From Amycolatopsis sp. WQ 127309 (lineage in GTDB: Bacteria; Actinomycetota; Actinomycetes; Mycobacteriales; Pseudonocardiaceae): a stretch of 64,000 bases of DNA. Of the stretch, positions 1 through 64,000 are shown piece by piece (the first letter of the stretch is position 1; the number at the start of each line of letters is the position of its first letter). The position numbers and the translations under genes are program-made. The stretch is from positions 11,069,455 to 11,133,454 of the forward strand of contig NZ_CP095481.1 of NCBI RefSeq assembly GCF_023023025.1. Reading direction: 5' to 3'. The notes below the pieces were generated by a model that did not search any database, was not told where the DNA came from, and saw only the letters and a list, made by a program, of their open reading frames with translations.

Positions 1-1
1 G

Positions 2-505
2 GCCACCAAGCAGTCCGGCTACACCTTCTACATCGACCCGACGCGAGTGGACACCCACCGGTTCATCCGGCTGCAGCAGCTCGGCCACGAACACCAGGAC
101 GCCGGACGCCACGCCGCGGCGGCCGACGCCTACCGGGCGGCGCTCGACCTCTGGTCCGGGCCGCCGCTGGCGAACGTCCACTGTGGACCGGTGTTGTCGG
201 CCTACCGCACGGAACTGCTGGAGCAGCGGCGCAGTGTGCTGCACCTGCGGATCGAAGCGGAGATCATCAGCGGCAAGCACCGCGAGCTGATCGGCGAGCT
301 GCGGTCGCTGGCCACCGGCAGCCCGCTGGACGAAGCACTGCACGGGCAGCTGATGCGCGTGCTCGGCCGCAGCGGGCGCCGGTCCGACGCGATGGCCGTC
401 TACCGCCGGCTGCGGTCGCGGCTGGCCGGCGAACTGGGAGTCGAGCCGTGTGACGACCTCCAGGTGCTGCACCGCGAGCTGATCTCCGAAGGGGATCACC
501 GCTGA
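2..505 (+). CDS. SARP/AfsR-type regulator, C-terminal part (partial at window edge)
   Basis: Only the last 167 codons are in the window; the frame is open to the left edge, so the start and the DNA-binding domain lie upstream. What is visible is a bacterial transcriptional activation domain (BTAD): it opens with a GYTFYIDPTRVDTHRF segment and continues as TPR-like helices (AAADAYRAALDLWSG, DAMAVYRRLRSRLAGELGV). This order is typical of SARP activators, which bind direct repeats through an OmpR-like winged helix and switch on secondary-metabolite clusters. It lies 64 bp upstream of an HxlR regulator on the same strand, at the edge of a biosynthetic region, which suits a pathway-specific activator. 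A larger AfsR-like protein is excluded because the protein stops right after the BTAD. Confidence 0.85.
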   Translation, partial: ATKQSGYTFYIDPTRVDTHRFIRLQQLGHEHQDAGRHAAAADAYRAALDLWSGPPLANVHCGPVLSAYRTELLEQRRSVLHLRIEAEIISGKHRELIGELRSLATGSPLDEALHGQLMRVLGRSGRRSDAMAVYRRLRSRLAGELGVEPCDDLQVLHRELISEGDHR

Positions 506-569
506 CCCACCGCTTTGCCCGGCTCCGGCCGTTTCCGTCGCACGCCCGAGAACGAAGTGAGGAAGTCCG

Positions 570-1268
570 ATGTCTGCTCCGCACACGCGTACCTATGGAC
601 AGTTCTGCGGCATCGCCCGCGCACTCGAGCTCATCGGCGAGCGCTGGTCGCTGCTGATCATCCGTGACCTGGTGCTCGGCGCGAAGCGCTACGACGAGCT
701 GCAGGCCGGTCTGCCGAAGATCCCGCCGTCGATCCTGTCGGCCCGGCTCAACGACCTGGAGGCCGCCGGCGTGCTCCGCCGCCGCGTCCGCGCCGAGCTC
801 GACGCCGGTCTGGTCTACGAGCTGACCCAGTACGGCAGCGAGCTCGACCACATCGTGCTCGACCTCGGGCTCTGGGGCGCCCGCTCGCTGAACGCCCCGA
901 AGGCCGACGAGGTGTTCACCCTGGACGCGGCGATCCTGTCGCTCTACACCACGTTCCGCTCCGACGCCGCGGAGAACGTGCAGATCAACTTCGAGATCCG
1001 CTACGACGACCGGATGATCGTGCACGCGCTGGTCGAGAACGGCGCGGTCAAGGTCGGCGAGGGCCGCTTCCCCGGGGCCGAGCTGGTGATCGAGGCGGCG
1101 GCCGGCACCGCGCTGCTGGACCTGATGAGCGGCCGGCTGACCGCCGCCGACGCGACCCGCACCGGCAAGCTCGGCATCGAAGGGGCCGTCGCGGACCTCG
1201 AGATGTTCGCGCAGCTGTTCCACATCCCCGCGGCACCGGAGCCGGCGACCGGCATCGTCGTCCGCTGA
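570..1268 (+). CDS. HxlR-family transcriptional regulator with C-terminal sterol-carrier-like domain (copy 1)
   Basis: This 232-residue protein has an HxlR winged helix at about residues 10-105 (ALELIGERWSLLIIRDLVLG, then SARLNDLEAAGVL for the recognition region). A C-terminal part of about 110 residues resembles an SCP2-like ligand pocket. HxlR proteins act as dimers on short palindromes and often sense small electrophiles or metabolites. The ATG follows a GTGAGGAAG ribosome binding site. A close paralogue lies at 16517-17212, next to the YcaO gene, and shares long identical stretches such as ELDHIVLDLGLWGARSL. Two such copies in one window suggest that both belong to the regulation of the local pathway. 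The ligand is unknown. Confidence 0.85.
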   Translation: MSAPHTRTYGQFCGIARALELIGERWSLLIIRDLVLGAKRYDELQAGLPKIPPSILSARLNDLEAAGVLRRRVRAELDAGLVYELTQYGSELDHIVLDLGLWGARSLNAPKADEVFTLDAAILSLYTTFRSDAAENVQINFEIRYDDRMIVHALVENGAVKVGEGRFPGAELVIEAAAGTALLDLMSGRLTAADATRTGKLGIEGAVADLEMFAQLFHIPAAPEPATGIVVR

Positions 1269-1281
1269 CCCGGCGACCGGG

Positions 1282-2520
1282 TCAGGGCCGGGGTTCCGCC
1301 CGGCCGGCCCGGTCCGCACGGGCCCGCAGGTACCGGCGTTCCGGTCCGCTGTCGGTCCGGTCCGCGGCCCGGAGGTAGTGCTCGCGCGCGGCGGCCGGGT
1401 CACCGGCGCGTTCGAGCAGGTGGGCCCGCACGGCGTCGGCCCGGGCACCGACGCCGGGCGGGCCGTCGAGCTCGTCGAGCACGGCCAGGCCGGCGGCGGG
1501 CCCCAGCACCTGGGCGAGGGCGACGGCGAGGTTCACGGTCACCACCGGGCCCGGCACCAGCTCGCCCAGCACGCCGTAGAGCTCGACGATCTGCGGCCAG
1601 TCGGTCGCCTCGGTGCTGGGCGCCTCGTCGTGCAGCGCCGCGATCGCCGCCTGCACCTGGTACGGCCCGACCGGTCCGCGGCCGAGCGCGGACCGGATCA
1701 GCCCGGCGCCCTCGGCGATCATCGCCGCGTCCCACCGGCCGCGGTCCTGCTCGGGCAGCGGCACGAGCTCGCCGTCCGGGCCGGTGCGCACCGCCCGCCG
1801 CGCGTGGGTCAGCAGCATCAGCGCCAGCAGGCCCGTCACCTCGCCCTCGTCCGGGCGCAGGGCGTGCACGGCGCGGGTCAGCCGGATCGCCTCCGCGGTC
1901 AGCTCGACGCGCAGCAGGTCCTCCCCCGACGTCGCCGTGTAACCCTCGTTGAAGATCAGGTAGAGCACCTGGAGGACGACGCGCAGCCGCTCCGGGAAGT
2001 CGTCCGGCGACGGCGCGCCGAACGTCGAGCCCGCGGCGGCGATGGCCTCCTTCGCGCGGGTGATGCGCCGCGTCATGGTCGCCTCCGGCACCAGGAACGC
2101 CTTCGCGATCTGCGCCGTGGTGAGCCCGCCGACCGCCCGCAGCGTGAGCGCGACCTGCGAAGGCTGCGACACCGCGGCGTGGCAGCACAGGAACAGCAGG
2201 GTCAGGGTGTCGTCGGCGTTCGCGGGCCGCTCCTCGCCGGGCCCGGGTACCGCGGCCGCCGGTTCGCGCGCGGCGGCCGACTCCTCGCGCCGGCGTCGCG
2301 CGCTCTCGCTGCGCCACTGGTCGGTGAGCCGCCGGGACGCGACGGTGACCAGCCAGCCGCGCGGGTTGTCCGGGACGCCTTCGCCCGGCCACTGCTCGCT
2401 CGCCGCGAGGAGGGCCTCCTGGACGGCGTCCTCGCACGCGTCGAACCGGCCGTACCGGCGCACCAGCGCGCCCAGCACCGAGGGCACCAGCGGGCGCAGG
2501 ACCTCGGCGACGGCGGTCAC
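1282..2520 (-). CDS. ECF RNA polymerase sigma factor with long C-terminal extension (ECF42-like)
   Basis: The GTG start at 2520 overlaps the stop of the upstream YCII gene in a GTGA, which fixes this start. The 412-residue protein has region 2 near the N terminus (RYGRFDACEDAVQEALLAA, then GWLVTVASRRLTDQWRSE) and region 4 (QVALTLRAVGGLTTAQIAKAF, PEATMTRRITRAKEAI). A TPR-like C-terminal domain of about 200 residues follows. Sigma factors of this build, encoded next to a DGPF/YCII protein, form the ECF42 group; they have no classical anti-sigma factor, and the C-terminal domain is thought to control activity. Targets are not visible here. The link to the neighbouring clusters is doubtful because this pair is common in actinobacterial genomes. 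Confidence 0.9.
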   Translation of the reverse strand: MTAVAEVLRPLVPSVLGALVRRYGRFDACEDAVQEALLAASEQWPGEGVPDNPRGWLVTVASRRLTDQWRSESARRRREESAAAREPAAAVPGPGEERPANADDTLTLLFLCCHAAVSQPSQVALTLRAVGGLTTAQIAKAFLVPEATMTRRITRAKEAIAAAGSTFGAPSPDDFPERLRVVLQVLYLIFNEGYTATSGEDLLRVELTAEAIRLTRAVHALRPDEGEVTGLLALMLLTHARRAVRTGPDGELVPLPEQDRGRWDAAMIAEGAGLIRSALGRGPVGPYQVQAAIAALHDEAPSTEATDWPQIVELYGVLGELVPGPVVTVNLAVALAQVLGPAAGLAVLDELDGPPGVGARADAVRAHLLERAGDPAAAREHYLRAADRTDSGPERRYLRARADRAGRAEPRP

Positions 2521-2900
2521 GCCATGGGGACTTCGGCTTCGGCGCCGGCGAAGAAGACGACCTCGCGCACCTCGACGCCGAGGCCGTCGAAGGCGGTGTC
2601 CGGGATCATCGCCGCGAGCTCGACCGCGCGTTCCCTGCTCACGCACTCCACGAGGTAGTACCCGGCCAGGAACTCCTTCGTCTCCAGGAACGGGCCGTCG
2701 GTGACCGCGGGCGGGCCCGAGCGCCCGCGCACGACGGTGGTCTCGCCGGCCGGGGCGAGCGCCTGCGTGCTGATCATCTCGCCGGATTCCCGGATCGTGC
2801 GGATGAACTCCCCGTGCCCGGTCTTGATCGCGTCCATGTCCCGCTCGGACAGCTTCGCCATCACGTCGGGGTTCAGGTACATCGCCAGCAGGTACTTCAC
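2517..2900 (-). CDS. YCII/DGPF-domain protein, partner of the ECF sigma factor
   Basis: This 127-residue protein starts at a GTG (2900) preceded by a GGGAGC ribosome binding site; an in-frame GTG seven codons further upstream lacks one. It opens with KYLLAMYLNP, carries the hallmark DGPF motif (TDGPFLETKEFLAGYYL) and ends in a beta-rich YCII (dimeric ferredoxin-like) fold. It overlaps the sigma factor gene by four bases, so the two are translationally coupled. DGPF proteins are regularly co-encoded with ECF42 sigma factors; their biochemical role is not established. Confidence 0.9.
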   Translation of the reverse strand: MKYLLAMYLNPDVMAKLSERDMDAIKTGHGEFIRTIRESGEMISTQALAPAGETTVVRGRSGPPAVTDGPFLETKEFLAGYYLVECVSRERAVELAAMIPDTAFDGLGVEVREVVFFAGAEAEVPMA

Positions 2901-3065
2901 GTCCCGGCTCCCTTCGGCCACCGCGCCTGGTCCGCGGCCCGACCCTAGCCGAGGCGCGCGGAGCCCGTGATGCCACGCCGCAAGCGGGAAGTGGAGTCAT
3001 CGCGGTCGCGCCTGCCAGCCTGAACCGGGGCAGTCGCGGTTTCCCGGCACCAGGAGGTGGCACCG

Positions 3066-3737
3066 ATGGCCGACGTGTTCACGGAACTGCAGGCCGAGAC
3101 CGAGGCGCTGGCCGAGCTGGCCGAGCGCCACGGGCGCGGCCCCGGTCCGGGACCCGACATCACCGGGTACTTCGCCCGGCTGACGTCGACCGCGCGGCTG
3201 GTCCGGCTCAGCGTCGAGAACCCGGGCGTGTTCGGCGTGACCCCGCAGATCTCCTACGACTCGCTCGACGAGGCGATCCTGACGTGGCTGCTCGAGCAGC
3301 GGAAGGCCACCGCCCTGCTCGCCGCTGCCCCGAAGGACCAGCAGCTGCCGTGGAGCGACGGCCCGCTGCGCCCGTCCGTGCTCGCCGCGGCCGTGCTGAC
3401 CGAGGTGTTCGCCGCCGGCCAGGACATCGCCGACGCGTTCGGCGTCCGGCCCCGCCGGGACGACTCCATCGGCCACGTCGCCTACTACGGCGTCCGCACC
3501 AGGGACCGCGCCTACCTGCGCCGGCAGGCGACGCCGCCCGCCGAGCAGTTCCGGTTCGAGCTGCGGGCCCCGTCCGGCGCGCGGTGGGACTTCGGGCCGG
3601 AGGACGCCACCGACCGCGTCGCCGGGCCGGCCGAGGACTTCTGCCTCCTGGTGACCGGCCGCCGCTACGCCGAAGACCTCGCGCTGACCTTCACCGGCGG
3701 GCGCACGGCCGAGTGGCTGGAACTGCTGGAAGGCTGA
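3066..3737 (+). CDS. TIGR03084-like DinB/MDMPI-fold protein with lost metal ligands
   Basis: This 223-residue protein matches the TIGR03084 family in its C-terminal half (GHVAYYGVRTRDRAYLRR, VAGPAEDFCLLVTGRR). The ATG at 3066 is preferred because AGGAGG at 3052-3057 is nine bases away; the GTG at 3057 sits on that Shine-Dalgarno itself. In this family, metal-binding histidines normally lie in an N-terminal IGHL-like motif and in an AHGQD motif. Here the first region reads TGYFARLTSTARL and the second EVFAAGQD, with Ala in place of His. The protein therefore probably does not bind metal in the usual way, and its activity cannot be predicted. Confidence 0.75.
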   Translation: MADVFTELQAETEALAELAERHGRGPGPGPDITGYFARLTSTARLVRLSVENPGVFGVTPQISYDSLDEAILTWLLEQRKATALLAAAPKDQQLPWSDGPLRPSVLAAAVLTEVFAAGQDIADAFGVRPRRDDSIGHVAYYGVRTRDRAYLRRQATPPAEQFRFELRAPSGARWDFGPEDATDRVAGPAEDFCLLVTGRRYAEDLALTFTGGRTAEWLELLEG

Positions 3738-3752
3738 ACCTCACCCTGAGCG

Positions 3753-4373
3753 TCACTCGAACAGCGCCGGGTCGCCCGCGCCGACGCGCAGGATTTCCGG
3801 CTCCCCGGAGGAGAAGTCGACCACCGTGGTCGGCTCGACCCCGCAGTCGCCGGAGTCGAGCACCGCTTCCAGCTGGTGGTCCAGCTCTTCCTTGATCTCC
3901 CAGCCCTGCGTCATCGGCTCGCCCGAGCCGGGCAGCAGCAGCGTGCTCGAGAGCAGCGGCTCGCCGAGCTCGGCCAGCAGCGCCTGGGTGACGCGGTGGT
4001 CCGGGATGCGCACGCCGACCGTCTTCTTCTTCTCGTGCATCAGCCGCCGCGGCACCTCCTTGGTGGCGGGCAGGATGAACGTGTAGCTGCCCGGGGTGGC
4101 CGCCTTGATCGCGCGGAACACCGCGTTGTCCACGTGGACGTACTGGCCCAGCTGCGCGAAGTCCTGGCACACCAGGGTGAAGTGGTGCCGGTGGTCCAGC
4201 TTGCGGATGGTGCGGATGCGGTCGAGCCCGGCGCGGTTGCCCGGCCGGCACCCGAGCGCGAAGCAGGAGTCGGTCGGGTAGGCGATCAGCCCGTCGTGCC
4301 GGAGGATCTCGACGACCTGGCCGAGCGCCCGGCGCTGCGGGTTCTCCGGGTGCAGGTCGAAATAGCGTGCCAT
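3753..4373 (-). CDS. YciO/Sua5/YrdC-family threonylcarbamoyl-AMP synthase-like protein
   Basis: This is a 206-residue YrdC-fold protein that starts at ATG 4373 (MARYFDLHPENPQ) and has the same length as E. coli YciO. Visible hallmarks are the nucleotide-binding segment GLIAYPTDSCFALGC, the basic KKKTVGVRIPDH motif and the loop LLSSTLLLPG. True Sua5/TsaC makes threonylcarbamoyl-AMP for the universal tRNA t6A modification; YciO-type members share the fold but act weakly or on other substrates. The PTDSCFALGC and CQDF signatures point to the YciO branch rather than to TsaC. It is convergent with the gene at 3066 and looks like ordinary chromosome rather than part of the cluster. Confidence 0.85.
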   Translation of the reverse strand: MARYFDLHPENPQRRALGQVVEILRHDGLIAYPTDSCFALGCRPGNRAGLDRIRTIRKLDHRHHFTLVCQDFAQLGQYVHVDNAVFRAIKAATPGSYTFILPATKEVPRRLMHEKKKTVGVRIPDHRVTQALLAELGEPLLSSTLLLPGSGEPMTQGWEIKEELDHQLEAVLDSGDCGVEPTTVVDFSSGEPEILRVGAGDPALFE

Positions 4374-4659
4374 GACCGCAGAGCCTAGGGGCCACCCGGA
4401 ACCCCGGCACGACGGCCGGGCCCCGGCGAAGTCCCCCGTCACCCGACCGGGCCCGGCGAGGACGGCAACGGCCAACTCACCGCCCGCAGCGGCGTGTCGG
4501 CCGCTGCGGGCAGCGCGTGACAAGCACTGGAACGACTGCCGGAACCTGGGGCGAAGGCGGAGCTCGTCTCCCAGCTTGCGGTTCCGGTGGCGAACGCTGG
4601 GCCCGCCCGTGCAGCGCGGTCACAATCCGAAGAGGGACCGCAGCCAGGGAGGACGAGTC

Positions 4660-5169
4660 ATGACGAAGCCGACCGTGCTGGAGCTGGACCGCCCCCGGGT
4701 CGTGGCCGGGGCGCACCACCTGTTCGAGGGCCCGCGGGGGCTCGTCTCCCTGGCCGGGCTGTTCGGCCGGCACGACCGCCTGGCCGTGCACCACCCGATG
4801 GCCGACCACAGCGGCCCGGCGGACGTCGTGCCGCTCGCCGACATCGCCACCGCCCTGCACGGACCCGGCCTGCAGCTGGCGCTCGTCTCCCACGCGCCCT
4901 ACGCGAAGGTCGAGCAGTACCGGCGCTACCTCGGCTGGGGCGTGCCCGCGTACTCGGCCGCCGGCACGGCGTTCACCGACGACTTCCCGGCGACCCGGCA
5001 CGTGCCCGGCGCGGGCGGCGACTCGTGGGACGACGAGTCCGGGCTGAGCTTCTTCCGGCTGGCCGGCGGGCAGGTGCTGCACATGGGGTCGGTCACCGTG
5101 CCGCGGCTGGGGTTCCTGGGTCTGCTCGCGGAGCAGGGCGGCTATCCGCCGGCGCCGGCCGGCCGCTGA
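4660..5169 (+). CDS. DUF899-like thioredoxin-fold protein
   Basis: The ATG at 4660 has a good AGGGAGGA ribosome binding site. The 169-residue product resembles DUF899 (AhpC/TSA-like) proteins in the segments RRYLGWGVPAYSAAGTAF and GLSFFRLAGGQVLHMGSVT. Most family members are somewhat longer, so this is a short version. No CxxC motif is present, so thioredoxin-type redox chemistry is not supported. The preceding 286 bp (4374-4659) contain no recognisable gene. It may simply be a flanking gene unrelated to the cluster. Confidence 0.6.
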   Translation: MTKPTVLELDRPRVVAGAHHLFEGPRGLVSLAGLFGRHDRLAVHHPMADHSGPADVVPLADIATALHGPGLQLALVSHAPYAKVEQYRRYLGWGVPAYSAAGTAFTDDFPATRHVPGAGGDSWDDESGLSFFRLAGGQVLHMGSVTVPRLGFLGLLAEQGGYPPAPAGR

Positions 5170-5272
5170 CCGCTCTTCTCCGCTCCGTGACGGCCATTCG
5201 GCCGAATCCGTCGTCGGAACGGTGTTCCGCGCTTCTCTTCGTTTGCGGTGTGCTCTGGTACGTTAAGATCAG

Positions 5273-5300
5273 CCGTAAAAGAGCCACCCGTAAGAGAGCG
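5273..5300 (+). repeat. Two direct repeats upstream of the double kinase gene
   Basis: CCGTAAAAGAGCC (5273-5285) is followed 15 bp later by CCGTAAGAGAGCG (5288-5300), about 70 bp before the TTG start of the kinase gene. The spacing of about one and a half helical turns would suit a response-regulator or activator site. The function is inferred only. Confidence 0.35.
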
Positions 5301-5366
5301 ACACCGCGCCCGGACCGGGCGTCCCGGCAGGCACGTCGCCGCGCCGATCCCGGAGGGGGCACCTGA

Positions 5367-7766
5367 TTGTCTCCGGTCACCGCACTCGAGTCTGCCGCCG
5401 AACGTTCGGTGACCGCCGAACCCCGCGGTACGACCGCGGCGGACCGGCGGCCCCGGCTGGCCGCCTACCTGGCCTCGGCCATCGTCGTCGCCGTCGTCGC
5501 CGGTTTCAGCGTGATCGGGCTGGTCAACCTGCTGCTGCTGCCGGGGCCGGTCGGCTTCCTGCGCGGCGCCTACGCGCTGCTGGGCATCGGCGGGCTGCTG
5601 GCCATCCAGCTGCTCTGGTTCAGCCGCCCGGCCGTCCGGCACGACTCCGCCACCAGCCTGATCCTGGTCGCCGTGATGGTCGTGCTGGCCTACGTCCCCC
5701 TCCTGACCTTCGGGCTGCTGTGGGCCGACATGCCCGTCTTCGTCGGCGGAGCGGTGCTGCTCGCCCTGCCGGCGCGATACGCCGGGCCGGCGCTGACCGC
5801 GGTGTTCTTCAGCGTCGCCTGGATCTACTGGTTCTTCGACGCCTCGCCGCTGAGCATCGTGTACAACGCGGCCGGCTCGGTGTTCTACAGCCTGGTCTTC
5901 TACTTGCTGACCCGGCTCGCGCGCATGGTGCACAACCTCCACGAGGCCCGCACCGAACTGGCCCAGCGCGCGGTCGCGGAGCAGCGGCTGGCCTTCGCCC
6001 GCGACCTGCACGACCTGCTCGGCATGAGCCTGTCGGCGATCGCGCTCAAGGGCGAGCTCGCGCACCGGCTGATGCGGAAGTCCGTGGACCGCGCCAAGGC
6101 CGAGCTCGCCGAGATCACCGCCACCGCCCAGCGCACCCTGTCCGACGTCCGCGCGATCTCCCACGGCTATCGCGAGCTGTCGCTGGAAAAGGAGTCCCGG
6201 ACGGCCGAATCGCTGCTGTCGGGCTCCGAGATCGCCGTGCAGATCCACCTCGACCAGGGTGACCTGCCGGTGCAGACGCGCACGCTGCTGGCCAAGGTGC
6301 TCCGCGAAGGGGTCACGAACGTCCTGCGCTACAGCGACGTCGAGCACTGCGAGATCGACGTCCGGCACCAGGACGGCAAGGTCACCCTGGAGATCGTCAA
6401 CGACGGCATGACGGCGGACGCCCCGGCGCTCTCGCCGGACAGCAGGCTGACCAGCCTGCCCGGGGAGTTCGCCGCGCTCGGCGGCACCGCGAGCGCGAAG
6501 ATCGACGCGGACGGCCGGTTCCGGCTGCGCGTCGAGCTGCCCGTGCCCGGCCGCCAGGGCACCCCCGCCCCGCACGAGGGCGAGCAGCGGACGCAGATCG
6601 AGTCGAAGCGGATCCGCAGGCTGCTGCCGCTCACCATGGCGATGATGGCCTTCGGCGCGACCGTGCACGAGCTCCAGCTGACCGACCAGCCGTGGGACCT
6701 GGCCCTGGTCGTCGGCTCGATCGCGGCGCTGCTCGCCCTGCAGTTCTCGTACTTCAACCGCCCGACGACCCAGCTGCGCTCGGCGCAAAGCTACGGGATG
6801 CTGTTCGTCCAGGCCTGCCTGATCTACCTCCCGCTGCTGCCGCTGGGGCAGAACTGGGTCAGCCTGCCCGGGCTGCTGATCGGCAGCGCGCTGCTGGTCC
6901 TGCCCCCGGTGCTGGGCTGGGCGTTCTTCGCGCTGAACATCGCCGCCTACGCGGAGATCCAGCGGATCTCGGGCGCCGACATCACCTCCACCGTGTTCTA
7001 CACCGCCGCGACCGTGATGACCGGGCTGGCCGTGTTCGGGCTGCTGTGGCTGGTCCGGCTGGTCACCGAGCTGGACAGCACCCGGCGGCGCCTGGCCGAG
7101 ATGGCCCTCGCCGAGGAACGCCTGCGCTTCGCCCGCGACCTGCACGACCTGCTCGGCATGAGCCTGTCCGCGATCGCGCTGAAGAGCGAGCTGACCGCCC
7201 GGGTGCTGCCGCTGGACCGCGGCCGGGCCGAAGAGGAGCTGACGGAGGTCCTCGGCCTGACCCGCCAGGCGCTCTCCGACGTCCGGTCGGTGGCCAGCGG
7301 CTACCGCGAACTGTCCCTCGACAGTGAATCCCGCACCGCGAGGTCCGTGCTGGTGGCCGCGGACGTCAAGGTGCGCATGGAGATGCTCGAAGACGAATTG
7401 CCCACGACGGTGCGCACGGTACTGGCCGTCGTCCTGCGCGAAGGCATCACGAACGTGCTGCGCCACAGCAAGGTGGAGAGCTGCGAGATCGCGATGCGCC
7501 GCACCGGCAACGGGATCTGCCTCGACATCGTCAACGACGGTGTCCAGCGGGACGCCGCCCGCGTGCCCGCCACCCGCTCGGAAGAGCAGGCGGCGGCCGG
7601 GGTGCCCGCACCGCGGCTCGCGGGCACGGTCGCCGTGCCCGCCGACGCGTCCCCGGGCAGCGGGATCGGCAACCTCTCCCACCGGGTCACCGACCTCGGC
7701 GGCAAGCTCACCGCCGGGATCGAGCCGGACGGCCGGTTCCGGCTGCGGGCCGTCGTCCCGGTCTGA
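5367..7766 (+). CDS. Tandem double sensor histidine kinase (two complete NarL-type kinases in one protein)
   Basis: This 799-residue protein is an in-frame duplication of a membrane sensor kinase. Module 1 has TM helices at about residues 25-175, a HisKA_3 box [17 protein letters not shown] with His215, and an ATPase domain at about 300-395 with N-box [10 protein letters not shown]. Module 2 repeats this: TM helices at about 420-565, [17 protein letters not shown] with His593, and an ATPase domain with EGITNVLRHS and the G-box GSGIGNL. The first module lacks a GxGxxN G-box (it reads SRLTSLPGEFAALGG), so its ATP lid is degenerate and only module 2 looks fully active. The TTG start at 5367 has GGAGGGGG eight bases upstream. 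A convergent response regulator ends 54 bp downstream. The kinase is related to the one at 11142-12335. Confidence 0.9.
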   Translation: MSPVTALESAAERSVTAEPRGTTAADRRPRLAAYLASAIVVAVVAGFSVIGLVNLLLLPGPVGFLRGAYALLGIGGLLAIQLLWFSRPAVRHDSATSLILVAVMVVLAYVPLLTFGLLWADMPVFVGGAVLLALPARYAGPALTAVFFSVAWIYWFFDASPLSIVYNAAGSVFYSLVFYLLTRLARMVHNLHEARTELAQRAVAEQRLAFARDLHDLLGMSLSAIALKGELAHRLMRKSVDRAKAELAEITATAQRTLSDVRAISHGYRELSLEKESRTAESLLSGSEIAVQIHLDQGDLPVQTRTLLAKVLREGVTNVLRYSDVEHCEIDVRHQDGKVTLEIVNDGMTADAPALSPDSRLTSLPGEFAALGGTASAKIDADGRFRLRVELPVPGRQGTPAPHEGEQRTQIESKRIRRLLPLTMAMMAFGATVHELQLTDQPWDLALVVGSIAALLALQFSYFNRPTTQLRSAQSYGMLFVQACLIYLPLLPLGQNWVSLPGLLIGSALLVLPPVLGWAFFALNIAAYAEIQRISGADITSTVFYTAATVMTGLAVFGLLWLVRLVTELDSTRRRLAEMALAEERLRFARDLHDLLGMSLSAIALKSELTARVLPLDRGRAEEELTEVLGLTRQALSDVRSVASGYRELSLDSESRTARSVLVAADVKVRMEMLEDELPTTVRTVLAVVLREGITNVLRHSKVESCEIAMRRTGNGICLDIVNDGVQRDAARVPATRSEEQAAAGVPAPRLAGTVAVPADASPGSGIGNLSHRVTDLGGKLTAGIEPDGRFRLRAVVPV

Positions 7767-7820
7767 ACCACCCGGTCTGGACCACGCGGTCTGAACCACC
7801 CGGTCCAGACCTTTCCGCGG

Positions 7821-8426
7821 TCACAGCCAGCCGGACTCTTCGGCGATGCGGATCGCGTCCACCCGGTTGCGGGCGTTGAGCTTCGCGACGACCGTCGTGA
7901 GGTAGTTGCGGACGGTCCCGGCGGACAAGTAGAGCCGGGCGGCCACCTCGACCGTCCCGAAGCCCTGCGCGGTCATCCGCAGGACGTCCAGCTCCCGGGC
8001 GGTGAGCGGGCAGTCCACCGAGTCCCAGGCCGCCAGCGCCAGGTCGCCGTCGACCATGCGCCGGCCGGCGAGGACCCCCCGCACGGCGTTGGCCAGCTTG
8101 TCCGGGGGCGCGTCCTTGAGCAGGAAGCCCCCCACCTTGGCGTCCAGCGCCCGGCGCAGCGTCCCGGGTCTGCCGAGGCTGGTGAGGATGACCGTCCGGC
8201 AGTCCGGGACCTGTTCGTGCAGCTCACCGGCGGCGGTGAGCCCGTCCATGCCCGGCAGGTCGATGTCGATGACCGCCACCTGCGCCTCTTTCGCGCGGGC
8301 CATCGGCACGATGTCGAGGCCCGACGCCACCTCCGCGACCACGTCGATGTCGGGCTCCAGCCGGAGCAGGGCGACCAGCGCCCCACGCACGATGTGCATG
8401 TCCTCTGCGACGAGCACTCTGATCAC
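7821..8426 (-). CDS. NarL/LuxR-family response regulator (copy 1)
   Basis: The GTG at 8426 is chosen because GGAGG lies five bases upstream and because it gives 201 residues, exactly the length of the paralogue at 10293-10898. The receiver domain (1-120) has the acidic pair in LVAEDMH, the phospho-acceptor Asp in VIDIDLPGMDG, the switch Thr/Ser in ILTSLG and the Lys in FLLKDAP. A LuxR-type helix-turn-helix follows (LTARELDVLRM, LYLSAGTVRNYLTTVVAKL). It is convergent with the double kinase, its likely partner. It lies just downstream of the 57-codon peptide gene on the same strand, separated from it by a hairpin. Confidence 0.92.
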   Translation of the reverse strand: MIRVLVAEDMHIVRGALVALLRLEPDIDVVAEVASGLDIVPMARAKEAQVAVIDIDLPGMDGLTAAGELHEQVPDCRTVILTSLGRPGTLRRALDAKVGGFLLKDAPPDKLANAVRGVLAGRRMVDGDLALAAWDSVDCPLTARELDVLRMTAQGFGTVEVAARLYLSAGTVRNYLTTVVAKLNARNRVDAIRIAEESGWL

Positions 8427-8645
8427 GGATGCCTCCGCACTCACGATTCCCCAGAACCCCAGTTAAACATTCTGCCCGAGGAATCGGTTGCACCATTCGG
8501 GCACCACTGGCGCCGGCATCGCGAAATGTCCGGGCACCCACCGGGACGGCTCGAGGAAAAGATCTATCCGCAACCGGACAGCTACCTGTGGTGACCGGTG
8601 ACGGAGGCTCGGACGAGCGTGGTGGGAAATTTTCCGGCTTGCCCC

Positions 8646-8676
8646 GCTTGTGGACTGTGCGACGGTCCACAAGCGA
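8646..8676 (-). terminator. Inverted repeat downstream of the small peptide gene
   Basis: An 11-bp perfect stem (CGCTTGTGGAC / GTCCACAAGCG) with a 9-nt loop lies 32 bp beyond the stop codon of the 57-codon ORF. It would end a short monocistronic peptide transcript before the response-regulator gene. It could also be a protein-binding site. Confidence 0.55.
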
Positions 8677-8707
8677 CGGGCCGGGTGCGGAACTGCGGAA
8701 ACGACGC

Positions 8708-8881
8708 TCAGGCGGCTTCCAGGACGTCCGCCCGGCAGAAACAGGTACGAGCCGGGCCGCCCGAAGTGGCCTCTTGCCACTGTCCGAACTGTTCGATCAC
8801 CAGGTCGGTGGCCGTCTTGTCGAACTCGATGCCCATATCCGAGAAAAGCGCGCGAACGTCAGCGGAAACATGTGCAGTCAT
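8708..8881 (-). CDS. Candidate RiPP (TOMM) precursor peptide, 57 residues
   Basis: This short ORF starts at ATG 8881 with a GGGGAG ribosome binding site about eight bases upstream. It encodes an acidic, helical N-terminal part (MTAHVSADVRALFSDMGIEF, then DKTATDLVIEQFGQWQE) and a short tail rich in small residues (ATSGGPARTCFCRADVLEAA). That is the layout of a leader plus core. Ser40, Thr46, Cys47 and Cys49 are possible heterocyclisation sites for the YcaO cyclodehydratase (13900-16221) and the SagB dehydrogenase (12405-13850). It sits alone between divergent regulators rather than next to the enzymes, which is unusual. I recognise no known precursor family, so the assignment rests on context, size, ribosome binding site and composition. 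A small regulatory protein is the main alternative. Confidence 0.6.
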   Translation of the reverse strand: MTAHVSADVRALFSDMGIEFDKTATDLVIEQFGQWQEATSGGPARTCFCRADVLEAA

Positions 8882-9337
8882 TGTTGTTCTCCCCAGTGAC
8901 GAAGATGAATTCTCCACGTGCCACAAATCGTCGCTCAGGGATGCGTTGACAACCAGTGCCGGTGTCACCGGGCCGTTGTGGCTTACACATGCTCCGCGCG
9001 GCTCGGGAGAGACTCCGAATGGGCTAACAAACCATCGACGCGGGAGCGATCCGGGGGCTTTCGTCACCGTCCGCGTCCGGTCGGTCACGGCCCGCCGCTA
9101 CGCAGCGTGCAGAACGCACATCTCGTCATGGTCGGACTACCCGGTCCGGCGGCCGCCGGACCCGGATGTGCGAAACGCATGTCGACCATCGGCGAAACCC
9201 ATGCGCACCGGTGCACAGAGCACTTAAGAAGTAGACGTCCGCAGATCTACAGTTTTGGTCGAAATCAAGTGCCCGCAGCGGATGCCTTCGTCGGGAAGGC
9301 CCGGAGGGCGGCTCCCACGTCGGAAGGACGGCCCGCG
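8882..9337. promoter_or_regulatory. Divergent intergenic region between peptide gene and AraC regulator
   Basis: These 455 bp separate the leftward peptide gene from the rightward AraC-type gene and must hold both promoters. The sequence is locally more AT-rich than the coding DNA, notably at 9225-9270. It includes a half-palindrome GTGCGAAACGCATG at 9168-9181 that matches sites near the YcaO and copper genes. I found no convincing additional ORF here. Confidence 0.6.
9168..9187. promoter_or_regulatory. Candidate operator, CGAAAC-GCAT motif (site 1, imperfect right arm)
   Basis: GTGCGAAACGCATGTCGACC matches the site at 16319-16340 apart from two bases missing in the right arm. The left arm CGAAAC and centre GCAT are intact. 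It lies about 150 bp upstream of the AraC-type gene and about 290 bp upstream of the peptide gene. Binding by an HxlR-family dimer is an inference. Confidence 0.45.
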
Positions 9338-10087
9338 ATGGATGAGATCGTCCGGCAAGCTGTGGCTCGCGCCATCGTGACCATGCGCAACCACTTGGAC
9401 GAACGGCTCACGATCGACGACCTCGCCCGTGCGGCCGTGTTCAGCAAGTTCCACTTCACCCGGGTGTTCCTCCGGGTCACCGGGCTCTCGCCCGGCCGCT
9501 TCCTGTCCGCCTTGCGGCTGGCCGAGGCGAAACGCCTGCTCGCGACCACCGAGACCTCGGTGGCCGACATCAGTCACCAGGTCGGCTACAACAGCGTCGG
9601 CACCTTCAGCGCGCGGTTCAGCGGCAGCGTGGGCGTCTCGCCGTCCGGCTACCGCCAGCTGGGCGGCACCGCGCCGCGGCTGTCCGACCGGCAGGCCTGC
9701 CCCGGCTCGGAGGCGACCATCCGGGGCCAGCTGCGGGTGCCCCTGCCGGCCGAGGTGGGGCCGGTGTTCATCGGGCTCTTCGCTGCCCGGATCACCGAAG
9801 GCGCGCCGGCCCGGCACGTGATCCTGCCGCGGCCCGGGCCCTACGCGTTGACGAACGTCCCGCTCGGCTCGTGGTTCGTGCTGTCGCACGCCTACGGCAC
9901 CACGGCGCCCGACGACACGGCGCTGCGGCCCTTCACCGGCCTGACCGGACCGCTGACCATCCACCGCGGCGTCACCGCGAGCCTGGCGGACGTCCGGATG
10001 CGACCGCGGGACGGTTTCGACCCGCCCGTGCTGCTGGCGCTGCCGGACCTGCGCCAGCCCGCGATATCCCGGCCGATGGCGAGCTGA
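9338..10087 (+). CDS. AraC/XylS-family transcriptional regulator
   Basis: The ATG at 9338 follows a GGAAGG ribosome binding site. The 249-residue protein carries the double helix-turn-helix at its N terminus (about 10-110): LTIDDLARAAVFSKFHFTRVF and VADISHQVGYNSVGTFSARF, closed by VGVSPSGYR. The C-terminal 130 residues look like a small-molecule-binding effector domain (GyrI-like possible). An N-terminal DNA-binding domain followed by an effector domain is seen in Rob-like and related regulators. It is divergent from the candidate precursor gene, so regulation of that gene is plausible. A hairpin terminator follows at 10109-10141. Confidence 0.88.
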   Translation: MDEIVRQAVARAIVTMRNHLDERLTIDDLARAAVFSKFHFTRVFLRVTGLSPGRFLSALRLAEAKRLLATTETSVADISHQVGYNSVGTFSARFSGSVGVSPSGYRQLGGTAPRLSDRQACPGSEATIRGQLRVPLPAEVGPVFIGLFAARITEGAPARHVILPRPGPYALTNVPLGSWFVLSHAYGTTAPDDTALRPFTGLTGPLTIHRGVTASLADVRMRPRDGFDPPVLLALPDLRQPAISRPMAS

Positions 10088-10108
10088 ACGCGCGCTTTTC
10101 CGGCCGTG

Positions 10109-10141
10109 GACCCGCCGTCCGCACCGCGCGGACGGCGGGTC
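10109..10141 (+). terminator. Hairpin terminator after the AraC-type gene
   Basis: GACCCGCCGTCCG and its exact complement form a perfect 13-bp stem with a 7-nt loop, 22 bp after the stop codon. No T-run follows, as is usual in high-GC actinomycetes. Confidence 0.7.
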
Positions 10142-10292
10142 TCGCGCGTCACGGGTCCGCTCCGGCGGGAACCGCGGAATTCCGGACGTTCTCACCCGGA
10201 CGATCGAGCGGCGTCCGCGAAACACCGGCACCGGGGACGAATGACGTACAATCACCACACGGAGTCGCTGAACTGGGGGGCGAGGTACCGGC

Positions 10293-10898
10293 GTGATCAA
10301 GGTGTTGCTGGCCGAGGACATGCACATGGTTCGCGGCGCCCTGGTCGCCCTCCTGAACCTGGAGTCCGACATCGAAGTGGTGGCCGAGGTGTCCTCGGGC
10401 GACCAGATCCTGCCCGCCGCGAAAGCGGCGATGCCCGACGTCGCGGTGATCGACATCGACCTGCCGGGCAAGGACGGGCTGTCCGCGGCGATCGAAATCC
10501 ACGAGAGCCTGCCCGACTGCCACACGCTGATCCTCACCAGCCTCGGCCGGCCGGGCACGGTGCGCCGGGCGCTGGACGCGAAGGTGAACGGCTTCCTGCT
10601 GAAGGACGCCCCGTCGGACAAACTGGCCAACGCCGTGCGTTCGGTCGCGATAGGACGCCGGTTCATCGACAGCGAACTCGCACTGGCGGCCTGGGAAACC
10701 GACGACTGCCCGCTCACCCCGCGCGAGCTCGAGATCCTGTCCCTGGCCGCGAAGGGCCGCACGGTCGCCGACATCGCCGCGGAGCTGTACCTCTCGGCGG
10801 GCACGGTGCGCAACTACCTGGCCGCCGTGGTGACCAAGCTGAACGCCCGCAACCGGGTACACGCCATCCGCATCGCCACCGAAGCCGAATGGCTCTGA
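10293..10898 (+). CDS. NarL/LuxR-family response regulator (copy 2)
   Basis: This 201-residue paralogue of the regulator at 7821-8426 shares most motifs word for word: LAEDMHMVRGALVALL, VIDIDLPGKDG as phosphorylation site, LILTSLGRPGTVRRALDAKV and LYLSAGTVRNYLAAVVTKL. The GTG start at 10293 follows GGGGCGAGG. It is convergent with the kinase gene at 11142-12335 across a repeat-filled gap. The pair thus mirrors the arrangement of the first kinase/regulator pair. Two near-identical regulators on either side of the candidate precursor gene suggest a duplicated two-component switch. Confidence 0.92.
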   Translation: MIKVLLAEDMHMVRGALVALLNLESDIEVVAEVSSGDQILPAAKAAMPDVAVIDIDLPGKDGLSAAIEIHESLPDCHTLILTSLGRPGTVRRALDAKVNGFLLKDAPSDKLANAVRSVAIGRRFIDSELALAAWETDDCPLTPRELEILSLAAKGRTVADIAAELYLSAGTVRNYLAAVVTKLNARNRVHAIRIATEAEWL

Positions 10899-10924
10899 CC
10901 GGTCCGATGTGACCGGACCTCGGG

Positions 10925-11141
10925 AGCCGGTTGGACGCTCGGCATGGGCACTCAGCATGGGCACTCAGCCCGACCACACAACGCGTCCACTTAGCTCAGG
11001 CGCTCGGCTCGCCCACTCAACCCGGGCACTCAGTTCGGGTGCTCGGCTCGCCCACTCAGCTCAGGCACTCAGCTCGGCTCGGCTGCTCAGCCCGCCCGCG
11101 CAGCCCGGCACACAGCCCGCCCACCCACTCACCTCGGGCGC
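10925..11141. repeat. Degenerate short tandem repeats based on CACTCAGCTCGG
   Basis: The gap between the convergent regulator and kinase genes consists of imperfect repeats about 12-20 bp long. CACTCA occurs seven times, usually followed by GCTCGG, GCCCG or ACCCGG. No coding signature is seen. Such low-complexity intergenic repeats are frequent in some Pseudonocardiaceae; they may also help terminate both transcripts. Confidence 0.75.
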
Positions 11142-12335
11142 TCAGCTCGCCCGGCGGCGGCGGGCGAGCTGCGGGCCTGAGCGCACCGGGATCGCGGCCA
11201 GCAGGCGGTGGGTGCCGTCCGGGCCCGTTTCCGTCGTCAGGGCGCCGTCCAGGGCCTGTACGCGGTCGCGGAGGTTGCGTAGCCCGGCGCCCGAGTCCGC
11301 GCCGTCGCAGGCCGCGCCCGCGGCTCCGTCGTTGACGATCTCCAGCCAGGCCGTTCCGTCTTCGGTGCTGACGGAGAACGCGCACCAGCTCGCGCTGCTG
11401 TGGCGCAGCACGTTCGTCACCCCTTCGCGCAGCACCATGGCCAGCACGGTGGCGACCTGCGGCGGCAGGCCGCCGAGCCCGGAGCGGGCCACGGTCACGC
11501 GGGTGCCGGCCGCGCTCAGCACCGCCGCCGCCGCCCGGCACTCGTCCTCGATCGACAGGTCGCGGTAGCCGGCGGCGATCGTGCGCACGTCGGCCAGCGC
11601 GCGCCGCGACATCACCAGCAGTTCGCCGAGCTCCTCCTTGGCCTGGCCCGGCCTGTCGAGCACGAGGCGGTCGACCAGTTCACCCTTCAGGGTGATCGCC
11701 GAAAGGCTCATCCCCAGCAGGTCGTGCAGGTCGCTGGAGAACCGCTTGCGTTCCTCGGTGATGGCCTGGCGCTTCAGCTCGCGCACCTGCTCGCCGCGCT
11801 CGGCCACCAGCCGCGCGGCCGTGCCCAGCCCGAACAGCGCGAGCGTGGCGACCCCGGCGGACACCGCGCCCGCCAGGCCGGCGGCGACCGACCCACCCGG
11901 CAACGCCGGGACCACCGCCGCCCCGGCGCACGCCAGCAACGCGCCGGGCACCGCGATGACCGGCCGGAACGTCAGCAGCACGCCCCCGGCGAAGAACCCG
12001 CCGGCCACGCTCCACGACGCGCCGAACGGCAGCAAGCCGACCACCGCCTGCAGGAGCAGCACCAGGACCGGTCGCCGGGTTCGGCCGCGGCCGAACCCGG
12101 CCAGGTACGCCACCGCCAGCACCGCGGCGCAAACCGGCGCGGCCAGCCGGACGAGCCCGGGCTGGGGGCCGGTCAGCACGGGCAGGGACGCCAGCGACGC
12201 CACCCCGATCGCGGCCGCCACCTGTGCGGCGAACACGAGTGTCCGGGTCTCGGACCGCTCGTCCTCGAACGCGGGAGGCGGATCGGCGGCCGGCCCCTGG
12301 AGCCGCGTCCCGCGAATCGGTATCGGCTGAACCAC
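11142..12335 (-). CDS. NarL-type membrane sensor histidine kinase
   Basis: The GTG at 12335 lies just after a GGGAGGG ribosome binding site; a TTG at 12374 is possible but lacks a site. The product of about 397 residues has four to six hydrophobic helices (about 35-170), then a HisKA_3 dimerisation region with [18 protein letters not shown] and an ATPase domain with [10 protein letters not shown] and the G-box GAGLRNL. These boxes are intact. It resembles each half of the 799-residue double kinase. The gene starts 70 bp after sagB and may be co-transcribed with ycaO-sagB, which would put the sensor under the control of the pathway it regulates. The response regulator at 10293 is the natural partner. 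Confidence 0.9.
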
Positions 12336-12404
12336 GAGCCCTCCCAGATACCCCCTGGATCCCGGAGACTCCAAGGTAACAGGGAAGTCCGGGAAAACGG
12401 GAGG

Positions 12405-13850
12405 TCACCGCGAGGGCGGGAAATCCAGGACGCACTCGCCGACGCTCACCTCGGCCGGCCACTCCAGCTTCAGCGAGCGGTCGACCCGGTCCCCGGCGTC
12501 GACCGGCACGGCGTGCGCGGCCAGCCCCATCGCCTTCGCGGTCAGGTAAAGGACCTGCTGCAGGGCACCGACGTGCAGCAACGTCGTCGCGTACGCGGCG
12601 TTCCCCAGCACCCACGCGATCCGCGACATCCGCGCGGTCATCGTCAGCAGCACCGGCGGCCGGCGGTGGCTGCCGGCCCCGACCATCGCCAGGTCGAGCA
12701 GGCCGTCGAGGCCACCGGCGTCGTCGTTGGTCAGCGTCAGGGTGTGCCACAGCGGGTCGTAGTGGTAGATCCCCCGCGCCAGGCCGACGCAGCGGTTGAT
12801 CGCGACGTAGATCTCGAGCTCGTACAGGCAGGCGACGCTGAAGTAGGGCCGCTGGGAGGCCTCGTGGGCCGGGCCGCCGGGCAGGTACGCCGGGCCGACC
12901 GAGCGCACCCGCGCGGCGCGGAAGAGCAGCTCCCCGATCTGCTCGGCGGACAACGCGCGCTCGGTCATCTCGGGGCAGGTGTGGTCGTCTTCGAGCAGCT
13001 CGCTCAGCGTCGGGTCGTTGGCCTGGAGCATCGCCGGGCTGGGCCGGTGCAGCGGGAAGGTCGAGCCGGCCGCGGTCTGCTTGACCACCGGCGGCTCCGC
13101 GCCCTCGCGGTGCGCCCCCGGATCCGTCGGGCCGCCCTTCTGCCAGGTCCGGCTCCGGGCGTGGAACAGCAGGTCACCGGGCGACCAGACGGCCAGGTCA
13201 CCGTCGGTGTCCTCGGTGAACCGCGCCCAGTCGTCGGCCAGCAGCGCCACCCCCGCGGCCACCAGGAACGCGATGATGTCGGCCACGACCGGCTCGGCCA
13301 GCCCGGTGGTCTCCGCGACCTGCGCGACGGTGACCGGACCGGCCAGCGACGAGACCACGAGCATCGCCGGCGGCCGCAGCAGCGCGACCCGGTACCGGGC
13401 GCGGGGGGACTCGAGCAGCAGCCCGCCGCCGTCCGGGCGCATCGCCGAGAACCGGGAGAGCTTGACCTGCCGGCCGGGTGGCACCGGTTCGGCCTGGAAG
13501 ACCGGGGACTGGGTGACCGGGATCGCCGAGAGCAGCGGACCGCGGCCGTCGTTGAGCGCGAGCGAGTGCACGACCGAGCCGGCCAGCCGGTTGAGCACCC
13601 GGCGCAGCGTGCCGGCCCAGGCTTCGGCGCCACCGCGCGCCGACGAGACCAGGTTGGCCATCGACACCGGCCCGAGCAGCAGCCGGCTCAGCGACTCGCG
13701 GACCGCTTCGGGAATGCTCGCCAGCTCGTACTCGCCCCACCACGTGATCGCGACGAGCGTGTCGTCCTCCCCCGCTTCCAGCAGGGTGTCTTCGCTCAGG
13801 GACCACAGCCGGACGGTCTCCGGACTGCCCTCCAGGCCGTCTGCAAGCAA
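12405..13850 (-). CDS. SagB-type peptide azoline dehydrogenase (TOMM biosynthesis)
   Basis: This 481-residue protein is read from TTG 13850, which has AGGAG six to seven bases upstream. The C-terminal half (about 285-475) is a nitroreductase-fold FMN domain of the SagB type (FPLHRPSPAML, RPYFSVACLYELEIYVAIN, GIYHYDPLWHTLTLT, LHVGALQQVLYLTAKAMGL). The N-terminal 270 residues contain a winged-helix-like segment (VTVAQVAETTGLAEPVVADI), as seen in long actinobacterial SagB proteins. The family oxidises azolines to azoles after cyclodehydration of Cys/Ser/Thr. It begins 49 bp after the YcaO gene on the same strand, so the two form an operon. This predicts thiazole or oxazole, not only azoline, in the product. 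Confidence 0.88.
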   Translation of the reverse strand: MLADGLEGSPETVRLWSLSEDTLLEAGEDDTLVAITWWGEYELASIPEAVRESLSRLLLGPVSMANLVSSARGGAEAWAGTLRRVLNRLAGSVVHSLALNDGRGPLLSAIPVTQSPVFQAEPVPPGRQVKLSRFSAMRPDGGGLLLESPRARYRVALLRPPAMLVVSSLAGPVTVAQVAETTGLAEPVVADIIAFLVAAGVALLADDWARFTEDTDGDLAVWSPGDLLFHARSRTWQKGGPTDPGAHREGAEPPVVKQTAAGSTFPLHRPSPAMLQANDPTLSELLEDDHTCPEMTERALSAEQIGELLFRAARVRSVGPAYLPGGPAHEASQRPYFSVACLYELEIYVAINRCVGLARGIYHYDPLWHTLTLTNDDAGGLDGLLDLAMVGAGSHRRPPVLLTMTARMSRIAWVLGNAAYATTLLHVGALQQVLYLTAKAMGLAAHAVPVDAGDRVDRSLKLEWPAEVSVGECVLDFPPSR

Positions 13851-13899
13851 GGTATTCTCCTAGGGCGGAACAACGAGCACTGAGCCTCCCGCGGGACTC

Positions 13900-16221
13900 T
13901 TAAAGAAACATCGGGAACGGGTTGAGGCCCTCGTACGGCGTCGGCGCGTCGAGCCGGCCGAGCCGGACCGGGACGTCGAACAGCCGGCCGGGCGCGAACC
14001 GGGCCCAGAACGGCCGCAGGCCCGGGACGAGCACCTTGACCACCGGGATCCCGACGTCCGGCCGGGTCTGGTCGAGCACGAGCAGCTCGAGACCCGCTTG
14101 ACCGAGCAGCCGGGCCAGCGCCTCGACGTCGTCGCGGACGTCGGACCGGTTGACGTACGGGAAGTCGGCCGCGGCCCGCATCCGCTGCCCGGCCGCGGGC
14201 CGCAGGTAGGGCTGGTTGGCGACGGTGGCGTACGCGAGCCAGCGCCGCGCGTCCGGGTCGTCGACGTCGTGGCCCGCGGCCTGCACGACGGGCAGCATCT
14301 GGTTGAGCTCGGTCACCGCCCGGCGCACCGCGATTCGCGGGTCGAGGTGGGCGCCGAAGCCCATCATGATGTCCTCGTGCGGGCCGTCGGTCCGCCGCGA
14401 AAGCGCGACGGCCACCGGGATCCCGAGATCGGACGTCACGTCGAGGACCCACAGCTCCCGGCCGAGCGTCGCGTAGCCGGCCGACATCTCCTCCAGCCAC
14501 GGGTCGCCGAAGGACGCGAGGTCGACGCCCGGCACCGGCGTGCGGTTGTACCACCACAGCGCCACCGCGTCGCGTTCGACGAGCTCCAGCGCGCCCTGCA
14601 GGATCGCGTCCTCCAGGCTGCTGCCCGCCGCGGCGCCGTTCGAGTCCGCGCGCACCCCGGGCGTCGCGTGCTCCCGCGGGATGCCGTAGTACAGGTAGGA
14701 CGTCGGCAGCAGGCGGCGCTGCCCGGTGAGCGACCACACCGGCGTCCAGTCGACCTCGGCCGCCGGGTCGAACGGCGCGGGGATCCCCTGGAACTCCGCG
14801 TGGGCGCGGTTCCAGGCCGCGCGGTCGCGGTACTGCCGGTCGTCGAAGAGCATGCATTCGTTGGGGTGGACGGCTTCCTCGCCCAGCTGCTCGTAGGAGC
14901 CGCGGATGCGGAGCTCGTCGCCCTGGAAGTTGCCGGAGAACCGCTCCGCCGCCTCGCAGAGGGCGCTGACCTCGGCGTCGAGCGGGCTGACGCCCTTGCC
15001 GCCGTTCTCGCAGCGCAACCCGGCGCGCAACGCGGCCATCCCGGTGACGCCGCGGGCGACGTTGGGCCCGGAGCGGTAGGCGTTGGCGAACGACGGCGCG
15101 TCCGGGTCCGGCCGGATCTCCTTGATGATCCCGGTGACCGGGCTGACCAGGTGCCGGTGCCGGCTCAGCATCTCCGCCGGGGTGGTCGTCCGGTGCCCGC
15201 CACCGCCGGTGGTCGCCTTCTTCGCCGGCTGCAGCACCACCGGGCGGTCCGTGCGCCCGGCCACCAGCGACGGGTCGCCGCAGTCCGGGCACTGCGGGCG
15301 GCGGCGCAGCTCGTGCAGCCGGCCCTGCAGGTCGAGCGTGTCCAGCGTCCACACGCACTGCTGGCCAGGATGGCGGTAGCCGGCCAGCCACTTGGACGCC
15401 TCCAGCGCGACCAGGTGCGCCGCGGCCGCGGTCAGCGACGGCAGCGCCGACACCGGGCGGTGCGCCGGGCCGGCGTGGCCGAGTTCTTCCTGCACGCAGG
15501 CCTCGGCGTGCCGGTGGCCCCACAGCCGGTGCGTCAGGCAGTGCCAGCAGGCCTCCCCCGGCTGGAGCACCGGGCCGATCCACACCTGGGCCCCGGACGG
15601 GCGCGCGAGCAGCCAGGGCCGCCCGGTCCGGCGGTGCTCGGCGTCGATCACGGCCAGGCGCGGGTCGAGGTAGTCGGCGCACAGCACGATCGAGAGGTCG
15701 GCGACGCCGGCGTCCGCGGGCACCACCGCGATACCGGCGTCGGCCAGCGCCCGCTCGACGGCTCCGGGGTCGGTGCCGGCGGCGCTGTCGCCCACCGCGA
15801 TCAGCGCCGCGGTGCCCGGCCGCGCGGCGACGACGTCGGCGTCGATGCCGCAGGCGTCCCAGTAGGCCAGCGCGCGCTCGTCACCCGGCCGGGTGCCCCC
15901 GGCCGGCTTGCGCAACGTCACCAGGCCGGCGTCGACCAGCTGGGTCAGCAGCGCGGCGACCTCCTCCGGGGCCATTCCCCCCGGCCGCCCGCGCAGCAGC
16001 CGGTCGAGGTCGTGCGTGCCGTCGAGCAGGGCCGCCAGCGATTCGATCTTGGCCCCGCGCATCGCGATGACGCCCTGCTCGGAGAACAGGTAGGCGCCCT
16101 TGCCCGCGTGGACCTCCGCCCGCAGGTGCCGCCGGAACGCCGGGGTCGGGGCGGGAGCGGGCGTGGCCGCGGCGGGCCCGCCGTCGTCCGGTACCCGCAC
16201 GTCCACCGCTGTTGTGCGCAT
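13900..16221 (-). CDS. Fused ThiF-like/YcaO cyclodehydratase (TOMM biosynthesis)
   Basis: The ATG at 16221 has a CAGGAGAG ribosome binding site and gives 773 residues. The N-terminal third is the leader-binding E1-like C domain. Its four zinc cysteines lie in ACWHC (about residue 222) and CPDCGD (about 310). The C-terminal YcaO domain shows the ATP-binding motifs GKGVSPLDAEVSALCEAAER (about 405) and GALELVERDA (about 545). The terminus is NPFPMFL, a variant of the usual PxPxP tail. Such fusions use ATP to phosphorylate the peptide amide and close Cys/Ser/Thr onto the backbone. The gene leads the ycaO-sagB operon and is divergent from the HxlR gene at 16517 across a region with a perfect palindrome. 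Confidence 0.93.
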   Translation of the reverse strand: MRTTAVDVRVPDDGGPAAATPAPAPTPAFRRHLRAEVHAGKGAYLFSEQGVIAMRGAKIESLAALLDGTHDLDRLLRGRPGGMAPEEVAALLTQLVDAGLVTLRKPAGGTRPGDERALAYWDACGIDADVVAARPGTAALIAVGDSAAGTDPGAVERALADAGIAVVPADAGVADLSIVLCADYLDPRLAVIDAEHRRTGRPWLLARPSGAQVWIGPVLQPGEACWHCLTHRLWGHRHAEACVQEELGHAGPAHRPVSALPSLTAAAAHLVALEASKWLAGYRHPGQQCVWTLDTLDLQGRLHELRRRPQCPDCGDPSLVAGRTDRPVVLQPAKKATTGGGGHRTTTPAEMLSRHRHLVSPVTGIIKEIRPDPDAPSFANAYRSGPNVARGVTGMAALRAGLRCENGGKGVSPLDAEVSALCEAAERFSGNFQGDELRIRGSYEQLGEEAVHPNECMLFDDRQYRDRAAWNRAHAEFQGIPAPFDPAAEVDWTPVWSLTGQRRLLPTSYLYYGIPREHATPGVRADSNGAAAGSSLEDAILQGALELVERDAVALWWYNRTPVPGVDLASFGDPWLEEMSAGYATLGRELWVLDVTSDLGIPVAVALSRRTDGPHEDIMMGFGAHLDPRIAVRRAVTELNQMLPVVQAAGHDVDDPDARRWLAYATVANQPYLRPAAGQRMRAAADFPYVNRSDVRDDVEALARLLGQAGLELLVLDQTRPDVGIPVVKVLVPGLRPFWARFAPGRLFDVPVRLGRLDAPTPYEGLNPFPMFL

Positions 16222-16516
16222 GGGGCTCTCCTGCCGGCAGTCGGGAGGATTGAACGAGGACCCGAATCCTGCTCCTGCAGGCCGGGGCCCGGCCAGTGTG
16301 GAAATGCACGGAGAAGTCGTGCGAAACGCATGTTTCGACCTGGGAAACACAGGGGTCGCCGGTGCGCGGCTCACTGGCAGCGCGCGGCCCGGGACGTCAC
16401 CGTGGACAGCGACGCCCGTGGCGGCACGGCACGTCGCCGGAACCGTAACCGAGCCCGCGGCACCGCGCGACTCGGGCGGCAGCCGGCCAGGCACCCGAAA
16501 AAGTGAGGAACCGAGT
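16222..16516. promoter_or_regulatory. Divergent promoter region between ycaO and the HxlR gene
   Basis: These 295 bp hold the start signals for the ycaO-sagB operon (leftward) and for the HxlR regulator (rightward). The palindrome CGAAACGCATGTTTCG lies at 16322-16337, about 100 bp from the ycaO start. No ORF is supported here. Confidence 0.65.
16319..16340. promoter_or_regulatory. Perfect palindromic operator candidate CGAAAC-GCAT-GTTTCG (site 2)
   Basis: A 16-bp palindrome with 6-bp arms and a GCAT centre sits in the ycaO/HxlR divergent region. Similar sequences occur at 9168-9187 and 17307-17325. Autoregulation by the adjacent HxlR protein is the simplest reading, but it is an inference. 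Confidence 0.55.
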
Positions 16517-17212
16517 ATGCCCACCTCTGCTCGCACCTACGGACAGTTCTGCGGCCTGGCCCGGGCGCTCGAGATCATCGGCGAACGATGGTCGCTGCTC
16601 GTCGTGCGGGACCTCGTGCTCGGTCCGAAGCGCTTCACCGACCTGCAGCAGACCCTGCCGCGCATCCCGGTGAGCATCCTGACCTCCCGGCTCAACGAGC
16701 TCGAGGAGGCGGGCGTGATCCGCCGCCGGGTCCTGTCGCAGCTGGACGCCGGGGTCGTCTACGAGCTCACCGAGTACGGCTGCGAGCTCGACCACATCGT
16801 GCTCGACCTCGGCCTGTGGGGTGCCCGCTCGCTCGGCTACCCGAAGCCGGGTGACGCCTTCAGCATGGACACCGCGATCCTGTCGCTCTACACGACCTTC
16901 CGCGAGGAAGAGGCCGCGGGCGTGCACGTCAACTACGAGCTGCGCCACCTCGGCGGCGAGATGATCGTGCACGCGCTGGTCGACGACGGCACCCTCAAGG
17001 TCTCCGCCGGCTCGCTGCCCAGCCCCGACCTGGTGATCGAGCCGCAGGGCCCGGCGATCCTGGACCTGCTCAACGGCAGCCTGACCGCGCAGGACGCGCT
17101 GTCCGGCGGTCAGGTCCACGTCGAGGGCGACCCGGCACACCTGGAGCTGTTCACCCGGCTGTTCCACATCCCGCCGGCCCCGGAGCGCCCGACCGGGCTG
17201 GCCGTGCACTGA
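16517..17212 (+). CDS. HxlR-family transcriptional regulator with C-terminal sterol-carrier-like domain (copy 2)
   Basis: This 231-residue paralogue of the protein at 570-1268 has a winged helix at about residues 8-105 (ALEIIGERWSLLVVRDLVLG, TSRLNELEEAGVI) and the same C-terminal pocket-like domain (MIVHALVDDGTLKVSAG, FTRLFHIPPAPERPTGL). The ATG follows GTGAGGAA. It is transcribed away from ycaO and is followed by the membrane/copper genes at 17342. A palindrome in each flanking promoter makes it the best candidate regulator of both sides. The sensed molecule is unknown. Confidence 0.87.
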   Translation: MPTSARTYGQFCGLARALEIIGERWSLLVVRDLVLGPKRFTDLQQTLPRIPVSILTSRLNELEEAGVIRRRVLSQLDAGVVYELTEYGCELDHIVLDLGLWGARSLGYPKPGDAFSMDTAILSLYTTFREEEAAGVHVNYELRHLGGEMIVHALVDDGTLKVSAGSLPSPDLVIEPQGPAILDLLNGSLTAQDALSGGQVHVEGDPAHLELFTRLFHIPPAPERPTGLAVH

Positions 17213-17306
17213 CCCGGGTCCGCGCAATCCGCCACACCGCCGCAAATTTCGCCACGAGATGGGCAATCCGGAGGAACGGATTGCCCTCCGGCGAAGGCTA
17301 AGATCC

Positions 17307-17325
17307 GTGCGAAACGTCATTTTCG
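17307..17325. promoter_or_regulatory. Candidate operator CGAAA-CGTCAT-TTTCG (site 3)
   Basis: CGAAACGTCATTTTCG at 17310-17325 has 5-bp inverted arms and lies 17-32 bp upstream of the ATG of the His-rich membrane protein. It shares GTGCGAAACG with sites 1 and 2. A repressor bound here would block transcription or translation initiation of the copper-type genes. Confidence 0.5.
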
Positions 17326-17341
17326 GGATACTGGGGTCTGC

Positions 17342-17917
17342 ATGTCGACGTCCGAAATCACCCGCCCCGCCGGGTTCCTCGCCGCGCTCAACAGCCGGTA
17401 CCACCACCGCGCGCTCGCCGTGTTCATGGTGATCGTCATCGGGCACTGGGCCGAGCACATCGTGCAGGCCGTGCAGATCTACGGCTTCGGCTGGCCGACC
17501 TCGCGCGCCCGCGGCGTGCTGGGCATGCCGTTCCCGTGGCTGATCTCGCAGGAGTGGCTGCACTACGGCTACGCGCTCGTGATGCTGGTGTTCCTGTGGG
17601 TCCTGCGCCACGGCTTCGCCGGCCGCTCGCGGCAGTGGTGGAACCTGGCCCTGGGCATCCAGTTCTGGCACCACATCGAGCACCTGCTGCTGTTCATCCA
17701 GGCGCAGTCGGGCTGGCGGCTGGCCGGGCAGAAGGTGCCCACCAGCATCATCCAGCTGCTGATCCCGCGGGTGGAGCTGCACCTGTTCTACAACACGATC
17801 GTCACCATCCCGATGATCGTCGCGATCGTGCTGCACCGGCGGGCCTCGGCCGCGGAGCACGAGCTGACCGGCTGCACCTGCGGGCTGCCCCGGCACTCCG
17901 CGCTCGCCGCGTCGTGA
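17342..17917 (+). CDS. Histidine-rich integral membrane protein
   Basis: This 191-residue protein has about four hydrophobic helices bearing unusual numbers of histidines: RYHHRALAVF, IGHWAEHIVQ, QFWHHIEHLLLF and RVELHLFYNTIV. Paired His in and at the ends of helices suggest metal or heme binding in the membrane. I do not recognise a named family. Its stop overlaps the start of the CopC-CopD gene by four bases (GTGA), so the two are made together, which supports a role in copper handling. An operator-like palindrome lies directly upstream. The short C-terminal tail contains CTCG, a possible further metal site. Confidence 0.7.
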   Translation: MSTSEITRPAGFLAALNSRYHHRALAVFMVIVIGHWAEHIVQAVQIYGFGWPTSRARGVLGMPFPWLISQEWLHYGYALVMLVFLWVLRHGFAGRSRQWWNLALGIQFWHHIEHLLLFIQAQSGWRLAGQKVPTSIIQLLIPRVELHLFYNTIVTIPMIVAIVLHRRASAAEHELTGCTCGLPRHSALAAS

Positions 17918-19233
17918 AACGCGCGCTGGCCCTGCTGGCCCTGGTCCTCGGCCTGCTGGTGGTCGGCGCCGTTCCCGCTTCGGCTCACGTCGAGATCATC
18001 TCGTCCACCCCCGGGGACGGTGCCCGCCTGACGGCGGCGCCGTCCCTGGTGTCGGTGACGCTGTCGGAGAACATCGGCATCCAGCCCGGCTCGATCAAGG
18101 TCGTGGACCTGTCCGGGAAGCAGGCCGACACCGGCCCGGTGTTCCAGCCCGGCGACGTCGCCGAGCAGGTGGCGGTGCGCCTCGAGCCGGGCCTGCCCGA
18201 CGGCAGCTACCTGGTCGAGTACGCGTTCGTCTCGGCCGACTCGCACCCGGTGCGCGGCACGTTCGCGTTCGTCGTCGGCACCGGCCCGCTGGTGACGTCG
18301 GCGGGCGCGGTCTCGGCGGCCACCGGCACGGACCCGGCGGTCGACGCCGTGTCGACGGCGGTCCGCTGGCTGGCCTACCTCGGCGTCGTCCTGCTCGGCG
18401 GGCTGGCGTTCGTGCTGCTCTGCCGCCCGGGCGCTCGCACCGACGGCCGCGCGCGGCGGCTGCTGCGCTGGGGCGCGGTACTGGTCGGCGCGATGGCGGC
18501 CGCGGCGTTCGTGCTGCAGGGCCCGTACGCGGCCGGGCGCGATCTGGCCGCGGTGACCGACCCGGCCCTGCTGGCCGACACGCTCCGCGTCGCGTACGGG
18601 AAGCTGCTGCTGCTGCGCCTGGTCGCGGTGGGCGCGCTGGCGGTGTGCACGGCCCGGCTGCTGCGGCCGTCGGATCACCTGCGGCCGCGCTTCGAGAACC
18701 TGGCGATGGTGGCCGGCTTCCTCGTCCTGCTGACGTTCTCGGCGACCGGGCACCCGGTGACCGACCCGATCATGTACTTCTCGGTGACCGCGGACCTGGT
18801 GCACTTCGGCGCGATCGCGATCTGGGCCGGCGGCCTGGTCCAGCTGGCGCTGTGCCTGTACCGCCCGGCCGACGGCGAGGACGTCGCCGGCGTGGCGGCC
18901 CGGTTCTCCAGGCTGGCGGCGGGCGCGGTGACGGCGATCGCGCTCAGCGGCGCGGTGCTGGCGCTGCGGATCATGCCGTCGCTGACGTCGTTGTGGACCA
19001 CCCGGTTCGGGCTGCTGGTGCTGCTGAAGATCGCGGGCTTCGCGGCGCTGCTGGCCGTGGCGAGCCGGTCCCGCCGCGCGGTCCGCCGGATGGCGACCCC
19101 CGCGCCCGGCGGCACGGCGACGCTCACCACGGACCTGCGCCGCCTCCGTCTGGCGGTGTCGACGGAGGTCCTGCTCAGCGTGGTCGTCCTCGCCTTGGCG
19201 GCGTTCCTGACGGTCACCCCGCCCGGCGGCTGA
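17914..19233 (+). CDS. CopC-CopD fusion, copper-binding and import protein
   Basis: This 439-residue protein starts with a GTG that overlaps the previous stop. A Sec signal peptide (about 1-22, ending in ASA) is followed by a CopC domain: the mature protein would begin with His in AHVEIISSTPGDG and has SADSHPVRG as second ligand region. From about residue 140 a CopD-type domain with some eight TM helices follows, including FSVTADLVHFGAIAIWAGGL. The N-terminal His of CopC binds Cu(II) in known members, and CopD-type proteins move copper into the cytosol. Together with the His-rich protein it would bring copper to the cell that makes the azole peptide. Confidence 0.9.
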   Translation: MKRALALLALVLGLLVVGAVPASAHVEIISSTPGDGARLTAAPSLVSVTLSENIGIQPGSIKVVDLSGKQADTGPVFQPGDVAEQVAVRLEPGLPDGSYLVEYAFVSADSHPVRGTFAFVVGTGPLVTSAGAVSAATGTDPAVDAVSTAVRWLAYLGVVLLGGLAFVLLCRPGARTDGRARRLLRWGAVLVGAMAAAAFVLQGPYAAGRDLAAVTDPALLADTLRVAYGKLLLLRLVAVGALAVCTARLLRPSDHLRPRFENLAMVAGFLVLLTFSATGHPVTDPIMYFSVTADLVHFGAIAIWAGGLVQLALCLYRPADGEDVAGVAARFSRLAAGAVTAIALSGAVLALRIMPSLTSLWTTRFGLLVLLKIAGFAALLAVASRSRRAVRRMATPAPGGTATLTTDLRRLRLAVSTEVLLSVVVLALAAFLTVTPPGG

Positions 19234-19440
19234 CCCGCCTTCTCCGTCTGCGACCCGATGTCGAGCCACACCGATACTCGTCGCGTCCGGCCCAGTCCAC
19301 TCCGCAGCCGTGCGTGATGGTGTCGCCCGGATCCTCGAACGTCCTCACCGGACTGCCCTGGTTTCACCGCGGGCTCACTCGCTCCGGCGGCAGCACCTCG
19401 GGCGTCCGGCGTCGTCCGGCCGGTCGCGGGCACGCACATG

Positions 19441-19474
19441 ACCCGGGGCGGGCCGCGAACGGCCCGCCCCGGGT
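19441..19474. terminator. Hairpin terminator between convergent genes
   Basis: A perfect 14-bp stem (ACCCGGGGCGGGCC and its complement) with a 6-nt loop lies between the convergent copCD and HpaB-like genes and can serve both. The rest of the 257-bp gap shows nothing else. Confidence 0.75.
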
Positions 19475-19490
19475 CTGTCCCAGCAGCGGC

Positions 19491-21041
19491 TCAGCCGCCG
19501 AAGAGGTCGCGGCCCGCCTTGCCCAGCTCGTCGAACGAGGCGAGGTCGGGCACCTGCCACCCGTCCAGGTCGTACTCGGACAGGCACTGGTCGACGAGGG
19601 CCTTGTAGCCGTCCAGCTGACCGTCGGCCATCTGCCCGTACAGCAGCTCCAGCCGGGTGTTCTCGTGGCTGCCGGCGTAGTTGCGCTCGTAGAGCTCGTG
19701 CCGGCCGCCGAACTCGGTGCCGACCGCGTCCCACAGCAGCTTCATGACCTTCACCCGCTCGACCGCGTCGATGCCGTGCGAGCCACGCAGGTACTTGTCC
19801 AGGTACGGCCGGATGTCCTCGTTCCGGAAGTCCTGCGCGCTGGAGTTGAGGTAGATCATGCCGCTCGCGACGTCCTGCAGCACGATCTCGCGCAGCCGCG
19901 CGTAACCGAGCTGGGAGAACCACCGGTAGGCCATGCCGTACCGCGGGTTGGGCAGCACCGCGCCGTTGCGCCACGGCACCGGGTTGCGCGCCGCGGCGTC
20001 GGACAGGCCCCAGAACAGGTTGCGCCAGGCGAGCACCTCGCCGAGACGCGTCTGCACGCCCCGGAAGTCGCTGACCCCGGTGATCTCCAGCGCCTTGGCG
20101 AGCAGGCCGGCCAGGAACTCGAACTTCACCGCGAGCCGGGTGCAGCCCTGGAAGGTGAACCGCTCGATGAACCCGGACTGCCCGGTGAACATGCTCACCT
20201 TGGCGACGTCGCCGTAGATGAACACGTTCTCCCACGGGACGAGGACCTTGTCCAGCACGAGGACGGTGTCGTTCTCGTCCAGCCGCGAGGAAAGCGGGTA
20301 GTCGAAGGGACTCCCGGTCACCGCGGACGCCGCGCTGTAGGACTGGCGGCAGATCAGCTTCATGCCCGGCGCGTCCATCGGCACGGTCGCCACGAGCGCG
20401 AACTTCTTGTCCTTGATGGGCAACCCGTAGTGGGCGATGAAGTTGTAGTGCGTGAGCGCGGACCCGGTCGCCACGACCTTCGCCCCGCTGACGATCAGCC
20501 CGGAGTCGGTCTCGCGCTCCACGTGGACGAAGACGTCGGCGACCTCTTCCGGCGGCCGGTGCCGGTCCACCGGCGGGTGCACGATCGCGTGGTTCCAGTA
20601 GAGGACCTTCTCCTGCGACTCCCGGTACCAGCGGCGCGCGTTGTCGGCGAACGGGTTGTAGAAGTCGGCGTTCGCGCCGAGCGTGCCGAGGAACGACGCC
20701 TTGTAGTCGGGGCTGCGCCCCATCCAGCCGTAGCTCATCCGCGCCCACGACGCGATCGCCTGCTGGTCGGCGACGAGGTCTTCGGCGCTGTGCGGCGTCG
20801 TGAAGAACCGGTGGGTGTAGCCCCCGGGGCCGCCGGCGTCGGTCGCGGTGGTGAGCACGTCGCGGTGCTCGGGATCGTGCAGCGCGTCGTAGAGCCGGGC
20901 GACCATCCGCACCGGGTTGCGGAACGCGGGGTGTTCGGTCACATCCTTGACCCGCTCGCCGTACAGGTAGACCTCGCGGTCGTCGCGCAGGCTCTCGATG
21001 TACTCGTCGCCGGTGAGCGGCCGGGTCGTCTGCTCGGTCAT
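19491..21041 (-). CDS. HpaB-family FADH2-dependent monooxygenase (4-hydroxyphenylacetate 3-hydroxylase type)
   Basis: The ATG at 21041 ([18 protein letters not shown]) gives 516 residues, normal for the family; GAGGGTGAT upstream is the likely ribosome binding site. Family hallmarks include the N-terminal [20 protein letters not shown], the flavin/substrate region [17 protein letters not shown] and [16 protein letters not shown], and the C-terminal [17 protein letters not shown]. Such enzymes hydroxylate phenols, free or bound to a carrier protein or CoA, and need a separate flavin reductase; none is visible in the window. The gene forms a leftward set with the two flavoproteins upstream (21073 and 22422). 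A phenolic substrate would fit the aryl-type chemistry of the second cluster. Confidence 0.85.
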
Positions 21042-21072
21042 CTGATCATCACCCTCGTGTGCCGGCATGGGG

Positions 21073-22317
21073 TCAGTTCGTCACGTCGAAGACCAGGCGG
21101 GCGAGCTCGCGGTTCGCGGCGCTGGCCAGGAAGATGCTGACTCCGGCGTGGCTGTGCAGGGTGGACATGTCCCGCCAGACCCGTTCGAGCCGGGCGCCCG
21201 CGCGGACCGAGCTCGAGCCCGCGGTCGGGAACAGCTGCTCGGACACCGCGCTCCAGCACAGCCGGACCGCTTCGCGGCTGATCAGGGACAGCCGCAGGTC
21301 CACCTCGCGGGTGAACGCGCCCGGCCCGCGCTCGGCGGTGGCCGTCCACTGCCGCACCGCGCCCGAGAGCGCCGCTTCGGCGGCCGCGATCTTGCCCGCG
21401 GCCTCGCCGTAGCGGAACTGGTAGTCCGGGTCCTCCGTGCGGGAGGTGATCGGCGGGAAGAGCGTCGTGCGCTCCCGCATGAGCCCGCCGTAGGCGTCCA
21501 GCGCGCCGGTGGCCATGCCGATCGCGATCGCGGCGAGCGGGAACTGCACCGAGCTCAGCACCCCGCCGCCGTACATGGCGTTGCCGTGCAGCTCCTGCCC
21601 GGGCGTGCCGTCGACGACCGACGTCATCCCCATGTGCGTGCCGACCAGGCCGAAGTGCGCCGGGATGTGCGCCTTCTCGATCGCGACGCTGTGCGAGCCG
21701 CTGCCCTTCAGGCCCAGCTGCGCACCCCAGTCGTCCAGCCGCCGCCACTGCGCGCGGGGCACCACGAACAGCATCGGGATCGGCGGCGCGCCCTCCGGGC
21801 CGGCCACCAGGGTGTGGCCGATGAAGTGCGTGGCGTACGGCGAACCCGAGCTGTAGGGGTGGACGCCCTCGATGATCCAGCCGCCGTCGTCGGCCGGCTG
21901 CGCGAACCCGGAGATCCCGACCGTGGCCGGGCAGATGAAGTCGCCGTTCGCGAACAGCTCGTCCTGCGCGGCCTGGGAGAACAGCGTCGCCGCCAGGAGC
22001 GCGTGCGACGCGCCGAAGGTGTACATCCACGCCGTCGACGGGCAGCCCCGGGCGAGCGCGGACACCACCTGGGCGTGGGTCTCGAGGTCGAACTCGTAAC
22101 CGCCGTAACGCCGCGGCACCAGCAACCGGTACAGGCCCGCGCGGAGGAACTCGTCGTGGGTGTCGAGCGCGTAGTACCCGCGCTCCTCGGTCTCCGCCTG
22201 GCGGTCGACGAGGGTCGCCGCGATCCGCTCGGCCCGGGCGATCGCCTCCCCCGGCGTCAACCCCGGCTCCGGCGCCGACGGGTAGTCCTCTTCGGACACA
22301 CTCCTGACCGCAGTCAT
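21073..22317 (-). CDS. Acyl-CoA dehydrogenase-fold flavin monooxygenase (group D type)
   Basis: This 414-residue protein has the acyl-CoA dehydrogenase fold ([43 protein letters not shown]). It lacks a convincing catalytic Glu and is closer to two-component flavin monooxygenases such as HsaA-type enzymes, which use FADH2 to hydroxylate aromatic substrates. The gene lies 31 bp upstream of the HpaB-like gene and is probably co-transcribed with it. A strong hairpin at 22378-22406 separates it from the FAD monooxygenase upstream. A dehydrogenase or N-oxygenase role cannot be excluded. Confidence 0.78.
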
Positions 22318-22377
22318 AACCCAGCCTTCTCTCGAGAAACGTGGCTCGTGCCCGGAATCGGGCCCTTCGTGACGGGA

Positions 22378-22406
22378 CCGCCGCCGGACGGGACGTCCGG
22401 CGGCGG
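22378..22406 (-). terminator. Hairpin between two flavoprotein genes
   Basis: An 11-bp stem (CCGCCGCCGGA and complement) with a 7-nt loop lies 16 bp after the stop of the FAD monooxygenase gene. It probably ends or weakens transcription before the acyl-CoA dehydrogenase-like gene. Confidence 0.65.
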
Positions 22407-22421
22407 CTCACCTTCGGCCGG

Positions 22422-23852
22422 TCAGGCCGCCTTGCGCACGTCGGCGGCGGCCGTGAACACCGGCTCCACGTCCGCGGGGGCCTGCCAGACGTGCGGGCGC
22501 AGGCTCTCCTTCGACGGGCCGAACATCGACTTCACCAGCACGCGCAGCAGGATGCCGGGGCGCATCAGCGAATCCGGCGTCGCCATCAACGCGGCGACCT
22601 TGAAGTACGCGGCGGCCACCTTGCCGTCCCGGGTCGCGGCGATCTGCGTCTTCTTCAGGAACTTCTGCGCCATGCGGACCTGCCGGGTCCGGTCGCCCTT
22701 CACCCCGGGGAAGGTCAGGTCGATCGTGTTGGTCATCTCCCACGCCTGGTCGATCGCGTCCTTCGCCAGGTCCTGGAAGTAGTCGAGCGGGATCGGGCCG
22801 GCGCCGCTGTGCAGGTGCTGGCGCATGGTGAGCGCGCACAGCGCGGCGACGGTCATGCCCTGCGCGTAGACCGGGTTGAAGCAGGTGACCGCGTCGCCGG
22901 TGACGAGCAGGCCCTCCGGGAACCGGTCCAGCTTCTGGTAGTGCCGGCGCAGCGTCGTCGGGAAGCGGAACGCGATCGGCGCGTCGACCGGGTCGGCGTA
23001 GCGCAGGACGTCGTAGACGTCCTTGGCCCCCAGCGACCGGATCCACTCGTAGAGCTCGTTCTGGTCGGTCGTCGGGTGGTCGCCGAGCAGGCCGTAGGTC
23101 GTCAGCTCGAGCAGGCCGCCGTCGACCTTGAAGAAGACGTTGCCCCGCGGCAGGCCCGGGTGCGCGATCTGGTTGATGGCCGTGTCCTTGCCGAACGGGT
23201 CGCAGCCGGGGCGCAGCTTGTAGTGCTGCGTCACGTAGACCAGGTCGATCTTCTTGCGCTCCTCTTCGGGCTTCGCGTAACCGAGCTGCTCCAGCCAGAC
23301 CGGGGTCCGCGAGCCGCGGCCGGTCGCGTCGACCACCAGGTCGGCTTCGAGGACCTCTTCGGTCTTCTTCCCGTGCGCCTGCACGCGGGCGCCGGTGATC
23401 CGGCTCTTGTCCGCCGTCGTCTCGAGCCCGAGGATGTCGTGCTGCTCGACGAAGGAGACGTTGGGGATGGCCTGGACGCGCTCGCGGATGTGCCACTCCA
23501 GCACCGGCCGGAGCACACCTAGGGCCGGCAGACCGGCGTGGTGCTGCTTGAGCCGGTAGCCCTGGGTGTACCAGCGGCAGGTGCCGGCCAGGTCACCCTT
23601 GGGCGCGCCGTTGTCGACCAGTTCCTGCGTGATGCCGGGGAACAGCTCCTCCATGGCGTGCACGCCCCTGGCCTGCAGGCCGTTGGCCTGCTGGCTCTGC
23701 GGGCAGAACCGGCGGATGCCCTTCGTCCCGACCAGTACGTCGCGGTCCACGATGAGCACCTCGTCGTAGGCATCCGCGAGCACTCGTGCCGCGAACAACC
23801 CGGCGATGCTTCCACCGAGCACCACCGCGCGCGATCCAGCGTTGTGGCTCAT
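22422..23852 (-). CDS. FAD-dependent monooxygenase/epoxidase-like flavoprotein
   Basis: The ATG at 23852 has AAGGAGGA eight bases upstream; a longer frame reaching further upstream has no start signal. The 476-residue protein has the dinucleotide fold AVVLGGSIAGLFAARVLADA (GxGxxG variant), a mid-sequence DATGRGSRTPVWL and the second FAD motif GLLVTGDAVTCFNPVYAQGM. This combination is found in single-component monooxygenases of the MonCI/LasC epoxidase-like group and in related hydroxylases. The substrate is not deducible. The gene is divergent from the glycosyltransferase, with a 401-bp promoter region between. Confidence 0.82.
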   Translation of the reverse strand: MSHNAGSRAVVLGGSIAGLFAARVLADAYDEVLIVDRDVLVGTKGIRRFCPQSQQANGLQARGVHAMEELFPGITQELVDNGAPKGDLAGTCRWYTQGYRLKQHHAGLPALGVLRPVLEWHIRERVQAIPNVSFVEQHDILGLETTADKSRITGARVQAHGKKTEEVLEADLVVDATGRGSRTPVWLEQLGYAKPEEERKKIDLVYVTQHYKLRPGCDPFGKDTAINQIAHPGLPRGNVFFKVDGGLLELTTYGLLGDHPTTDQNELYEWIRSLGAKDVYDVLRYADPVDAPIAFRFPTTLRRHYQKLDRFPEGLLVTGDAVTCFNPVYAQGMTVAALCALTMRQHLHSGAGPIPLDYFQDLAKDAIDQAWEMTNTIDLTFPGVKGDRTRQVRMAQKFLKKTQIAATRDGKVAAAYFKVAALMATPDSLMRPGILLRVLVKSMFGPSKESLRPHVWQAPADVEPVFTAAADVRKAA

Positions 23853-24253
23853 CACGGATTCCTCCTTGATACCTAAGAATTTGGTGATCTCGTCAGTCCT
23901 GATCCGGTACATCCAGTGGAAGGGAAACTCGCCAAACCCGCCGTCCACGCGAAGGTCAGCGTCACATTCGCGGCCGCGCGGGGTCATCTCCCGCATTGCG
24001 GACGCCCGGCCGGTTCCGGTAGTCCATTGTGGACGCTCGAACCGGGCCGCGAACCCACGACGGTCAGGTGCGCACTCGAAGAGATGTTGCGGCGGAGGGC
24101 CCCTGGCAGGCTGCTGAGTGTCCAGCGGACGCGTGTTTCTCGCCCGGGCTCGCTCGCGCCGCGCTGAAGCACGCCCGTCCTGGCTCGACACCGCGGGGCC
24201 GGACGGCGCCCCGCCGTCCGACCGCCCACCGAGATCGACCGAAGGACGAAGCC
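23853..24253. promoter_or_regulatory. Divergent intergenic region, flavoprotein / glycosyltransferase
   Basis: These 401 bp carry the start regions of two divergent genes. Frames open through it on both strands, but none has a ribosome binding site or family similarity. The short stretch at 23868-23920 (ACCTAAGAATTTGGTGATC and on) is AT-rich for this genome and is the likeliest promoter area. I see no other element. Confidence 0.5.
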
Positions 24254-25606
24254 ATGCGCGTGATGATCGCGACGGTGCCCCATCCGAGCCACTTCTACAC
24301 GCTCGTTCCCTACGCCCAGGCGTTGCAGAACGCCGGCCACGAGGTCGTCGTCGCGGCGCCGCCGGGAGCCGAACCCGCGCTGGTCGCGGCCGGTCTGACC
24401 GCCGTCAGCAACGGCGTGCCGACGCCGCTGACCCCGGCGAACCTGCGCAAGGTCGGCGTGCCCGACCTCGAAAAGATGGACCGGTTCGCCGACGCGTTCG
24501 AGCTCGACGACGCCACCCGCGACCGCTGGGACGCCTTCTACCAGTTCTTCGCGTTCAACAACCGGATGTCCATCCCGACCGAGCCGCAGGCGACGCTCGA
24601 CGGGCTCGTCGACTTCGCCAAGGCGTGGAAGCCCGACCTGGTGCTGTGGGAGAACTGGTTCCAGTTCGGCGCGATCATCGCCCGCGCGTCCGGCGCCGCG
24701 CACGCGCGGATCCTGATCAGCCCGGACTACGGCGCCTGGTCGCTGGAGCTGTACGCGCAGAAGGGCAACGACGCGGTCGCCGCGATCGGCGGCAACCCGA
24801 TCGTCGAGGACCTCGAGCCGGTGGCGAAGCGCTACGGCGTCGAGATCGACGACGACCTGCTGCTCGGCCAGCTGACGATCGACCCGCTGCCCCGTGAGCT
24901 GCGGATGTCCGAGAACATCACCGCGGCGCCGGTGCGGGCGATCCCGTACAACGGCGGGGCGCAGAAGCCGGAGTGGCTCTACGGGCGGCCGGCGAAGCGG
25001 CGGATCGCGCTGACCCTCGGGCTGTCCAACCGGCTGTGGCAGGTCGACGGCGACCCCCGGCTGCCGAAGCTGCTCGCGGCCGTGGGCGAGCTGGACGTCG
25101 AGGTGATCGCCACGGTCACCGAGCAGCAGCTCAAGCAGGTCGAGACGATCCCGGACAACGTGCAGGTCGTCGACTACGTCCCGCTGATCCAGCTGCTGCC
25201 GACCTGCGACGCGATCATCTCGCACGGCGCCACCGGCACCTTCTGGGCGGCGCACTCGGCCGGCATCCCGCAGATCATCCTGGACACCGACGAGAAGCAC
25301 CGGATGATCTGGAGCGGCGACGGCGACAACATCAGCGTCAGCAACGCCGACCGGCACGGCGACTCGTGGGTCTGCGCGAAGTACATGACCGACCACAACG
25401 CCGGGATCCGGGTGAACCACCAGACCGAGTCGGTCGAGGAGATCCGCGCGAAGATCGACGCGCTGCTGACCGACCCGGCGTACCGGGAAGGCGCCAAGGC
25501 GCTGCACAAGGCGTGGGCCGACCGGCCGAGCCCGGCCGAGCTGATCCCCGAGCTGGTCCGGCTCGTCGAGCGGCACCAGGCGCAGGTGCCGGCCGACCTT
25601 CAGTGA
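24254..25606 (+). CDS. GT1-family glycosyltransferase (EryCIII-like)
   Basis: The ATG at 24254 follows GAAGGA. The 450-residue protein begins with the GT-B start MRVMIATVPHPSHFYTLVPY and contains the linker motif AIPYNGGAQKPEWLYG typical of antibiotic glycosyltransferases of the EryCIII/DesVII group. The donor-binding domain has VQVVDYVPLIQLLPTCDAII and SHGATGTFWAAHSAGIPQII. These enzymes move a deoxysugar from dTDP to an aglycone. It is the only complete glycosyltransferase in the window and so the best candidate to use the nitroso/amino sugar made at 45-51 kb, 20 kb away. No activator (EryCII-type) gene is adjacent. A hairpin terminator follows. Confidence 0.9.
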   Translation: MRVMIATVPHPSHFYTLVPYAQALQNAGHEVVVAAPPGAEPALVAAGLTAVSNGVPTPLTPANLRKVGVPDLEKMDRFADAFELDDATRDRWDAFYQFFAFNNRMSIPTEPQATLDGLVDFAKAWKPDLVLWENWFQFGAIIARASGAAHARILISPDYGAWSLELYAQKGNDAVAAIGGNPIVEDLEPVAKRYGVEIDDDLLLGQLTIDPLPRELRMSENITAAPVRAIPYNGGAQKPEWLYGRPAKRRIALTLGLSNRLWQVDGDPRLPKLLAAVGELDVEVIATVTEQQLKQVETIPDNVQVVDYVPLIQLLPTCDAIISHGATGTFWAAHSAGIPQIILDTDEKHRMIWSGDGDNISVSNADRHGDSWVCAKYMTDHNAGIRVNHQTESVEEIRAKIDALLTDPAYREGAKALHKAWADRPSPAELIPELVRLVERHQAQVPADLQ

Positions 25607-25628
25607 CCTGAAACGCCGCTGTACGCAA

Positions 25629-25660
25629 ACCCCCGGCCGGTTCGCCGACCGGGGGTTTCG
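25629..25660 (+). terminator. Hairpin terminator after the glycosyltransferase gene
   Basis: CCCCCGGtCGG-type arms pair around 25629-25660 and are followed by TTTCG, giving a strong GC stem with a short T stretch just downstream of the stop codon. Confidence 0.65.
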
Positions 25661-25685
25661 TGCGTGCCGGAACGTTTCCCGTACA

Positions 25686-25734
25686 CACGAAACGGCCCGG
25701 TCACCTCGGATCGAGGTGACCGGGCCGTTTCGTG
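25686..25734. terminator. Perfect 23-bp inverted repeat, bidirectional terminator
   Basis: Two exactly complementary 23-nt arms (starting CACGAAACGGCCCGG) flank a 3-nt loop between the convergent glycosyltransferase and MoaD-like genes. It can stop transcription from both sides. The arms are long and perfect, unlike most hairpins in this window. Confidence 0.8.
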
Positions 25735-25747
25735 GCGGACGACCGGC

Positions 25748-26017
25748 TCAGCCGCCGGCCATCGGGGAGATGATGGTGACCGTGCTGCCGGCCGCGACCT
25801 CGGTGCTGTCGCGGTGGTTGCGCATGATGAGCTCGTCGTCGACGAACATGTTCACGTACTTCACCGGCGAGCCGTCGGTGCCGATCAGGCGGCGGCGGAA
25901 CACCGGGTTCTCGTCGACGAAACGTCGCATGACGTCGTACAGCAAACCGGATCCGTCCACTTTGTAGCCGGTCCGCCGTTCCGGGGACCACACCGCCGGC
26001 ACAATGATCGTGATCAT
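25748..26017 (-). CDS. MoaD/ThiS-like beta-grasp sulfur-carrier protein
   Basis: This 89-residue protein has a beta-grasp pattern (MITIIVPAVW, then VKYVNMFVDDELIM, GSTVTIISPMAGG) and ends in the diagnostic Gly-Gly tail. In MoaD, ThiS and CysO this tail is adenylated and thiocarboxylated to donate sulfur. The ATG has a GGAGGAG ribosome binding site. The gene follows the SUMF1-fold gene by 18 bp on the same strand, so the two form an operon divergent from the molybdopterin oxidoreductase. Possible roles are molybdopterin synthesis for that enzyme or sulfur delivery to a pathway product. No activating MoeB/ThiF-type enzyme stands beside it; the only E1-like domain here is in the YcaO fusion. Confidence 0.8.
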   Translation of the reverse strand: MITIIVPAVWSPERRTGYKVDGSGLLYDVMRRFVDENPVFRRRLIGTDGSPVKYVNMFVDDELIMRNHRDSTEVAAGSTVTIISPMAGG

Positions 26018-26035
26018 GGTGACTCCTCCGTGTGT

Positions 26036-26905
26036 TTATGCGTCCTTCGCGCAGCGGAACCCATGCGCGAAGCTGGACCAGCCCAACGGATCGCCGTGCA
26101 TCCGTTCGGTGCAGCGGACCTGGTAGCGGAAATTCATCCAGGACCCACCGCGGATCACCCGGTAGCGCCCCACCGTGGCGTGCATCGTGGGATCGCACCG
26201 GGTCGACTCGTCGTACAGGTGGGAAAGCGTGGAGGTCCACTCGTAGACGTTGCCCGCCATGTCGGCGCACCCGTGGGCGCTGTCGCCGCCACGGCCGGAG
26301 AACGCGCCGACGGGCGTGCTCAACGGCACCGGGCCCCGCTTGGCGTACAGCGTCAGCCACCACTCCCGCCACGAGTCCAAAGTGGTCAGTTTGCCGGCGT
26401 GGTACTCGGCGGTGTTGGCGTTGTCGCCCTGCCAATCGTCGCCCCACGGCCAGATCCGGACCTCGACGCCGCGCGCCGCGAACTCCCACTCGGCCTCGGT
26501 CGGCAACCGCAGGCCCGCCCAGTCCGCGTACGCGTTGGCGTCGTCCCAGGACACGTTGACGACGGGGTGGTCGTCGTAGTCGTCCGGCACGATCCCGGGT
26601 CCGCCCGGCTCGCGCCACCACACCCCCTCGTGCTCGGTCCAGCCGAAGTCGTCGTAGATCAGGCCGAACCCACGCCGTTCGGCGTCGGTCACGAAGCCGG
26701 TCTGCCGCACGAACTCGGCGAACTCGGCCACGGTGACCGGGTGCCGCGCCATCCAGAACGGCGCGACGGCCCGCTTGATCTGCGGCGTCTCGTCACCGAA
26801 CCAGTCCCGCGGCAGCGGCTGGTCCGCCTCCAACATCCAGTCCACCAGCCACGGCGGCGACCCCTGCAGGAACTCACCACCCGGCACGAGAACCATCTGC
26901 TCCAT
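26036..26905 (-). CDS. SUMF1/FGE-fold protein lacking the formylglycine-enzyme cysteines
   Basis: The 289-residue protein starts with MEQMVLVPGGEFLQGSPPW and shows the FGE-sulfatase fold throughout: HPVTVAEFAEFVRQTG, PVVNVSWDDANAYADWAGLR, LPTEAEWEFAARG, DMAGNVYEWTS, RVIRGGSWMN and HGFRCAKDA. Genuine formylglycine-generating enzymes have two copper-binding cysteines shortly after GGSW; here that stretch reads GGSWMNFRYQVRC, shorter and without them. It is therefore a different SUMF1 oxidase or binding protein, as in PvdO or the EgtB C-terminal domain. It is co-transcribed with the MoaD-like gene. No strong ribosome binding site precedes ATG 26905; ATG 26896 is an alternative. Confidence 0.82.
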   Translation of the reverse strand: MEQMVLVPGGEFLQGSPPWLVDWMLEADQPLPRDWFGDETPQIKRAVAPFWMARHPVTVAEFAEFVRQTGFVTDAERRGFGLIYDDFGWTEHEGVWWREPGGPGIVPDDYDDHPVVNVSWDDANAYADWAGLRLPTEAEWEFAARGVEVRIWPWGDDWQGDNANTAEYHAGKLTTLDSWREWWLTLYAKRGPVPLSTPVGAFSGRGGDSAHGCADMAGNVYEWTSTLSHLYDESTRCDPTMHATVGRYRVIRGGSWMNFRYQVRCTERMHGDPLGWSSFAHGFRCAKDA

Positions 26906-27073
26906 AGGAGAATGGTCGCCGTTCCGGCAATCCGTGGCTTCTCTAGTGTTGCCGAGCCGTCCGGTCGCGCACTCGGCGCCCAGAGGGCATGTGCGGATAA
27001 GACAACGCGCCGCGGCGCGGTCATCCTGGGAGGGAACCCAGCAAGCCGACCGCGATCCCAAGGTGGCCCGAGG

Positions 27074-29248
27074 ATGACGACCGCGCACCGCACCTGCCCC
27101 ATCTGCGACTCCGTCTGCGGGCTCAAGATCGACCTCGACGTCACCGGCCACGTCACGGCGGTGCGCGGTGACGACCTCGACCCGTTCACCGGCGGCTACC
27201 TCTGCCCCAAGGGCGCGAGCATCGGCCGCCTCGACGAGGACCCCGATCGCCTGCGCCACCCCATGATCCGGGAGGGCGACGAGTGGCGCGAGGCCTCGTG
27301 GGACGAGGCGTTCGCGGCGGTCGAGCGCGGCATCAACGGCGTCATCGAGAAGTACGGCCGGGACGCGGTCGCGGTCTTCTTCGGCAACCCGACCTACCAC
27401 ACGATGGCCGGGTTCCTGTACCGCATGCCGCTGATCCAGTCGCTGGCGTCCAAGAACGTCTACTCGTCCGGCACCATCGACCACATGCCCAAGCACGTCG
27501 TGTGCGGGCACCTGTACGGCGACCCCTTCGCGATCGCGGTCCCCGACGTCGACCGGACCGACTACCTGCTGGTCATCGGCGCGAACCCGATGGAGTCGCA
27601 CGGTTCGCTGTTCTGCGCGCCCGACATGCCCAAGCGCCTGCGGGCGCTGCGCAAGCGGGGCGGCAAGCTGGTCGTGGTCGACCCGCGGCGCACCCGCACC
27701 GCGGCGATGGCCGACGAGCACTTCTTCGTCCGGCCGGGCACGGATCCCTTCCTGCTGCTGGGCGTCGTCCACACGTTGCTCGAGGAGAACCTCGCGACGG
27801 TCACCCTCGACGTCAACGGCCTCGACGAACTCCGTGAGCTGGTCAAGGAGTTCCCGCCGCACGCCGTCGCGGACGCCTGCGGCGTGCCGGCCGACGGCAT
27901 CACCCGGATCGCCCGCGGCCTGGCGGCGGCGCCGACGGCCGCGGTGTACTCGCGCATGGGCGGGTCGGTGGTGGAGTTCGGCACCCTGACCCAGTGGCTG
28001 GTCGACGTGATCAACATCCTGACCGGCAACCTGGACAACCCCGGCGGCACGATGTTCGCCAAGACCGCCGCGCTCGAGGTGTTCCGCACCGGGCAGCCGT
28101 ACGAGTGGGCCCGCTGGCACAGCCGCGTCAAGGGGTACCCCGAGGTGCTCGGCGAGCTGCCGACGGCCACGCTGGCCGACGAGATCGAGACCCCCGGCGA
28201 GGGCCAGGTCCGGGCGCTCATCAACATCGGGGCCAACCAGGTCGTCGCCGCGCCCAACGGGCCGCGGATCGGGAAGGCGTTCGACCAGCTGGACTTCATG
28301 GTCGCCGTTGACCCGTACCTCAACGACACCACCAAGCACGCCACCGTGATCCTGCCGCCGCCGCGGATGCTGCAGGCGCCGCACTACGACTTCCTGATGC
28401 AGATGGTCATGGTGCGCAACTACACCCGCTACTCGCCCGCGGCCCTGCCGCTGGACGAGGACCAGCGGTCCGAGGCGGAGATCCTGGCGCGGCTGACACT
28501 GATCGCCGCGGGCGCGCCCCTGGCGGCGCCGACGTCCGCCATCGACGAGGGGTTCATCGGCCAGCTGCTGACGGGCGCGACGCAGATGCCCGGCTCCCCG
28601 GTCGAGGGCATGGACGTCGCGGACCTGCGGGCCACCATCGAGGGCGACGACGGCGTCGAGCAGATCCTCGACACCCTGCTGAAGTTCGGCTCGTACGGGC
28701 TGTCCCTCGCGAAGCTCAAGGAGCAGCCGCACGGCATCGACCTCGGCCCGCTGGAGCCGCGGCTCAAGGAGCTGCTGACCACCCCGTCCGGCCGGGTCGA
28801 GCTCACGCCGGAGGCGATCGTCTCCGACCTGGCCCGGCTGCGGGCCAAGGCCGCGGAACCGGTGCCGGAGATGCTGCTGATCGGACGGCGCCAGCTGCGG
28901 TCCAACAACAGCTGGCTGCACAACGTGAAGTCCCTGGTCGGCGGCAGCAACACGTGCACCCTGCACGTCAACCCGGCCGACATGGCCAAGTACGGGCTGG
29001 GCGAGCGGGCGGTCGTGCGGTCGGCGGTGTCCGAGCTGATCGTCGACGTCGAGCCGACCGACGTGGTCATGCCCGGCGTCGTGAGCCTCCCCCACGGCTG
29101 GGGCCACAAGGGCGGCCGCCAGCGGGTGGCCGAGGAGAACGCCGGCGTCAACGCGAACGCACTGACCAGCGACCTCGTCGTGGACGTCCCCTCGGGCAAC
29201 GCGGTGTTCAACGGCATCCCGGTCACCGTCAGCCCCTACGAGGGCTGA
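27074..29248 (+). CDS. Molybdopterin-dependent oxidoreductase with one [4Fe-4S] cluster (DMSO-reductase family)
   Basis: This 724-residue protein begins with the cluster motif CPICDSVCGL and YLCPKG (CX2CX3C...C), followed by the family signatures DEAFAAVERG, LVIGANPMESHG, VVVDPRRTRTA, HFFVRPGTDPFLLLG and GNLDNPGG. The C-terminal domain, with SNNSWLHNV and PHGWGHKGG, binds the bis-MGD cofactor. No Tat signal is present, so it is cytosolic, and no electron-transfer subunit lies beside it. The ATG at 27074 was chosen because the frame further upstream overlaps the divergent promoter and has no family similarity. A dedicated oxidoreductase next to a MoaD-like gene is notable; the substrate is unknown. 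Confidence 0.88.
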   Translation: MTTAHRTCPICDSVCGLKIDLDVTGHVTAVRGDDLDPFTGGYLCPKGASIGRLDEDPDRLRHPMIREGDEWREASWDEAFAAVERGINGVIEKYGRDAVAVFFGNPTYHTMAGFLYRMPLIQSLASKNVYSSGTIDHMPKHVVCGHLYGDPFAIAVPDVDRTDYLLVIGANPMESHGSLFCAPDMPKRLRALRKRGGKLVVVDPRRTRTAAMADEHFFVRPGTDPFLLLGVVHTLLEENLATVTLDVNGLDELRELVKEFPPHAVADACGVPADGITRIARGLAAAPTAAVYSRMGGSVVEFGTLTQWLVDVINILTGNLDNPGGTMFAKTAALEVFRTGQPYEWARWHSRVKGYPEVLGELPTATLADEIETPGEGQVRALINIGANQVVAAPNGPRIGKAFDQLDFMVAVDPYLNDTTKHATVILPPPRMLQAPHYDFLMQMVMVRNYTRYSPAALPLDEDQRSEAEILARLTLIAAGAPLAAPTSAIDEGFIGQLLTGATQMPGSPVEGMDVADLRATIEGDDGVEQILDTLLKFGSYGLSLAKLKEQPHGIDLGPLEPRLKELLTTPSGRVELTPEAIVSDLARLRAKAAEPVPEMLLIGRRQLRSNNSWLHNVKSLVGGSNTCTLHVNPADMAKYGLGERAVVRSAVSELIVDVEPTDVVMPGVVSLPHGWGHKGGRQRVAEENAGVNANALTSDLVVDVPSGNAVFNGIPVTVSPYEG

Positions 29249-29399
29249 GCGCCACCGCACTTCCGGATACCGCCCCAGCGTGCTGTTACACGCTCGGGCG
29301 GTATTCGCGCGTTCGCCGCCGTTCCGGGTTGACAGCCACGCACCGTGCTGGTCCGATACGGAGTGCTACTGGCGTCTAGCGAACATCGAGGCGAAGACC

Positions 29400-30176
29400 G
29401 TGGACACCTCCGCGCACCTGGAATCCGTCGTCGCGCAGACGACGACCTTCGCCGAGTGGGTGCAGGGCCAGGACCCGGCGACCCGGGTGCCCACCTGCCC
29501 GAAGTGGAGTCTCGCCGAGCTCGTCGGCCACGTCGGCGGTACGCAGCGGATGGTGGCGACGCTGGTGGGGCAGCGGCTGACCGACCCCAGCGCCGCGCTG
29601 GCCGCCATGGACACCGGGCCCGCCGATCCGGCCGGCTGGCGTGCGTGGCTGACCGGCACCGCGGCCGCGGCCGCCGACGCGTTCGGCTCGGTCGACGACA
29701 GCACGCCGGTGTGGGACCCCTCCGGCGGGGACTCGGGTGTGCCGTTCTGGGCGCGGCGGCTGTTCGGTGAGATCACCGTGCACCGCGCCGACGCCGCCGG
29801 CGCGCTCGGCGAGCACTACGACGTGTCGCCGGACCACGCCGCCGCGACCATCGACGACTGGCTGGAGACGATGACGTCGCCGGGCTACGCGCAGGCGCGG
29901 CCGGAGTTCGTCGACGCGATCCGCGACACCGGCCGGGTCCTGCACTTCCACGCCACCGACAGCGCACACGAATGGCTCGTGCGCCGGACGCCGGACCTGG
30001 TCGTCCTGGAGCGCGCGCACGCCGAAGCCGACGCCACCGTCCGCGGCCCGGCCGCCGAGCTGCTGCTCGTGCTCACCCGGCGCCGTCCCCTGGACGCCGC
30101 GCGGAACCTGGACCTCCACGGCGACCGCGCGTCGCTCGACCACTGGATCGAGCACATGGACTGGGTCGCCGGCTAG
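29400..30176 (+). CDS. TIGR03083-like maleylpyruvate isomerase-fold (DinB/MDMPI) protein
   Basis: This 258-residue protein has the N-terminal metal-binding four-helix bundle of mycothiol-dependent isomerases: CPKWSLAELVGHVGGTQRM supplies the first His, and FGEITVHRADAAGAL supplies the Glu and second His. The C-terminal part has the usual RRRPLDAARNLDLHGD ending. The GTG at 29400 follows GAGGCGAAG. Proteins of this fold use mycothiol as cofactor or thiol acceptor, for example in isomerisation or detoxification. It stands alone between the molybdoenzyme and a hairpin terminator, so its role is open. Confidence 0.82.
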   Translation: MDTSAHLESVVAQTTTFAEWVQGQDPATRVPTCPKWSLAELVGHVGGTQRMVATLVGQRLTDPSAALAAMDTGPADPAGWRAWLTGTAAAAADAFGSVDDSTPVWDPSGGDSGVPFWARRLFGEITVHRADAAGALGEHYDVSPDHAAATIDDWLETMTSPGYAQARPEFVDAIRDTGRVLHFHATDSAHEWLVRRTPDLVVLERAHAEADATVRGPAAELLLVLTRRRPLDAARNLDLHGDRASLDHWIEHMDWVAG

Positions 30177-30180
30177 ACAT

Positions 30181-30216
30181 GAGAAACGGGCCTGACCAGC
30201 CGGTCAGGCCCGTTCT
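30181..30216. terminator. Hairpin terminator between convergent genes
   Basis: CGGGCCTGACC and its complement form an 11-bp core stem around AGCC, extended by GAGAA/TTCTC at the base. It lies directly after the isomerase-fold gene and serves the convergent solute-binding protein gene too. Confidence 0.75.
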
Positions 30217-30254
30217 CGTGTGGGATGTCGCGCCCCGGTCGGTTCCGTGCCGCG

Positions 30255-31688
30255 TCAGTCCTTGTTGACGATGCGTTCGAGGTCGCGGCCGCCGTAGTCC
30301 TTCCCGGCCACCACGCCGGCGTAGTGCTCCACCTTCAAGCTGCTGTGCGGGGCCGCGTCCGGGTCGCGCGGCGCCGGACCCGTCGCCCAGGCGTTGTAGT
30401 CGTCCAGCAGGCCCTGCGCTTCGCGCGTCGCCGCGGCGAGCCGCTCGGCCGGGTCGATCTCGGCCTCCAGCACGTCCTGCACGGCCCGGTTCATCACGTC
30501 CTGGGTGCCCGCGAAGTTGCCGAACACCGCACCCCGCACCGGCGGCACCCCGCTCGCGACCGGGGTCGCCTTCGCCGGGGCGGCGTGGAGGTGGTCGCTC
30601 GCCACCCGGTGGTACGGGTGCTCGGCGAACCAGCCTTCGCTCTCGAGCAGGTCGAACGCGCCGTAGGTCATCGGGACGAAGCTGTTGTCCTTGTGCCGGT
30701 CCGCGGCGTTGCGCGGGTTGTGCAGGAACTGCGTGAACGCGAGCGCGCCGTCCTCGGTGGCCTTGTCGAGACCGTTCGTCAGCCATAGCGACGTGCCGGC
30801 GACGTGGTTGCCGGCGTAGGGAACGTGGTCGTTGAACGGGAAGATGCCCACGGCGAGGTCGAAGCCGGCACCTTCCGCCGCGCGCAGCGTGTAGTTGATG
30901 TCGTTCGACGACGAGAGCCGGATGGCGGCCTGCTGCTCGGCGAACGGGGCGAAGCTCTCCATCCAGCCGGGAATCGCGCCGGTGTGCAGGTAGTGACCGT
31001 CGCGGTGCAGCTCACGCCACCACTCGACCCAGGTCAGCATCTCCTTCGACGCCAGCTCGATCTTCGTGGCCCGGCCGGAGCGCCCGTTGTCGTTGTTCAC
31101 CAGCTGCCCGCCCTGCGTGGCCACCGCCTGCTGGAACAGCATGGCGTGGTTCGCCCAGGTGATCGGGTGCTTCGGGGGGTTCTTCGAGCCCGCGAGCTTT
31201 TCGCACGCGGCGGTGACCTCGTCCCACGTCTCCGGCAGCCGGGTGATACCGGCGGCCTCGAGCAGGCGGGTGTTCGCGAACAGCAGGCTCGTCGTGCCGA
31301 CCGACGGCATCGAGAACAGGTCGCCCTGGTGGCTGAAGTAGTCGCGGAACGGTGCGATGACGTCGCCCGCCACGACGGGTTCGCCGCCGATCTCGGTGCG
31401 GCCGTCGATCGCCTTCTCCAGCGAGGTGAACAGCGGACGGCCGTCCTGGCGGGTCATGTCGCGGGCCGACTGGCCCAGGTAGGAGTACAGCTCGGACACG
31501 GCCGGCGGGTTACCCTGCGCGGCGGCCTGCGCGACTTCGAGCGGCGCGTTCCAGAAACTCGTGGCCGTTACCTTGATGGCGTATTCGGGGTGCAGTTTCT
31601 CGAATTCGGCGCCGATCTGGTACCAGCGCTCCATCCAGCCCGGAAACGTATTGTCCGGCACCCATACGTCGATCACGACCTTGCCCAT
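30255..31688 (-). CDS. Family 1-type extracellular solute-binding protein without a signal peptide
   Basis: This 477-residue protein matches sugar-type solute-binding proteins (UgpB/MalE class): VVIDVWVPDNTFPGWMERWY, GIFPFNDHVPYAGNHVAGTSLWLTNG and an N-terminal FEKLHPEYAIKVTATSFW. The ATG at 31688 has an ideal GAGGAG ribosome binding site, and the protein starts at once with the mature fold (MGKVVIDVWVPDN). No signal peptide, lipobox cysteine or Tat motif is present, and no permease or ATPase genes accompany it. It would therefore stay in the cytosol. Binding or sequestering a pathway intermediate or product (self-resistance) is one inference. Confidence 0.85.
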   Translation of the reverse strand: MGKVVIDVWVPDNTFPGWMERWYQIGAEFEKLHPEYAIKVTATSFWNAPLEVAQAAAQGNPPAVSELYSYLGQSARDMTRQDGRPLFTSLEKAIDGRTEIGGEPVVAGDVIAPFRDYFSHQGDLFSMPSVGTTSLLFANTRLLEAAGITRLPETWDEVTAACEKLAGSKNPPKHPITWANHAMLFQQAVATQGGQLVNNDNGRSGRATKIELASKEMLTWVEWWRELHRDGHYLHTGAIPGWMESFAPFAEQQAAIRLSSSNDINYTLRAAEGAGFDLAVGIFPFNDHVPYAGNHVAGTSLWLTNGLDKATEDGALAFTQFLHNPRNAADRHKDNSFVPMTYGAFDLLESEGWFAEHPYHRVASDHLHAAPAKATPVASGVPPVRGAVFGNFAGTQDVMNRAVQDVLEAEIDPAERLAAATREAQGLLDDYNAWATGPAPRDPDAAPHSSLKVEHYAGVVAGKDYGGRDLERIVNKD

Positions 31689-31831
31689 TCGAGCTCCTCA
31701 CCGCGTAACCCGGAAAGCGACACCCACATGGTCACACGGCCGGATCGGACCGGACATCTCCCCGATTGCCGGACGAGCCCGGCACTTTGATCGGGTGCGA
31801 TGAGCGCACACCGACCAAAGCACCGGTCGGC

Positions 31832-32299
31832 TCAGGCCTGCGCGAGGTAGTCGGCCAGGGACTCCATGAAGCTCAGCCAGCCCTGCCGGCTCGGCTCGAT
31901 CTGCTCGTCCGGCAGGTGCCCGATCTGCTTGAAGACGATTTCGGTCTTCTCACCCTGGTCGTTGAACGCGACCACGATCAGCTCGGCGTTGTCCGCGTCG
32001 ACGTGGTTGTCGTCGATCAGCGTGAACGACAGCACCGACGGGGACTCCAGGTCCTTGTACACACCGTGGAACGGAACCTCGGTGCCGTCCTCGCCGTCGG
32101 ACTTCATCGTGGCGGCCCACTCGCCACCGGGCCGGGCGTCGATCGACACGGTGGACCGCGCGGTGCTGAACCCGGTCGGGCCCCACCACGCGGCGAGCTG
32201 GTCCGGGTCGGTCCACGCCTCGAAGACCCGCTCGCGCGGGGCGTCGATGATCCGGGTGAACCCGAATTCCTTGGTGGTCGCTGATGACGCGTCAGCCAT
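31832..32299 (-). CDS. SRPBCC/AHSA1-family protein
   Basis: This 155-residue START-like protein has the usual N-terminal TRIIDAPRERVFEAWTDPDQLAAWWGP, the strand FSTARSTVSIDARPGGEW and the C-terminal helix QGWLSFMESLADYLAQA. The fold has a deep hydrophobic cavity; members bind lipids or polyketides or act as cyclases, but most AHSA1-like forms have no known activity. It lies downstream of the solute-binding protein region on the same strand, with 143 bp between the genes. It could be a binding or shaping protein of the local pathway. Confidence 0.83.
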   Translation of the reverse strand: MADASSATTKEFGFTRIIDAPRERVFEAWTDPDQLAAWWGPTGFSTARSTVSIDARPGGEWAATMKSDGEDGTEVPFHGVYKDLESPSVLSFTLIDDNHVDADNAELIVVAFNDQGEKTEIVFKQIGHLPDEQIEPSRQGWLSFMESLADYLAQA

Positions 32300-32347
32300 C
32301 GCATGTCCTTTCTCGCCTGTGGTGATCTTCGGTTCTTCGGTTGCACT

Positions 32348-32385
32348 GGCTCAAGGACCGCGACCGAGGTCGCGGTCCTTGAGCC
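32348..32385. terminator. Perfect 18-bp inverted repeat, terminator of the MFS operon
   Basis: The arms beginning GGCTCAAGGACCGCGACC pair perfectly around a 2-nt loop, between the MFS exporter stop and the SRPBCC start. It would end the long leftward operon coming from 44949. The remainder of the gap shows nothing else. Confidence 0.75.
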
Positions 32386-32488
32386 GGCGGCTGCCGCCCT
32401 TCGCGAGCGACGGCCTCAGGGGTGGTGCGCGGGTGCCGGCGGACCAGGTGGCGACGTCGCCACCGGATTCCCCGCCCGCACGCGCTTT

Positions 32489-34102
32489 CTAGCTTCGCGC
32501 CGCCGGCTCGGCGGCCGTGTCCGCGGTGTCCGCGGCCTCGGCGTCCGGCTCGGCGGCCGCTTCCGGTGCGGGCGCCTGCTGCTGCCCGGTGGCCGGCAGG
32601 TGCCGCAGCCCGACCGCGGCGATGACCGCGGCCGCCGCGATGATGATCGCGCTGCCGATCGCGGTGCCGTGCACACTGCTCGTGATGGCCTCGTAGGCGC
32701 TGTTCAGCAGGTTCCCGGACTCCGCCGGGGGCAGGCTGCCCGCGACGGACTGGGCACCGGCGATGCTCTCCCCGGCCGCGTGGGCCTGTGCGGCGGGGAT
32801 GGCCGGGTCGACCACGACGGTGTTCCGGTACAGCGTGGTGCCCACCGTGCCGAGCACCGCGACGCCCATCGCCACACCGAACTCGCCCGAGGTCGACGTC
32901 ATGCCGGCCGCCGCACCGAACTTCTCCCACGGAGCCGACTGCATCGCCAGCGCGGCGCCGAGCCCGGCCAGCGGGCCCATGCCGATGTTCGCGATGATCA
33001 GACCGGTGAGCAGCAACGGGATGTTGTTGCCGGTGCTGTCCAGCTGGGTCAGCAACAGGTACCCGATGGCCGAGACCACCAGGCCCACCGCCATCAGCCG
33101 GCCCGGCGGGATCCGGCGGGCCAGCAGCGGCGCCACCTGGATCATGACCAGCGTGCAGAGCGCCGGCGGCACCAGCCACAGCGCGGTCGCCACCGGCGAC
33201 AGCCCGGAGACCGACTGCAGGTACATGTAGACGAAGAGCTGGTTGCCGGCGATGAACCCGGAGGCGACCGTCATGCTCAGCGCCGAACTGAACGTCCGGT
33301 TCTTGAACAGCGTCAGGTCGAGCAGCGGGCTGTCGATCCGCTTCTGCCGGCGCAGGAACGTGATCGTGCACGCCACGCCGACGACGACGGCGACGATCGA
33401 CACCGCCGAGAGCCCGTCGTGCGAGATCTGCTTGAGGCCGTAGATGACCGGCAGGATCGCCAGCAGCGACAACACGACGCTGGCCGGGTCGATCTTGCCC
33501 GCGGCCGGGTTCTTGAACTCCGGCAGCACCTTCGGTCCGACCACGAGGAGGATGACCATGACCGGCACGCCGATCAGGAACACCGAACCCCACCAGAAGA
33601 ACTCGAGCAGCCCGCCGCCGATGATCGGCCCGAGCGCCGTGCCGCCCATGAAGCAGCCCATCCAGACGCCCATGGCCATGGACATCTGCTTGGGGTTCGG
33701 GAACATGGCGGCGATGAGCGCCATGGTGGAAGGCATGATCGTGGATCCGGCGACCCCGAGCAGGGCCCGCATGACGATCAGCATCTCCGGGCTCGTGGAG
33801 TACGCCGCCAATATCGAAACGACGGCGAACGCGGCCGCGCCGATCATCAGCAGCTTCTTGCGGCCGATCCGGTCGCCGATGTTCCCCATCGTGATGAGCA
33901 GGCCGGCGACCAGGAAGCCGTAGATGTCCGTGATCCACAGTTGCTGCACACTGCTGGCCCCGAGATCACCACTCAAATGCGGCAGCGCCAGATACAGCAC
34001 ACTCATATCGAGCGCCACCAGAATGGTGGGCAGGGCCAGCACCGCCAGCCCGATGAACTCTTTCCGACCGGCCAACCCGGTCGGTCCAGCGCTTGTGTCC
34101 AT
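32489..34102 (-). CDS. 14-TM MFS drug/metabolite exporter (DHA2, EmrB/QacA type)
   Basis: The ATG at 34102 (MDTSAGPTGLAGRKEFIG) gives 537 residues. Fourteen hydrophobic helices are visible; motif A is GNIGDRIGRKKLLMIGA and the antiporter motif C-like segment is MGGTALGPIIGGGLLEFFWW. DHA2 transporters use the proton gradient to expel amphipathic molecules and often provide export and self-resistance in biosynthetic clusters. The C terminus carries an acidic Ala/Glu/Asp-rich tail of about 35 residues, probably disordered. The gene is last in the leftward operon, 127 bp after the flavin oxidase gene. Confidence 0.9.
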   Translation of the reverse strand: MDTSAGPTGLAGRKEFIGLAVLALPTILVALDMSVLYLALPHLSGDLGASSVQQLWITDIYGFLVAGLLITMGNIGDRIGRKKLLMIGAAAFAVVSILAAYSTSPEMLIVMRALLGVAGSTIMPSTMALIAAMFPNPKQMSMAMGVWMGCFMGGTALGPIIGGGLLEFFWWGSVFLIGVPVMVILLVVGPKVLPEFKNPAAGKIDPASVVLSLLAILPVIYGLKQISHDGLSAVSIVAVVVGVACTITFLRRQKRIDSPLLDLTLFKNRTFSSALSMTVASGFIAGNQLFVYMYLQSVSGLSPVATALWLVPPALCTLVMIQVAPLLARRIPPGRLMAVGLVVSAIGYLLLTQLDSTGNNIPLLLTGLIIANIGMGPLAGLGAALAMQSAPWEKFGAAAGMTSTSGEFGVAMGVAVLGTVGTTLYRNTVVVDPAIPAAQAHAAGESIAGAQSVAGSLPPAESGNLLNSAYEAITSSVHGTAIGSAIIIAAAAVIAAVGLRHLPATGQQQAPAPEAAAEPDAEAADTADTAAEPAARS

Positions 34103-34229
34103 GATGATGCACTCTTTCGCGTCGTCGGGTCCCGCGAGCGGCCCCGTGGGATCACACCCTTCTGTGCGCCCTTCCTGTTGTACCGTCTGTGGCCAACTGA
34201 TTCTTCTCCGAAATTGCGGTGTACTCCAC

Positions 34230-35600
34230 TTAGCCGAGTGCTGTGGCATTCGGGGCTATGTCGCCGCGGAACCGGCCGGCGGGATCGACCCGCTCGCGCA
34301 CCGCGTCCACCTCGGCGATCTGCTCCGGGGAGAGGTGGCCTTGCGGCTGCTCCACGTGCTCGACGAACGACGGTACCGTCCGCCCGGTGTCCCACTTGCT
34401 CAGCGCCGCGCGCACCACGGCGGCGTGCTTCCGCAGCGCCTCGACGGTCACCGGCCCCATCGGCACCCCGGACCCGGCGTAGGAGAACCGGGCGTCCAGG
34501 TGGTTCAGCACGCCGCCGGCCGGGTCCGGCCGGGAGTACGCGCCGCCGAGCTGACGCAGCCCGGCCGCCACGAGCGGTGAGCCCGAGCCCTCGCCGAGCA
34601 CCCGCAGGAACGCGGCCTCACCGCCGTCGTCGAGCTCGCCGAGCAGCATGTGCTCGCCGACGACGGGGACCGGATCCGTCGGATCCATGTGCGCCGCCAG
34701 CACGGCGGCCGGTTCGGCCCGGTGCCAGGTGTCCATGACCGGCTCGGCGATCGCGCGCAACGGGTCGAGCAGCTCGGCGGTGTGCCGGCGGGCGGTGGCC
34801 TCGTGGTCGTCGTCCGTGCTGAGCACCGCGCCGTCGAGGCAGAGGACCGGCCCGCCGGCCAGGACCGGTGGCACGTCGGGGAGCGGGGGCAGGTTCAGCA
34901 CCCGCAGCGACGTCGTCACCTCGTCCGGGGCGGTCAGCGTCCACGCGCGCCACGCGGCGAGCAGCTCGGCGGCGTGCTTCGCGGGCCAGAACGCGGCGCC
35001 GGTGTGCACCGACGACGCGGGGAACAGGGCGATCTCGATCGCGGTGACGACGCCGAAGCCGCCACCGCCGCCCCGCAACGCGCGGAACAGCTCGGCGTCG
35101 GTGCCGGCGTCCACCCGGCGCAGCTCGCCGTCCGCCGTGACGAGCTCGATCGCCCGGACGCTGTTGGCGGCCAGGCCGAACCGCCTGCCGTAGGCGCTCA
35201 TCCCGCCGCCGAGCGAGTACCCGACGACGCCGACGGTCGGCGAGGAGCCGTGCGGGGCGGTCAGCCCGTGCGGGGCGGCGGCCTCGACCACCGCGCCCCA
35301 GCGGGTGCCGGCCGGCACCCGGGCGACCCGGGCGGCGGCGTCGATCTCGACCTCGCCGCGCAGGGCGGTCTTGACGAGCACCGCGCCGGCCATCGGACGC
35401 TGCGCGCCCGCCGTGTGCCCGGTGGCCAGGATCCGCACCGGCGCGCCGTTCGCCTCGGCGTACCGCAGCGCCGCGCGGATGTCGTCGATCGTGTGCGCCG
35501 TCAGCGCCGCCGCCGGTTCCGGCACGGCGGCGAGGTTGAAGACCTGGGTGGCTTCTGCGAAACCCGGCTCGTGCGGGAGGGAAACGGTCTTCGGTGCCAT
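34230..35600 (-). CDS. FAD-linked oxidase (BBE-like, cytosolic, mono-covalent flavin)
   Basis: The ATG at 35600 follows AAGGAG. The 456-residue protein has the FAD-PCMH fold: VRILATGHTAGAQRPMAGAV, PTVGVVGYSLGGGMSAYGRRFGLAANSVRAIELVTADG, and RALRGGGGGFGVVTAIE. The His in ATGHT is the probable 8-alpha-histidyl FAD site. The second attachment cysteine of berberine-bridge enzymes is replaced (PHGSSPTVG), so the flavin should be bound once. No export signal is present. Such oxidases dehydrogenate or cyclise small molecules, often late in a pathway. It is 20 bp downstream of the ThDP enzyme gene in the leftward operon. Confidence 0.87.
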   Translation of the reverse strand: MAPKTVSLPHEPGFAEATQVFNLAAVPEPAAALTAHTIDDIRAALRYAEANGAPVRILATGHTAGAQRPMAGAVLVKTALRGEVEIDAAARVARVPAGTRWGAVVEAAAPHGLTAPHGSSPTVGVVGYSLGGGMSAYGRRFGLAANSVRAIELVTADGELRRVDAGTDAELFRALRGGGGGFGVVTAIEIALFPASSVHTGAAFWPAKHAAELLAAWRAWTLTAPDEVTTSLRVLNLPPLPDVPPVLAGGPVLCLDGAVLSTDDDHEATARRHTAELLDPLRAIAEPVMDTWHRAEPAAVLAAHMDPTDPVPVVGEHMLLGELDDGGEAAFLRVLGEGSGSPLVAAGLRQLGGAYSRPDPAGGVLNHLDARFSYAGSGVPMGPVTVEALRKHAAVVRAALSKWDTGRTVPSFVEHVEQPQGHLSPEQIAEVDAVRERVDPAGRFRGDIAPNATALG

Positions 35601-35620
35601 CGCGGACTCCTTCCGTGTGG

Positions 35621-37276
35621 TCAGTGCCCGGCGATCAGGTCGGACAGGAATGGGGCGATGACGTCCGGCACGACCTTGCAGTCGAGCACCAGCACGCCGC
35701 GGGAGCCGCGGGCCTGCCAGTCGCGCACGGCGTCGAGGTCGGTCACCGTGCGCACCACGGCCGCTTCGGCGCCCAGCGCCCGGGCCACGCCGGCGAAGTC
35801 GGTGTCGGCGAACGACGCGGTGCGCGGATCGGCGCCCCGCGGGGTGTACAGGTGCGCTTCGAAGCCGTAGGAGGCGTCGTCGTAGACGACCACGAGCGCG
35901 GGTGACCCGGCGCGGACGAGGGTGTCCAGCTCGGGCAGCCCCATCAGCGAGCCGCCGTCGCCGAGCGCCACCACGGTCAGCCGGTCGGCCCGCCCGGCGG
36001 CGGCCCCGACCGCGCCGCCGAACCCGAGCCCGATGGCCTGGAACGCGCCGCCCATGAACACCATCGCCGCCGGGTCGGGCACGGACCAGTACATCGACGG
36101 CCAGCTGATGAAGTGCCCGCCGTCGTAGACGACCGTCCGTTCGGCGGGCAGCAGCTCGCCGAGGGCCTTGGTCAGCGTGCGCGGGTCGATCCGGCCGGGC
36201 GTGCTCGCGTCCGGGTGGGCCTGATCGGCCCAGGTCCCGCACGGCAGCAGGTCCTCGGTCGCCTCCCGCCAGCCCGACGCGGGCAGGTTCGCCGCGTTCA
36301 CCGCGTCGGTCAGCGCCGACGCCGTGACGGACGCGTCGGCGGTGATCTCGAGCGACACCGGGGCGGTGCGGGTGCGCGCCGCGGTGTCGACCCGGACCAC
36401 CGTCGCCCCGGGATCGAGCAGCCGCCCGCCGTGCAGGGTGAAGGGGTCGAGGTCGGCGCCGAACACCAGCACCAGGTCGGCCTGGCCGATCAGCTCGGCG
36501 GCCGGCGGCGCGGCGAAGCCGCCGCAGATCCCCAGCGCGTACCGGTTCCCGGCGAACAGGCCGTTCGCCATCACCGTCGTCGTCAGCAGCGCGCCGGTCC
36601 GCGCGGCCAGGTCCGCCAGGGGTTTCGCGGCGCCGGCCCGCCACGCCCCCAGCCCGGCAAGGATCAGCGGGCGGCGGGCGGTGGCCAGCAGATCCAGCAC
36701 CGCGCCGACGTCACTCACCGACGGCGCGGCCGGCACCCGCTCGGCGCCGGCGTCCGAGACGGCTGTCACGGACACCGGGCCGCCCGGCACCTCGGCGTTC
36801 AGCAGGTCGTTCGGCAGGCACAGCAGCACGGGCCGGCTCAGCGTGCGGGCCAGGCGCAACGCCTCGGCCGCGTCGGCCCGCGCGGTATCCACGTCTCGCA
36901 CCCGCACGACCTCGGCACCGAGCGCCCGCGCGAACACCGTCTGGTCGACGTCGCAGCGGCGCAGGCCGCCCACCGGGCTGTCGCCGCACAGCACCACGAC
37001 GCCGCTCCCGTGCCGCACGGCCTCGGCCAGCGCCGTCGCCGTGTTGGCGATGCCCGCGCCGTGGGAGGTCGTGCAGACCGCGACCGCGCCGCTCACCCGG
37101 TGGTAGGCGTCGGCCATGGCCATGGCCCCGCCCTCGTGCCGGGCCGCGACGTAGTGCACGCCACGTTCGACGAGGCCGGCGGCGGCGAGGATGTTCCCGC
37201 CGCCGACGACGCCGAACGCGTGCCGGACGCCGCCGGCCGCGAGTTCGTGGGCCACTGCCGCCGCGAGTGTCGTCAC
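35621..37276 (-). CDS. Thiamine-diphosphate-dependent enzyme (acetolactate synthase/decarboxylase family)
   Basis: This 551-residue protein begins at GTG 37276, 16 bp after the methyltransferase stop. It has the catalytic Glu in AARHEGGAMAMADAY, the FAD-domain-like middle and the ThDP/Mg motif GDGGSLMGLPELDTLVRAG with DDASYGFE. Family members carry out carboligation or decarboxylation of 2-keto acids. In sugar and antibiotic pathways, relatives such as YerE add a two-carbon unit to a ketosugar. Here it lies beside an MppJ-like keto-acid methyltransferase and an unusual adenylation domain, so a 2-keto acid is a likely substrate. Decarboxylation and carboligation cannot be told apart from sequence. 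Confidence 0.85.
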   Translation of the reverse strand: MTTLAAAVAHELAAGGVRHAFGVVGGGNILAAAGLVERGVHYVAARHEGGAMAMADAYHRVSGAVAVCTTSHGAGIANTATALAEAVRHGSGVVVLCGDSPVGGLRRCDVDQTVFARALGAEVVRVRDVDTARADAAEALRLARTLSRPVLLCLPNDLLNAEVPGGPVSVTAVSDAGAERVPAAPSVSDVGAVLDLLATARRPLILAGLGAWRAGAAKPLADLAARTGALLTTTVMANGLFAGNRYALGICGGFAAPPAAELIGQADLVLVFGADLDPFTLHGGRLLDPGATVVRVDTAARTRTAPVSLEITADASVTASALTDAVNAANLPASGWREATEDLLPCGTWADQAHPDASTPGRIDPRTLTKALGELLPAERTVVYDGGHFISWPSMYWSVPDPAAMVFMGGAFQAIGLGFGGAVGAAAGRADRLTVVALGDGGSLMGLPELDTLVRAGSPALVVVYDDASYGFEAHLYTPRGADPRTASFADTDFAGVARALGAEAAVVRTVTDLDAVRDWQARGSRGVLVLDCKVVPDVIAPFLSDLIAGH

Positions 37277-37292
37277 TGGGGTTTCCCGTCCC

Positions 37293-38390
37293 TCAGGCGA
37301 GTTCCGCGATCACTTCGCCGGCCGCGACCTCGATCCTGTTGACCCGCAACAGGTCCCAGCCCGACTCGGCGAAGACCGAGCACCAGTCGCGCAGGGTGGG
37401 CAGGAAGGTGCCCATCAGGTCGTGCCCGAGTTCGAAGCCGAGGGTGAACACGCCGAGATCGGTGTCCTGGACGTCGACCGACCGCGTCGCGTCACCGAAC
37501 AGGAACCGCTTGACGTTCGGGAAGAGCTCCCGCAGCCGGCGCAGGGTCGCGACGCACTGCTCCCGCGGCCAGAAGTCGTGCGCCATCATGAAACAGGTCA
37601 GCACCTCGACCTCGCGGAACTCCGGCCGCTCCTGGAGGTTCAGCACGTCGTCCTGGAAGAACCGGGCGCGGTCGCCGAAGCCCTCTTCCGTCGCCTCGGC
37701 CCGGGCCACCTGGAGCGACGGCTCGGCGATGTCGATGCCGAACCCCGTGGTGCCGGGATGCCGGCGGAGCATGTCCATCAGCCGGCCGCCGCTGCCGCAG
37801 CCGAGGTCGGCGACCACGGTGAACGGGAAGTCGATGCGGCTCAGCGCCGCGTAGAACGTCTGGTCGTAGGTGATGGCGCTGATGTCGCGGCAGGCGTACG
37901 CGATCGCCGCGGCGTCCCGCTCGTAGTAGTCACCGACGCGGTTCTTCTCGACCAGCGCCGAGGGCATCTGCCGGAACAACGCGGCGCTGCCGCGGTTCAG
38001 CCAGTGGAAGAACGACTTGGTCCGGTAGATCTCGTCGAACTTCTCGGTCGCGATGACGACGGTCTCGATCCGGCGCACGATCTCGACCGAGGCCAGCGCG
38101 CGGAACATGCTGAGCGTGGAGAGCGGGTCGAGGCCGTGCGCCTCGGCGAACTCCGCGGAGTCGAGCTTGCGGTTCTCGTTCAGCTCGTCCAGCGCGCCGA
38201 CCTCCCAGGCCGCGCAGATCGCCCAAGCGGCCACGGCCGAGTTGTAGATGTGGGCGGCGTCGCGCGCACTCCGGAAATCCTCGGCGATCCCCCGCCTCAT
38301 TTCGACGCCGTTCACGTACCAAACGTCGTTCACAGACTCCGCGCTCACATTTCCTCCCGTTTCGGCCGGGTCGGCCCGTCGCTCACTCAT
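37293..38390 (-). CDS. SAM-dependent C-methyltransferase, MppJ-like (alpha-keto acid type)
   Basis: This 365-residue class I methyltransferase overlaps the preceding adenylation gene by eight bases. It has an N-terminal dimerisation domain (SAVAAWAICAAWEVGALDEL), the SAM motif VVADLGCGSGGRL, and then LTCFMMAHDFWPREQC, FLFGDATRSVDV and FTLGFELGHDLMGTFLPTL. These blocks closely resemble my recollection of MppJ, which beta-methylates phenylpyruvate in mannopeptimycin biosynthesis and holds an Fe(III) through two histidines; AHDFW and GHDLM supply the matching His here. A beta-methylated aryl or alkyl 2-keto acid is therefore the predicted product. Identity of the substrate needs biochemical proof. 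Confidence 0.8.
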   Translation of the reverse strand: MSERRADPAETGGNVSAESVNDVWYVNGVEMRRGIAEDFRSARDAAHIYNSAVAAWAICAAWEVGALDELNENRKLDSAEFAEAHGLDPLSTLSMFRALASVEIVRRIETVVIATEKFDEIYRTKSFFHWLNRGSAALFRQMPSALVEKNRVGDYYERDAAAIAYACRDISAITYDQTFYAALSRIDFPFTVVADLGCGSGGRLMDMLRRHPGTTGFGIDIAEPSLQVARAEATEEGFGDRARFFQDDVLNLQERPEFREVEVLTCFMMAHDFWPREQCVATLRRLRELFPNVKRFLFGDATRSVDVQDTDLGVFTLGFELGHDLMGTFLPTLRDWCSVFAESGWDLLRVNRIEVAAGEVIAELA

Positions 38391-40155
38391 CGTTGGTCAC
38401 TCCCCGGTCGTCGAGGAGCTTGCAAAGGTCGGACACGGTCGGCGCGTTGAACAAGTCGGCGATGGTGAGCTCGACGTCGAACCGCGTGACGATCCGGCTG
38501 ATCAGCCGCATGGCGAGCAGCGAGTTGCCCTCGAGATCGAAGAAGCTGTCGTCCATGCCGACCCGGCCGACGTCGAGGACCTCCTCGAACACCGCGCACA
38601 GCACCGCTTCGCGCTCGGTCACCGGCGGCCGGTAGTTCGCCGACGTCCCGGAGTCCGGTTCGGGCAGCGCGGCGCGGTCCAGCTTCCCGTTCGGCGTCAA
38701 CGGCAGCCGGTCGAGCGGGACGACGACCGACGGCAGCATGTAGTCGGGCAGCCGGCGCGCCGCGTCGGCCAGCAGCTCCACGGTCGCCGGCACCGGGTCC
38801 GTCCCGGCGGGGAACACCACGTAGGCGATGAGGCGGTGCCCGCCGAGCTCGGTCTCGCGCGTGACGACCGTGGCGTGCACGACCGACGGGTGCGTGGCCA
38901 GCGTCGACTCGATCTCGCCGAGCTCGACGCGGTAGCCGCGGATCTTGACCTGGCTGTCCGCCCTGCTGACGAACTCGAGCACGCCGTCGGTCCGCGTCCG
39001 CACCAGGTCCCCGGTGCGGTAGACGCGGTTTCCCGGCCCCTCGAACGGGTCCTCGCGGAACTTCTCGGCCGTCAGGTCGTCCCGGCCGGTGTAGCCGAGC
39101 GCCAGCCGGGGCCCGCCGATGTAGAGCTCGCCGACCTTGCCCGGGCCGACCGGCCGCAGCTCGTCGTCGAGCACGTGCGGGCGGACGTCGTCCATCGGGT
39201 AGCCGACGGGGATGGTCCGGGGCTCCGCGAACGGCGCGGTCATCGGGAAGTGCGCGGCGAACGAGGACAGTTCGGTGGCGCCGTACATCGCGCGGACCAC
39301 GAGCTCGGGGCAGGCTTCGAGGGCGCGCCGCACGGCCGCGGGCGCGATGACGTCGCCCCCGGTCAGCACCTCGCGGACCCCGGCGAACACCTCCGGCGCC
39401 TCGTCCGCGACGACCCGGAACAACCCGGCCGTCAGGTGCATCGCGGTGATCGACTCCTCGGCGACCAGCGTGCGCAGCCCGTCGACGTCGAGCGCGACAC
39501 GCGGCAGCACGATGGTCCCGCCGCGCAGCAACGGCACCCAGATCTCGTAGGTGGACACGCCGAAGGCGTGCGGCGCCAGCATCGGCACCCGCGCGTGGCG
39601 GCCGGTGTCCCAGCACGAGTCCAGCGCCAGGCCGAGCACGCCGCGGTGCGTGACGGCGACACCCTTCGGCTCACCGGTCGACCCGGACGTGTGCATGACG
39701 TAGGCGACCTGGCCGCCGTCCGCCTCCGCGAGCACGGGGTCCACTGTGGACTGTCCGGCGAACTCCGCCGGGTCGTCGGCGAAGACGACCCGCTCCGCGC
39801 GCGGCAGGCCACGCATCCGGGCCGGCGCGTCGGCCAGCAGCAGCGGGCCGTTCGCCCGGTCGAGGATGTCCTGCGCGCGGTCGACCGGATAGGCCTCGTG
39901 CACCGGAAGGTAACTCGCGCCCGCCTTGAGCACGCCCAGTATCGCAACCACGAGCTCGACCGACCGCGTCATCGCCAGCGCGACCGGCTCCCCGGCGGTC
40001 ACGCCCGCGTCCAGCAGCCGGTGGGCGACCTGGTTCGCGCGTTCGTTCAGCGCGCGGTAGGTCAGCCGGGTGTCCCCTTCGGACAGTGCGACCGCGTCCG
40101 GCGTCCGGTGCACCTGCTCGACGAAGCAGTGCGGGATCGAGGTGTGCCGCATCAT
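38383..40155 (-). CDS. Free-standing NRPS adenylation plus carrier-protein protein (A-T)
   Basis: This 590-residue protein has an adenylation domain (1-505) with VAYVMHTSGSTGEPKGV (A3), LTGGDVIAPAAV, MYGATELSSF (A5), YRTGDLVR (A7), VKIRGYRVELGEIE (A8) and LTPNGKLDRAAL (A10). A carrier domain follows, with DDSFFDLEGNSLLAMRL holding the phosphopantetheine Ser. By hand alignment to the phenylalanine-activating GrsA template, the residue that should be Asp235 is Gly (FGVSTYEIW). The pocket reads roughly G-V-Y-H-L-G-M-S-F-K. Asp235 normally holds the alpha-amino group, so a keto, hydroxy, aryl or beta-amino acid is likely. The start has GAGGAG upstream. No C domain is fused; the condensation partner is at 41017. 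Confidence 0.9.
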   Translation of the reverse strand: MMRHTSIPHCFVEQVHRTPDAVALSEGDTRLTYRALNERANQVAHRLLDAGVTAGEPVALAMTRSVELVVAILGVLKAGASYLPVHEAYPVDRAQDILDRANGPLLLADAPARMRGLPRAERVVFADDPAEFAGQSTVDPVLAEADGGQVAYVMHTSGSTGEPKGVAVTHRGVLGLALDSCWDTGRHARVPMLAPHAFGVSTYEIWVPLLRGGTIVLPRVALDVDGLRTLVAEESITAMHLTAGLFRVVADEAPEVFAGVREVLTGGDVIAPAAVRRALEACPELVVRAMYGATELSSFAAHFPMTAPFAEPRTIPVGYPMDDVRPHVLDDELRPVGPGKVGELYIGGPRLALGYTGRDDLTAEKFREDPFEGPGNRVYRTGDLVRTRTDGVLEFVSRADSQVKIRGYRVELGEIESTLATHPSVVHATVVTRETELGGHRLIAYVVFPAGTDPVPATVELLADAARRLPDYMLPSVVVPLDRLPLTPNGKLDRAALPEPDSGTSANYRPPVTEREAVLCAVFEEVLDVGRVGMDDSFFDLEGNSLLAMRLISRIVTRFDVELTIADLFNAPTVSDLCKLLDDRGVTNDE

Positions 40156-40252
40156 CCGCTCCTCGCCTCGTGGACCAACTGGTGTTCAGTCTGCTTGCTC
40201 TCGAGATCGCGCGGCGTCTCCAGCCTTGCGCCGGCCCGCCGGGCGGGTGCCG

Positions 40253-41020
40253 TCACGCCGCGGCTGCCTCGTCGTGCTCGCCCGGACGCCGCCGCCGGCC
40301 GGCGGCTCGCTGCGCGAGGTCGATGACGACCGGGTCACCGGCGACCGGCACGCTCTTCGCCCGGGACGCGCTCTTGCCGCGGACCACGAACCAGTGGGCG
40401 ACAGCGAGGTGCAGCACCCACGGCAGCCAGTCGATCGAGTCGACGACGAGGGCCGGGCTGACCAGCGGGGCGAGCAGCGGCGCGGCGACGACGAGCCCGG
40501 CGCTCGTGGTGACCACCAGGGTCAGCGCGACGCTGTAGGACATCCACTGCCGGTGCTTGTCGAACTGGCCCCGCCGGGCGGCCCGCCAGGCGATCGCGGT
40601 CGTGACCGCCCACACCGTGCCCCAGAAGAAGCTGGCCGTGTTCGCCGGGTTGCCGATGGCGAACAGCAACCCGGCGAGCATGACCGAACACGGCAGCACG
40701 CCCGCGAAGACGTAGGCGCGACCGCTCCACCGGTGCAGACGCGGCCACCGCCGCCGCAGTCCCGGCCAGAGCTGCACGAACGCGGTGAGCACGGCCAGGA
40801 TGCCGAACGAGCCGTGCAGCACCCGGACCGCGGGAACGGCCGGGTCGACGAACTCCGGCAGGAAGTGCGGCAGCATGAAACTCAGGTGGAGCACCACGCC
40901 CGCGGCGAGCAGCAGCAGCCCCGCCACCGGCCACGACCACACCCGATGCTCGATCGGGCGCGGAAGTGTGGCCGGCGGCCGGGGTGTGCGCTGCTGCCCC
41001 CGCGGGACCGTGGATCTCAC
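40253..41020 (-). CDS. DUF2306-like membrane protein
   Basis: The GTG at 41020 overlaps the stop of the condensation-methyltransferase gene in a GTGA, which fixes the start and rejects the longer frame. The 255-residue protein has about seven hydrophobic helices, including WSWPVAGLLLLAAGVVLHLSF, RLHRWSGRAYVFAGVLPCSVM and NPANTASFFWGTVWAVTTAIAW, and the conserved KHRQWM motif of DUF2306. The His-rich spots (LHRW, KHRQW, LHLAVAHW) hint at a heme or quinone protein, but no function is established for the family. Its place inside the operon, translationally coupled to a biosynthetic gene, is unusual. Confidence 0.78.
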   Translation of the reverse strand: MRSTVPRGQQRTPRPPATLPRPIEHRVWSWPVAGLLLLAAGVVLHLSFMLPHFLPEFVDPAVPAVRVLHGSFGILAVLTAFVQLWPGLRRRWPRLHRWSGRAYVFAGVLPCSVMLAGLLFAIGNPANTASFFWGTVWAVTTAIAWRAARRGQFDKHRQWMSYSVALTLVVTTSAGLVVAAPLLAPLVSPALVVDSIDWLPWVLHLAVAHWFVVRGKSASRAKSVPVAGDPVVIDLAQRAAGRRRRPGEHDEAAAA

Positions 41021-43785
41021 GGACGCACGGCGTTGACGATCAGGAACGTGCCGGGCGTCGTCTCTTCCTCGATCTCCAGGCCCGCGTCGGTCAGCCAGCC
41101 GACCAGCTCGTCCCGGTCGAACAGCGTCAGGCCGTCGTTGTGCGCCGGGAACCGGTGCCGGCGCGCGAAGTACCGGTAGACCGGGTCGTCGGAGTTGCGG
41201 AACGTCAGCACCGTGAACGTCCCGCCCGGGCGCAGGCAGCGGGCCACCTCGGCGATGGCCGCGGGGGCCTGGGCCGGGAAGGCCTGCAACGCGTTCCAGC
41301 ACAGCACGGCGCCGAGCGACGCGTCACCGAAGGGCAACGTGGCGGCGCTCGCCAGCACGGCGGGCACCTCGGGCAGCCGGCCGCGCAGAGTGACGAGCAT
41401 CGGCAGCAGCAGGTCGAGCGCGATGACCCGCTCCGGGCCGACGGTCTTCGCCAGCACCTCGGTCCACCGGCCCGCACCGGCCGCCAGGTCGAGCACCGGG
41501 CCGTCGACGGGACGCACGTGCGTGGCGATGTAGTCGTCCTCGTCGGACGGCAGGACCTGACCGGCCCAGTTGGATCCGCACAACCGCACGAAGTTCGGCC
41601 GGGCGTGCGCCTCGTAGTAGTGTCCCATGCTCGGCACCTGCGCCAGCTTGAGCAGGAAGTCGTCACCCGTCTCGCCGACGCGGGCGGTGAGGTCGAGGAT
41701 GCCCTTCTCGACCGGGTAGGCGTTCGAGCACGCCTCGCACGTGGCGAGGTTGCCCTCGAGCCGCAGCGAACCGCCGCAGCCCGGGCAGCGGAACGCCGCC
41801 GCGTGCTGCGCCAGCAGCTCCGCTCCGGCGGCGGCCGGCTGGAGGTCGCGGTCCGGCACGGAGTCCGACGACGCGGGCAGCACCGGTCCGTTGCGGACCG
41901 CCCAGCGCGCCTTCACGCCGAGGTGGCCGAGCACGGTTTCGGTGTCCTCCTGCCAGAGTTCGGCGATCTTCTCCGCACCGAGGGCGCTGATCCGCGCCCG
42001 GTCGAACCGGCGCGCGGCCTCGTCGAGCTCCCACGCGGCCGGGTGCGGGAAGACCCGGCCGATGTCCGGGTCGTCCGGGTCCAGCTCGGCCAGCGCGCGA
42101 CCCAGCCGGGACAGGTCCTCCGGGTCGAGCGGCAACGTCGTCGCCGTGTCGAGCACCCGGGACCGGTCCTGGGGGAAGTGCGCCACCAGGTACAGCAGCG
42201 CCAGCGACAGCGCCTCGTCCGTGGTCTCGCGCCAGATCGCCAGGTAGCCGTCGAGGTGGGCACGCACGGCAGCGGTCACGGGACCCGCCGGCTGTCCTTC
42301 TTCGGCTTCGACGGCGAGGCCGAGCAGGATCGCCAGCTCACCCTTGCGGGCGTCCTCGGCTTCGACCAGCGCGGCGGCGAGGGCCGCGGCGGCCGGATTG
42401 GCAGCGGGCGTTTCCGTTGTCTCCGCACCGGCCGGCGGCCACTCGGGCAACGCGGCGTCCGGATCGGTCACCGCCGCGCGCAGGATCCGCTCGAACGTGT
42501 GCCCCCAGCTCCGGATGGTCTCCGCGTCGAAGAGGTTGGTGTCGAACTTCAGGCTGGCGACGGTCTCCCCGGTGGGCAGCACGTCCAGGGCCCACACGAT
42601 CCCGTCCGGGATGCCGCTGCTGACGTCCTGGGACAGCAGCCGGCGGCGCAGCTCGGTGACGGCGAGCCCACCGATCGTTTCGCTGCTCTTGTCCGCCGGG
42701 AACTGGAGGAGCTCGAACGCGGGCAGGTCGCGCTCCGGCGCCATCGCCGGCCCCATCAGGTCGGGAGCGGCCCCGGCGATCAGCGGGAACGGCAGCTCGT
42801 GGCTGTAGGCACCGAGGCACGACGTCCGGGTGCGGTCGAGGACGTCGGCGAACGTGCGGCTGCCGGCGAGCTTCGTGCGCAGCGGCACGAAGTTGAGGAA
42901 CGGGCCCACCGCGTGGTGGAAGTCGCCGAACCCGCGGCCCGCGCTGAACGACGCCGCCACGATGTCGTCGGAGCCGGTGAGCTCGCGCAGCAGGAGGTTG
43001 TAGGCGCTGAGGAACACCATGAACGGCGAGGCGCGCAGCGACTTCGCCAGCTTGGACGTCGCGGTGGTGAGCTCGGCGTCGAGCAGGAAGCGTTGGGCCG
43101 CGTAGACCGCGGTCTTCCCGGCGAACGGCCGGTCGGCGGGGATCACCGAGATCTCGGCGCCCGCCAGCTGCTCGCCCCAGTACGCCACGGCCTTCGCGAC
43201 CGACTTGTCCCCGAGGCCGGCGCGTTGCGCGGCGGCGAACTCGTGGTACTGCCGGGCCGGCGGCAGCGCGGGCACGTCGTGACCACTGCGTGCCGCGTAG
43301 AAGTGGGCGACGTCGTGCATGAGCACGCCCATCGACCAGCCGTCGGCGACGAGGTGGTGGACCAGCAGCACGAGCACGGCGTCGTCGGGGGCGAACACGG
43401 CCAGCGCGGCCCGCAGGTGCGGCAGCTCGGTCGCCGGGTAGCGCCCCGCCTCGACGGCGTTGAGCAGCTCTTCACCGCGCAGGTCGCGCTCGTCGAGCGG
43501 CGTCCCGCTCAGGTCGTGCACGGCGAGCTGCACCGGCGCCGGCGCCGGGTCCGCCGGCAGCGCGACGGACGTCCCCCGCGACACCGGAGTACGCAGGATC
43601 TCGTGCCGGGTCACGACGTCGTCCAGCGCGCCGGCCAGCACGGCCGGGTCGACCGGCCCGCGCAGCCGCCACGCCGAAGCCAGCACGTAGGCCGGGCCGA
43701 ACGAGCCCATCTCGTCGCCCTTGTCCAGCGCGTTGATGAATTCCTGTTGCAGGGACAGCGTTTGCGAGGTGTCCGATTCGGTCAC
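41017..43785 (-). CDS. NRPS condensation domain fused to a SAM methyltransferase
   Basis: This 922-residue protein has a condensation domain at 1-450 with the intact catalytic motif HHLVADG (about residue 143) and the later block VGPFLNFVPLRTKL. A helical linker follows (about 480-640). A small zinc-ribbon-like segment (about 660-690; FRCPGCGG and CEACSNAYPVEKGILDL) then leads into a class I methyltransferase (LDLAAGAGRWTEVLA, VLCWNALQAFPAQAP). No adenylation or carrier domain is fused. The condensation domain should join the carrier-bound acyl group of the A-T protein (38383) to an amine, hydroxyl or second carrier, and the methyltransferase would modify the product. The GTG at 43785 overlaps the stop of a 38-codon ORF. 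Confidence 0.88.
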   Translation of the reverse strand: MTESDTSQTLSLQQEFINALDKGDEMGSFGPAYVLASAWRLRGPVDPAVLAGALDDVVTRHEILRTPVSRGTSVALPADPAPAPVQLAVHDLSGTPLDERDLRGEELLNAVEAGRYPATELPHLRAALAVFAPDDAVLVLLVHHLVADGWSMGVLMHDVAHFYAARSGHDVPALPPARQYHEFAAAQRAGLGDKSVAKAVAYWGEQLAGAEISVIPADRPFAGKTAVYAAQRFLLDAELTTATSKLAKSLRASPFMVFLSAYNLLLRELTGSDDIVAASFSAGRGFGDFHHAVGPFLNFVPLRTKLAGSRTFADVLDRTRTSCLGAYSHELPFPLIAGAAPDLMGPAMAPERDLPAFELLQFPADKSSETIGGLAVTELRRRLLSQDVSSGIPDGIVWALDVLPTGETVASLKFDTNLFDAETIRSWGHTFERILRAAVTDPDAALPEWPPAGAETTETPAANPAAAALAAALVEAEDARKGELAILLGLAVEAEEGQPAGPVTAAVRAHLDGYLAIWRETTDEALSLALLYLVAHFPQDRSRVLDTATTLPLDPEDLSRLGRALAELDPDDPDIGRVFPHPAAWELDEAARRFDRARISALGAEKIAELWQEDTETVLGHLGVKARWAVRNGPVLPASSDSVPDRDLQPAAAGAELLAQHAAAFRCPGCGGSLRLEGNLATCEACSNAYPVEKGILDLTARVGETGDDFLLKLAQVPSMGHYYEAHARPNFVRLCGSNWAGQVLPSDEDDYIATHVRPVDGPVLDLAAGAGRWTEVLAKTVGPERVIALDLLLPMLVTLRGRLPEVPAVLASAATLPFGDASLGAVLCWNALQAFPAQAPAAIAEVARCLRPGGTFTVLTFRNSDDPVYRYFARRHRFPAHNDGLTLFDRDELVGWLTDAGLEIEEETTPGTFLIVNAVRP

Positions 43786-43898
43786 GATCCGCTCCGGTGC
43801 TTGGTGGCGAGTTCGGCGAGGGCGGGAAGCGCCCCGGGGTGCGGGAAGAGCCGCGGCGAGCGGCTCGGGTGGCGGACGGGCGCGAAGAGAACTCGCAT
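43782..43898 (-). CDS. Small 38-codon ORF coupled to the condensation-methyltransferase gene
   Basis: The ATG at 43898 follows a strong GGAGGAG ribosome binding site. The product begins MRVLFAPVRHPSRSPRLFPH and ends KHRSGS, and the TGA overlaps the next GTG in a GTGA. It may be a translational lead-in for the large gene, a small protein, or the remains of a glycosyltransferase start: MRVLFAPVRHPS resembles MRVMIATVPHPS at 24254. I recognise no family. The downstream gene has only a weak ribosome binding site of its own, so coupling through this ORF is plausible. Confidence 0.5.
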   Translation of the reverse strand: MRVLFAPVRHPSRSPRLFPHPGALPALAELATKHRSGS

Positions 43899-43974
43899 GC
43901 GTGGCTCCTCCTGCAGGGCTTTCGTGCGGTCAGTCCAGCACCGGGACGTCCACCCGGACGTCTCCTGGTGTGCG

Positions 43975-44949
43975 TCAGGCGGCTTCGACGGTGGCCCGCA
44001 ACGCCTCGTTCAGGTCGGCCGCCGGGCGCCAGCCCGTGCGCGCCCGGAAGGCGCCGGCGTCGATGACCACGCTGCGCAGGTCGGTCTCCGACACCACGCC
44101 GGGCGGCTCGACCGACACGACCGGCACCGGCTCGGTCCCGGTCCGCTCGGCGGCGAGCGCGGCGATCGTGCGGAACACGTCGCCGAGCGGCGCGCCGACG
44201 CCGGTGCCGATCAGCCAGTGCCGCCCGGCCAGCGCGTCGGCGTGGTCCAGCGCGGCGACGATGGCGCTCGCGGCGTCGCGCACGTACAGCAGGTCGCGTT
44301 GCACCGTCCCGTCGTGCCACATCGTGATCGGTTCGCCGGCGAGCGCGCGGCGCGCCATGAAGGTGAGCACCCCGGAGTCCAGCGCGCCGGTGACGGGGCT
44401 GTGCCCGAACGCCGTCGGCAGGCGCAGCGACACACCCCGGACGACGCCCGCCGCGCCGGCCGCCAGCAGCAGCTGCTCGGCGGCGAGCTTCTGCCGGTCG
44501 AACGGGATCTCCGGCAGGTCGGCCTCGGTGCCGTCGAGCCGGGTCCGCGGCGGCACCCCGACCTGGGACGTCGATCCGGTGTAGACGACGACCGGCGCGG
44601 GTTTGCCGGGGTCCCGGCGTTCCCGCAGCACGTCGAGCAGATCGCGCAGCACGCCGACGTTCACGCGCTCGCCGGCCGCCTCGGCGCCGGGCTCGCGCCA
44701 GCCGGAGGTGCGGGCGACCAGGTGGACGATCGCGTCCGCGCCGGCCACCGCGTCGGCGAGTTCCTCGCGGACGGTCAGGTCGGCGGTGCGGATCTCGACG
44801 TCGGCGGCGCCGCCGGCCGGCACGACGCTGCGGGTGCGACCCACCGCGCGCAGCCGGATGGGCCGCTCGGCGAGCGCCGCGGTCACCACCGAGCCGATGA
44901 AGCCGGACGCGCCGAGCACGGCGACGAGTGGACGTTCTGGCTCGGTCAT
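43975..44949 (-). CDS. NDP-4-keto-deoxysugar reductase-like protein (extended SDR) with altered active site
   Basis: This 324-residue protein has the Rossmann motif GASGFIGS and the shape of 4-ketoreductases of deoxysugar pathways (VHLVARTSGW, VVYTGSTSQVGV, LPTAFGHSPVTGAL, DLLYVRDAASAIVAALDHAD). It would reduce C4 of the dTDP-sugar using NAD(P)H. The usual catalytic YxxxK reads FDRQK (PEIPFDRQKLAAEQ), so the Tyr is Phe. Either the enzyme uses another proton donor or it has changed function. The ATG at 44949 has GAGGAG upstream. It heads the leftward operon and is divergent from the sugar operon at 45145. Confidence 0.82.
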   Translation of the reverse strand: MTEPERPLVAVLGASGFIGSVVTAALAERPIRLRAVGRTRSVVPAGGAADVEIRTADLTVREELADAVAGADAIVHLVARTSGWREPGAEAAGERVNVGVLRDLLDVLRERRDPGKPAPVVVYTGSTSQVGVPPRTRLDGTEADLPEIPFDRQKLAAEQLLLAAGAAGVVRGVSLRLPTAFGHSPVTGALDSGVLTFMARRALAGEPITMWHDGTVQRDLLYVRDAASAIVAALDHADALAGRHWLIGTGVGAPLGDVFRTIAALAAERTGTEPVPVVSVEPPGVVSETDLRSVVIDAGAFRARTGWRPAADLNEALRATVEAA

Positions 44950-45144
44950 GGGGATCGCTCCTCTTCTCGGGCAGATGCCACCACCCTTCTTCCCGGCGCT
45001 GTCCCGGGCATCTCCGGAGTTGCGCTGTCGCGAGAAGTCGTTGCCGTGGACGAAAGGCAAGTCGGGAGATGCCCGCCGAACACCGGCGAGTTCACTGTGT
45101 GTACAGGAAGTTCTCCTCCGTAACGGCGACTAAGGGACGGGCTA
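44950..45144. promoter_or_regulatory. Divergent promoter region of the two biosynthetic operons
   Basis: This 195-bp region separates the leftward scaffold operon from the rightward sugar operon and should hold both main promoters of the cluster. GTGTGTACAGGAAG around 45098 is the most AT-relaxed part. An AAGGGACGG ribosome binding site precedes ATG 45145. I could not assign -10/-35 boxes. Confidence 0.5.
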
Positions 45145-47541
45145 ATGAAGGCTCTGGTGCTGCCGGGCGGCTGGGACGACTGGCGACACCCGCTCGATCG
45201 GTCCACGCCCGCCCAGCTCGTCCGGATCGCCAACAAGCCCCTGCTCGACTACGTCCTGGAGACCGTCCGGAACATCGGGGTGAGCGACATCGGGATCGTC
45301 ATCGACGACCGCGAGTCGCAGAACTTCGGCGCGGTCGGCGACGGCGTGCGCGTGCTCCCCCACGACGGTCCACCCGGGATCCTGCCGGCCCTCGCCGCGG
45401 CCCGGGACTTCCTCGACGGTGACGACTTCCTGCTGTACTCCGGCGCGAACCTGCTCGCCGACGGCCTCGGCGCGGCGGCCGCGGAGTTCCGCTCCACCCG
45501 GCCGGTGGCGCAGCTGCTCGTGCACAAGGTGCCGGACCCGAGCGCGTTCGCCGTGGCCGAAGTGGGCGACAACGGCCTCGTGCGCTGCCTGCCGGAGTAC
45601 CTCGCGGACGCCGGCGGCGACGGCCTGGCCGTCATCGGCGCGTACTTCTTCACCGCCGGGATCCACGCCGCCGCCGCGGCCGTCTCCGCCGCCGCCGGCG
45701 ACGCGGCCGAGCCCGGCATCATCGACGTGGTCCGCTGGTTGCACGAGCGGGGCGTCGAAGTCGGCGCGCAGGAGTACTTCGGCTTCTGGCGGGCCGTCGA
45801 GTCCCCGGACGCGGTGCTCGAGTGCAACCGGCACCTGCTCGGCGAACTGCACCGTGACGTCGCCGGTGCCGTCGACGCCGAGACGAAGCTGGTCGGCCCG
45901 GTCGTGGTCGAGCGCGGGGCGCGGGTGGTCCGGTCCCGGATCGTCGGGCCGGCGATCGTCGGCGCCCACACCGTCGTGGCCGAAAGCGAGATCGGCCCGA
46001 ACACCGCGGTCGGCGAGGACTGCGTGATCCACGCGGCCACGCTCACGGACTCGATCGTGCTCGACGGCGCGTCGGTCCGGGGCACCGCCCTGAACGACTC
46101 CGTCGTCGGCCGCTTCGCCCGGATCGTGCCGCCCGGCGAGCGCGCCGCGGCGCCGGTCCGGCTCGAGCCCCGCGAGGACCGGTCGCTGCCCGACCGGCTC
46201 GCCCGCTCCGCCGCGGCGAAGCACGGCGACCACCTGCACGACACCGCCGACGTCACCGGCTGGCTCGCCGGTCGCGCGCGGGCCCACCGCTACCAGGTGG
46301 ACCGGATCCCGTTCACCGAGCTGGACGGCTGGTCCACGCACCCCGAGACCGGCAACCTCGCGCACCGCAGCGGGAAGTTCTTCACCATCGAGGGGCTCGA
46401 CGTCACGGTGGACGGCGGCTCGCCGAGCTCCTACCGGCACTGGCAGCAGCCGATCATCGTGCAGCCCGAGGTGGGCATCCTCGGCATCCTCGTCAAGGAG
46501 TTCGACGGCGTCCTGCACTGCCTGCTGCAGGCGAAGATGGAGCCGGGCAACCCGAACCCGCTGCAGCTCTCGCCGACCGTGCAGGCCACGCACAGCAACT
46601 ACACCGGCGTGCACAAGGGCGCCTCGGTGCCCTACCTCGAGTACTTCCTCGATCCCGGGCGCGGCAAGGTGATCGCGGACGTGCTGCAGTCCGAGCACGG
46701 CTCCTGGTTCTCCCGCAAGGTGAACCGGAACATGATCATCGAGGTCGACGAGGACGTCCCCGCGCGCGAGGACTTCTGCTGGCTGACCCTCGGCCAGGTC
46801 GGCGACCTGCTGTGGCAGGACAACGTGATCAACATGGACACCCGCACCGTCCTGGCCTGCACCCCGGCGAACGTGGCCGAGGACGGCGCGCTGCACTCCG
46901 ACGCCGACGTGCTCTCGTGGTTCACCGCGGAGCGGTCCCGCTACGACGTGCACGCCCGGCACATCCCGCTCAACGACGTCGTCGACTGGACGAGCGACGA
47001 GTGGACGGTCAAGCACGAGCGGGACTGGTACTTCCGGGTCGTCGCCGTGTCCGTGCGGGCCGACAGCCGGGAGGTCACCCAGTGGAGCCAGCCGTTGCTC
47101 GAACCCGTCCACTTCGGACTCACCGCGTTCGTGCTGCGCCACTTCGCCGGCGTGCCGCACCTGCTGGTGCACGCGCGGGCCGAGGGCGGGTTCCGCAACG
47201 GCGTCGAGATGGGGCCGACGGTGCAGTGCACCCCGCAGTACCACCCACTCGACGGGTCGTCCCGGTCGCGGTTCCTCAACCTGGTCCTCGACGCCGCACC
47301 GGAACGCGTCCGCTACACCTCGGTGCAGTCCGAGGAAGGCGGTCGCCTGCTCAACGCGGAGAACCGCTACCTCATCGTCGAGGCCGACGAAGCACAGGCG
47401 CCGCTGGAGCCGCCGGAGGGCTACCAGTGGGTGACGCCGAACCAGCTCAGCTCGCTGATGCGGCACGGCCACTACGTGAACATCCAGGCGCGCACGCTGC
47501 TGGCGGCCATCAACACCGGGGCCGTGCGCCTCTTCGACTGA
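45145..47541 (+). CDS. Fusion of a nucleotidyltransferase-like domain with an NDP-hexose 2,3-dehydratase
   Basis: This 798-residue protein has an RmlA-like N-terminal half (1-225 plus beta-helix repeats to about 335; MKALVLPGG, then ANKPLLDYVLETVRNIGVSD). Residues about 345-798 are a complete NDP-hexose 2,3-dehydratase of the EvaA/TylX3 type, with its two repeats (VEPEVGILGILVKEF-like IIVQPEVGILGI, LQLSPTVQATHSNY; MGPTVQCTPQYHP). The dehydratase removes the C2 hydroxyl at the start of 2,6-dideoxysugar synthesis. In the N-terminal part the nucleotide-binding GGxGTRLxP loop is replaced by GGWDDWRHP, so transferase activity is doubtful. The fusion joins an early and a middle step of one sugar pathway. 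The gene opens the rightward operon. Confidence 0.88.
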   Translation: MKALVLPGGWDDWRHPLDRSTPAQLVRIANKPLLDYVLETVRNIGVSDIGIVIDDRESQNFGAVGDGVRVLPHDGPPGILPALAAARDFLDGDDFLLYSGANLLADGLGAAAAEFRSTRPVAQLLVHKVPDPSAFAVAEVGDNGLVRCLPEYLADAGGDGLAVIGAYFFTAGIHAAAAAVSAAAGDAAEPGIIDVVRWLHERGVEVGAQEYFGFWRAVESPDAVLECNRHLLGELHRDVAGAVDAETKLVGPVVVERGARVVRSRIVGPAIVGAHTVVAESEIGPNTAVGEDCVIHAATLTDSIVLDGASVRGTALNDSVVGRFARIVPPGERAAAPVRLEPREDRSLPDRLARSAAAKHGDHLHDTADVTGWLAGRARAHRYQVDRIPFTELDGWSTHPETGNLAHRSGKFFTIEGLDVTVDGGSPSSYRHWQQPIIVQPEVGILGILVKEFDGVLHCLLQAKMEPGNPNPLQLSPTVQATHSNYTGVHKGASVPYLEYFLDPGRGKVIADVLQSEHGSWFSRKVNRNMIIEVDEDVPAREDFCWLTLGQVGDLLWQDNVINMDTRTVLACTPANVAEDGALHSDADVLSWFTAERSRYDVHARHIPLNDVVDWTSDEWTVKHERDWYFRVVAVSVRADSREVTQWSQPLLEPVHFGLTAFVLRHFAGVPHLLVHARAEGGFRNGVEMGPTVQCTPQYHPLDGSSRSRFLNLVLDAAPERVRYTSVQSEEGGRLLNAENRYLIVEADEAQAPLEPPEGYQWVTPNQLSSLMRHGHYVNIQARTLLAAINTGAVRLFD

Positions 47542-47575
47542 GCGCGGACCGCGCACAAGGAGCTGTGGGGACGAC

Positions 47576-48856
47576 ATGCTGACCGAAACCGTGATCCACC
47601 GGGCATCCGGCGCGCTCTACCAGCCGGTCACCGAGGAGGGGCGCGCGCTGCTCGACCTGATCGACGAGCACCTCCCGGCCGTGCGAGCCGGTGCGGCGGA
47701 CCACGACCGCGCGGGCACGCTGCCGGTCGACGTCATCGAGGCGTACGGCCGCAACGGCGTGCTGGGCGGCACGGTGCCGGCCGAGCTGGGCGGCCTCGGG
47801 GTGCGCAGCCTCTACGACGTCGCCGTCGCGCTGAGCCGGGTCGCCGAGGCGGACGCGTCGACGGCCCTCGTGCTGCACGCCCAGTTCAGCCGCGGCCTGA
47901 CCTTCCAGTACGAGTGGAAGCACGGTTCGCCGGCGGCCCAGCAGCTGGCCGCGCAGGTGCTGAAGCTGATGGCCGCGGGCGATCCGGTGTGCGGCGGGGT
48001 GAAGGACCACCACTCGGGGGTCACCACGCTGACCCGGGCCGGATCGGGCGAGGGCTGGGTGCTCAACGGCCGCAAGACGCTGGTGACCATGGCCGGCATC
48101 GCCAAGCACGTGATCGTCTCCGCCGAGACGCGGGTCGAGGGCGAGCCGCACCGGCTGGCCGCGCCGGTGCTGGCCGCGGACACCCCGGGGATGACGATCA
48201 TCGACAACTGGGACGGCCTCGGCATGCGGGCGTCCGGCACCGTGGACATCGTCTTCGAGAACTGCCTGCTGCCGGACGAGAACGTGCTGCTGCGCGGGGT
48301 CGTCGGGACGCGCAGCGACGTGGGGCTCGCCGGGCAGACGGTCAGCTCCTGCGCGAACCTCGGGGTCTACGTCGGGGTCGCCCAGGCCGCCCGCGACATC
48401 GCGGTGGCGGCCGTGGCGCGCCGGAAGGGCACCCCGGCCGCGGCGGTCCGCACGCTCGTCGCCGAGATCGACACGCGGCTCTACAGCGTCCGCGCCACCG
48501 TCGGCTCCGCACTGGCCAACGCGGACATCGCGAACGTGGACCTCAGCGGGGACCTCGACGAGCGGGGCCGGCTCATGATGCTCCCGTTCCAGTACGCCAA
48601 GCAGCACGTCAACAAGGTGGTGCCGGACATCGTCGGCGACTGCCTCACGCTGACCGGCGGCGCCTCGTTCACCGCGGGGCACCCGCTCGCCCGGCTCTAC
48701 CGCGACGCCCGCGCCGGCTGCTTCATGCAGCCCTACACCTACCCGGACGCCGTCGACTACCTCAGCGCGCAGGCCCTCGGGCTCGATCACGACAGCAACT
48801 ACATGAACGTCCGGGCCGCACGGTCCGCGGAGGCGACGAAGAAGGAGCTCACGTGA
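47576..48856 (+). CDS. Flavin-dependent nitrososynthase / aminosugar N-oxygenase (KijD3/ORF36/DnmZ type)
   Basis: This 426-residue protein has an acyl-CoA dehydrogenase fold. Its long central block ([57 protein letters not shown]) and tail ([26 protein letters not shown]) are those of the aminosugar N-oxygenases of evernimicin, kijanimicin and rubradirin pathways. These oxidise a dTDP-3-amino-2,3,6-trideoxysugar to the nitroso sugar with FMN/FAD and O2. The aminotransferase that makes the amine overlaps it downstream in a GTGA. This gene is the strongest marker that the cluster makes a nitro/nitroso or N-oxygenated sugar. Confidence 0.85.
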
Positions 48857-49965
48857 CGACTCGGGTCTGGGACTACCTGCTGGAATACGAGATGGAGAAG
48901 GCCGAACTGATCGACGCGGTCACGACGGTCTTCGAGTCGGGTCAGCTCGTGCTCGGGCCGAGCGTGAGCGGGTTCGAGGCGGAGTTCGCCGACTACCACG
49001 GCGGCGGGCTCTGCGCGGGCGTCGACAACGGGACCAACGCGGTGAAGCTCGGGCTGCAGGCCCTCGGCGTCGGCCCGGGTGACGAGGTGATCACCGTGTC
49101 CAACACGGCGGCCCCGACCGTCCTCGCCATCGACGGAGCCGGCGCGACACCGGTGTTCGTGGACATCAGGGAAGAGGACTTCCTGATGGACGTCGGGCAG
49201 GTCGCGGCCGCGATCACGCCGCGCACCAAGGCTTTGCTGCCGGTGCACCTCTACGGCCAGTGCGCCGACATGGCCCCGCTGCGCCGGCTGGCCGACGAGC
49301 ACGGCCTGGTGCTGCTCGAAGACTGCGCACAGGCGCACGGCGCGCGCCACCACGGCCGCCCGGCCGGGACCATGGGCGACGCGGCCGCGTTCTCCTTCTA
49401 CCCCACCAAGGTCCTCGGCGGGTACGGCGACGGCGGCGCGGTGCTCACCAGTGACTCCACAGTGGACGAAAACCTGCGCCGGCTGCGCTACTACGGCATG
49501 GAGAAGCAGTACTACGTGGTCGGCACGCCGGGCCACAACTGCCGCCTCGACGAGCTGCAGGCCGAGATCCTGCGCCGCAAGCTGCGCCGCCTCGACGACT
49601 ACGTGGCGGCCCGGCGGGCGATCGCCGACCGCTACGCCGAAGGACTCGGCGACCTCCCCGGCCTGCGGCTGCCGGTCACCGCGCCCGGCAACGAGCACGT
49701 CTACTACGTCTACGTCGTGCGCCACCCGCAGCGCGACACGATCATCGAACGGCTGGCCGCCTACGACATCGCGCTCAACATCAGCTACCCGTGGCCGGTG
49801 CACACGATGACCGGGTTCGCCCACCTCGGTTACGCCACCGGCTCGCTGCCGGTCACCGAACGGCTCGCCGGCGAGATCTTCTCGCTGCCCATGTACCCGT
49901 CGCTGCCCGAATACACCCAGGACAAGGTGATCGGCGCGCTCCGCGACGTGATCGCGGACCTCTGA
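48853..49965 (+). CDS. PLP-dependent sugar 3-aminotransferase (DegT/DnrJ/EryC1 family)
   Basis: This 370-residue protein starts at GTG 48853 in a GTGA overlap. It has [19 protein letters not shown] near the cofactor phosphate, [14 protein letters not shown], the Asp in [11 protein letters not shown] and the Schiff-base Lys in [16 protein letters not shown]. The family transfers an amino group to keto sugars; in company with a 2,3-dehydratase, a C-methyltransferase and a nitrososynthase this is the C3 aminotransferase (EvaB-type role). It would act after the 2,3-dehydratase and before C-methylation and N-oxidation. Confidence 0.92.
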
Positions 49966-50002
49966 GCCGCGCCATCGAACGAACGACGAGGAGGATTACC
50001 CC

Positions 50003-51250
50003 GTGACCGATCGGGACAGCGTTACCCCATCCGACGTCAGCTGCCGGGTGTGCGGCGGCCAGGTCGAGGAGTTCCTCGACCTGGGCAGCCAGCCCGTATC
50101 CCAGCGCTTCCGCACTCCGGAGGACACCTCCGGCGAGTTCTTCTTCCGGCTCGCCGTCGGCCACTGCACGACGTGCACGATGGTGCAGCTGGTCGAGGAG
50201 GTGCCGCGGGAGGAGATGTTCCACGAGGACTACCCGTTCACCTCGTCCGGCTCGCGGTACATGACCGAGTACTTCAGCGGCGTGGCCCGGGACTTCCTGG
50301 AGACCGAGCTGGCCGGCGACGACCCGTTCATCGTCGAGATCGGCAGCAACGACGGCGTCATGCTCGGGACCATCCGGGACGCCGGCGTCCGCCACCTCGG
50401 CTTCGAGCCGTCCGGTCACCCGGCCGAGATGGCCAGGGCGGCCGGCATCCGGGTGCGCGGCGACTTCTTCGAGGAGTCGACGGCCCGGGAGACGGCCGCG
50501 GCCGACGGGCCGGCCGACGTCATCTACTCGGCCAACACGATCTGCCACATCCCCTACCTGGACTCGATCTTCCGCGGCGTGGACGCGTTGCTCGCGCCGA
50601 ACGGCGTGTTCGTCTTCGAGGACCCCTACCTCGGCGACATCGTCGCGAAGCGGTCGTTCGACCAGATCTACGACGAGCACTTCTACCTCTTCTCCGCGCG
50701 CTCGGTGCGGGCCGCGGCGAACCGGTTCGGTTTCGACCTCGTGGACGTGCGGCGGCTGCCGGTGCACGGCGGCGAGGTGCGCTACACGATCGCCCGGCTC
50801 GGCGCCCGCACGCCGTCGGCGGCGGTCGAGGCGCTGCTGGCGGAGGAGGCCGAGCGTGAGCTCACGTCCCCGGCGACGTTGCAGACGTTCGCCGAGGGCG
50901 TGCTGGAGATCCGGACCGCCCTCGTGGCGAAGCTGACCGAGCTGCGCGCCGCGGGCGCGCGCGTGGTCGGCTACGGCGCGACCGCGAAGAGCGCCACGGT
51001 GCTCAACTTCTGCGGCATCGGGCCGGACCTGGTCGAGTACATCAGCGACTCGACGGACGCGAAGCAGGGGCTCGTCACGCCGGGGCAGCGCATCCCGGTG
51101 CGGCCGCCGTCGGACTTCGCCGAGAACCGGCCCGACTACGCGCTGCTGTTCGCGTGGAACCACGCCGAGGAGATCATGGCCAAGGAGCAGGAGTTCGTCG
51201 CGGACGGCGGCAAGTGGCTGCTGTACGTGCCGGACGTGCACGTGGTCTGA
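50003..51250 (+). CDS. NDP-sugar C-3-methyltransferase (EvaC/TylC3/KijD1 family)
   Basis: The GTG at 50003 has AGGAGG upstream. The 415-residue protein begins with the zinc-binding CRVCGG and CTTC pairs of the family, then the SAM motif VEIGSNDGVMLGTI, the catalytic region FEDPYLGDIVAKRSFDQIYDEHFYLFS with Glu-His, and the C-terminal GYGATAKSATVLNFCGIG domain. It methylates C3 of the 3-amino-4-keto sugar, giving the branched carbon found in evernitrose, kijanose and vancosamine-like sugars. It ends the rightward operon; a strong hairpin follows. Confidence 0.92.
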   Translation: MTDRDSVTPSDVSCRVCGGQVEEFLDLGSQPVSQRFRTPEDTSGEFFFRLAVGHCTTCTMVQLVEEVPREEMFHEDYPFTSSGSRYMTEYFSGVARDFLETELAGDDPFIVEIGSNDGVMLGTIRDAGVRHLGFEPSGHPAEMARAAGIRVRGDFFEESTARETAAADGPADVIYSANTICHIPYLDSIFRGVDALLAPNGVFVFEDPYLGDIVAKRSFDQIYDEHFYLFSARSVRAAANRFGFDLVDVRRLPVHGGEVRYTIARLGARTPSAAVEALLAEEAERELTSPATLQTFAEGVLEIRTALVAKLTELRAAGARVVGYGATAKSATVLNFCGIGPDLVEYISDSTDAKQGLVTPGQRIPVRPPSDFAENRPDYALLFAWNHAEEIMAKEQEFVADGGKWLLYVPDVHVV

Positions 51251-51274
51251 TCCGGAAACGGTTCGGCACCAAGA

Positions 51275-51316
51275 AAAGACCGGCCGGCCCACTCGGGCCG
51301 GCCGGTCTTTCTTTGC
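51275..51316. terminator. Hairpin terminator at the end of the sugar operon
   Basis: AAGACCGGCCGGCCC and its complement pair around ACTCGG and are followed by TTTCTTTG. It lies between convergent genes and should act on both strands. Confidence 0.8.
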
Positions 51317-51330
51317 TGTGGTGCGGGACT

Positions 51331-52857
51331 TCAGCCGATGGCGCGGTCGAAGTGGAAGAAGCGGTGCGGGTCGTAGCGCCGCTTGACCGCGACCAGCTTC
51401 GGGTAGTTCTCGGCGTAGTAGGCGGCCTGCCAGTTCGGGAGCGCCGGGTCGATGAAGTTCTGGTAGCTCTCACCGAGGGAGTGCCGGTCCAGCGCGGCGA
51501 AGCCGCCGGTGAGCCACTGCTCGCCGGCCGCGGCGTCCTCGGCGACGTAGTTCGCGTTGTTCAGCGAAACCGAGTAGCCGCACAGCATTCGGCTGTTCCG
51601 GTGGACGTAGGCGGTCGCGCGCCGGTCCGGGACGCCGGCCTGGCCGCCGAGGGTCTCGAAGTACAGCATCTTGAACTGCCCGGGGCGCGGGTCGGCCTCG
51701 TAGGCCGCGAGCACCGCGTCCACCGAGGGCACCGGACCGCCGAACATCCGGTTGCGGGTGCGGTAGAAGTTCGTCCGCGGCATCTGCCCCGCGGACGAGT
51801 AGCCGACCCGGTGGCACTGGTCGGTGGTCAGCTGGCTGCAGCCGTACCACTCCAGCATCGCGTCACGGGGGGCCTTCTGGCCCACGACGCGGGCGGTCGG
51901 TGCGACCCCGACCTGCGCGACGAGGGTGTCGAGCAGGCTCTCGAGCGCGGCCTGGGTGCCGAACCACGCGCCGTAGGCGACCACCGCCGAGGGCACGGCC
52001 GCGGCGTCGGGGGTGTAGACCGACAGCGAGGCGGCGAGGTCCCACGGCGCGCCGATCGCCCACGGCTGCCAGGTCTCGATGACCTGCTTCGCCACGTCGA
52101 TCGGCCAGGCGACGGTGTAGTTGACCATCGAGGTGACCGGCACGGGCGCGAGCTCGTAGCTCGTGATCACCCCGTAGTTGCCGCCGCCGTTGCCGCGCAG
52201 GGCCCAGAACAGGTCGGGGTTCTCCTGCTGGGACGCGCGCACCTTCCGGCCGTCGGCCAGCACGACGTCGGCGCCGACCATCCGGTCGGCGCCGAGGCCC
52301 GCCTTGCGGGTCAGCATCCCGATCCCGCCGCCCTGCAGGAAACCGCCGACCCCGACCGTCGCGCACTGGCCGCCGGCGAGCATGAGCCCGCGCGGGGACA
52401 GCGCCGCGAGCGCATCGATCTGCTGCGTGCCCGAGCCGACGGTGACGGTGGCGCCGTTGACCTGGATTCTGTTCATCCGGGAGACGTCCAGGATGACCCC
52501 GGTCGTGTTCGAGTAGCCGCCGAAGCTGTGCCCGCCACTGCGCGGGACCAGGTGCAGCGCGTTGTCCCCGGCGAAGCGCAGGACCGTCGCCACGTCGGCG
52601 CTCGACTCGCAGTACGCGACCGCCTGCGGCCGGATCGCGTCGAACTGCGAGCTCGCCCCCACGCGAGCCCGGTCGTAGTCCGCTTCACCCGGCAGGACCA
52701 CGTCGCCCGCGACGTGGCGACGCAACGCCTTCCAGTCGATCGCCCGGCCGCGACCGGACGACACCGCGCCGCTCGCGGCCGCGGCCGCGGTCGTGCCGAG
52801 CACCGCGGCCGCGCCGGCACCTACGCCCAGTCGTAGGAAGTCCCGACGGTTTGGCAT
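51331..52857 (-). CDS. Tat-exported berberine-bridge-enzyme-like FAD oxidase (bicovalent flavin)
   Basis: This 508-residue protein begins MPNRRDFLRLGVGAGAAAVL, a twin-arginine signal ending near residue 30. The FAD fold has RSGGHSFGGYS with the flavin-linking His and GGQCATVGVGGFLQGGGIG with the second linking Cys, so the FAD is bound at two points. The C terminus has NWQAAYYAENYPKLVAVKRRYDPHRFFHF, the usual BBE ending. Such exported oxidases often perform the last oxidation of an antibiotic or inactivate it outside the cell. The gene is convergent with the sugar operon and differs from the cytosolic oxidase at 34230, which lacks the Cys and the signal. Confidence 0.9.
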   Translation of the reverse strand: MPNRRDFLRLGVGAGAAAVLGTTAAAAASGAVSSGRGRAIDWKALRRHVAGDVVLPGEADYDRARVGASSQFDAIRPQAVAYCESSADVATVLRFAGDNALHLVPRSGGHSFGGYSNTTGVILDVSRMNRIQVNGATVTVGSGTQQIDALAALSPRGLMLAGGQCATVGVGGFLQGGGIGMLTRKAGLGADRMVGADVVLADGRKVRASQQENPDLFWALRGNGGGNYGVITSYELAPVPVTSMVNYTVAWPIDVAKQVIETWQPWAIGAPWDLAASLSVYTPDAAAVPSAVVAYGAWFGTQAALESLLDTLVAQVGVAPTARVVGQKAPRDAMLEWYGCSQLTTDQCHRVGYSSAGQMPRTNFYRTRNRMFGGPVPSVDAVLAAYEADPRPGQFKMLYFETLGGQAGVPDRRATAYVHRNSRMLCGYSVSLNNANYVAEDAAAGEQWLTGGFAALDRHSLGESYQNFIDPALPNWQAAYYAENYPKLVAVKRRYDPHRFFHFDRAIG

Positions 52858-52963
52858 GTTGTTCCTCGTCTCGTACTCGTTGTGACCGTGTGGATTCGTT
52901 CCCCGTGCGCCCCGCGCTGGGACGTCGCTGGAACGGCTCCGGCCCGAGTACGCCGAGGGGTGG

Positions 52964-53752
52964 TCAGGCCGCGGCGCCACTCATCGGCAGGGAGCCACCG
53001 AGGCCACCGTCGACCCCGAGCGCCTGCCCGGTGATGTACGCCGCGCGCGGCGACAGCAGGAAGGTCACCGCGTCGGCGACCTCGTCGGCCTGGCCGAGCC
53101 GGCCGATCGGGACCTGGCGGCGGCAGATCTCCCGCACCTCGTCGATCGGGGCGAGCTCGTCGAACATCTCCGTGTCGATGAACCCGGGGGTGACCGCGTT
53201 GACCCGGATCCCCCGGCTGCCGAGGTCGGCGGCGAGGGCGCGGGCCAGGTTGGTCACGGCGGCCTTCGTCGTGGAGTAGGCCGTCGCCAGCCCCATGGCC
53301 AGCCCCATGCCGTGCTGCACGAGGACGGTGCCGTTGACCACGACGGCGCCGCCGGCCTCGTCGAAGAGGGCCGAGGCCTTCTGGATCGTGTAGAAGGCGC
53401 CCTTGAAGTTCGTCCCGACGATCTGATCGAACTCGATCTCGGTGAACTCCCGCGGGATGGAGAAGGCCATGGCCACTCCCGCGTTGGCGAAGATGCCGTC
53501 CAGCCGGCCGAAACGACGCTTGATCTGCTCGACCAGCTCGTCCAGGTCGTCCAGCCGGGACACGTCGGTGCCCACGGCGAGGACCCGCTCACCGCTGGGG
53601 TCCAGATCCTTTGCCGCAGCATCGATCTTCTCGATGCGCCGCCCGGCGAGCACCACGTTCGCGCCCGCGTCGACAAGTTTTTTCGCGGTGGCAAAACCGA
53701 TGCCGCTCCCACCGCCGGTGATGAGAACTGTCCTGCCCTTGAACTCAGTCAT
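52964..53752 (-). CDS. Short-chain dehydrogenase/reductase
   Basis: This 262-residue classical SDR has the cofactor motif TGGGSGIGFATAKKL, NAGVAM, the catalytic YSTTK and the later NAVTPGFIDTEMF. The residue block before YxxxK reads VVNGTVLVQHG, so the usual catalytic Ser is not obvious. ATG 53752 was chosen as the first Met of the fold. It would oxidise or reduce an alcohol/ketone with NAD(P). It is upstream of the exported oxidase on the same strand, with 106 bp between, and divergent from the P450. Confidence 0.87.
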   Translation of the reverse strand: MTEFKGRTVLITGGGSGIGFATAKKLVDAGANVVLAGRRIEKIDAAAKDLDPSGERVLAVGTDVSRLDDLDELVEQIKRRFGRLDGIFANAGVAMAFSIPREFTEIEFDQIVGTNFKGAFYTIQKASALFDEAGGAVVVNGTVLVQHGMGLAMGLATAYSTTKAAVTNLARALAADLGSRGIRVNAVTPGFIDTEMFDELAPIDEVREICRRQVPIGRLGQADEVADAVTFLLSPRAAYITGQALGVDGGLGGSLPMSGAAA

Positions 53753-53967
53753 GCGGCCAGCGTCACACCCCGGCGCCGCACGCCGCATCTCCCGCCTTGC
53801 GCTGGCCGCCCACGCCGGAACAGTGCGCATTCTCCTTGTGACACAACGGAATTCGCAACAATGAAGACGAGCTACCGGACCGGCCTCGGCAGGATCGGAG
53901 CAAGACATCGGCGGGCAGTGGCTCGCCGCCGGCATCTTCGTGTCCGCACAGATTCAGGAGTCACCCC

Positions 53968-55215
53968 ATGGAAAATCGCTGCCCCGCCTTGGATCCGAGC
54001 GGCCGTGACATCCACGGCCAGGCCGACGAGCTGCGCACGCAGGGCTCCGCCGTCCAGGTGAAGCTGCCCGGCGACGTGCTCGTCTGGTCGGTCAACAGCC
54101 ACGACGTCATCAAGAAGCTGCTGACCGACCCGAACGTCACCAAGAGCGCCCGCAACCACTGGCCGGCGTTCACCAACGGGGAGCTCCGCCCGGACTGGGA
54201 ACTGATCAGCTGGGTGGCGATGGACAACGTCTCCACCACCTACGGCCGCGACCACCACCGGCTGCGCCGGCTGATCGGCAAGGCGTTCACCTCCCGGCGG
54301 ACCGAAGAGATCCGCCCGCACGTGGAGAACCTGGCGACCGTGCTGCTGGACGCGCTGGCCGCGGTGCCGCCCGGCGAGGTGGTGGACCTCAAGGAGCGGT
54401 TCGCCTACCCGCTGCCCGGCATGCTGGTCGCCGACCTGATCGGGATGTCCGAGGAGGCCCGGGTCGCGGCCGCGAAGGTCCTCGACGTCATGCTGGACAC
54501 CACGATCACCCCGGAGCAGGCGCAGGGCGTCCTGGTGGGCTGGCGCACCGCGATCGCCGACCTGGTCGCGCTCAAGCGCGTCGAGCCGGGCGCGGACATC
54601 ACCAGCGACCTGATCGCCGCCCGCGACGAGGACGGCTCCCGGCTGTCCGAGCAGGAGCTCGCCGACACGATCTTCGCCATCCTCGGCGCCGGCTCGGAGA
54701 CCACGATCAACTTCTTCGACAAGGCGATCACGCTGCTGCTCAGCCACCCGGAGCAGCTCGAGCTGGTCAAGTCCGGCGAGGCCGACTGGGACGCCGTCAT
54801 CGACGAGGTGCTGCGGCTGGAGTCGCCCATCGCGAACCTCCCGCTGCGCTACGCCGTCGAGGACATCGACCTGGGCGACGTCGTCATCCCGAAGGGCGAC
54901 CCGATCCTGGTCAACTACGCCGCGATCGGCCGCGACCCGGAGCTGCACGGCGAGTCGCGCTGCACGTTCGACATCGCCCGCGAGGACAAGGAGCACCTGT
55001 CCTTCGGCTACGGCCCGCACTACTGCCTGGGCGCGGGCATCGCCCGGATGGTGGCCAAGGTCGGCCTGTCCGCGCTGTTCGACCGCTTCCCGGCACTGAC
55101 CCTCGCCGTGTCCGCCGAGGAGCTGCCCCCGCTCCCGACGTTCATCATGAACGGCCACCGCACCCTCCCGGTCCGCCTGACCGCGGTCGCGAGCACCGCC
55201 GCCGAAGCCGCCTGA
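53968..55215 (+). CDS. Cytochrome P450
   Basis: This 415-residue P450 has the I-helix oxygen-activation motif ILGAGSETT, the K-helix ExxR in DEVLRLESP and the heme-binding loop FGYGPHYCLGAGIAR with the axial Cys. The C-helix HHRLRRLIGKAFT is also clear. It is soluble and would need a ferredoxin and a reductase, neither of which is encoded here. Class-wise it resembles antibiotic-tailoring P450s. It lies at the right edge of the biosynthetic region and is followed by a strong terminator, so it probably marks the cluster boundary. Confidence 0.92.
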   Translation: MENRCPALDPSGRDIHGQADELRTQGSAVQVKLPGDVLVWSVNSHDVIKKLLTDPNVTKSARNHWPAFTNGELRPDWELISWVAMDNVSTTYGRDHHRLRRLIGKAFTSRRTEEIRPHVENLATVLLDALAAVPPGEVVDLKERFAYPLPGMLVADLIGMSEEARVAAAKVLDVMLDTTITPEQAQGVLVGWRTAIADLVALKRVEPGADITSDLIAARDEDGSRLSEQELADTIFAILGAGSETTINFFDKAITLLLSHPEQLELVKSGEADWDAVIDEVLRLESPIANLPLRYAVEDIDLGDVVIPKGDPILVNYAAIGRDPELHGESRCTFDIAREDKEHLSFGYGPHYCLGAGIARMVAKVGLSALFDRFPALTLAVSAEELPPLPTFIMNGHRTLPVRLTAVASTAAEAA

Positions 55216-55524
55216 ACCGAGCCGAAGACCGCGCACCCGGGCCCGCCCCGGGTGCGCGGTCTTTCCGGTTCCGCTCCCCCGCCGGCGCGTGCGCCCGGCA
55301 CGGCCACCACACCGCAGCGGCTTCGCCGACGACCGCCGCACGCCGTGTCGGCCACTCCCGTCACCGTGTCGGCCACCCCGGAAGGGCGCGGCGAACGCTC
55401 GGGCCGACTTCGCCGGAACTCATCGGCAACCGACCCGCCGCTGACCTGCAGGTTCAAGTCCGCACAGCGCGTCGCCGGGCCACCGGAACCCCCGTCGGCA
55501 ACCGCGCTCGACCAGCGGGTTCGG
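55216..55524. other. Intergenic region with terminator and short direct repeats
   Basis: This 309-bp gap between convergent genes holds a 17-bp-arm hairpin (55225-55263) ending in CTTT. It also has two copies of CCGTGTCGGCCAC at 55343-55355 and 55364-55376, related in style to the repeats at the right end of the window. No gene is seen. Confidence 0.7.
55225..55263. terminator. Hairpin terminator after the P450 gene
   Basis: AAGACCGCGCACCCGGG pairs with its complement around a 5-nt loop and ends in CTTTCC. It begins 9 bp after the P450 stop. Confidence 0.8.
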
Positions 55525-56187
55525 CTACACCCCGGGGTACGCGGGCGGCACGAACGGGCCCCAGGTGAAGGCCGGGAGCCACCGCGCCGGGTCACCGGTC
55601 CACTCGAACGCCGCCAGCTGCGCGGGCGACCGGCGGCCGGCCAGTGCGCGGTAGAGGTCGTGCGCCGGTGCCGTCAGCGTCCCGGCCACCCGGCCGCGCC
55701 CGGCCGTCCACTCCGAACCGCCGGTCGTGCGCAGCCGCAGCGCCGGGAGGCCGCGGGCCGACACGGCGCCGGAAAAGCCCCTGACCAGCACCTCGAAGCT
55801 CGGCGCCCACGCCAGGTGCTCCGCCGGCGGCGGCACGTCCAGCGCCGCGCGCAGGTCCAGCTCGTGGGTGTACGCGTCCATCACCATGATCTCGCCACTG
55901 CGCCCGTCTGCCGCCGCGAGCCGGCGGTCGAGCTGCTCGCCGACGTCGTCCCAGCGGTCGAGCAGGGCCGGGACGCTCGGCGCGGGCGGCGGAGTACCGC
56001 CATGGCCGAGGACGCGCTCGGCGATCTCCACGACGTGGGCGACCAGGTCCGTGACGGTCCACTCCCGGCACGCGGGCACCGGGCGCAGGTGGGTGCCGGG
56101 CCGCGCCTCCAGCAGCGCGCGGACGCCGCGCCGCACCTCCGGGTAGCCCACGAAGTCCGGGGCCGGAACCGGCCGACTCGCTGTCAC
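55525..56187 (-). CDS. Maleylpyruvate isomerase-fold (MDMPI/DinB-like) protein
   Basis: The GTG at 56187 follows GGGTGGAG and gives 220 residues. The N-terminal bundle has CREWTVTDLVAHVVEIAERVL with the first metal His and MVMDAYTHELDLRAAL with the second His region. The C terminus carries the MDMPI-type ending RALAGRRSPAQLAAFEWTGD. It is the third protein of this fold in the window. It lies outside the cluster by the terminator criterion and may serve general mycothiol-dependent detoxification. Confidence 0.82.
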   Translation of the reverse strand: MTASRPVPAPDFVGYPEVRRGVRALLEARPGTHLRPVPACREWTVTDLVAHVVEIAERVLGHGGTPPPAPSVPALLDRWDDVGEQLDRRLAAADGRSGEIMVMDAYTHELDLRAALDVPPPAEHLAWAPSFEVLVRGFSGAVSARGLPALRLRTTGGSEWTAGRGRVAGTLTAPAHDLYRALAGRRSPAQLAAFEWTGDPARWLPAFTWGPFVPPAYPGV

Positions 56188-56298
56188 GCGCTCCACCCCA
56201 CCCTGGCACGATCGGTGCTCTCGACCCAGTATCCCCTGGTGACGGCCCCGGCGGTTCTCCCCGCGTGCCGGCACCGACGACCTCGGGAGGTAGTGATC

Positions 56299-57018
56299 TT
56301 GACCACTCTGTGGTCCACGTCGGCGCAGTGGCAGCTGCTGCCGCCGGTGGTGCTCGCGCTGCTGCTCAGCGTCGCCATCGGCCTCGAACGCGAAGCCGGC
56401 ATGAAGGCCGCCGGCCTGCGGACGCACAGCCTGGTCGGCGTCGGCTCGGCCGTGTTCATGCTGGTGTCGAAGTACGGCTTCGCCGACCTGCTCGGCACCG
56501 GCGGCATCTCGCTCGACCCGTCGCGGATCGCCGCGCAGATCGTGTCCGGCATCGGCTTCCTCGGCGCCGGGCTGATCTTCGTGCGGCGCGACGCGGTCCG
56601 CGGGCTGACCACGGCCGCGACGATCTGGCTCACCGCCGCGGTCGGCACGGCGTGCGGTGCCGGGCTGCCGGTGCTCGCGGTCGGCACGACGATCGGGCAC
56701 TTCGTGGTGACGCGCGGGTTGCCGCCGCTGCAGCGCTTCGTCGCCCGCCACCGCAAGGAGCCGCCGGTGGTGCGCTTGAGCTACGTCGACGGCCAAGGCG
56801 TGCTCCGCGCGGCGCTCGCCACGTGCACCGGGCGCGGCTGGTCCGTGCACCACGTGGAGGTCGACCACGAGTCCACTTCCGAGGAAGGGCAACGGATCGC
56901 GGTCGTCACGCTGCGCCTCGACGGCCGAGGTGATCTTTACGACTTAGCCGCCGAACTGGCCGAACTGCCCGGCGTCCGGAGCACGTCCACCGGCGCCGGG
57001 GAACCGCTCGACGAATGA
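56299..57018 (+). CDS. MgtC/SapB-family membrane protein
   Basis: A TTG at 56299 lies eight bases after GGGAGG; a GTG at 56293 is the alternative start but too close to the site. The protein of about 239 residues has four to five TM helices with the family hallmarks IGLEREAGMKAAGLRTHSLVG, GIGFLGAGLIFVRRDAVRGLTTAATIWLTAAVG and a C-terminal ACT-like soluble domain. MgtC proteins affect magnesium homeostasis and F-ATPase activity. It looks like a core gene. Confidence 0.88.
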   Translation: MTTLWSTSAQWQLLPPVVLALLLSVAIGLEREAGMKAAGLRTHSLVGVGSAVFMLVSKYGFADLLGTGGISLDPSRIAAQIVSGIGFLGAGLIFVRRDAVRGLTTAATIWLTAAVGTACGAGLPVLAVGTTIGHFVVTRGLPPLQRFVARHRKEPPVVRLSYVDGQGVLRAALATCTGRGWSVHHVEVDHESTSEEGQRIAVVTLRLDGRGDLYDLAAELAELPGVRSTSTGAGEPLDE

Positions 57019-57138
57019 TCGCCCGCCCGGGCAGCGCGCGGGGGCCGGTTTGCGGCACACTGGGGTGCACACGGAAATCCCCGGCACCACAAGGAAAACG
57101 TGCGGCCGAGGAGAAACCATCCAATTCGGAGGTGAGGC

Positions 57139-58068
57139 ATGGCCCCCGGCGGTGGCGAGGACGTGGCGCGCACGCAGCCCGGATTCGACCAGGCGTGGCG
57201 CGGTTTCCACCGCGCGCAGGTCGTCGAATACGTCGAGTGGGCCGAGGCCGAGATCCGCAGACTCACCGACGAACGCGACGCCGCGGCCCGGCGCGCGGCC
57301 GCGTTCGCCGACGAGAACCGTGAGCTCCGGGTCAAGATCGACCGGATCAGCCGGACCCCGATCGCGCCGGACGCGCTGCAGGAGCGCTCGCGCCGGATGA
57401 TCGAGCTCACCCGCGAGGAAGCGACCGAAATCACCGGGCGGGCAAGGGAAAACGCCGAACGGATCCGCCGTGACGCCGAGCTCGAGGCCGTCCGGCTCAC
57501 CGAGAAGGAACACGAAGTCCTCGCTCTGGCCGAAGCCGAGCGTGAGCGGCAGCGCGTCGAGCACGAGGAACTCCTGCGGGCGACCGAGCAGCGCCGCCGC
57601 GAGCTCGACGAAGCCGCGGCGCACCGCCGGGCCCGCCAGGAAGAGGATCACACGCGAGCGATCACGGCCCGCCGCACCGAAGCCGCGCGCGAGCTGGCCG
57701 AGCAGGACGCCGCCGCCCGGGCGAAGGCCGCAAAACTGGTCGCCGATGCCACCCAGCGCAAGGAAACCCTGGTCACCACGGGCGAATCCGAGCTCGCCGC
57801 GGCCCGGGCCACGGCCGGGCAGCTGATCACCGACGCCACCCGAAAGGGTGAAACTCTGGTCACGGCCGCGGAACGCGAGGTCGCGGCCCTCACCGACGTC
57901 CGCGACAAGCTCCACGCGAGCCTCCTCGGCTGCCGGGGTCTGCTGGCCGAAGCGGCCGTCGCCCTCGACGAGGGGCCGTCCGACCCCGAGGCCACCTTGC
58001 CGATGGCCAAGCGGGTGCCCGTCCAGCGACGCTCACCGGCCGACGATCTTTCGGACGCGGTCGGGTGA
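57139..58068 (+). CDS. DivIVA-like coiled-coil protein
   Basis: This 309-residue protein starts with an N-terminal DivIVA-type segment (FDQAWRGFHRAQVVEYVEWAEAEIRRLTDERD). A long, highly charged coiled coil follows (about 85-270; RARENAERIRRDAELEAVRL, EAERERQRVEHEELLRA), with two similar units ADATQRKETLVTTGESELAA and TDATRKGETLVTAAEREVAA. Actinobacterial DivIVA-related proteins organise polar growth and septation. The SD region GGAGGTGAGG upstream supports ATG 57139. No link to biosynthesis is apparent. Confidence 0.78.
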   Translation: MAPGGGEDVARTQPGFDQAWRGFHRAQVVEYVEWAEAEIRRLTDERDAAARRAAAFADENRELRVKIDRISRTPIAPDALQERSRRMIELTREEATEITGRARENAERIRRDAELEAVRLTEKEHEVLALAEAERERQRVEHEELLRATEQRRRELDEAAAHRRARQEEDHTRAITARRTEAARELAEQDAAARAKAAKLVADATQRKETLVTTGESELAAARATAGQLITDATRKGETLVTAAEREVAALTDVRDKLHASLLGCRGLLAEAAVALDEGPSDPEATLPMAKRVPVQRRSPADDLSDAVG

Positions 58069-58135
58069 CCCCTTGTCCCCCGGCCGGGCAGCACCCATGA
58101 TCGGGTGATCGCCCGGCCGAGGTGAGGGGACGCCC

Positions 58136-59404
58136 ATGCGCTCGACGACGATCACGCTGGCCACGGTGCTGGTCGCGGGCACCCTGACCGCGTGCGGCAG
58201 CGGCTCCGGCCTGACGATCAACCTGTACGTCTCGCCGGAGAACAACCTCCAGCACGTCGTCGACACCTGCAACGCGGCCGCCGCCGGCCGCTACCGGATC
58301 GAGTACCACAAGCTCCCCCGCAGCGCGGACGGCCAGCGTGAGCAGATGGTGCGCCGGCTCGCCGCGGAGGACTCGTCCCTGGACGTCCTCGGCCTCGACG
58401 TCACCTGGGTGCCGGAGTTCGCCGAGGCGGGCTGGGTGGTGCCGTGGACCGGCGCGGCCGAGGCCGAGGCGACGCGGGACGTCCTGCCCGGACCGCTCTC
58501 GACCGCGCGCTGGAACGGCAAGCTGTACGCGGCGACGAAGCACACGAACGTCCAGCTGCTCTGGTACGACGACCGGCTCACGCCGTCACCGCCGAAGACG
58601 TTCGACGAGATGATCACGCAGGCCCAGGCCCTGAAAGCGGCCGGGAAGCCGGCCAACATCCTGTTCACCGGCGCCCAGTACGAGGGGCTGGTGGTGTTCT
58701 ACAACACGCTGGTCGCGTCGGCGGGCGGGCACATCCTGTCCGACGACGGCAAGTCCGTGCTGATGGACGACGGCGCCGTCCGCGCGCTGGAGCTGCTGAA
58801 GACCCTCACCACGGCCGGGGTCACCGACCCGTCGCTGGGCAACGCCAAGGAGGACGAGGTCCGGCAGGCGTTCCAGCGCGGGCAGGGCGCGCTGGAGCTG
58901 AACTGGCCGTACGTCTACGCGTCCTACGCGAAGGAGAAGCCGCAGGACCTGGCGCACGTGAAGTGGGCCCGGTACCCGTCGGTGGTGCAGGGGCGCGCGA
59001 GCCGCGTCACGATCGGCGGCTTCAACCTGGCGATCAGCACGTACTCGCCGCACCGGGCGGAGGCGTTCGACGCCGCGTTGTGCCTGCGCAGCCCGGCGAG
59101 CCAGAAGTACCAGGCGATCGAGGACGGCCTGGCCCCGACGACCCGCTCGGTCTACGACGACCCGGCGCCGCTCGACCCGGCCGACGCCGGCTCGACGATG
59201 GCGGCCCGGTTCCCGATGAAGCCGGACATCCTGGCCGCGCTGTCCGACGCCGCCGTCCGGCCGCTGACCCCGGCGTACCAGAACCTGTCGACGGTGATCT
59301 CGAAGGTGCTGTCGCCGCCGTCGGAGATCGACCCGCGGGCCACCGCGGCCGAGCTGCGCGAACGGCTGACCGACGCGCTCGACTCGCGGGACATCATCCC
59401 TTGA
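58136..59404 (+). CDS. ABC transporter solute-binding lipoprotein
   Basis: This 422-residue protein begins MRSTTITLATVLVAGTLTAC, a lipoprotein signal with lipobox LTAC. It is a family 1-type sugar-binding protein (LNLYVSPENN-like start, WVPEFAEAGWVVPWTG, LYAATKHTNVQLLWYDDRL, QGRASRVTIGGFNLAISTYSP), similar to trehalose/LpqY-type receptors. Permease and ATPase genes are not adjacent; a CPBP protease overlaps its stop instead. In contrast to the solute-binding protein at 30255, it has a normal export signal. Confidence 0.87.
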   Translation: MRSTTITLATVLVAGTLTACGSGSGLTINLYVSPENNLQHVVDTCNAAAAGRYRIEYHKLPRSADGQREQMVRRLAAEDSSLDVLGLDVTWVPEFAEAGWVVPWTGAAEAEATRDVLPGPLSTARWNGKLYAATKHTNVQLLWYDDRLTPSPPKTFDEMITQAQALKAAGKPANILFTGAQYEGLVVFYNTLVASAGGHILSDDGKSVLMDDGAVRALELLKTLTTAGVTDPSLGNAKEDEVRQAFQRGQGALELNWPYVYASYAKEKPQDLAHVKWARYPSVVQGRASRVTIGGFNLAISTYSPHRAEAFDAALCLRSPASQKYQAIEDGLAPTTRSVYDDPAPLDPADAGSTMAARFPMKPDILAALSDAAVRPLTPAYQNLSTVISKVLSPPSEIDPRATAAELRERLTDALDSRDIIP

Positions 59405-60084
59405 TCCGAGCGTTCGCCCTGGTCGTGGCGGTCGTGACGCTGGCCGCGTCGACGACGTTGGCCAACCGCGTGCTGCCCGGCTGGGCGTACCCGGTGTGCG
59501 GGCTGGTGGCCGCGTCGGTGCTGATCGGCCTGGCGCGCTGGGCGGGCTTGTCGGGGTCCGACCTGGGCTTGCGCTCGTTCCGGCGGTCCGCCCTGGTCGG
59601 ACTGGCCGGAGCCGGGCTGGTCGCCGTGGTGTTCGGGATCGCGCTGGCCGTACCGGCACTGCGGACGGTCTACCAGGACGGCCGCGTCGGCACCCCCGAC
59701 TTCGGCCAGCTGCTCTGGCTGACGTGCGGCCGGATCCTGTTCGGCACGGTGCTGATCGAGGAGATCGCCTTCCGCGGCGTGCTGCCCGCCCTGCTCGGCG
59801 CGCGGGACGACCGCTGGCGCTGGCCGCCGATCGTGGGCGCGGCGGCGCTGTTCGGGCTCTGGCACTACCTGCCGGCCCTGGCGATCGGCCGCAACGCGGC
59901 GGTCCACGCGGTGTTCGGCGGCACGCCGGTGGTGGTGCTCCAGATCCTGGCGATGGCCGCGGCGGGCGCCGCCGGCATCCTCCTGCACTGGTGGCGCCAC
60001 AAGGGCCACGGAGTACTGGCGTCGGTGATCGTCCACTTCACGACGAACGCGGGCGGCCTGACCCTCGCCGTGCTGGTCCGCTGA
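59401..60084 (+). CDS. CPBP-family intramembrane metalloprotease
   Basis: A TTG start at 59401 overlaps the preceding stop (TTGA). The 227-residue protein has about six TM helices and the CPBP motifs EEIAFRGVLPALL (EExxxR) and the later FGLWHYLPAL (FxxxH) and SVIVHFTTNAGG (HxxxN). CPBP proteins are Rce1-like membrane proteases; bacterial members often serve in bacteriocin immunity or maturation. Coupling to a lipoprotein gene suggests a shared role at the membrane, not an obvious link to the RiPP system 45 kb away. Confidence 0.87.
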   Translation: MIRAFALVVAVVTLAASTTLANRVLPGWAYPVCGLVAASVLIGLARWAGLSGSDLGLRSFRRSALVGLAGAGLVAVVFGIALAVPALRTVYQDGRVGTPDFGQLLWLTCGRILFGTVLIEEIAFRGVLPALLGARDDRWRWPPIVGAAALFGLWHYLPALAIGRNAAVHAVFGGTPVVVLQILAMAAAGAAGILLHWWRHKGHGVLASVIVHFTTNAGGLTLAVLVR

Positions 60085-60098
60085 TCTGCCGCAGCTCG

Positions 60099-60380
60099 TC
60101 AGGAGCGCACGAGCCGCGCGATCGCGTCCGAGGCTTCCCGCACCTTCAGGTCGGCCTCTTCGCCGCCGGCCGCGGCCGCTTGGACCACGCACGTCGCGAG
60201 GTGCTCGTCGAGCAGCTCCAGCGAGAACGACTGCAGGGCCTTCGTCGCCGCGGAGACCTGGGTCAGGATGTCGATGCAGTACTTGTCCTGCTCGACCATG
60301 CGCTGCAACCCGCGGATCTGCCCTTCGATGCGGCGCAGGCGCTTGAGGTAGGCCTCTCGCTCGTTGCCGTAACCCGTCAT
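60099..60380 (-). CDS. csoR: Copper-sensing repressor CsoR
   Basis: This 93-residue all-helical protein has the Cu(I)-binding set of CsoR: Cys in QDKYCIDIL and His/Cys in LLDEHLATCV. The basic face RLRRIEGQIRGLQRMV is the DNA-binding surface. Cu(I) releases it from GC-rich operators. The gene lies just downstream of copA on the same strand, with an operator-like sequence in the gap (60425-60452) and another upstream of the chaperone gene (62821-62835). Confidence 0.93.
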   Translation of the reverse strand: MTGYGNEREAYLKRLRRIEGQIRGLQRMVEQDKYCIDILTQVSAATKALQSFSLELLDEHLATCVVQAAAAGGEEADLKVREASDAIARLVRS

Positions 60381-60424
60381 GGCCCACCCGTCCCCGCGTA
60401 TGTCGGCATTCCTCCGCGCCCGAG

Positions 60425-60452
60425 TATACCCACCCCACGTATCGGGCGGGGT
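60425..60452. promoter_or_regulatory. CsoR-type operator candidate upstream of csoR
   Basis: TATACCCACCCC followed seven bases later by GGGCGGGGTGA gives an imperfect C-tract/G-tract inverted repeat, the usual form of CsoR boxes. It sits about 45-70 bp upstream of the csoR start codon. Confidence 0.55.
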
Positions 60453-60455
60453 GAC

Positions 60456-62579
60456 TCAGCGGAACCGGCGCAGGCGGAGGCTGTTGCTGACCACGAAGGC
60501 CGAGGAGCACGCCATCGCCGCGCCCGCGATCATCGGGTTGAGCAGGCCGAGCGCGGCCAGCGGCAGCGCCGCGACGTTGTAGGCGAACGCCCAGAACAGG
60601 TTGCCCTTGATGGTGGCCAGCGTCCGGCGGGCCAGCCGGATCGCGTCACCGGCGGCACGCAGGTCGCCGCGCACGAGCGTCAGGTCGCCGGCCTCGATGG
60701 CCGCGTCGGTGCCGGTGCCCATGGCCAGCCCCAGGTCGGCCTGGGCGAGCGCCGCCGCGTCGTTGACGCCGTCGCCGACCATCGCGACCACACGCCCTTC
60801 GGCCTGCAGCCGCTTCACGACGTCGACCTTGCCCTCGGGCAGCACCTCGGCGACGACCTCGTCGATCCCCGCCTCGGCCGCGATCGTCCGGGCCACGCCG
60901 GCGTCGTCCCCGGTCAGCAGCACCGGCCGCAGCCCGAGCGCGCGCAGCTCGGCGACGGCCTGAGCGGACGTCGGCTTGATCGTGTCGGCGACGGCCAGCG
61001 TCCCGCGGACCTCGCCGTCCCACGCGACGTGCACGCCGGACGTCCCGGCCGCCCCGACGAACGACCCCCGGCCCACGCTGACCTGCTTGCCTTCGACGAC
61101 GCCGGTGACGCCGAGCCCGGCGGTGCTGCGGAAGCCCGTGACGGCGGGGAGCGGCCCGAACCGCTCCCGGGCGGCCGTCACGATCGCGCGGGCGACCGGG
61201 TGCTCGGACGCCGCTTCGACCGCGCCGGCCAGCCGCAGGACCTCGCCGTCCCCCTCGACCAGCGTCATCCGGCCGGTGGTGACGGTGCCGGTCTTGTCGA
61301 GCACGACGGTGTCGACGCGGCGGGTGGACTCGAGCACCTCGGGGCCCTTGATGACGATGCCCAGCTGCGCGCCGCGGCCGGTACCGACGAGCAGCGCCGT
61401 CGGCGTCGCGAGGCCGAGCGCGCACGGGCAGGCGATGATCAGCACCGCGACGGCCGCCGTGAACGCCTGATCCGCACGGCCGCCCGTCGCCAGCCAGACG
61501 ACCAGCGTGGCGAGCGCCGCGAAGACGACCGCCGGCACGAACACCGCCGACACCCGGTCGGCGAGGCGCTGGGCCTGGGCCTTGCCGGTCTGCGCGGCCT
61601 CGACCAGGCGGGCCAGCTGCGCCAGCCGGGTGTCCGCGCCGACCCGCGTCGCACGCACGAGCAGCCGCCCGCCGACGTTCACGGTCGCGCCGGTGACCGC
61701 GTCGCCCGGACCGGCCTCGACCGGTGTCGACTCCCCGGTGAGCATGCTGGTGTCGACGGCGGAGCGGCCTTCGGTGACGACGCCGTCGGTGGCGATCTTC
61801 TCGCCGGGCCGGGCGACGAAGACGTCCCCGACGCGCAGGTCCCCGGCCGGGAGCAGGTGCTCTTCGCCGTCGCGGAGCACGGTGACGTCCTTCGCGCCGA
61901 GGTCCAGCAGCGCGCGCAGGGCGGCGCCCGCGCGGCGCTTGGACCGGGCTTCGAAGTAGCGGCCGGCGAGGATGAACGTGGTGACCGTGGCGGCCACCTC
62001 GAAGTACAGGCTGTCGCCGGTCATGCCCGAGCTGACCAGCGTGAACTCGTGGCGCATGCCGATCTCGCCGGCCATGCCGAACAGGAGCGCGTACAGCGAC
62101 CACGCCGTCGATGCGAGCACGCCGAGCGAGATCAGGGTGTCCATGGTGGCGGTGACGTGCCGCAGGTTGACCGCGGCGGCGCGGTGGAACGGCCACGCGC
62201 CCCACGTCACGACCGGGGCGGCGAGGACCAGCGAGACCCACTGCCAGTAGTCGAACTGCCAGGCGGGCACCATCGCGAGCACCAGCACCGGGAGGGTAAG
62301 CGCGGCGGAGAGCAGCAAACGTTTGCGCAGCGACGTCGAGTCGTCGGCCGCGACGGCCTCCGGTACCCGGGCCGAGTACCCGGCGGCCTCGACGACCCCG
62401 ACGAGCTCGCCGACCGAAAGGCCACTGGGGTAGCTGACCTGGGCCTTCTCGGTGGCGTAGTTGACCGTCGCCGTCACGCCGCCGACCTTGTTGAGCTTGC
62501 GCTCGACGCGGGACGCGCAGGAGGCGCAGGTCATCCCGCCGATGGCCAACTCGACGCGTTCGGACTGCGCGGTGGTCAT
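60456..62579 (-). CDS. copA: Copper-exporting P1B-type ATPase
   Basis: This 707-residue ATPase has an N-terminal metal-binding domain with [15 protein letters not shown], the membrane [10 protein letters not shown], the phosphorylation site [15 protein letters not shown] in the nucleotide domain and [10 protein letters not shown]. These identify a Cu(I) exporter. It starts six bases after the chaperone gene and is under CsoR-type control. It forms a standard copper-efflux operon with the chaperone, outside the RiPP region but relevant if that system handles copper. Confidence 0.95.
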
Positions 62580-62584
62580 GGCGC

Positions 62585-62791
62585 TCAGGCCACCAGGCGG
62601 TAGCCGGCCTCGGTGACCGCGGCCGCGACGGCGTCGGTCGTCAGCGGGGTGTCGCTGGTCACGGTGACGCGCCCGCTCTCGACATCGACGTCAACGCCGT
62701 TGACGCCGGCGAGCTCCGAGACCTCTTCGCGCACGGAGGTGGCGCAGTGTCCGCAGGTCATGCCCTCGACGGTGTACGTCGCTTCGGTCAT
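62585..62791 (-). CDS. copZ: Copper chaperone (CopZ/HMA domain)
   Basis: This 68-residue HMA-domain protein has the Cu(I) motif GMTCGHC and the usual beta-alpha-beta fold ([22 protein letters not shown]). ATG 62791 was chosen because it starts right at the fold. It would carry Cu(I) to the ATPase downstream. Confidence 0.93.
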
Positions 62792-62818
62792 CGACGGCTC
62801 CTTTCGTTCTCCCTCCTT

Positions 62819-62839
62819 TATACCCATCGGGGGTAGGGG
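62819..62839. promoter_or_regulatory. CsoR operator candidate TACCC-N5-GGGTA
   Basis: TACCC at 62821-62825 and GGGTA at 62831-62835 form a clean inverted repeat with adjoining G-tract, between the divergent copZ-copA and cobF genes. Its position suits repression of the copper operon by CsoR. Confidence 0.7.
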
Positions 62840-62868
62840 TGTTCCACCGGCCCCGGCAGACTCGCGGG

Positions 62869-63630
62869 ATGCGGAAGATCTACGCGATCGGGATCGGCGC
62901 CGGCGACCCGGAGCACCTGACGGTGCAGGCGGTGGATCGCCTCAACCGCGTCGACGTGTTCTTCGTGCTGGACAAGGGCGAGGAGAAAGCCGACCTGGTG
63001 CGGCTGCGCGAGGAGATCCTCGACAGGTACGTGACGCGCCCGTACCGCGTGGTGCTGGTCGCGGACCCACCCCGCGACCGCAAGCCGGCGGACTACCGAG
63101 CAGCGGTAGCCGACTGGCACGCGGCCCGCGCCGAGGTCTACGAGAGCGTGATCCTCTCTTCGCTGGCCGAGTCTCAGACGGGCGCCTTCCTGGTGTGGGG
63201 CGACCCATCGCTGTACGACAGCACGATCGCGCTGATCGAGACGGTGCTGGCCCGCGGCCGGGTGACGTTCGAGTACGAGGTGATCCCGGGCATCAGCAGC
63301 ATCTCGGCGCTAGTGGCCCGCCACCGCACGACGATGAACCAGATCGGCCGAGCCGTCCAGCTCACGACGGGCCGCCTCCTGGCAACAGGCTGGCCCCCCG
63401 ACGTCGACGACGTCTTCGTCCTCCTGGACGCCCACACGACATTCGACCGCTACACATCACACAACCTGACGATCTACTGGGGCGCGTACATAGGCACCCC
63501 AGACGAAATCCTCATCTCAGGCCCCCTAACTCCGGCGCTGGCAACCAAAATCCGCGAAACGCGCGCGGCGGCCCGCGAACACCACGGCTGGATCATGGAC
63601 ACGTACCTCCTACGCCGCCCCACCCCCTAA
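62869..63630 (+). CDS. cobF: Precorrin-6A synthase (deacetylating)
   Basis: This 253-residue SAM-dependent tetrapyrrole methylase starts at MRKIYAIGIGAGDPEHLTVQA. It has FLVWGDPSLYDSTIALIE and EVIPGISSISALVARHR, the motifs of CobF. The enzyme methylates C1 of precorrin-5 with loss of acetate in aerobic cobalamin synthesis. The earlier in-frame ATG (62839) lies inside the operator region and was rejected. A core-metabolism gene marking the right flank. Confidence 0.88.
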   Translation: MRKIYAIGIGAGDPEHLTVQAVDRLNRVDVFFVLDKGEEKADLVRLREEILDRYVTRPYRVVLVADPPRDRKPADYRAAVADWHAARAEVYESVILSSLAESQTGAFLVWGDPSLYDSTIALIETVLARGRVTFEYEVIPGISSISALVARHRTTMNQIGRAVQLTTGRLLATGWPPDVDDVFVLLDAHTTFDRYTSHNLTIYWGAYIGTPDEILISGPLTPALATKIRETRAAAREHHGWIMDTYLLRRPTP

Positions 63631-64000
63631 CCCCACCCCGTCCTCCGCTCGCCCCGCCACCACCGCGCCGCCTTCCCACCACACGCGCCGCCTTCCCACC
63701 ACACGCGCCGCTTCCCGAACACGCGAGTCGACTCCCAGTCACCTGTGTCGGCTTCCCAACCACCCGGGTCAACTTCAGGCACCATGTCGGCTTCCCAATC
63801 ACAGGTGATGCCCCGCCAATCACGCGAGATGCCCGCCCAATCACGCGAGTTCCGCCTTGAATCACGCGAGTTCCGCCGCCAATCACGTCAATACCGTGTC
63901 CGATCACGCGGATCACGCTTACTGGCAAAGGATTCGGGTGCCGGAGACCCCGCTTCGAGCAGCAGAAGGCCAGTTTCAAGTGATCCCACGGGCTTCACAC
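63631..64000. repeat. Degenerate intergenic tandem repeats at the right edge
   Basis: GCGCCGCCTTCCCACCACAC occurs twice in tandem (63665-63684 and 63685-63704) with a partial third copy. From about 63720 a second family follows, with AATCACGCGAG three times between about 63817 and 63870 and related CAATCACG units up to 63910. Reading frames through it give repeats such as TRVIG but no gene signals. The style resembles the repeats at 10925-11141 and 55343-55376. Confidence 0.75.

Follow-up and report, generated by a model that had tools for sequence, protein, structure and literature searches.

The window, by which we mean the whole 64,000-nucleotide stretch of Amycolatopsis DNA that was analyzed, carries a putative RiPP module in two halves, one built around a short precursor ORF and the other around a YcaO cyclodehydratase gene, and these are set among the following genes:

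5367-7766, plus strand: HK2, a tandem double histidine kinase with two HisKA_3 matches
7821-8444, minus strand: RR2, a LuxR-type response regulator that adjoins the precursor on the same strand
8708-8881, minus strand: predicted precursor ORF of 57 residues, with a leader of approximately residues 1-42 (the border between leader and core being a guess), a core GPAR-T-C-F-C-R-AD and a conserved tail DVLEAA
9338-10087, plus strand: AraC-type regulator
10293-10898, plus strand: RR1, a LuxR/NarL-type response regulator
11142-12374, minus strand: HK1, a HisKA_3-type sensor kinase that follows the SagB-like gene
12405-13850, minus strand: SagB/ThcOx-like protein of 481 residues, without Lys-Tyr, RRS or PSGG signatures
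13900-16221, minus strand: fused E1-like (ThiF-like)/YcaO cyclodehydratase of 773 residues, LynD/TruD type
16517-17212, plus strand: HxlR-type regulator with a weak SCP2-like tail, divergent from the YcaO gene

The sequence-only reading had described the short ORF, with its ribosome binding site, as lying between two divergent regulators, and this arrangement is borne out: GGGGAG stands immediately 5′ of the ATG, and the ORF is flanked by the LuxR-type response regulator (7821-8444, minus) and the AraC-type regulator (9338-10087, plus). The fused ThiF-like/YcaO gene and SagB-type gene that it had named were likewise recovered with Pfam and NCBIfam, the SagB/ThcOx gene following that for YcaO. 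The fusion protein matches the Pfam YcaO family (6.6e-104) and exceeds the NCBIfam cut-offs for TOMM_cyclo_SagD and the leader-binding domain; its ThiF match, at 21.8 bits, is below the cut-off of 28.1. Its alignments with LynD (E 8.9e-169) and TruD (E 2.2e-164) cover almost the whole protein. Two elements of a TOMM/LAP system are found, namely the E1-like part with its YcaO cyclodehydratase and a small linked precursor with a leader and a C/S/T core, which is linked directly in other genera and displaced here. In an analysis not aimed at finding them, neither an exporter nor a leader protease came to light.

The precursor is the sole match to itself within its own genome. A single-sequence query at E ≤ 0.01 matched 44 of the 80 genomes of the genus, and an alignment query at E ≤ 1e-3 found the family in 60 of them; a search of genome contigs for exact short patterns, which may miss near genomes, had returned no relative of the locus. 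The LVIDRFxQW-like motif of the leader is conserved. A [C/S/T]-x-C core is present in 26 of 29 copies and absent from L048, L050 and L052, where 28 copies (the window, L108 and 26 of 27 group-A loci) were scored by script and the core of L052, outside the scripted scoring, was inspected, found to be without the motif and entered as a miss. In homologous systems the core unit is repeated up to five times, and these multicore precursors abut homologous YcaO genes. Values of dN/dS ranged from 0.26 to 0.55 in 10 of 27 possible pairwise comparisons, drawn from 10 of the 28 scripted copies, and together with the co-occurrence with YcaO they led us to reject a spurious ORF. The peptide has no credible match in Pfam, NCBIfam or PHROGs (stray single matches, E 0.002-0.06), and neither Pfam nor NCBIfam yielded a credible match for the 29 family members; where protein searches showed source names for the homologues, these were "hypothetical" or "uncharacterized" protein. 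The 57-codon ORF belongs to an unnamed precursor family, in line with the earlier suggestion of a new one, and no description of the family was found in the open-licence literature.

At E ≤ 1e-3, the peptide family occurs in all 60 genus genomes that encode a YcaO with 60% or more identity to the one in the window, and is absent from the remaining 20. This distribution supports the proposal of a split TOMM-type RiPP system with the peptide as its precursor, and the candidate explanation that the peptide is widespread without YcaO was rejected. Weak peptide matches in three of the 20 genomes without this YcaO (G012, G016 and G071; E 0.03-0.54) were taken as chance. Outside the genus, 17 of 18 peptide matches lie directly upstream of a YcaO gene, and the 17 genomes with a match all have it at or near one, so the wide occurrence of homologues without YcaO that had been named as a check did not appear there either. 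In the clade of the window, the precursor instead lies apart from YcaO, beside a response regulator and a kinase. The distance between precursor and YcaO is lineage-specific, and since both halves also carry the private control site described below, the earlier label of an "orphan" peptide did not hold.

The SagB-like protein belongs to the SagB/ThcOx family at the level of sequence and fold, matching ThcOx in sequence and, among the families listed in the fold comparison, in predicted fold. The Lys-Tyr and flavin-contact motifs are absent: WVL, DDH and FSVA replace WKY, RRS and PSGG, which we take to be the active-site and flavin-contact motifs of the SagB/ThcOx azoline oxidase. Of 596 SagB relatives, 120 were listed and scored; the Lys is kept in none of these 120 and the Tyr in five, none of which has RR or PS at the flavin motifs. 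In the controls, several of which are near-copies of each other, the Tyr was found in 24 of 24 alignable sequences and the Lys alone was missing in five of the 24, with three of the 27 controls unaligned at the motif. SagB-like proteins of 356-416 residues in L083, L086 and L150 gave no Pfam match, and those of L083 and L150 gave no NCBIfam match either. The former flavin domain is strongly conserved under purifying selection in the 23 of 27 group-A genes compared, L032, L034, L036 and L045 having been left out as their ORFs were merged with a neighbor or broken; this constraint would allow a retained but altered catalysis.

These results bear on whether the product contains azoles. An ordinary LAP/TOMM system, in which SagB would still work as an FMN oxidase despite its diverged motifs and would yield a small azole peptide that is an antibiotic in its own right, looks unlikely to us: the Tyr that every alignable control retains is rare among the listed relatives and there comes without RR or PS, and no SagB match was found in the five multicore loci compared. 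The sequence-only reading had the YcaO/SagB pair making azoles, which is not supported as stated, given that the Lys-Tyr and flavin-contact signatures are gone from this SagB lineage; because of this loss, azolines are the likelier outcome. Since the oxidase fold is kept and the known signatures are gone, the SagB-like protein, with its peptide-clamp/oxidase fold, is less likely to be an ordinary oxidase that forms azoles than a partner protein or an enzyme with a changed activity. Overall, the earlier observation is confirmed and its interpretation as a whole is partly supported.

The intergenic regions ahead of the two halves share a predicted control site:

9168-9182, plus strand: control site GTGCGAAACGCATGT, first of its two genomic copies, between precursor and AraC
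9192-9203, plus strand: second half-site GCGAAACCCATG, 22 bp from the first
16319-16333, plus strand: control site GTGCGAAACGCATGT, second of its two genomic copies, between YcaO and HxlR
starting at 16342: weaker half-site GGGAAACACAGG, near the second copy of GTGCGAAACGCATGT

A 14-mer of this site occurs upstream of both module halves, and the rest of the 11.1-Mb genome has no further copy even when one mismatch is allowed. When 16 of the 27 group-A genomes were chosen for comparison, 32 of 33 matches to the 14-mer fell at this locus; the site was present at both halves in 12 of these genomes, on the peptide side only in three and at neither in one. When up to three mismatches are allowed, the window matches the 15-mer twice, a number at shuffle level (mean 1.64; 52 of 100 shuffles with at least two), and the case for the site is made by the exactness of both copies, the genome-wide count and the conservation. 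In a comparison of the control-site core over 27 chosen sequences, the six stretches of group B that were examined contained no exact core. A third core is located left of the window (in L185), ahead of enediyne-type genes, in part of the genus. The predicted site is thus nearly private to the locus.

Beyond the left edge of the window, related genes continue into a PKS locus of the enediyne type, to which the first genes of the window lead:

2-505, plus strand: BTAD regulator, C-terminal part, whose start lies left of the window (L185)
570-1268, plus strand: HxlR2, a second HxlR-type regulator, part of the adjoining enediyne-type locus

In L185, UnbV/ASPIC and DUF1702 proteins, which we take to correspond to E3 and E4, respectively, score above the Pfam cut-offs, and the PKS N-terminus (E) beside the window is 88% identical to the PKS of a relative, such that E3, E4 and E are found together. 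An E5 candidate (L185 4677-5672) matches the RnfD family at 20.1 bits, below the cut-off of 27.7, and is conserved beside UnbV in relatives. The stretch of G000 examined ends inside the PKS gene; the E10 thioesterase is present in relatives L109-L114, and that of one relative is close to 4i4j and CalE7. With the cassette E3/E4/E5/E/E10, as outlined in the accessible part of the mBio 2016 survey (PMC5181780), the locus shares UnbV/ASPIC, DUF1702 and the PKS N-terminus, and the weakly RnfD-like protein accompanies these. Searches of the open-licence literature brought up no account of a YcaO RiPP module within an enediyne cluster; one paper contains both terms.

UnbV lies within 22 kb of the module in 57 of 60 genomes, and the linkage of module and PKS persists through rearrangements within the genus. 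Five loci of other genera also have the module linked to DUF1702/UnbV genes, and 15 of 20 have no such gene within the stretch examined; UnbV relatives occur in 9 of the 20 genomes without a YcaO like that of the window. Because their promoters, on the PKS side in part of the genus, have one rare control site in common, the RiPP module and the PKS locus are probably co-expressed. The shared operator could reflect duplicated regulators only, since paralogous AraC/AraC2 and HxlR/HxlR2 pairs exist, and an independent RiPP locus might then lie beside the PKS locus by chance under a common AraC/HxlR-type operator. We regard this as doubtful, given that the linkage recurs in the other-genus loci, survives the rearrangements and comes with a nearly private site. 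A RiPP-enediyne hybrid, in which the modified peptide is joined to the polyketide or serves as its building block, would suit the linkage to UnbV/DUF1702/PKS genes in the same 57 genomes (UnbV being the gene counted) and the one control-site core ahead of both module and PKS genes in the loci examined; however, other genera and genomes have the modules separately, no joining enzyme came to light in an analysis not aimed at one, and we find the hybrid improbable. A reading in which the true precursor lies elsewhere, and this ORF is either no gene at all or a gene for something other than the substrate, is strongly disfavored: its DVLEAA tail is unusually conserved for a core region, but it is under purifying selection, co-occurs exactly with YcaO, adjoins YcaO in other genera and is the only match in its genome.

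Taken as a whole, these computed results are in our judgment quite probably explained by a displaced precursor of a cyclodehydratase-modified RiPP, with an altered SagB and a co-expressed PKS locus. In such a system, the E1-like part of the YcaO fusion would recognize the leader through the LVIDRFxQW-like motif, and the YcaO domain would turn the core Cys into an azoline, and likewise the C/S/T that precedes it by two residues. The precursor would have left its usual place beside ycaO to stand now with the second response-regulator/kinase pair. Both halves and, in part of the genus, the promoter ahead of the enediyne-type genes carry one rare site, so that module and PKS locus are probably expressed jointly. 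More tentatively, the azoline peptide made by the LynD-type enzyme with a repurposed SagB pseudo-oxidase could serve the enediyne-type locus as its built-in signal or regulator, traveling with its own response-regulator/kinase pair and a near-private operator common to ycaO and the enediyne regulators.

Among known systems, the YcaO fusion and the SagB-like protein resemble the cyanobactin enzymes LynD/TruD and ThcOx (solved structures 4v1t, 4bs9, 5lq4). No protease family, PatA/PatG-type or other, was seen among the 10 window proteins scanned for domains, again without a dedicated search. Set against cyanobactin leader sequences, the leader motif of the window precursor is different, as are the precursor family and the core; the oxidase motifs are lost and two-component systems are embedded in the locus. 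Trunkamide-type cyanobactins offer a precedent for non-oxidized products, as stated in PMC5108345, which implies that the oxidase is absent there, whereas the present locus retains an oxidase-like protein in altered form. The systems in the accessible part of PMC4603692 (2015) likewise combine a cyclodehydratase, a small C/S/T-containing precursor and a SagB-family gene; a word search of its main text returned no Amycolatopsis, Pseudonocardia or two-component.

On this account of a displaced precursor, an unnamed and widespread RiPP precursor family would gain its enzyme, and a precursor could drift from its modifying enzyme yet keep a common control site, cases that gene-neighborhood mining may miss. 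A SagB lineage that loses its active-site signatures stepwise under strong selection would provide a natural test of a role of the domain other than oxidation, and if the enediyne link is functional, it could offer a handle for switching on silent Amycolatopsis enediyne clusters. Farther downstream, an HpaB ORF (19491-21068, named by eye) had no counterpart in the 75 loci compared, which may end before reaching it. A CopC/CopD-like ORF, also named by eye, lies downstream at 17914-19233; copper chelation was considered and rejected as a role, such an ORF occurring in 26 of 27 group-A, 10 of 11 group-B and none of 37 other loci compared.

The genome is a single contig of 11.13 Mb with the window at its right end. 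Sequence and domain searches placed the 57-aa ORF, the YcaO fusion, the SagB-family gene and the regulators where the sequence-only reading had them:

8708-8881, minus strand: ORF of the 57-aa peptide, the precursor
12405-13850, minus strand: SagB-like gene
13900-16221, minus strand: YcaO fusion

The YcaO protein belongs to the cyanobactin heterocyclase type, matching LynD (E 8.9e-169) and TruD (E 2.2e-164) nearly end to end. Aligned with these two, it retains the E1-like paired cysteines and a C-terminal NPxPM stretch. Azoline formation in the core of the peptide is the most likely predicted activity of the YcaO fusion. Database relatives of the window's proteins are recorded under Amycolatopsis, and one of them, named Amycolatopsis sp. 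cmx-8-4, shares 98% identity with the SagB protein. At one window-type locus (L045) the SagB reading frame seems broken into two overlapping partial ORFs, and the SagB-like proteins of three further loci (L083, L086, L150; 356-416 aa) are alignable in their N-terminal part only, with no flavin domain found by alignment or Pfam.

The 57-aa peptide represents a family that is real and so far unnamed. With its one sequence as query, 44 of the 80 genus genomes gave a match (E ≤ 0.01). An alignment of 29 members, which share a leader motif of the form L-V-I-D-R-F-x-Q-W, matched 60 of the 80 at E ≤ 1e-3, together with 17 of the 310 family genomes searched outside the genus. The ten pairwise dN/dS values computed range from 0.26 to 0.55, and none of the 29 members had a credible Pfam or NCBIfam match.

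The peptide belongs to this YcaO. The sequence-only reading had proposed to test whether homologues co-occur with the YcaO fusion. The 60 peptide genomes coincide exactly with those carrying a YcaO at 60% identity or more; at E ≤ 1e-3, homologues lacking YcaO did not turn up in the genus, where the other 20 of 80 genomes have neither gene. The Fisher value for this co-occurrence is not to be taken literally, because the 60% line was set after the data were seen, the query alignment includes copies first found near YcaO, and the genomes are not independent. Position outside the genus is stronger evidence for the pairing: in all 17 matched genomes (18 places) the peptide maps to the YcaO gene or its vicinity. 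At 17 places it lies immediately upstream of YcaO on the same strand, and at the remaining one (G183) it is about 3 kb away on the opposite strand. A local scan (E up to 0.002, small set) identified a leader-motif ORF in 18 of 20 other-genus loci (L131-L148) and none in L149 and L150.

A [C/S/T]-x-C tail is present in 26 of the 29 copies, and its first position is variously C, S or T (for example in CFC, SVC and TIC). In a paralogous group without SagB, the precursor abutting YcaO repeats this unit, as in the tandem TCYCRGE, ASVCRIE, ASVCRVE, GSICRVD and PTICRAE of L081, with further repeats in L084 and L147. Since residues are exchangeable at one place and the unit is repeated, the sequences mark the tail as the predicted processed core. 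A second YcaO locus in the window genome (L087, G000:C1:10127333-10146495), without a SagB match, has a precursor-like ORF overlapping the YcaO start (core MCVACFGDTSVSPCKD). Just upstream of YcaO in L133, a precursor-like ORF carries nine WPTT units preceded by the leader motif of the family.

Precursor location (DISPLACEMENT relative to ycaO) was compared between window-type loci (group A, L031-L057) and loci with a YcaO about 70% identical (group B). In all 27 group-A loci a profile found the peptide between the AraC regulator and the response regulator RR2, some 5.6-7.8 kb away from the start of YcaO. The order HxlR-YcaO-SagB-HK1-RR1-AraC-peptide-RR2-HK2, where HK1 and HK2 are histidine kinases, is complete in 24 of them; HK1 is absent at its expected place in L055, RR2 in L056, and HxlR and HK1 in L057. 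In group B the peptide is about 25 kb from YcaO, and the RR2/HK2 pair again adjoins it in the three loci inspected (L109-L111). The precursor of the cluster therefore accompanies RR2/HK2, not ycaO. The response regulators also show the highest conservation among the compared genes (group-A medians of 95% and 93%, versus 83% for YcaO). HK2 (5367-7766) consists of two histidine kinases fused in tandem, with two HisKA_3 matches; by eye, a clear G-box is missing from its first module. Sixteen stretches from genomes of the 70%-YcaO group (L091-L106) hold extra precursor copies with the core GCFTGACC, distant from YcaO, RR2 and HK2; some have weak response-regulator and HxlR-like matches, and the copy in L103 adjoins an ORF that by eye is metallo-beta-lactamase-like.

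The two halves of the module share a control site. Within the window the 15-mer GTGCGAAACGCATGT has exactly two copies, one at 9168 (peptide/AraC), the other at 16319 (YcaO/HxlR). Allowing up to three mismatches, shuffles gave a mean of 1.64 matches and two or more in 52 of 100; two such matches being ordinary, we place weight on exactness and on the genome-wide and conservation data. With up to one mismatch, GTGCRAAACGCATG matches the whole genome at these two places only, and its reversed control nowhere in it. Allowing up to two mismatches to the group consensus, the site is found in 26 of 28 loci on the peptide side and 14 of 28 on the YcaO side, with no match in 20 rounds of base-shuffled regions. 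Across 16 related genomes of our choosing, TGCRAAACGCATG gave 33 matches, of which 32 map to this locus and the remaining one, in G075, does not; its reversed control gave 2. Both halves carry the site in 12 of the 16, the peptide side only in G008, G066 and G067, and neither in G055. In the window a second half-site follows 21-22 bp beyond the first, about two helical turns. The exact core was not found in the six group-B stretches examined; a locus of another genus (L143) has it before YcaO.

The neighbor of the RiPP module is an enediyne-type locus. Five of the 16 genomes have a third control site, some 10 kb past the peptide; in the two inspected (L183, L184) it falls between BTAD and AraC regulators, with DUF1702 and UnbV genes after AraC. 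In the window genome, the stretch to the left (L185) encodes a PKS N-terminus, a weakly RnfD-like protein, UnbV/ASPIC, DUF1702 and the regulators AraC2, BTAD and HxlR2, of which BTAD and HxlR2 extend into the window, the other enediyne-type genes lying just left of it; the core TGCAAAACGCA is within the AraC2/BTAD interval. For the thioesterase of one relative the closest matches are 4i4j (ACP-polyene thioesterase, 7.7e-75) and CalE7 (5e-59), and the best matches of that relative's PKS are many type I synthases, DynE8 among them. A passage of a survey (PMC5181780) gives E3/E4/E5/E/E10 as common to all enediynes compared. UnbV and YcaO start 5.6-21.4 kb apart in 57 of the 60 genomes with this YcaO and are on different contigs in two; UnbV was not found in G062. 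DUF1702 is within the fetched stretch in 5 of 20 other-genus loci. An UnbV relative also occurs in 9 of 20 genomes without this YcaO, which argues against a strict link.

Given the linkage and the shared control site, the product may possibly act as a signal that HK2/RR2 or HK1/RR1 would sense and that would be linked to the PKS locus, a reading that we hold tentatively. Neither an exporter nor a protease came to notice, and the domain scan of 10 window proteins showed no protease family. Elsewhere in the window, 17342-17917 encodes a 191-aa protein, membrane-like by eye and without a Pfam match, which is present in 57 of the 60 genomes with this YcaO versus 1 of 20 without, and NRPS-like genes, also judged by eye, form a run at 35621-44949.
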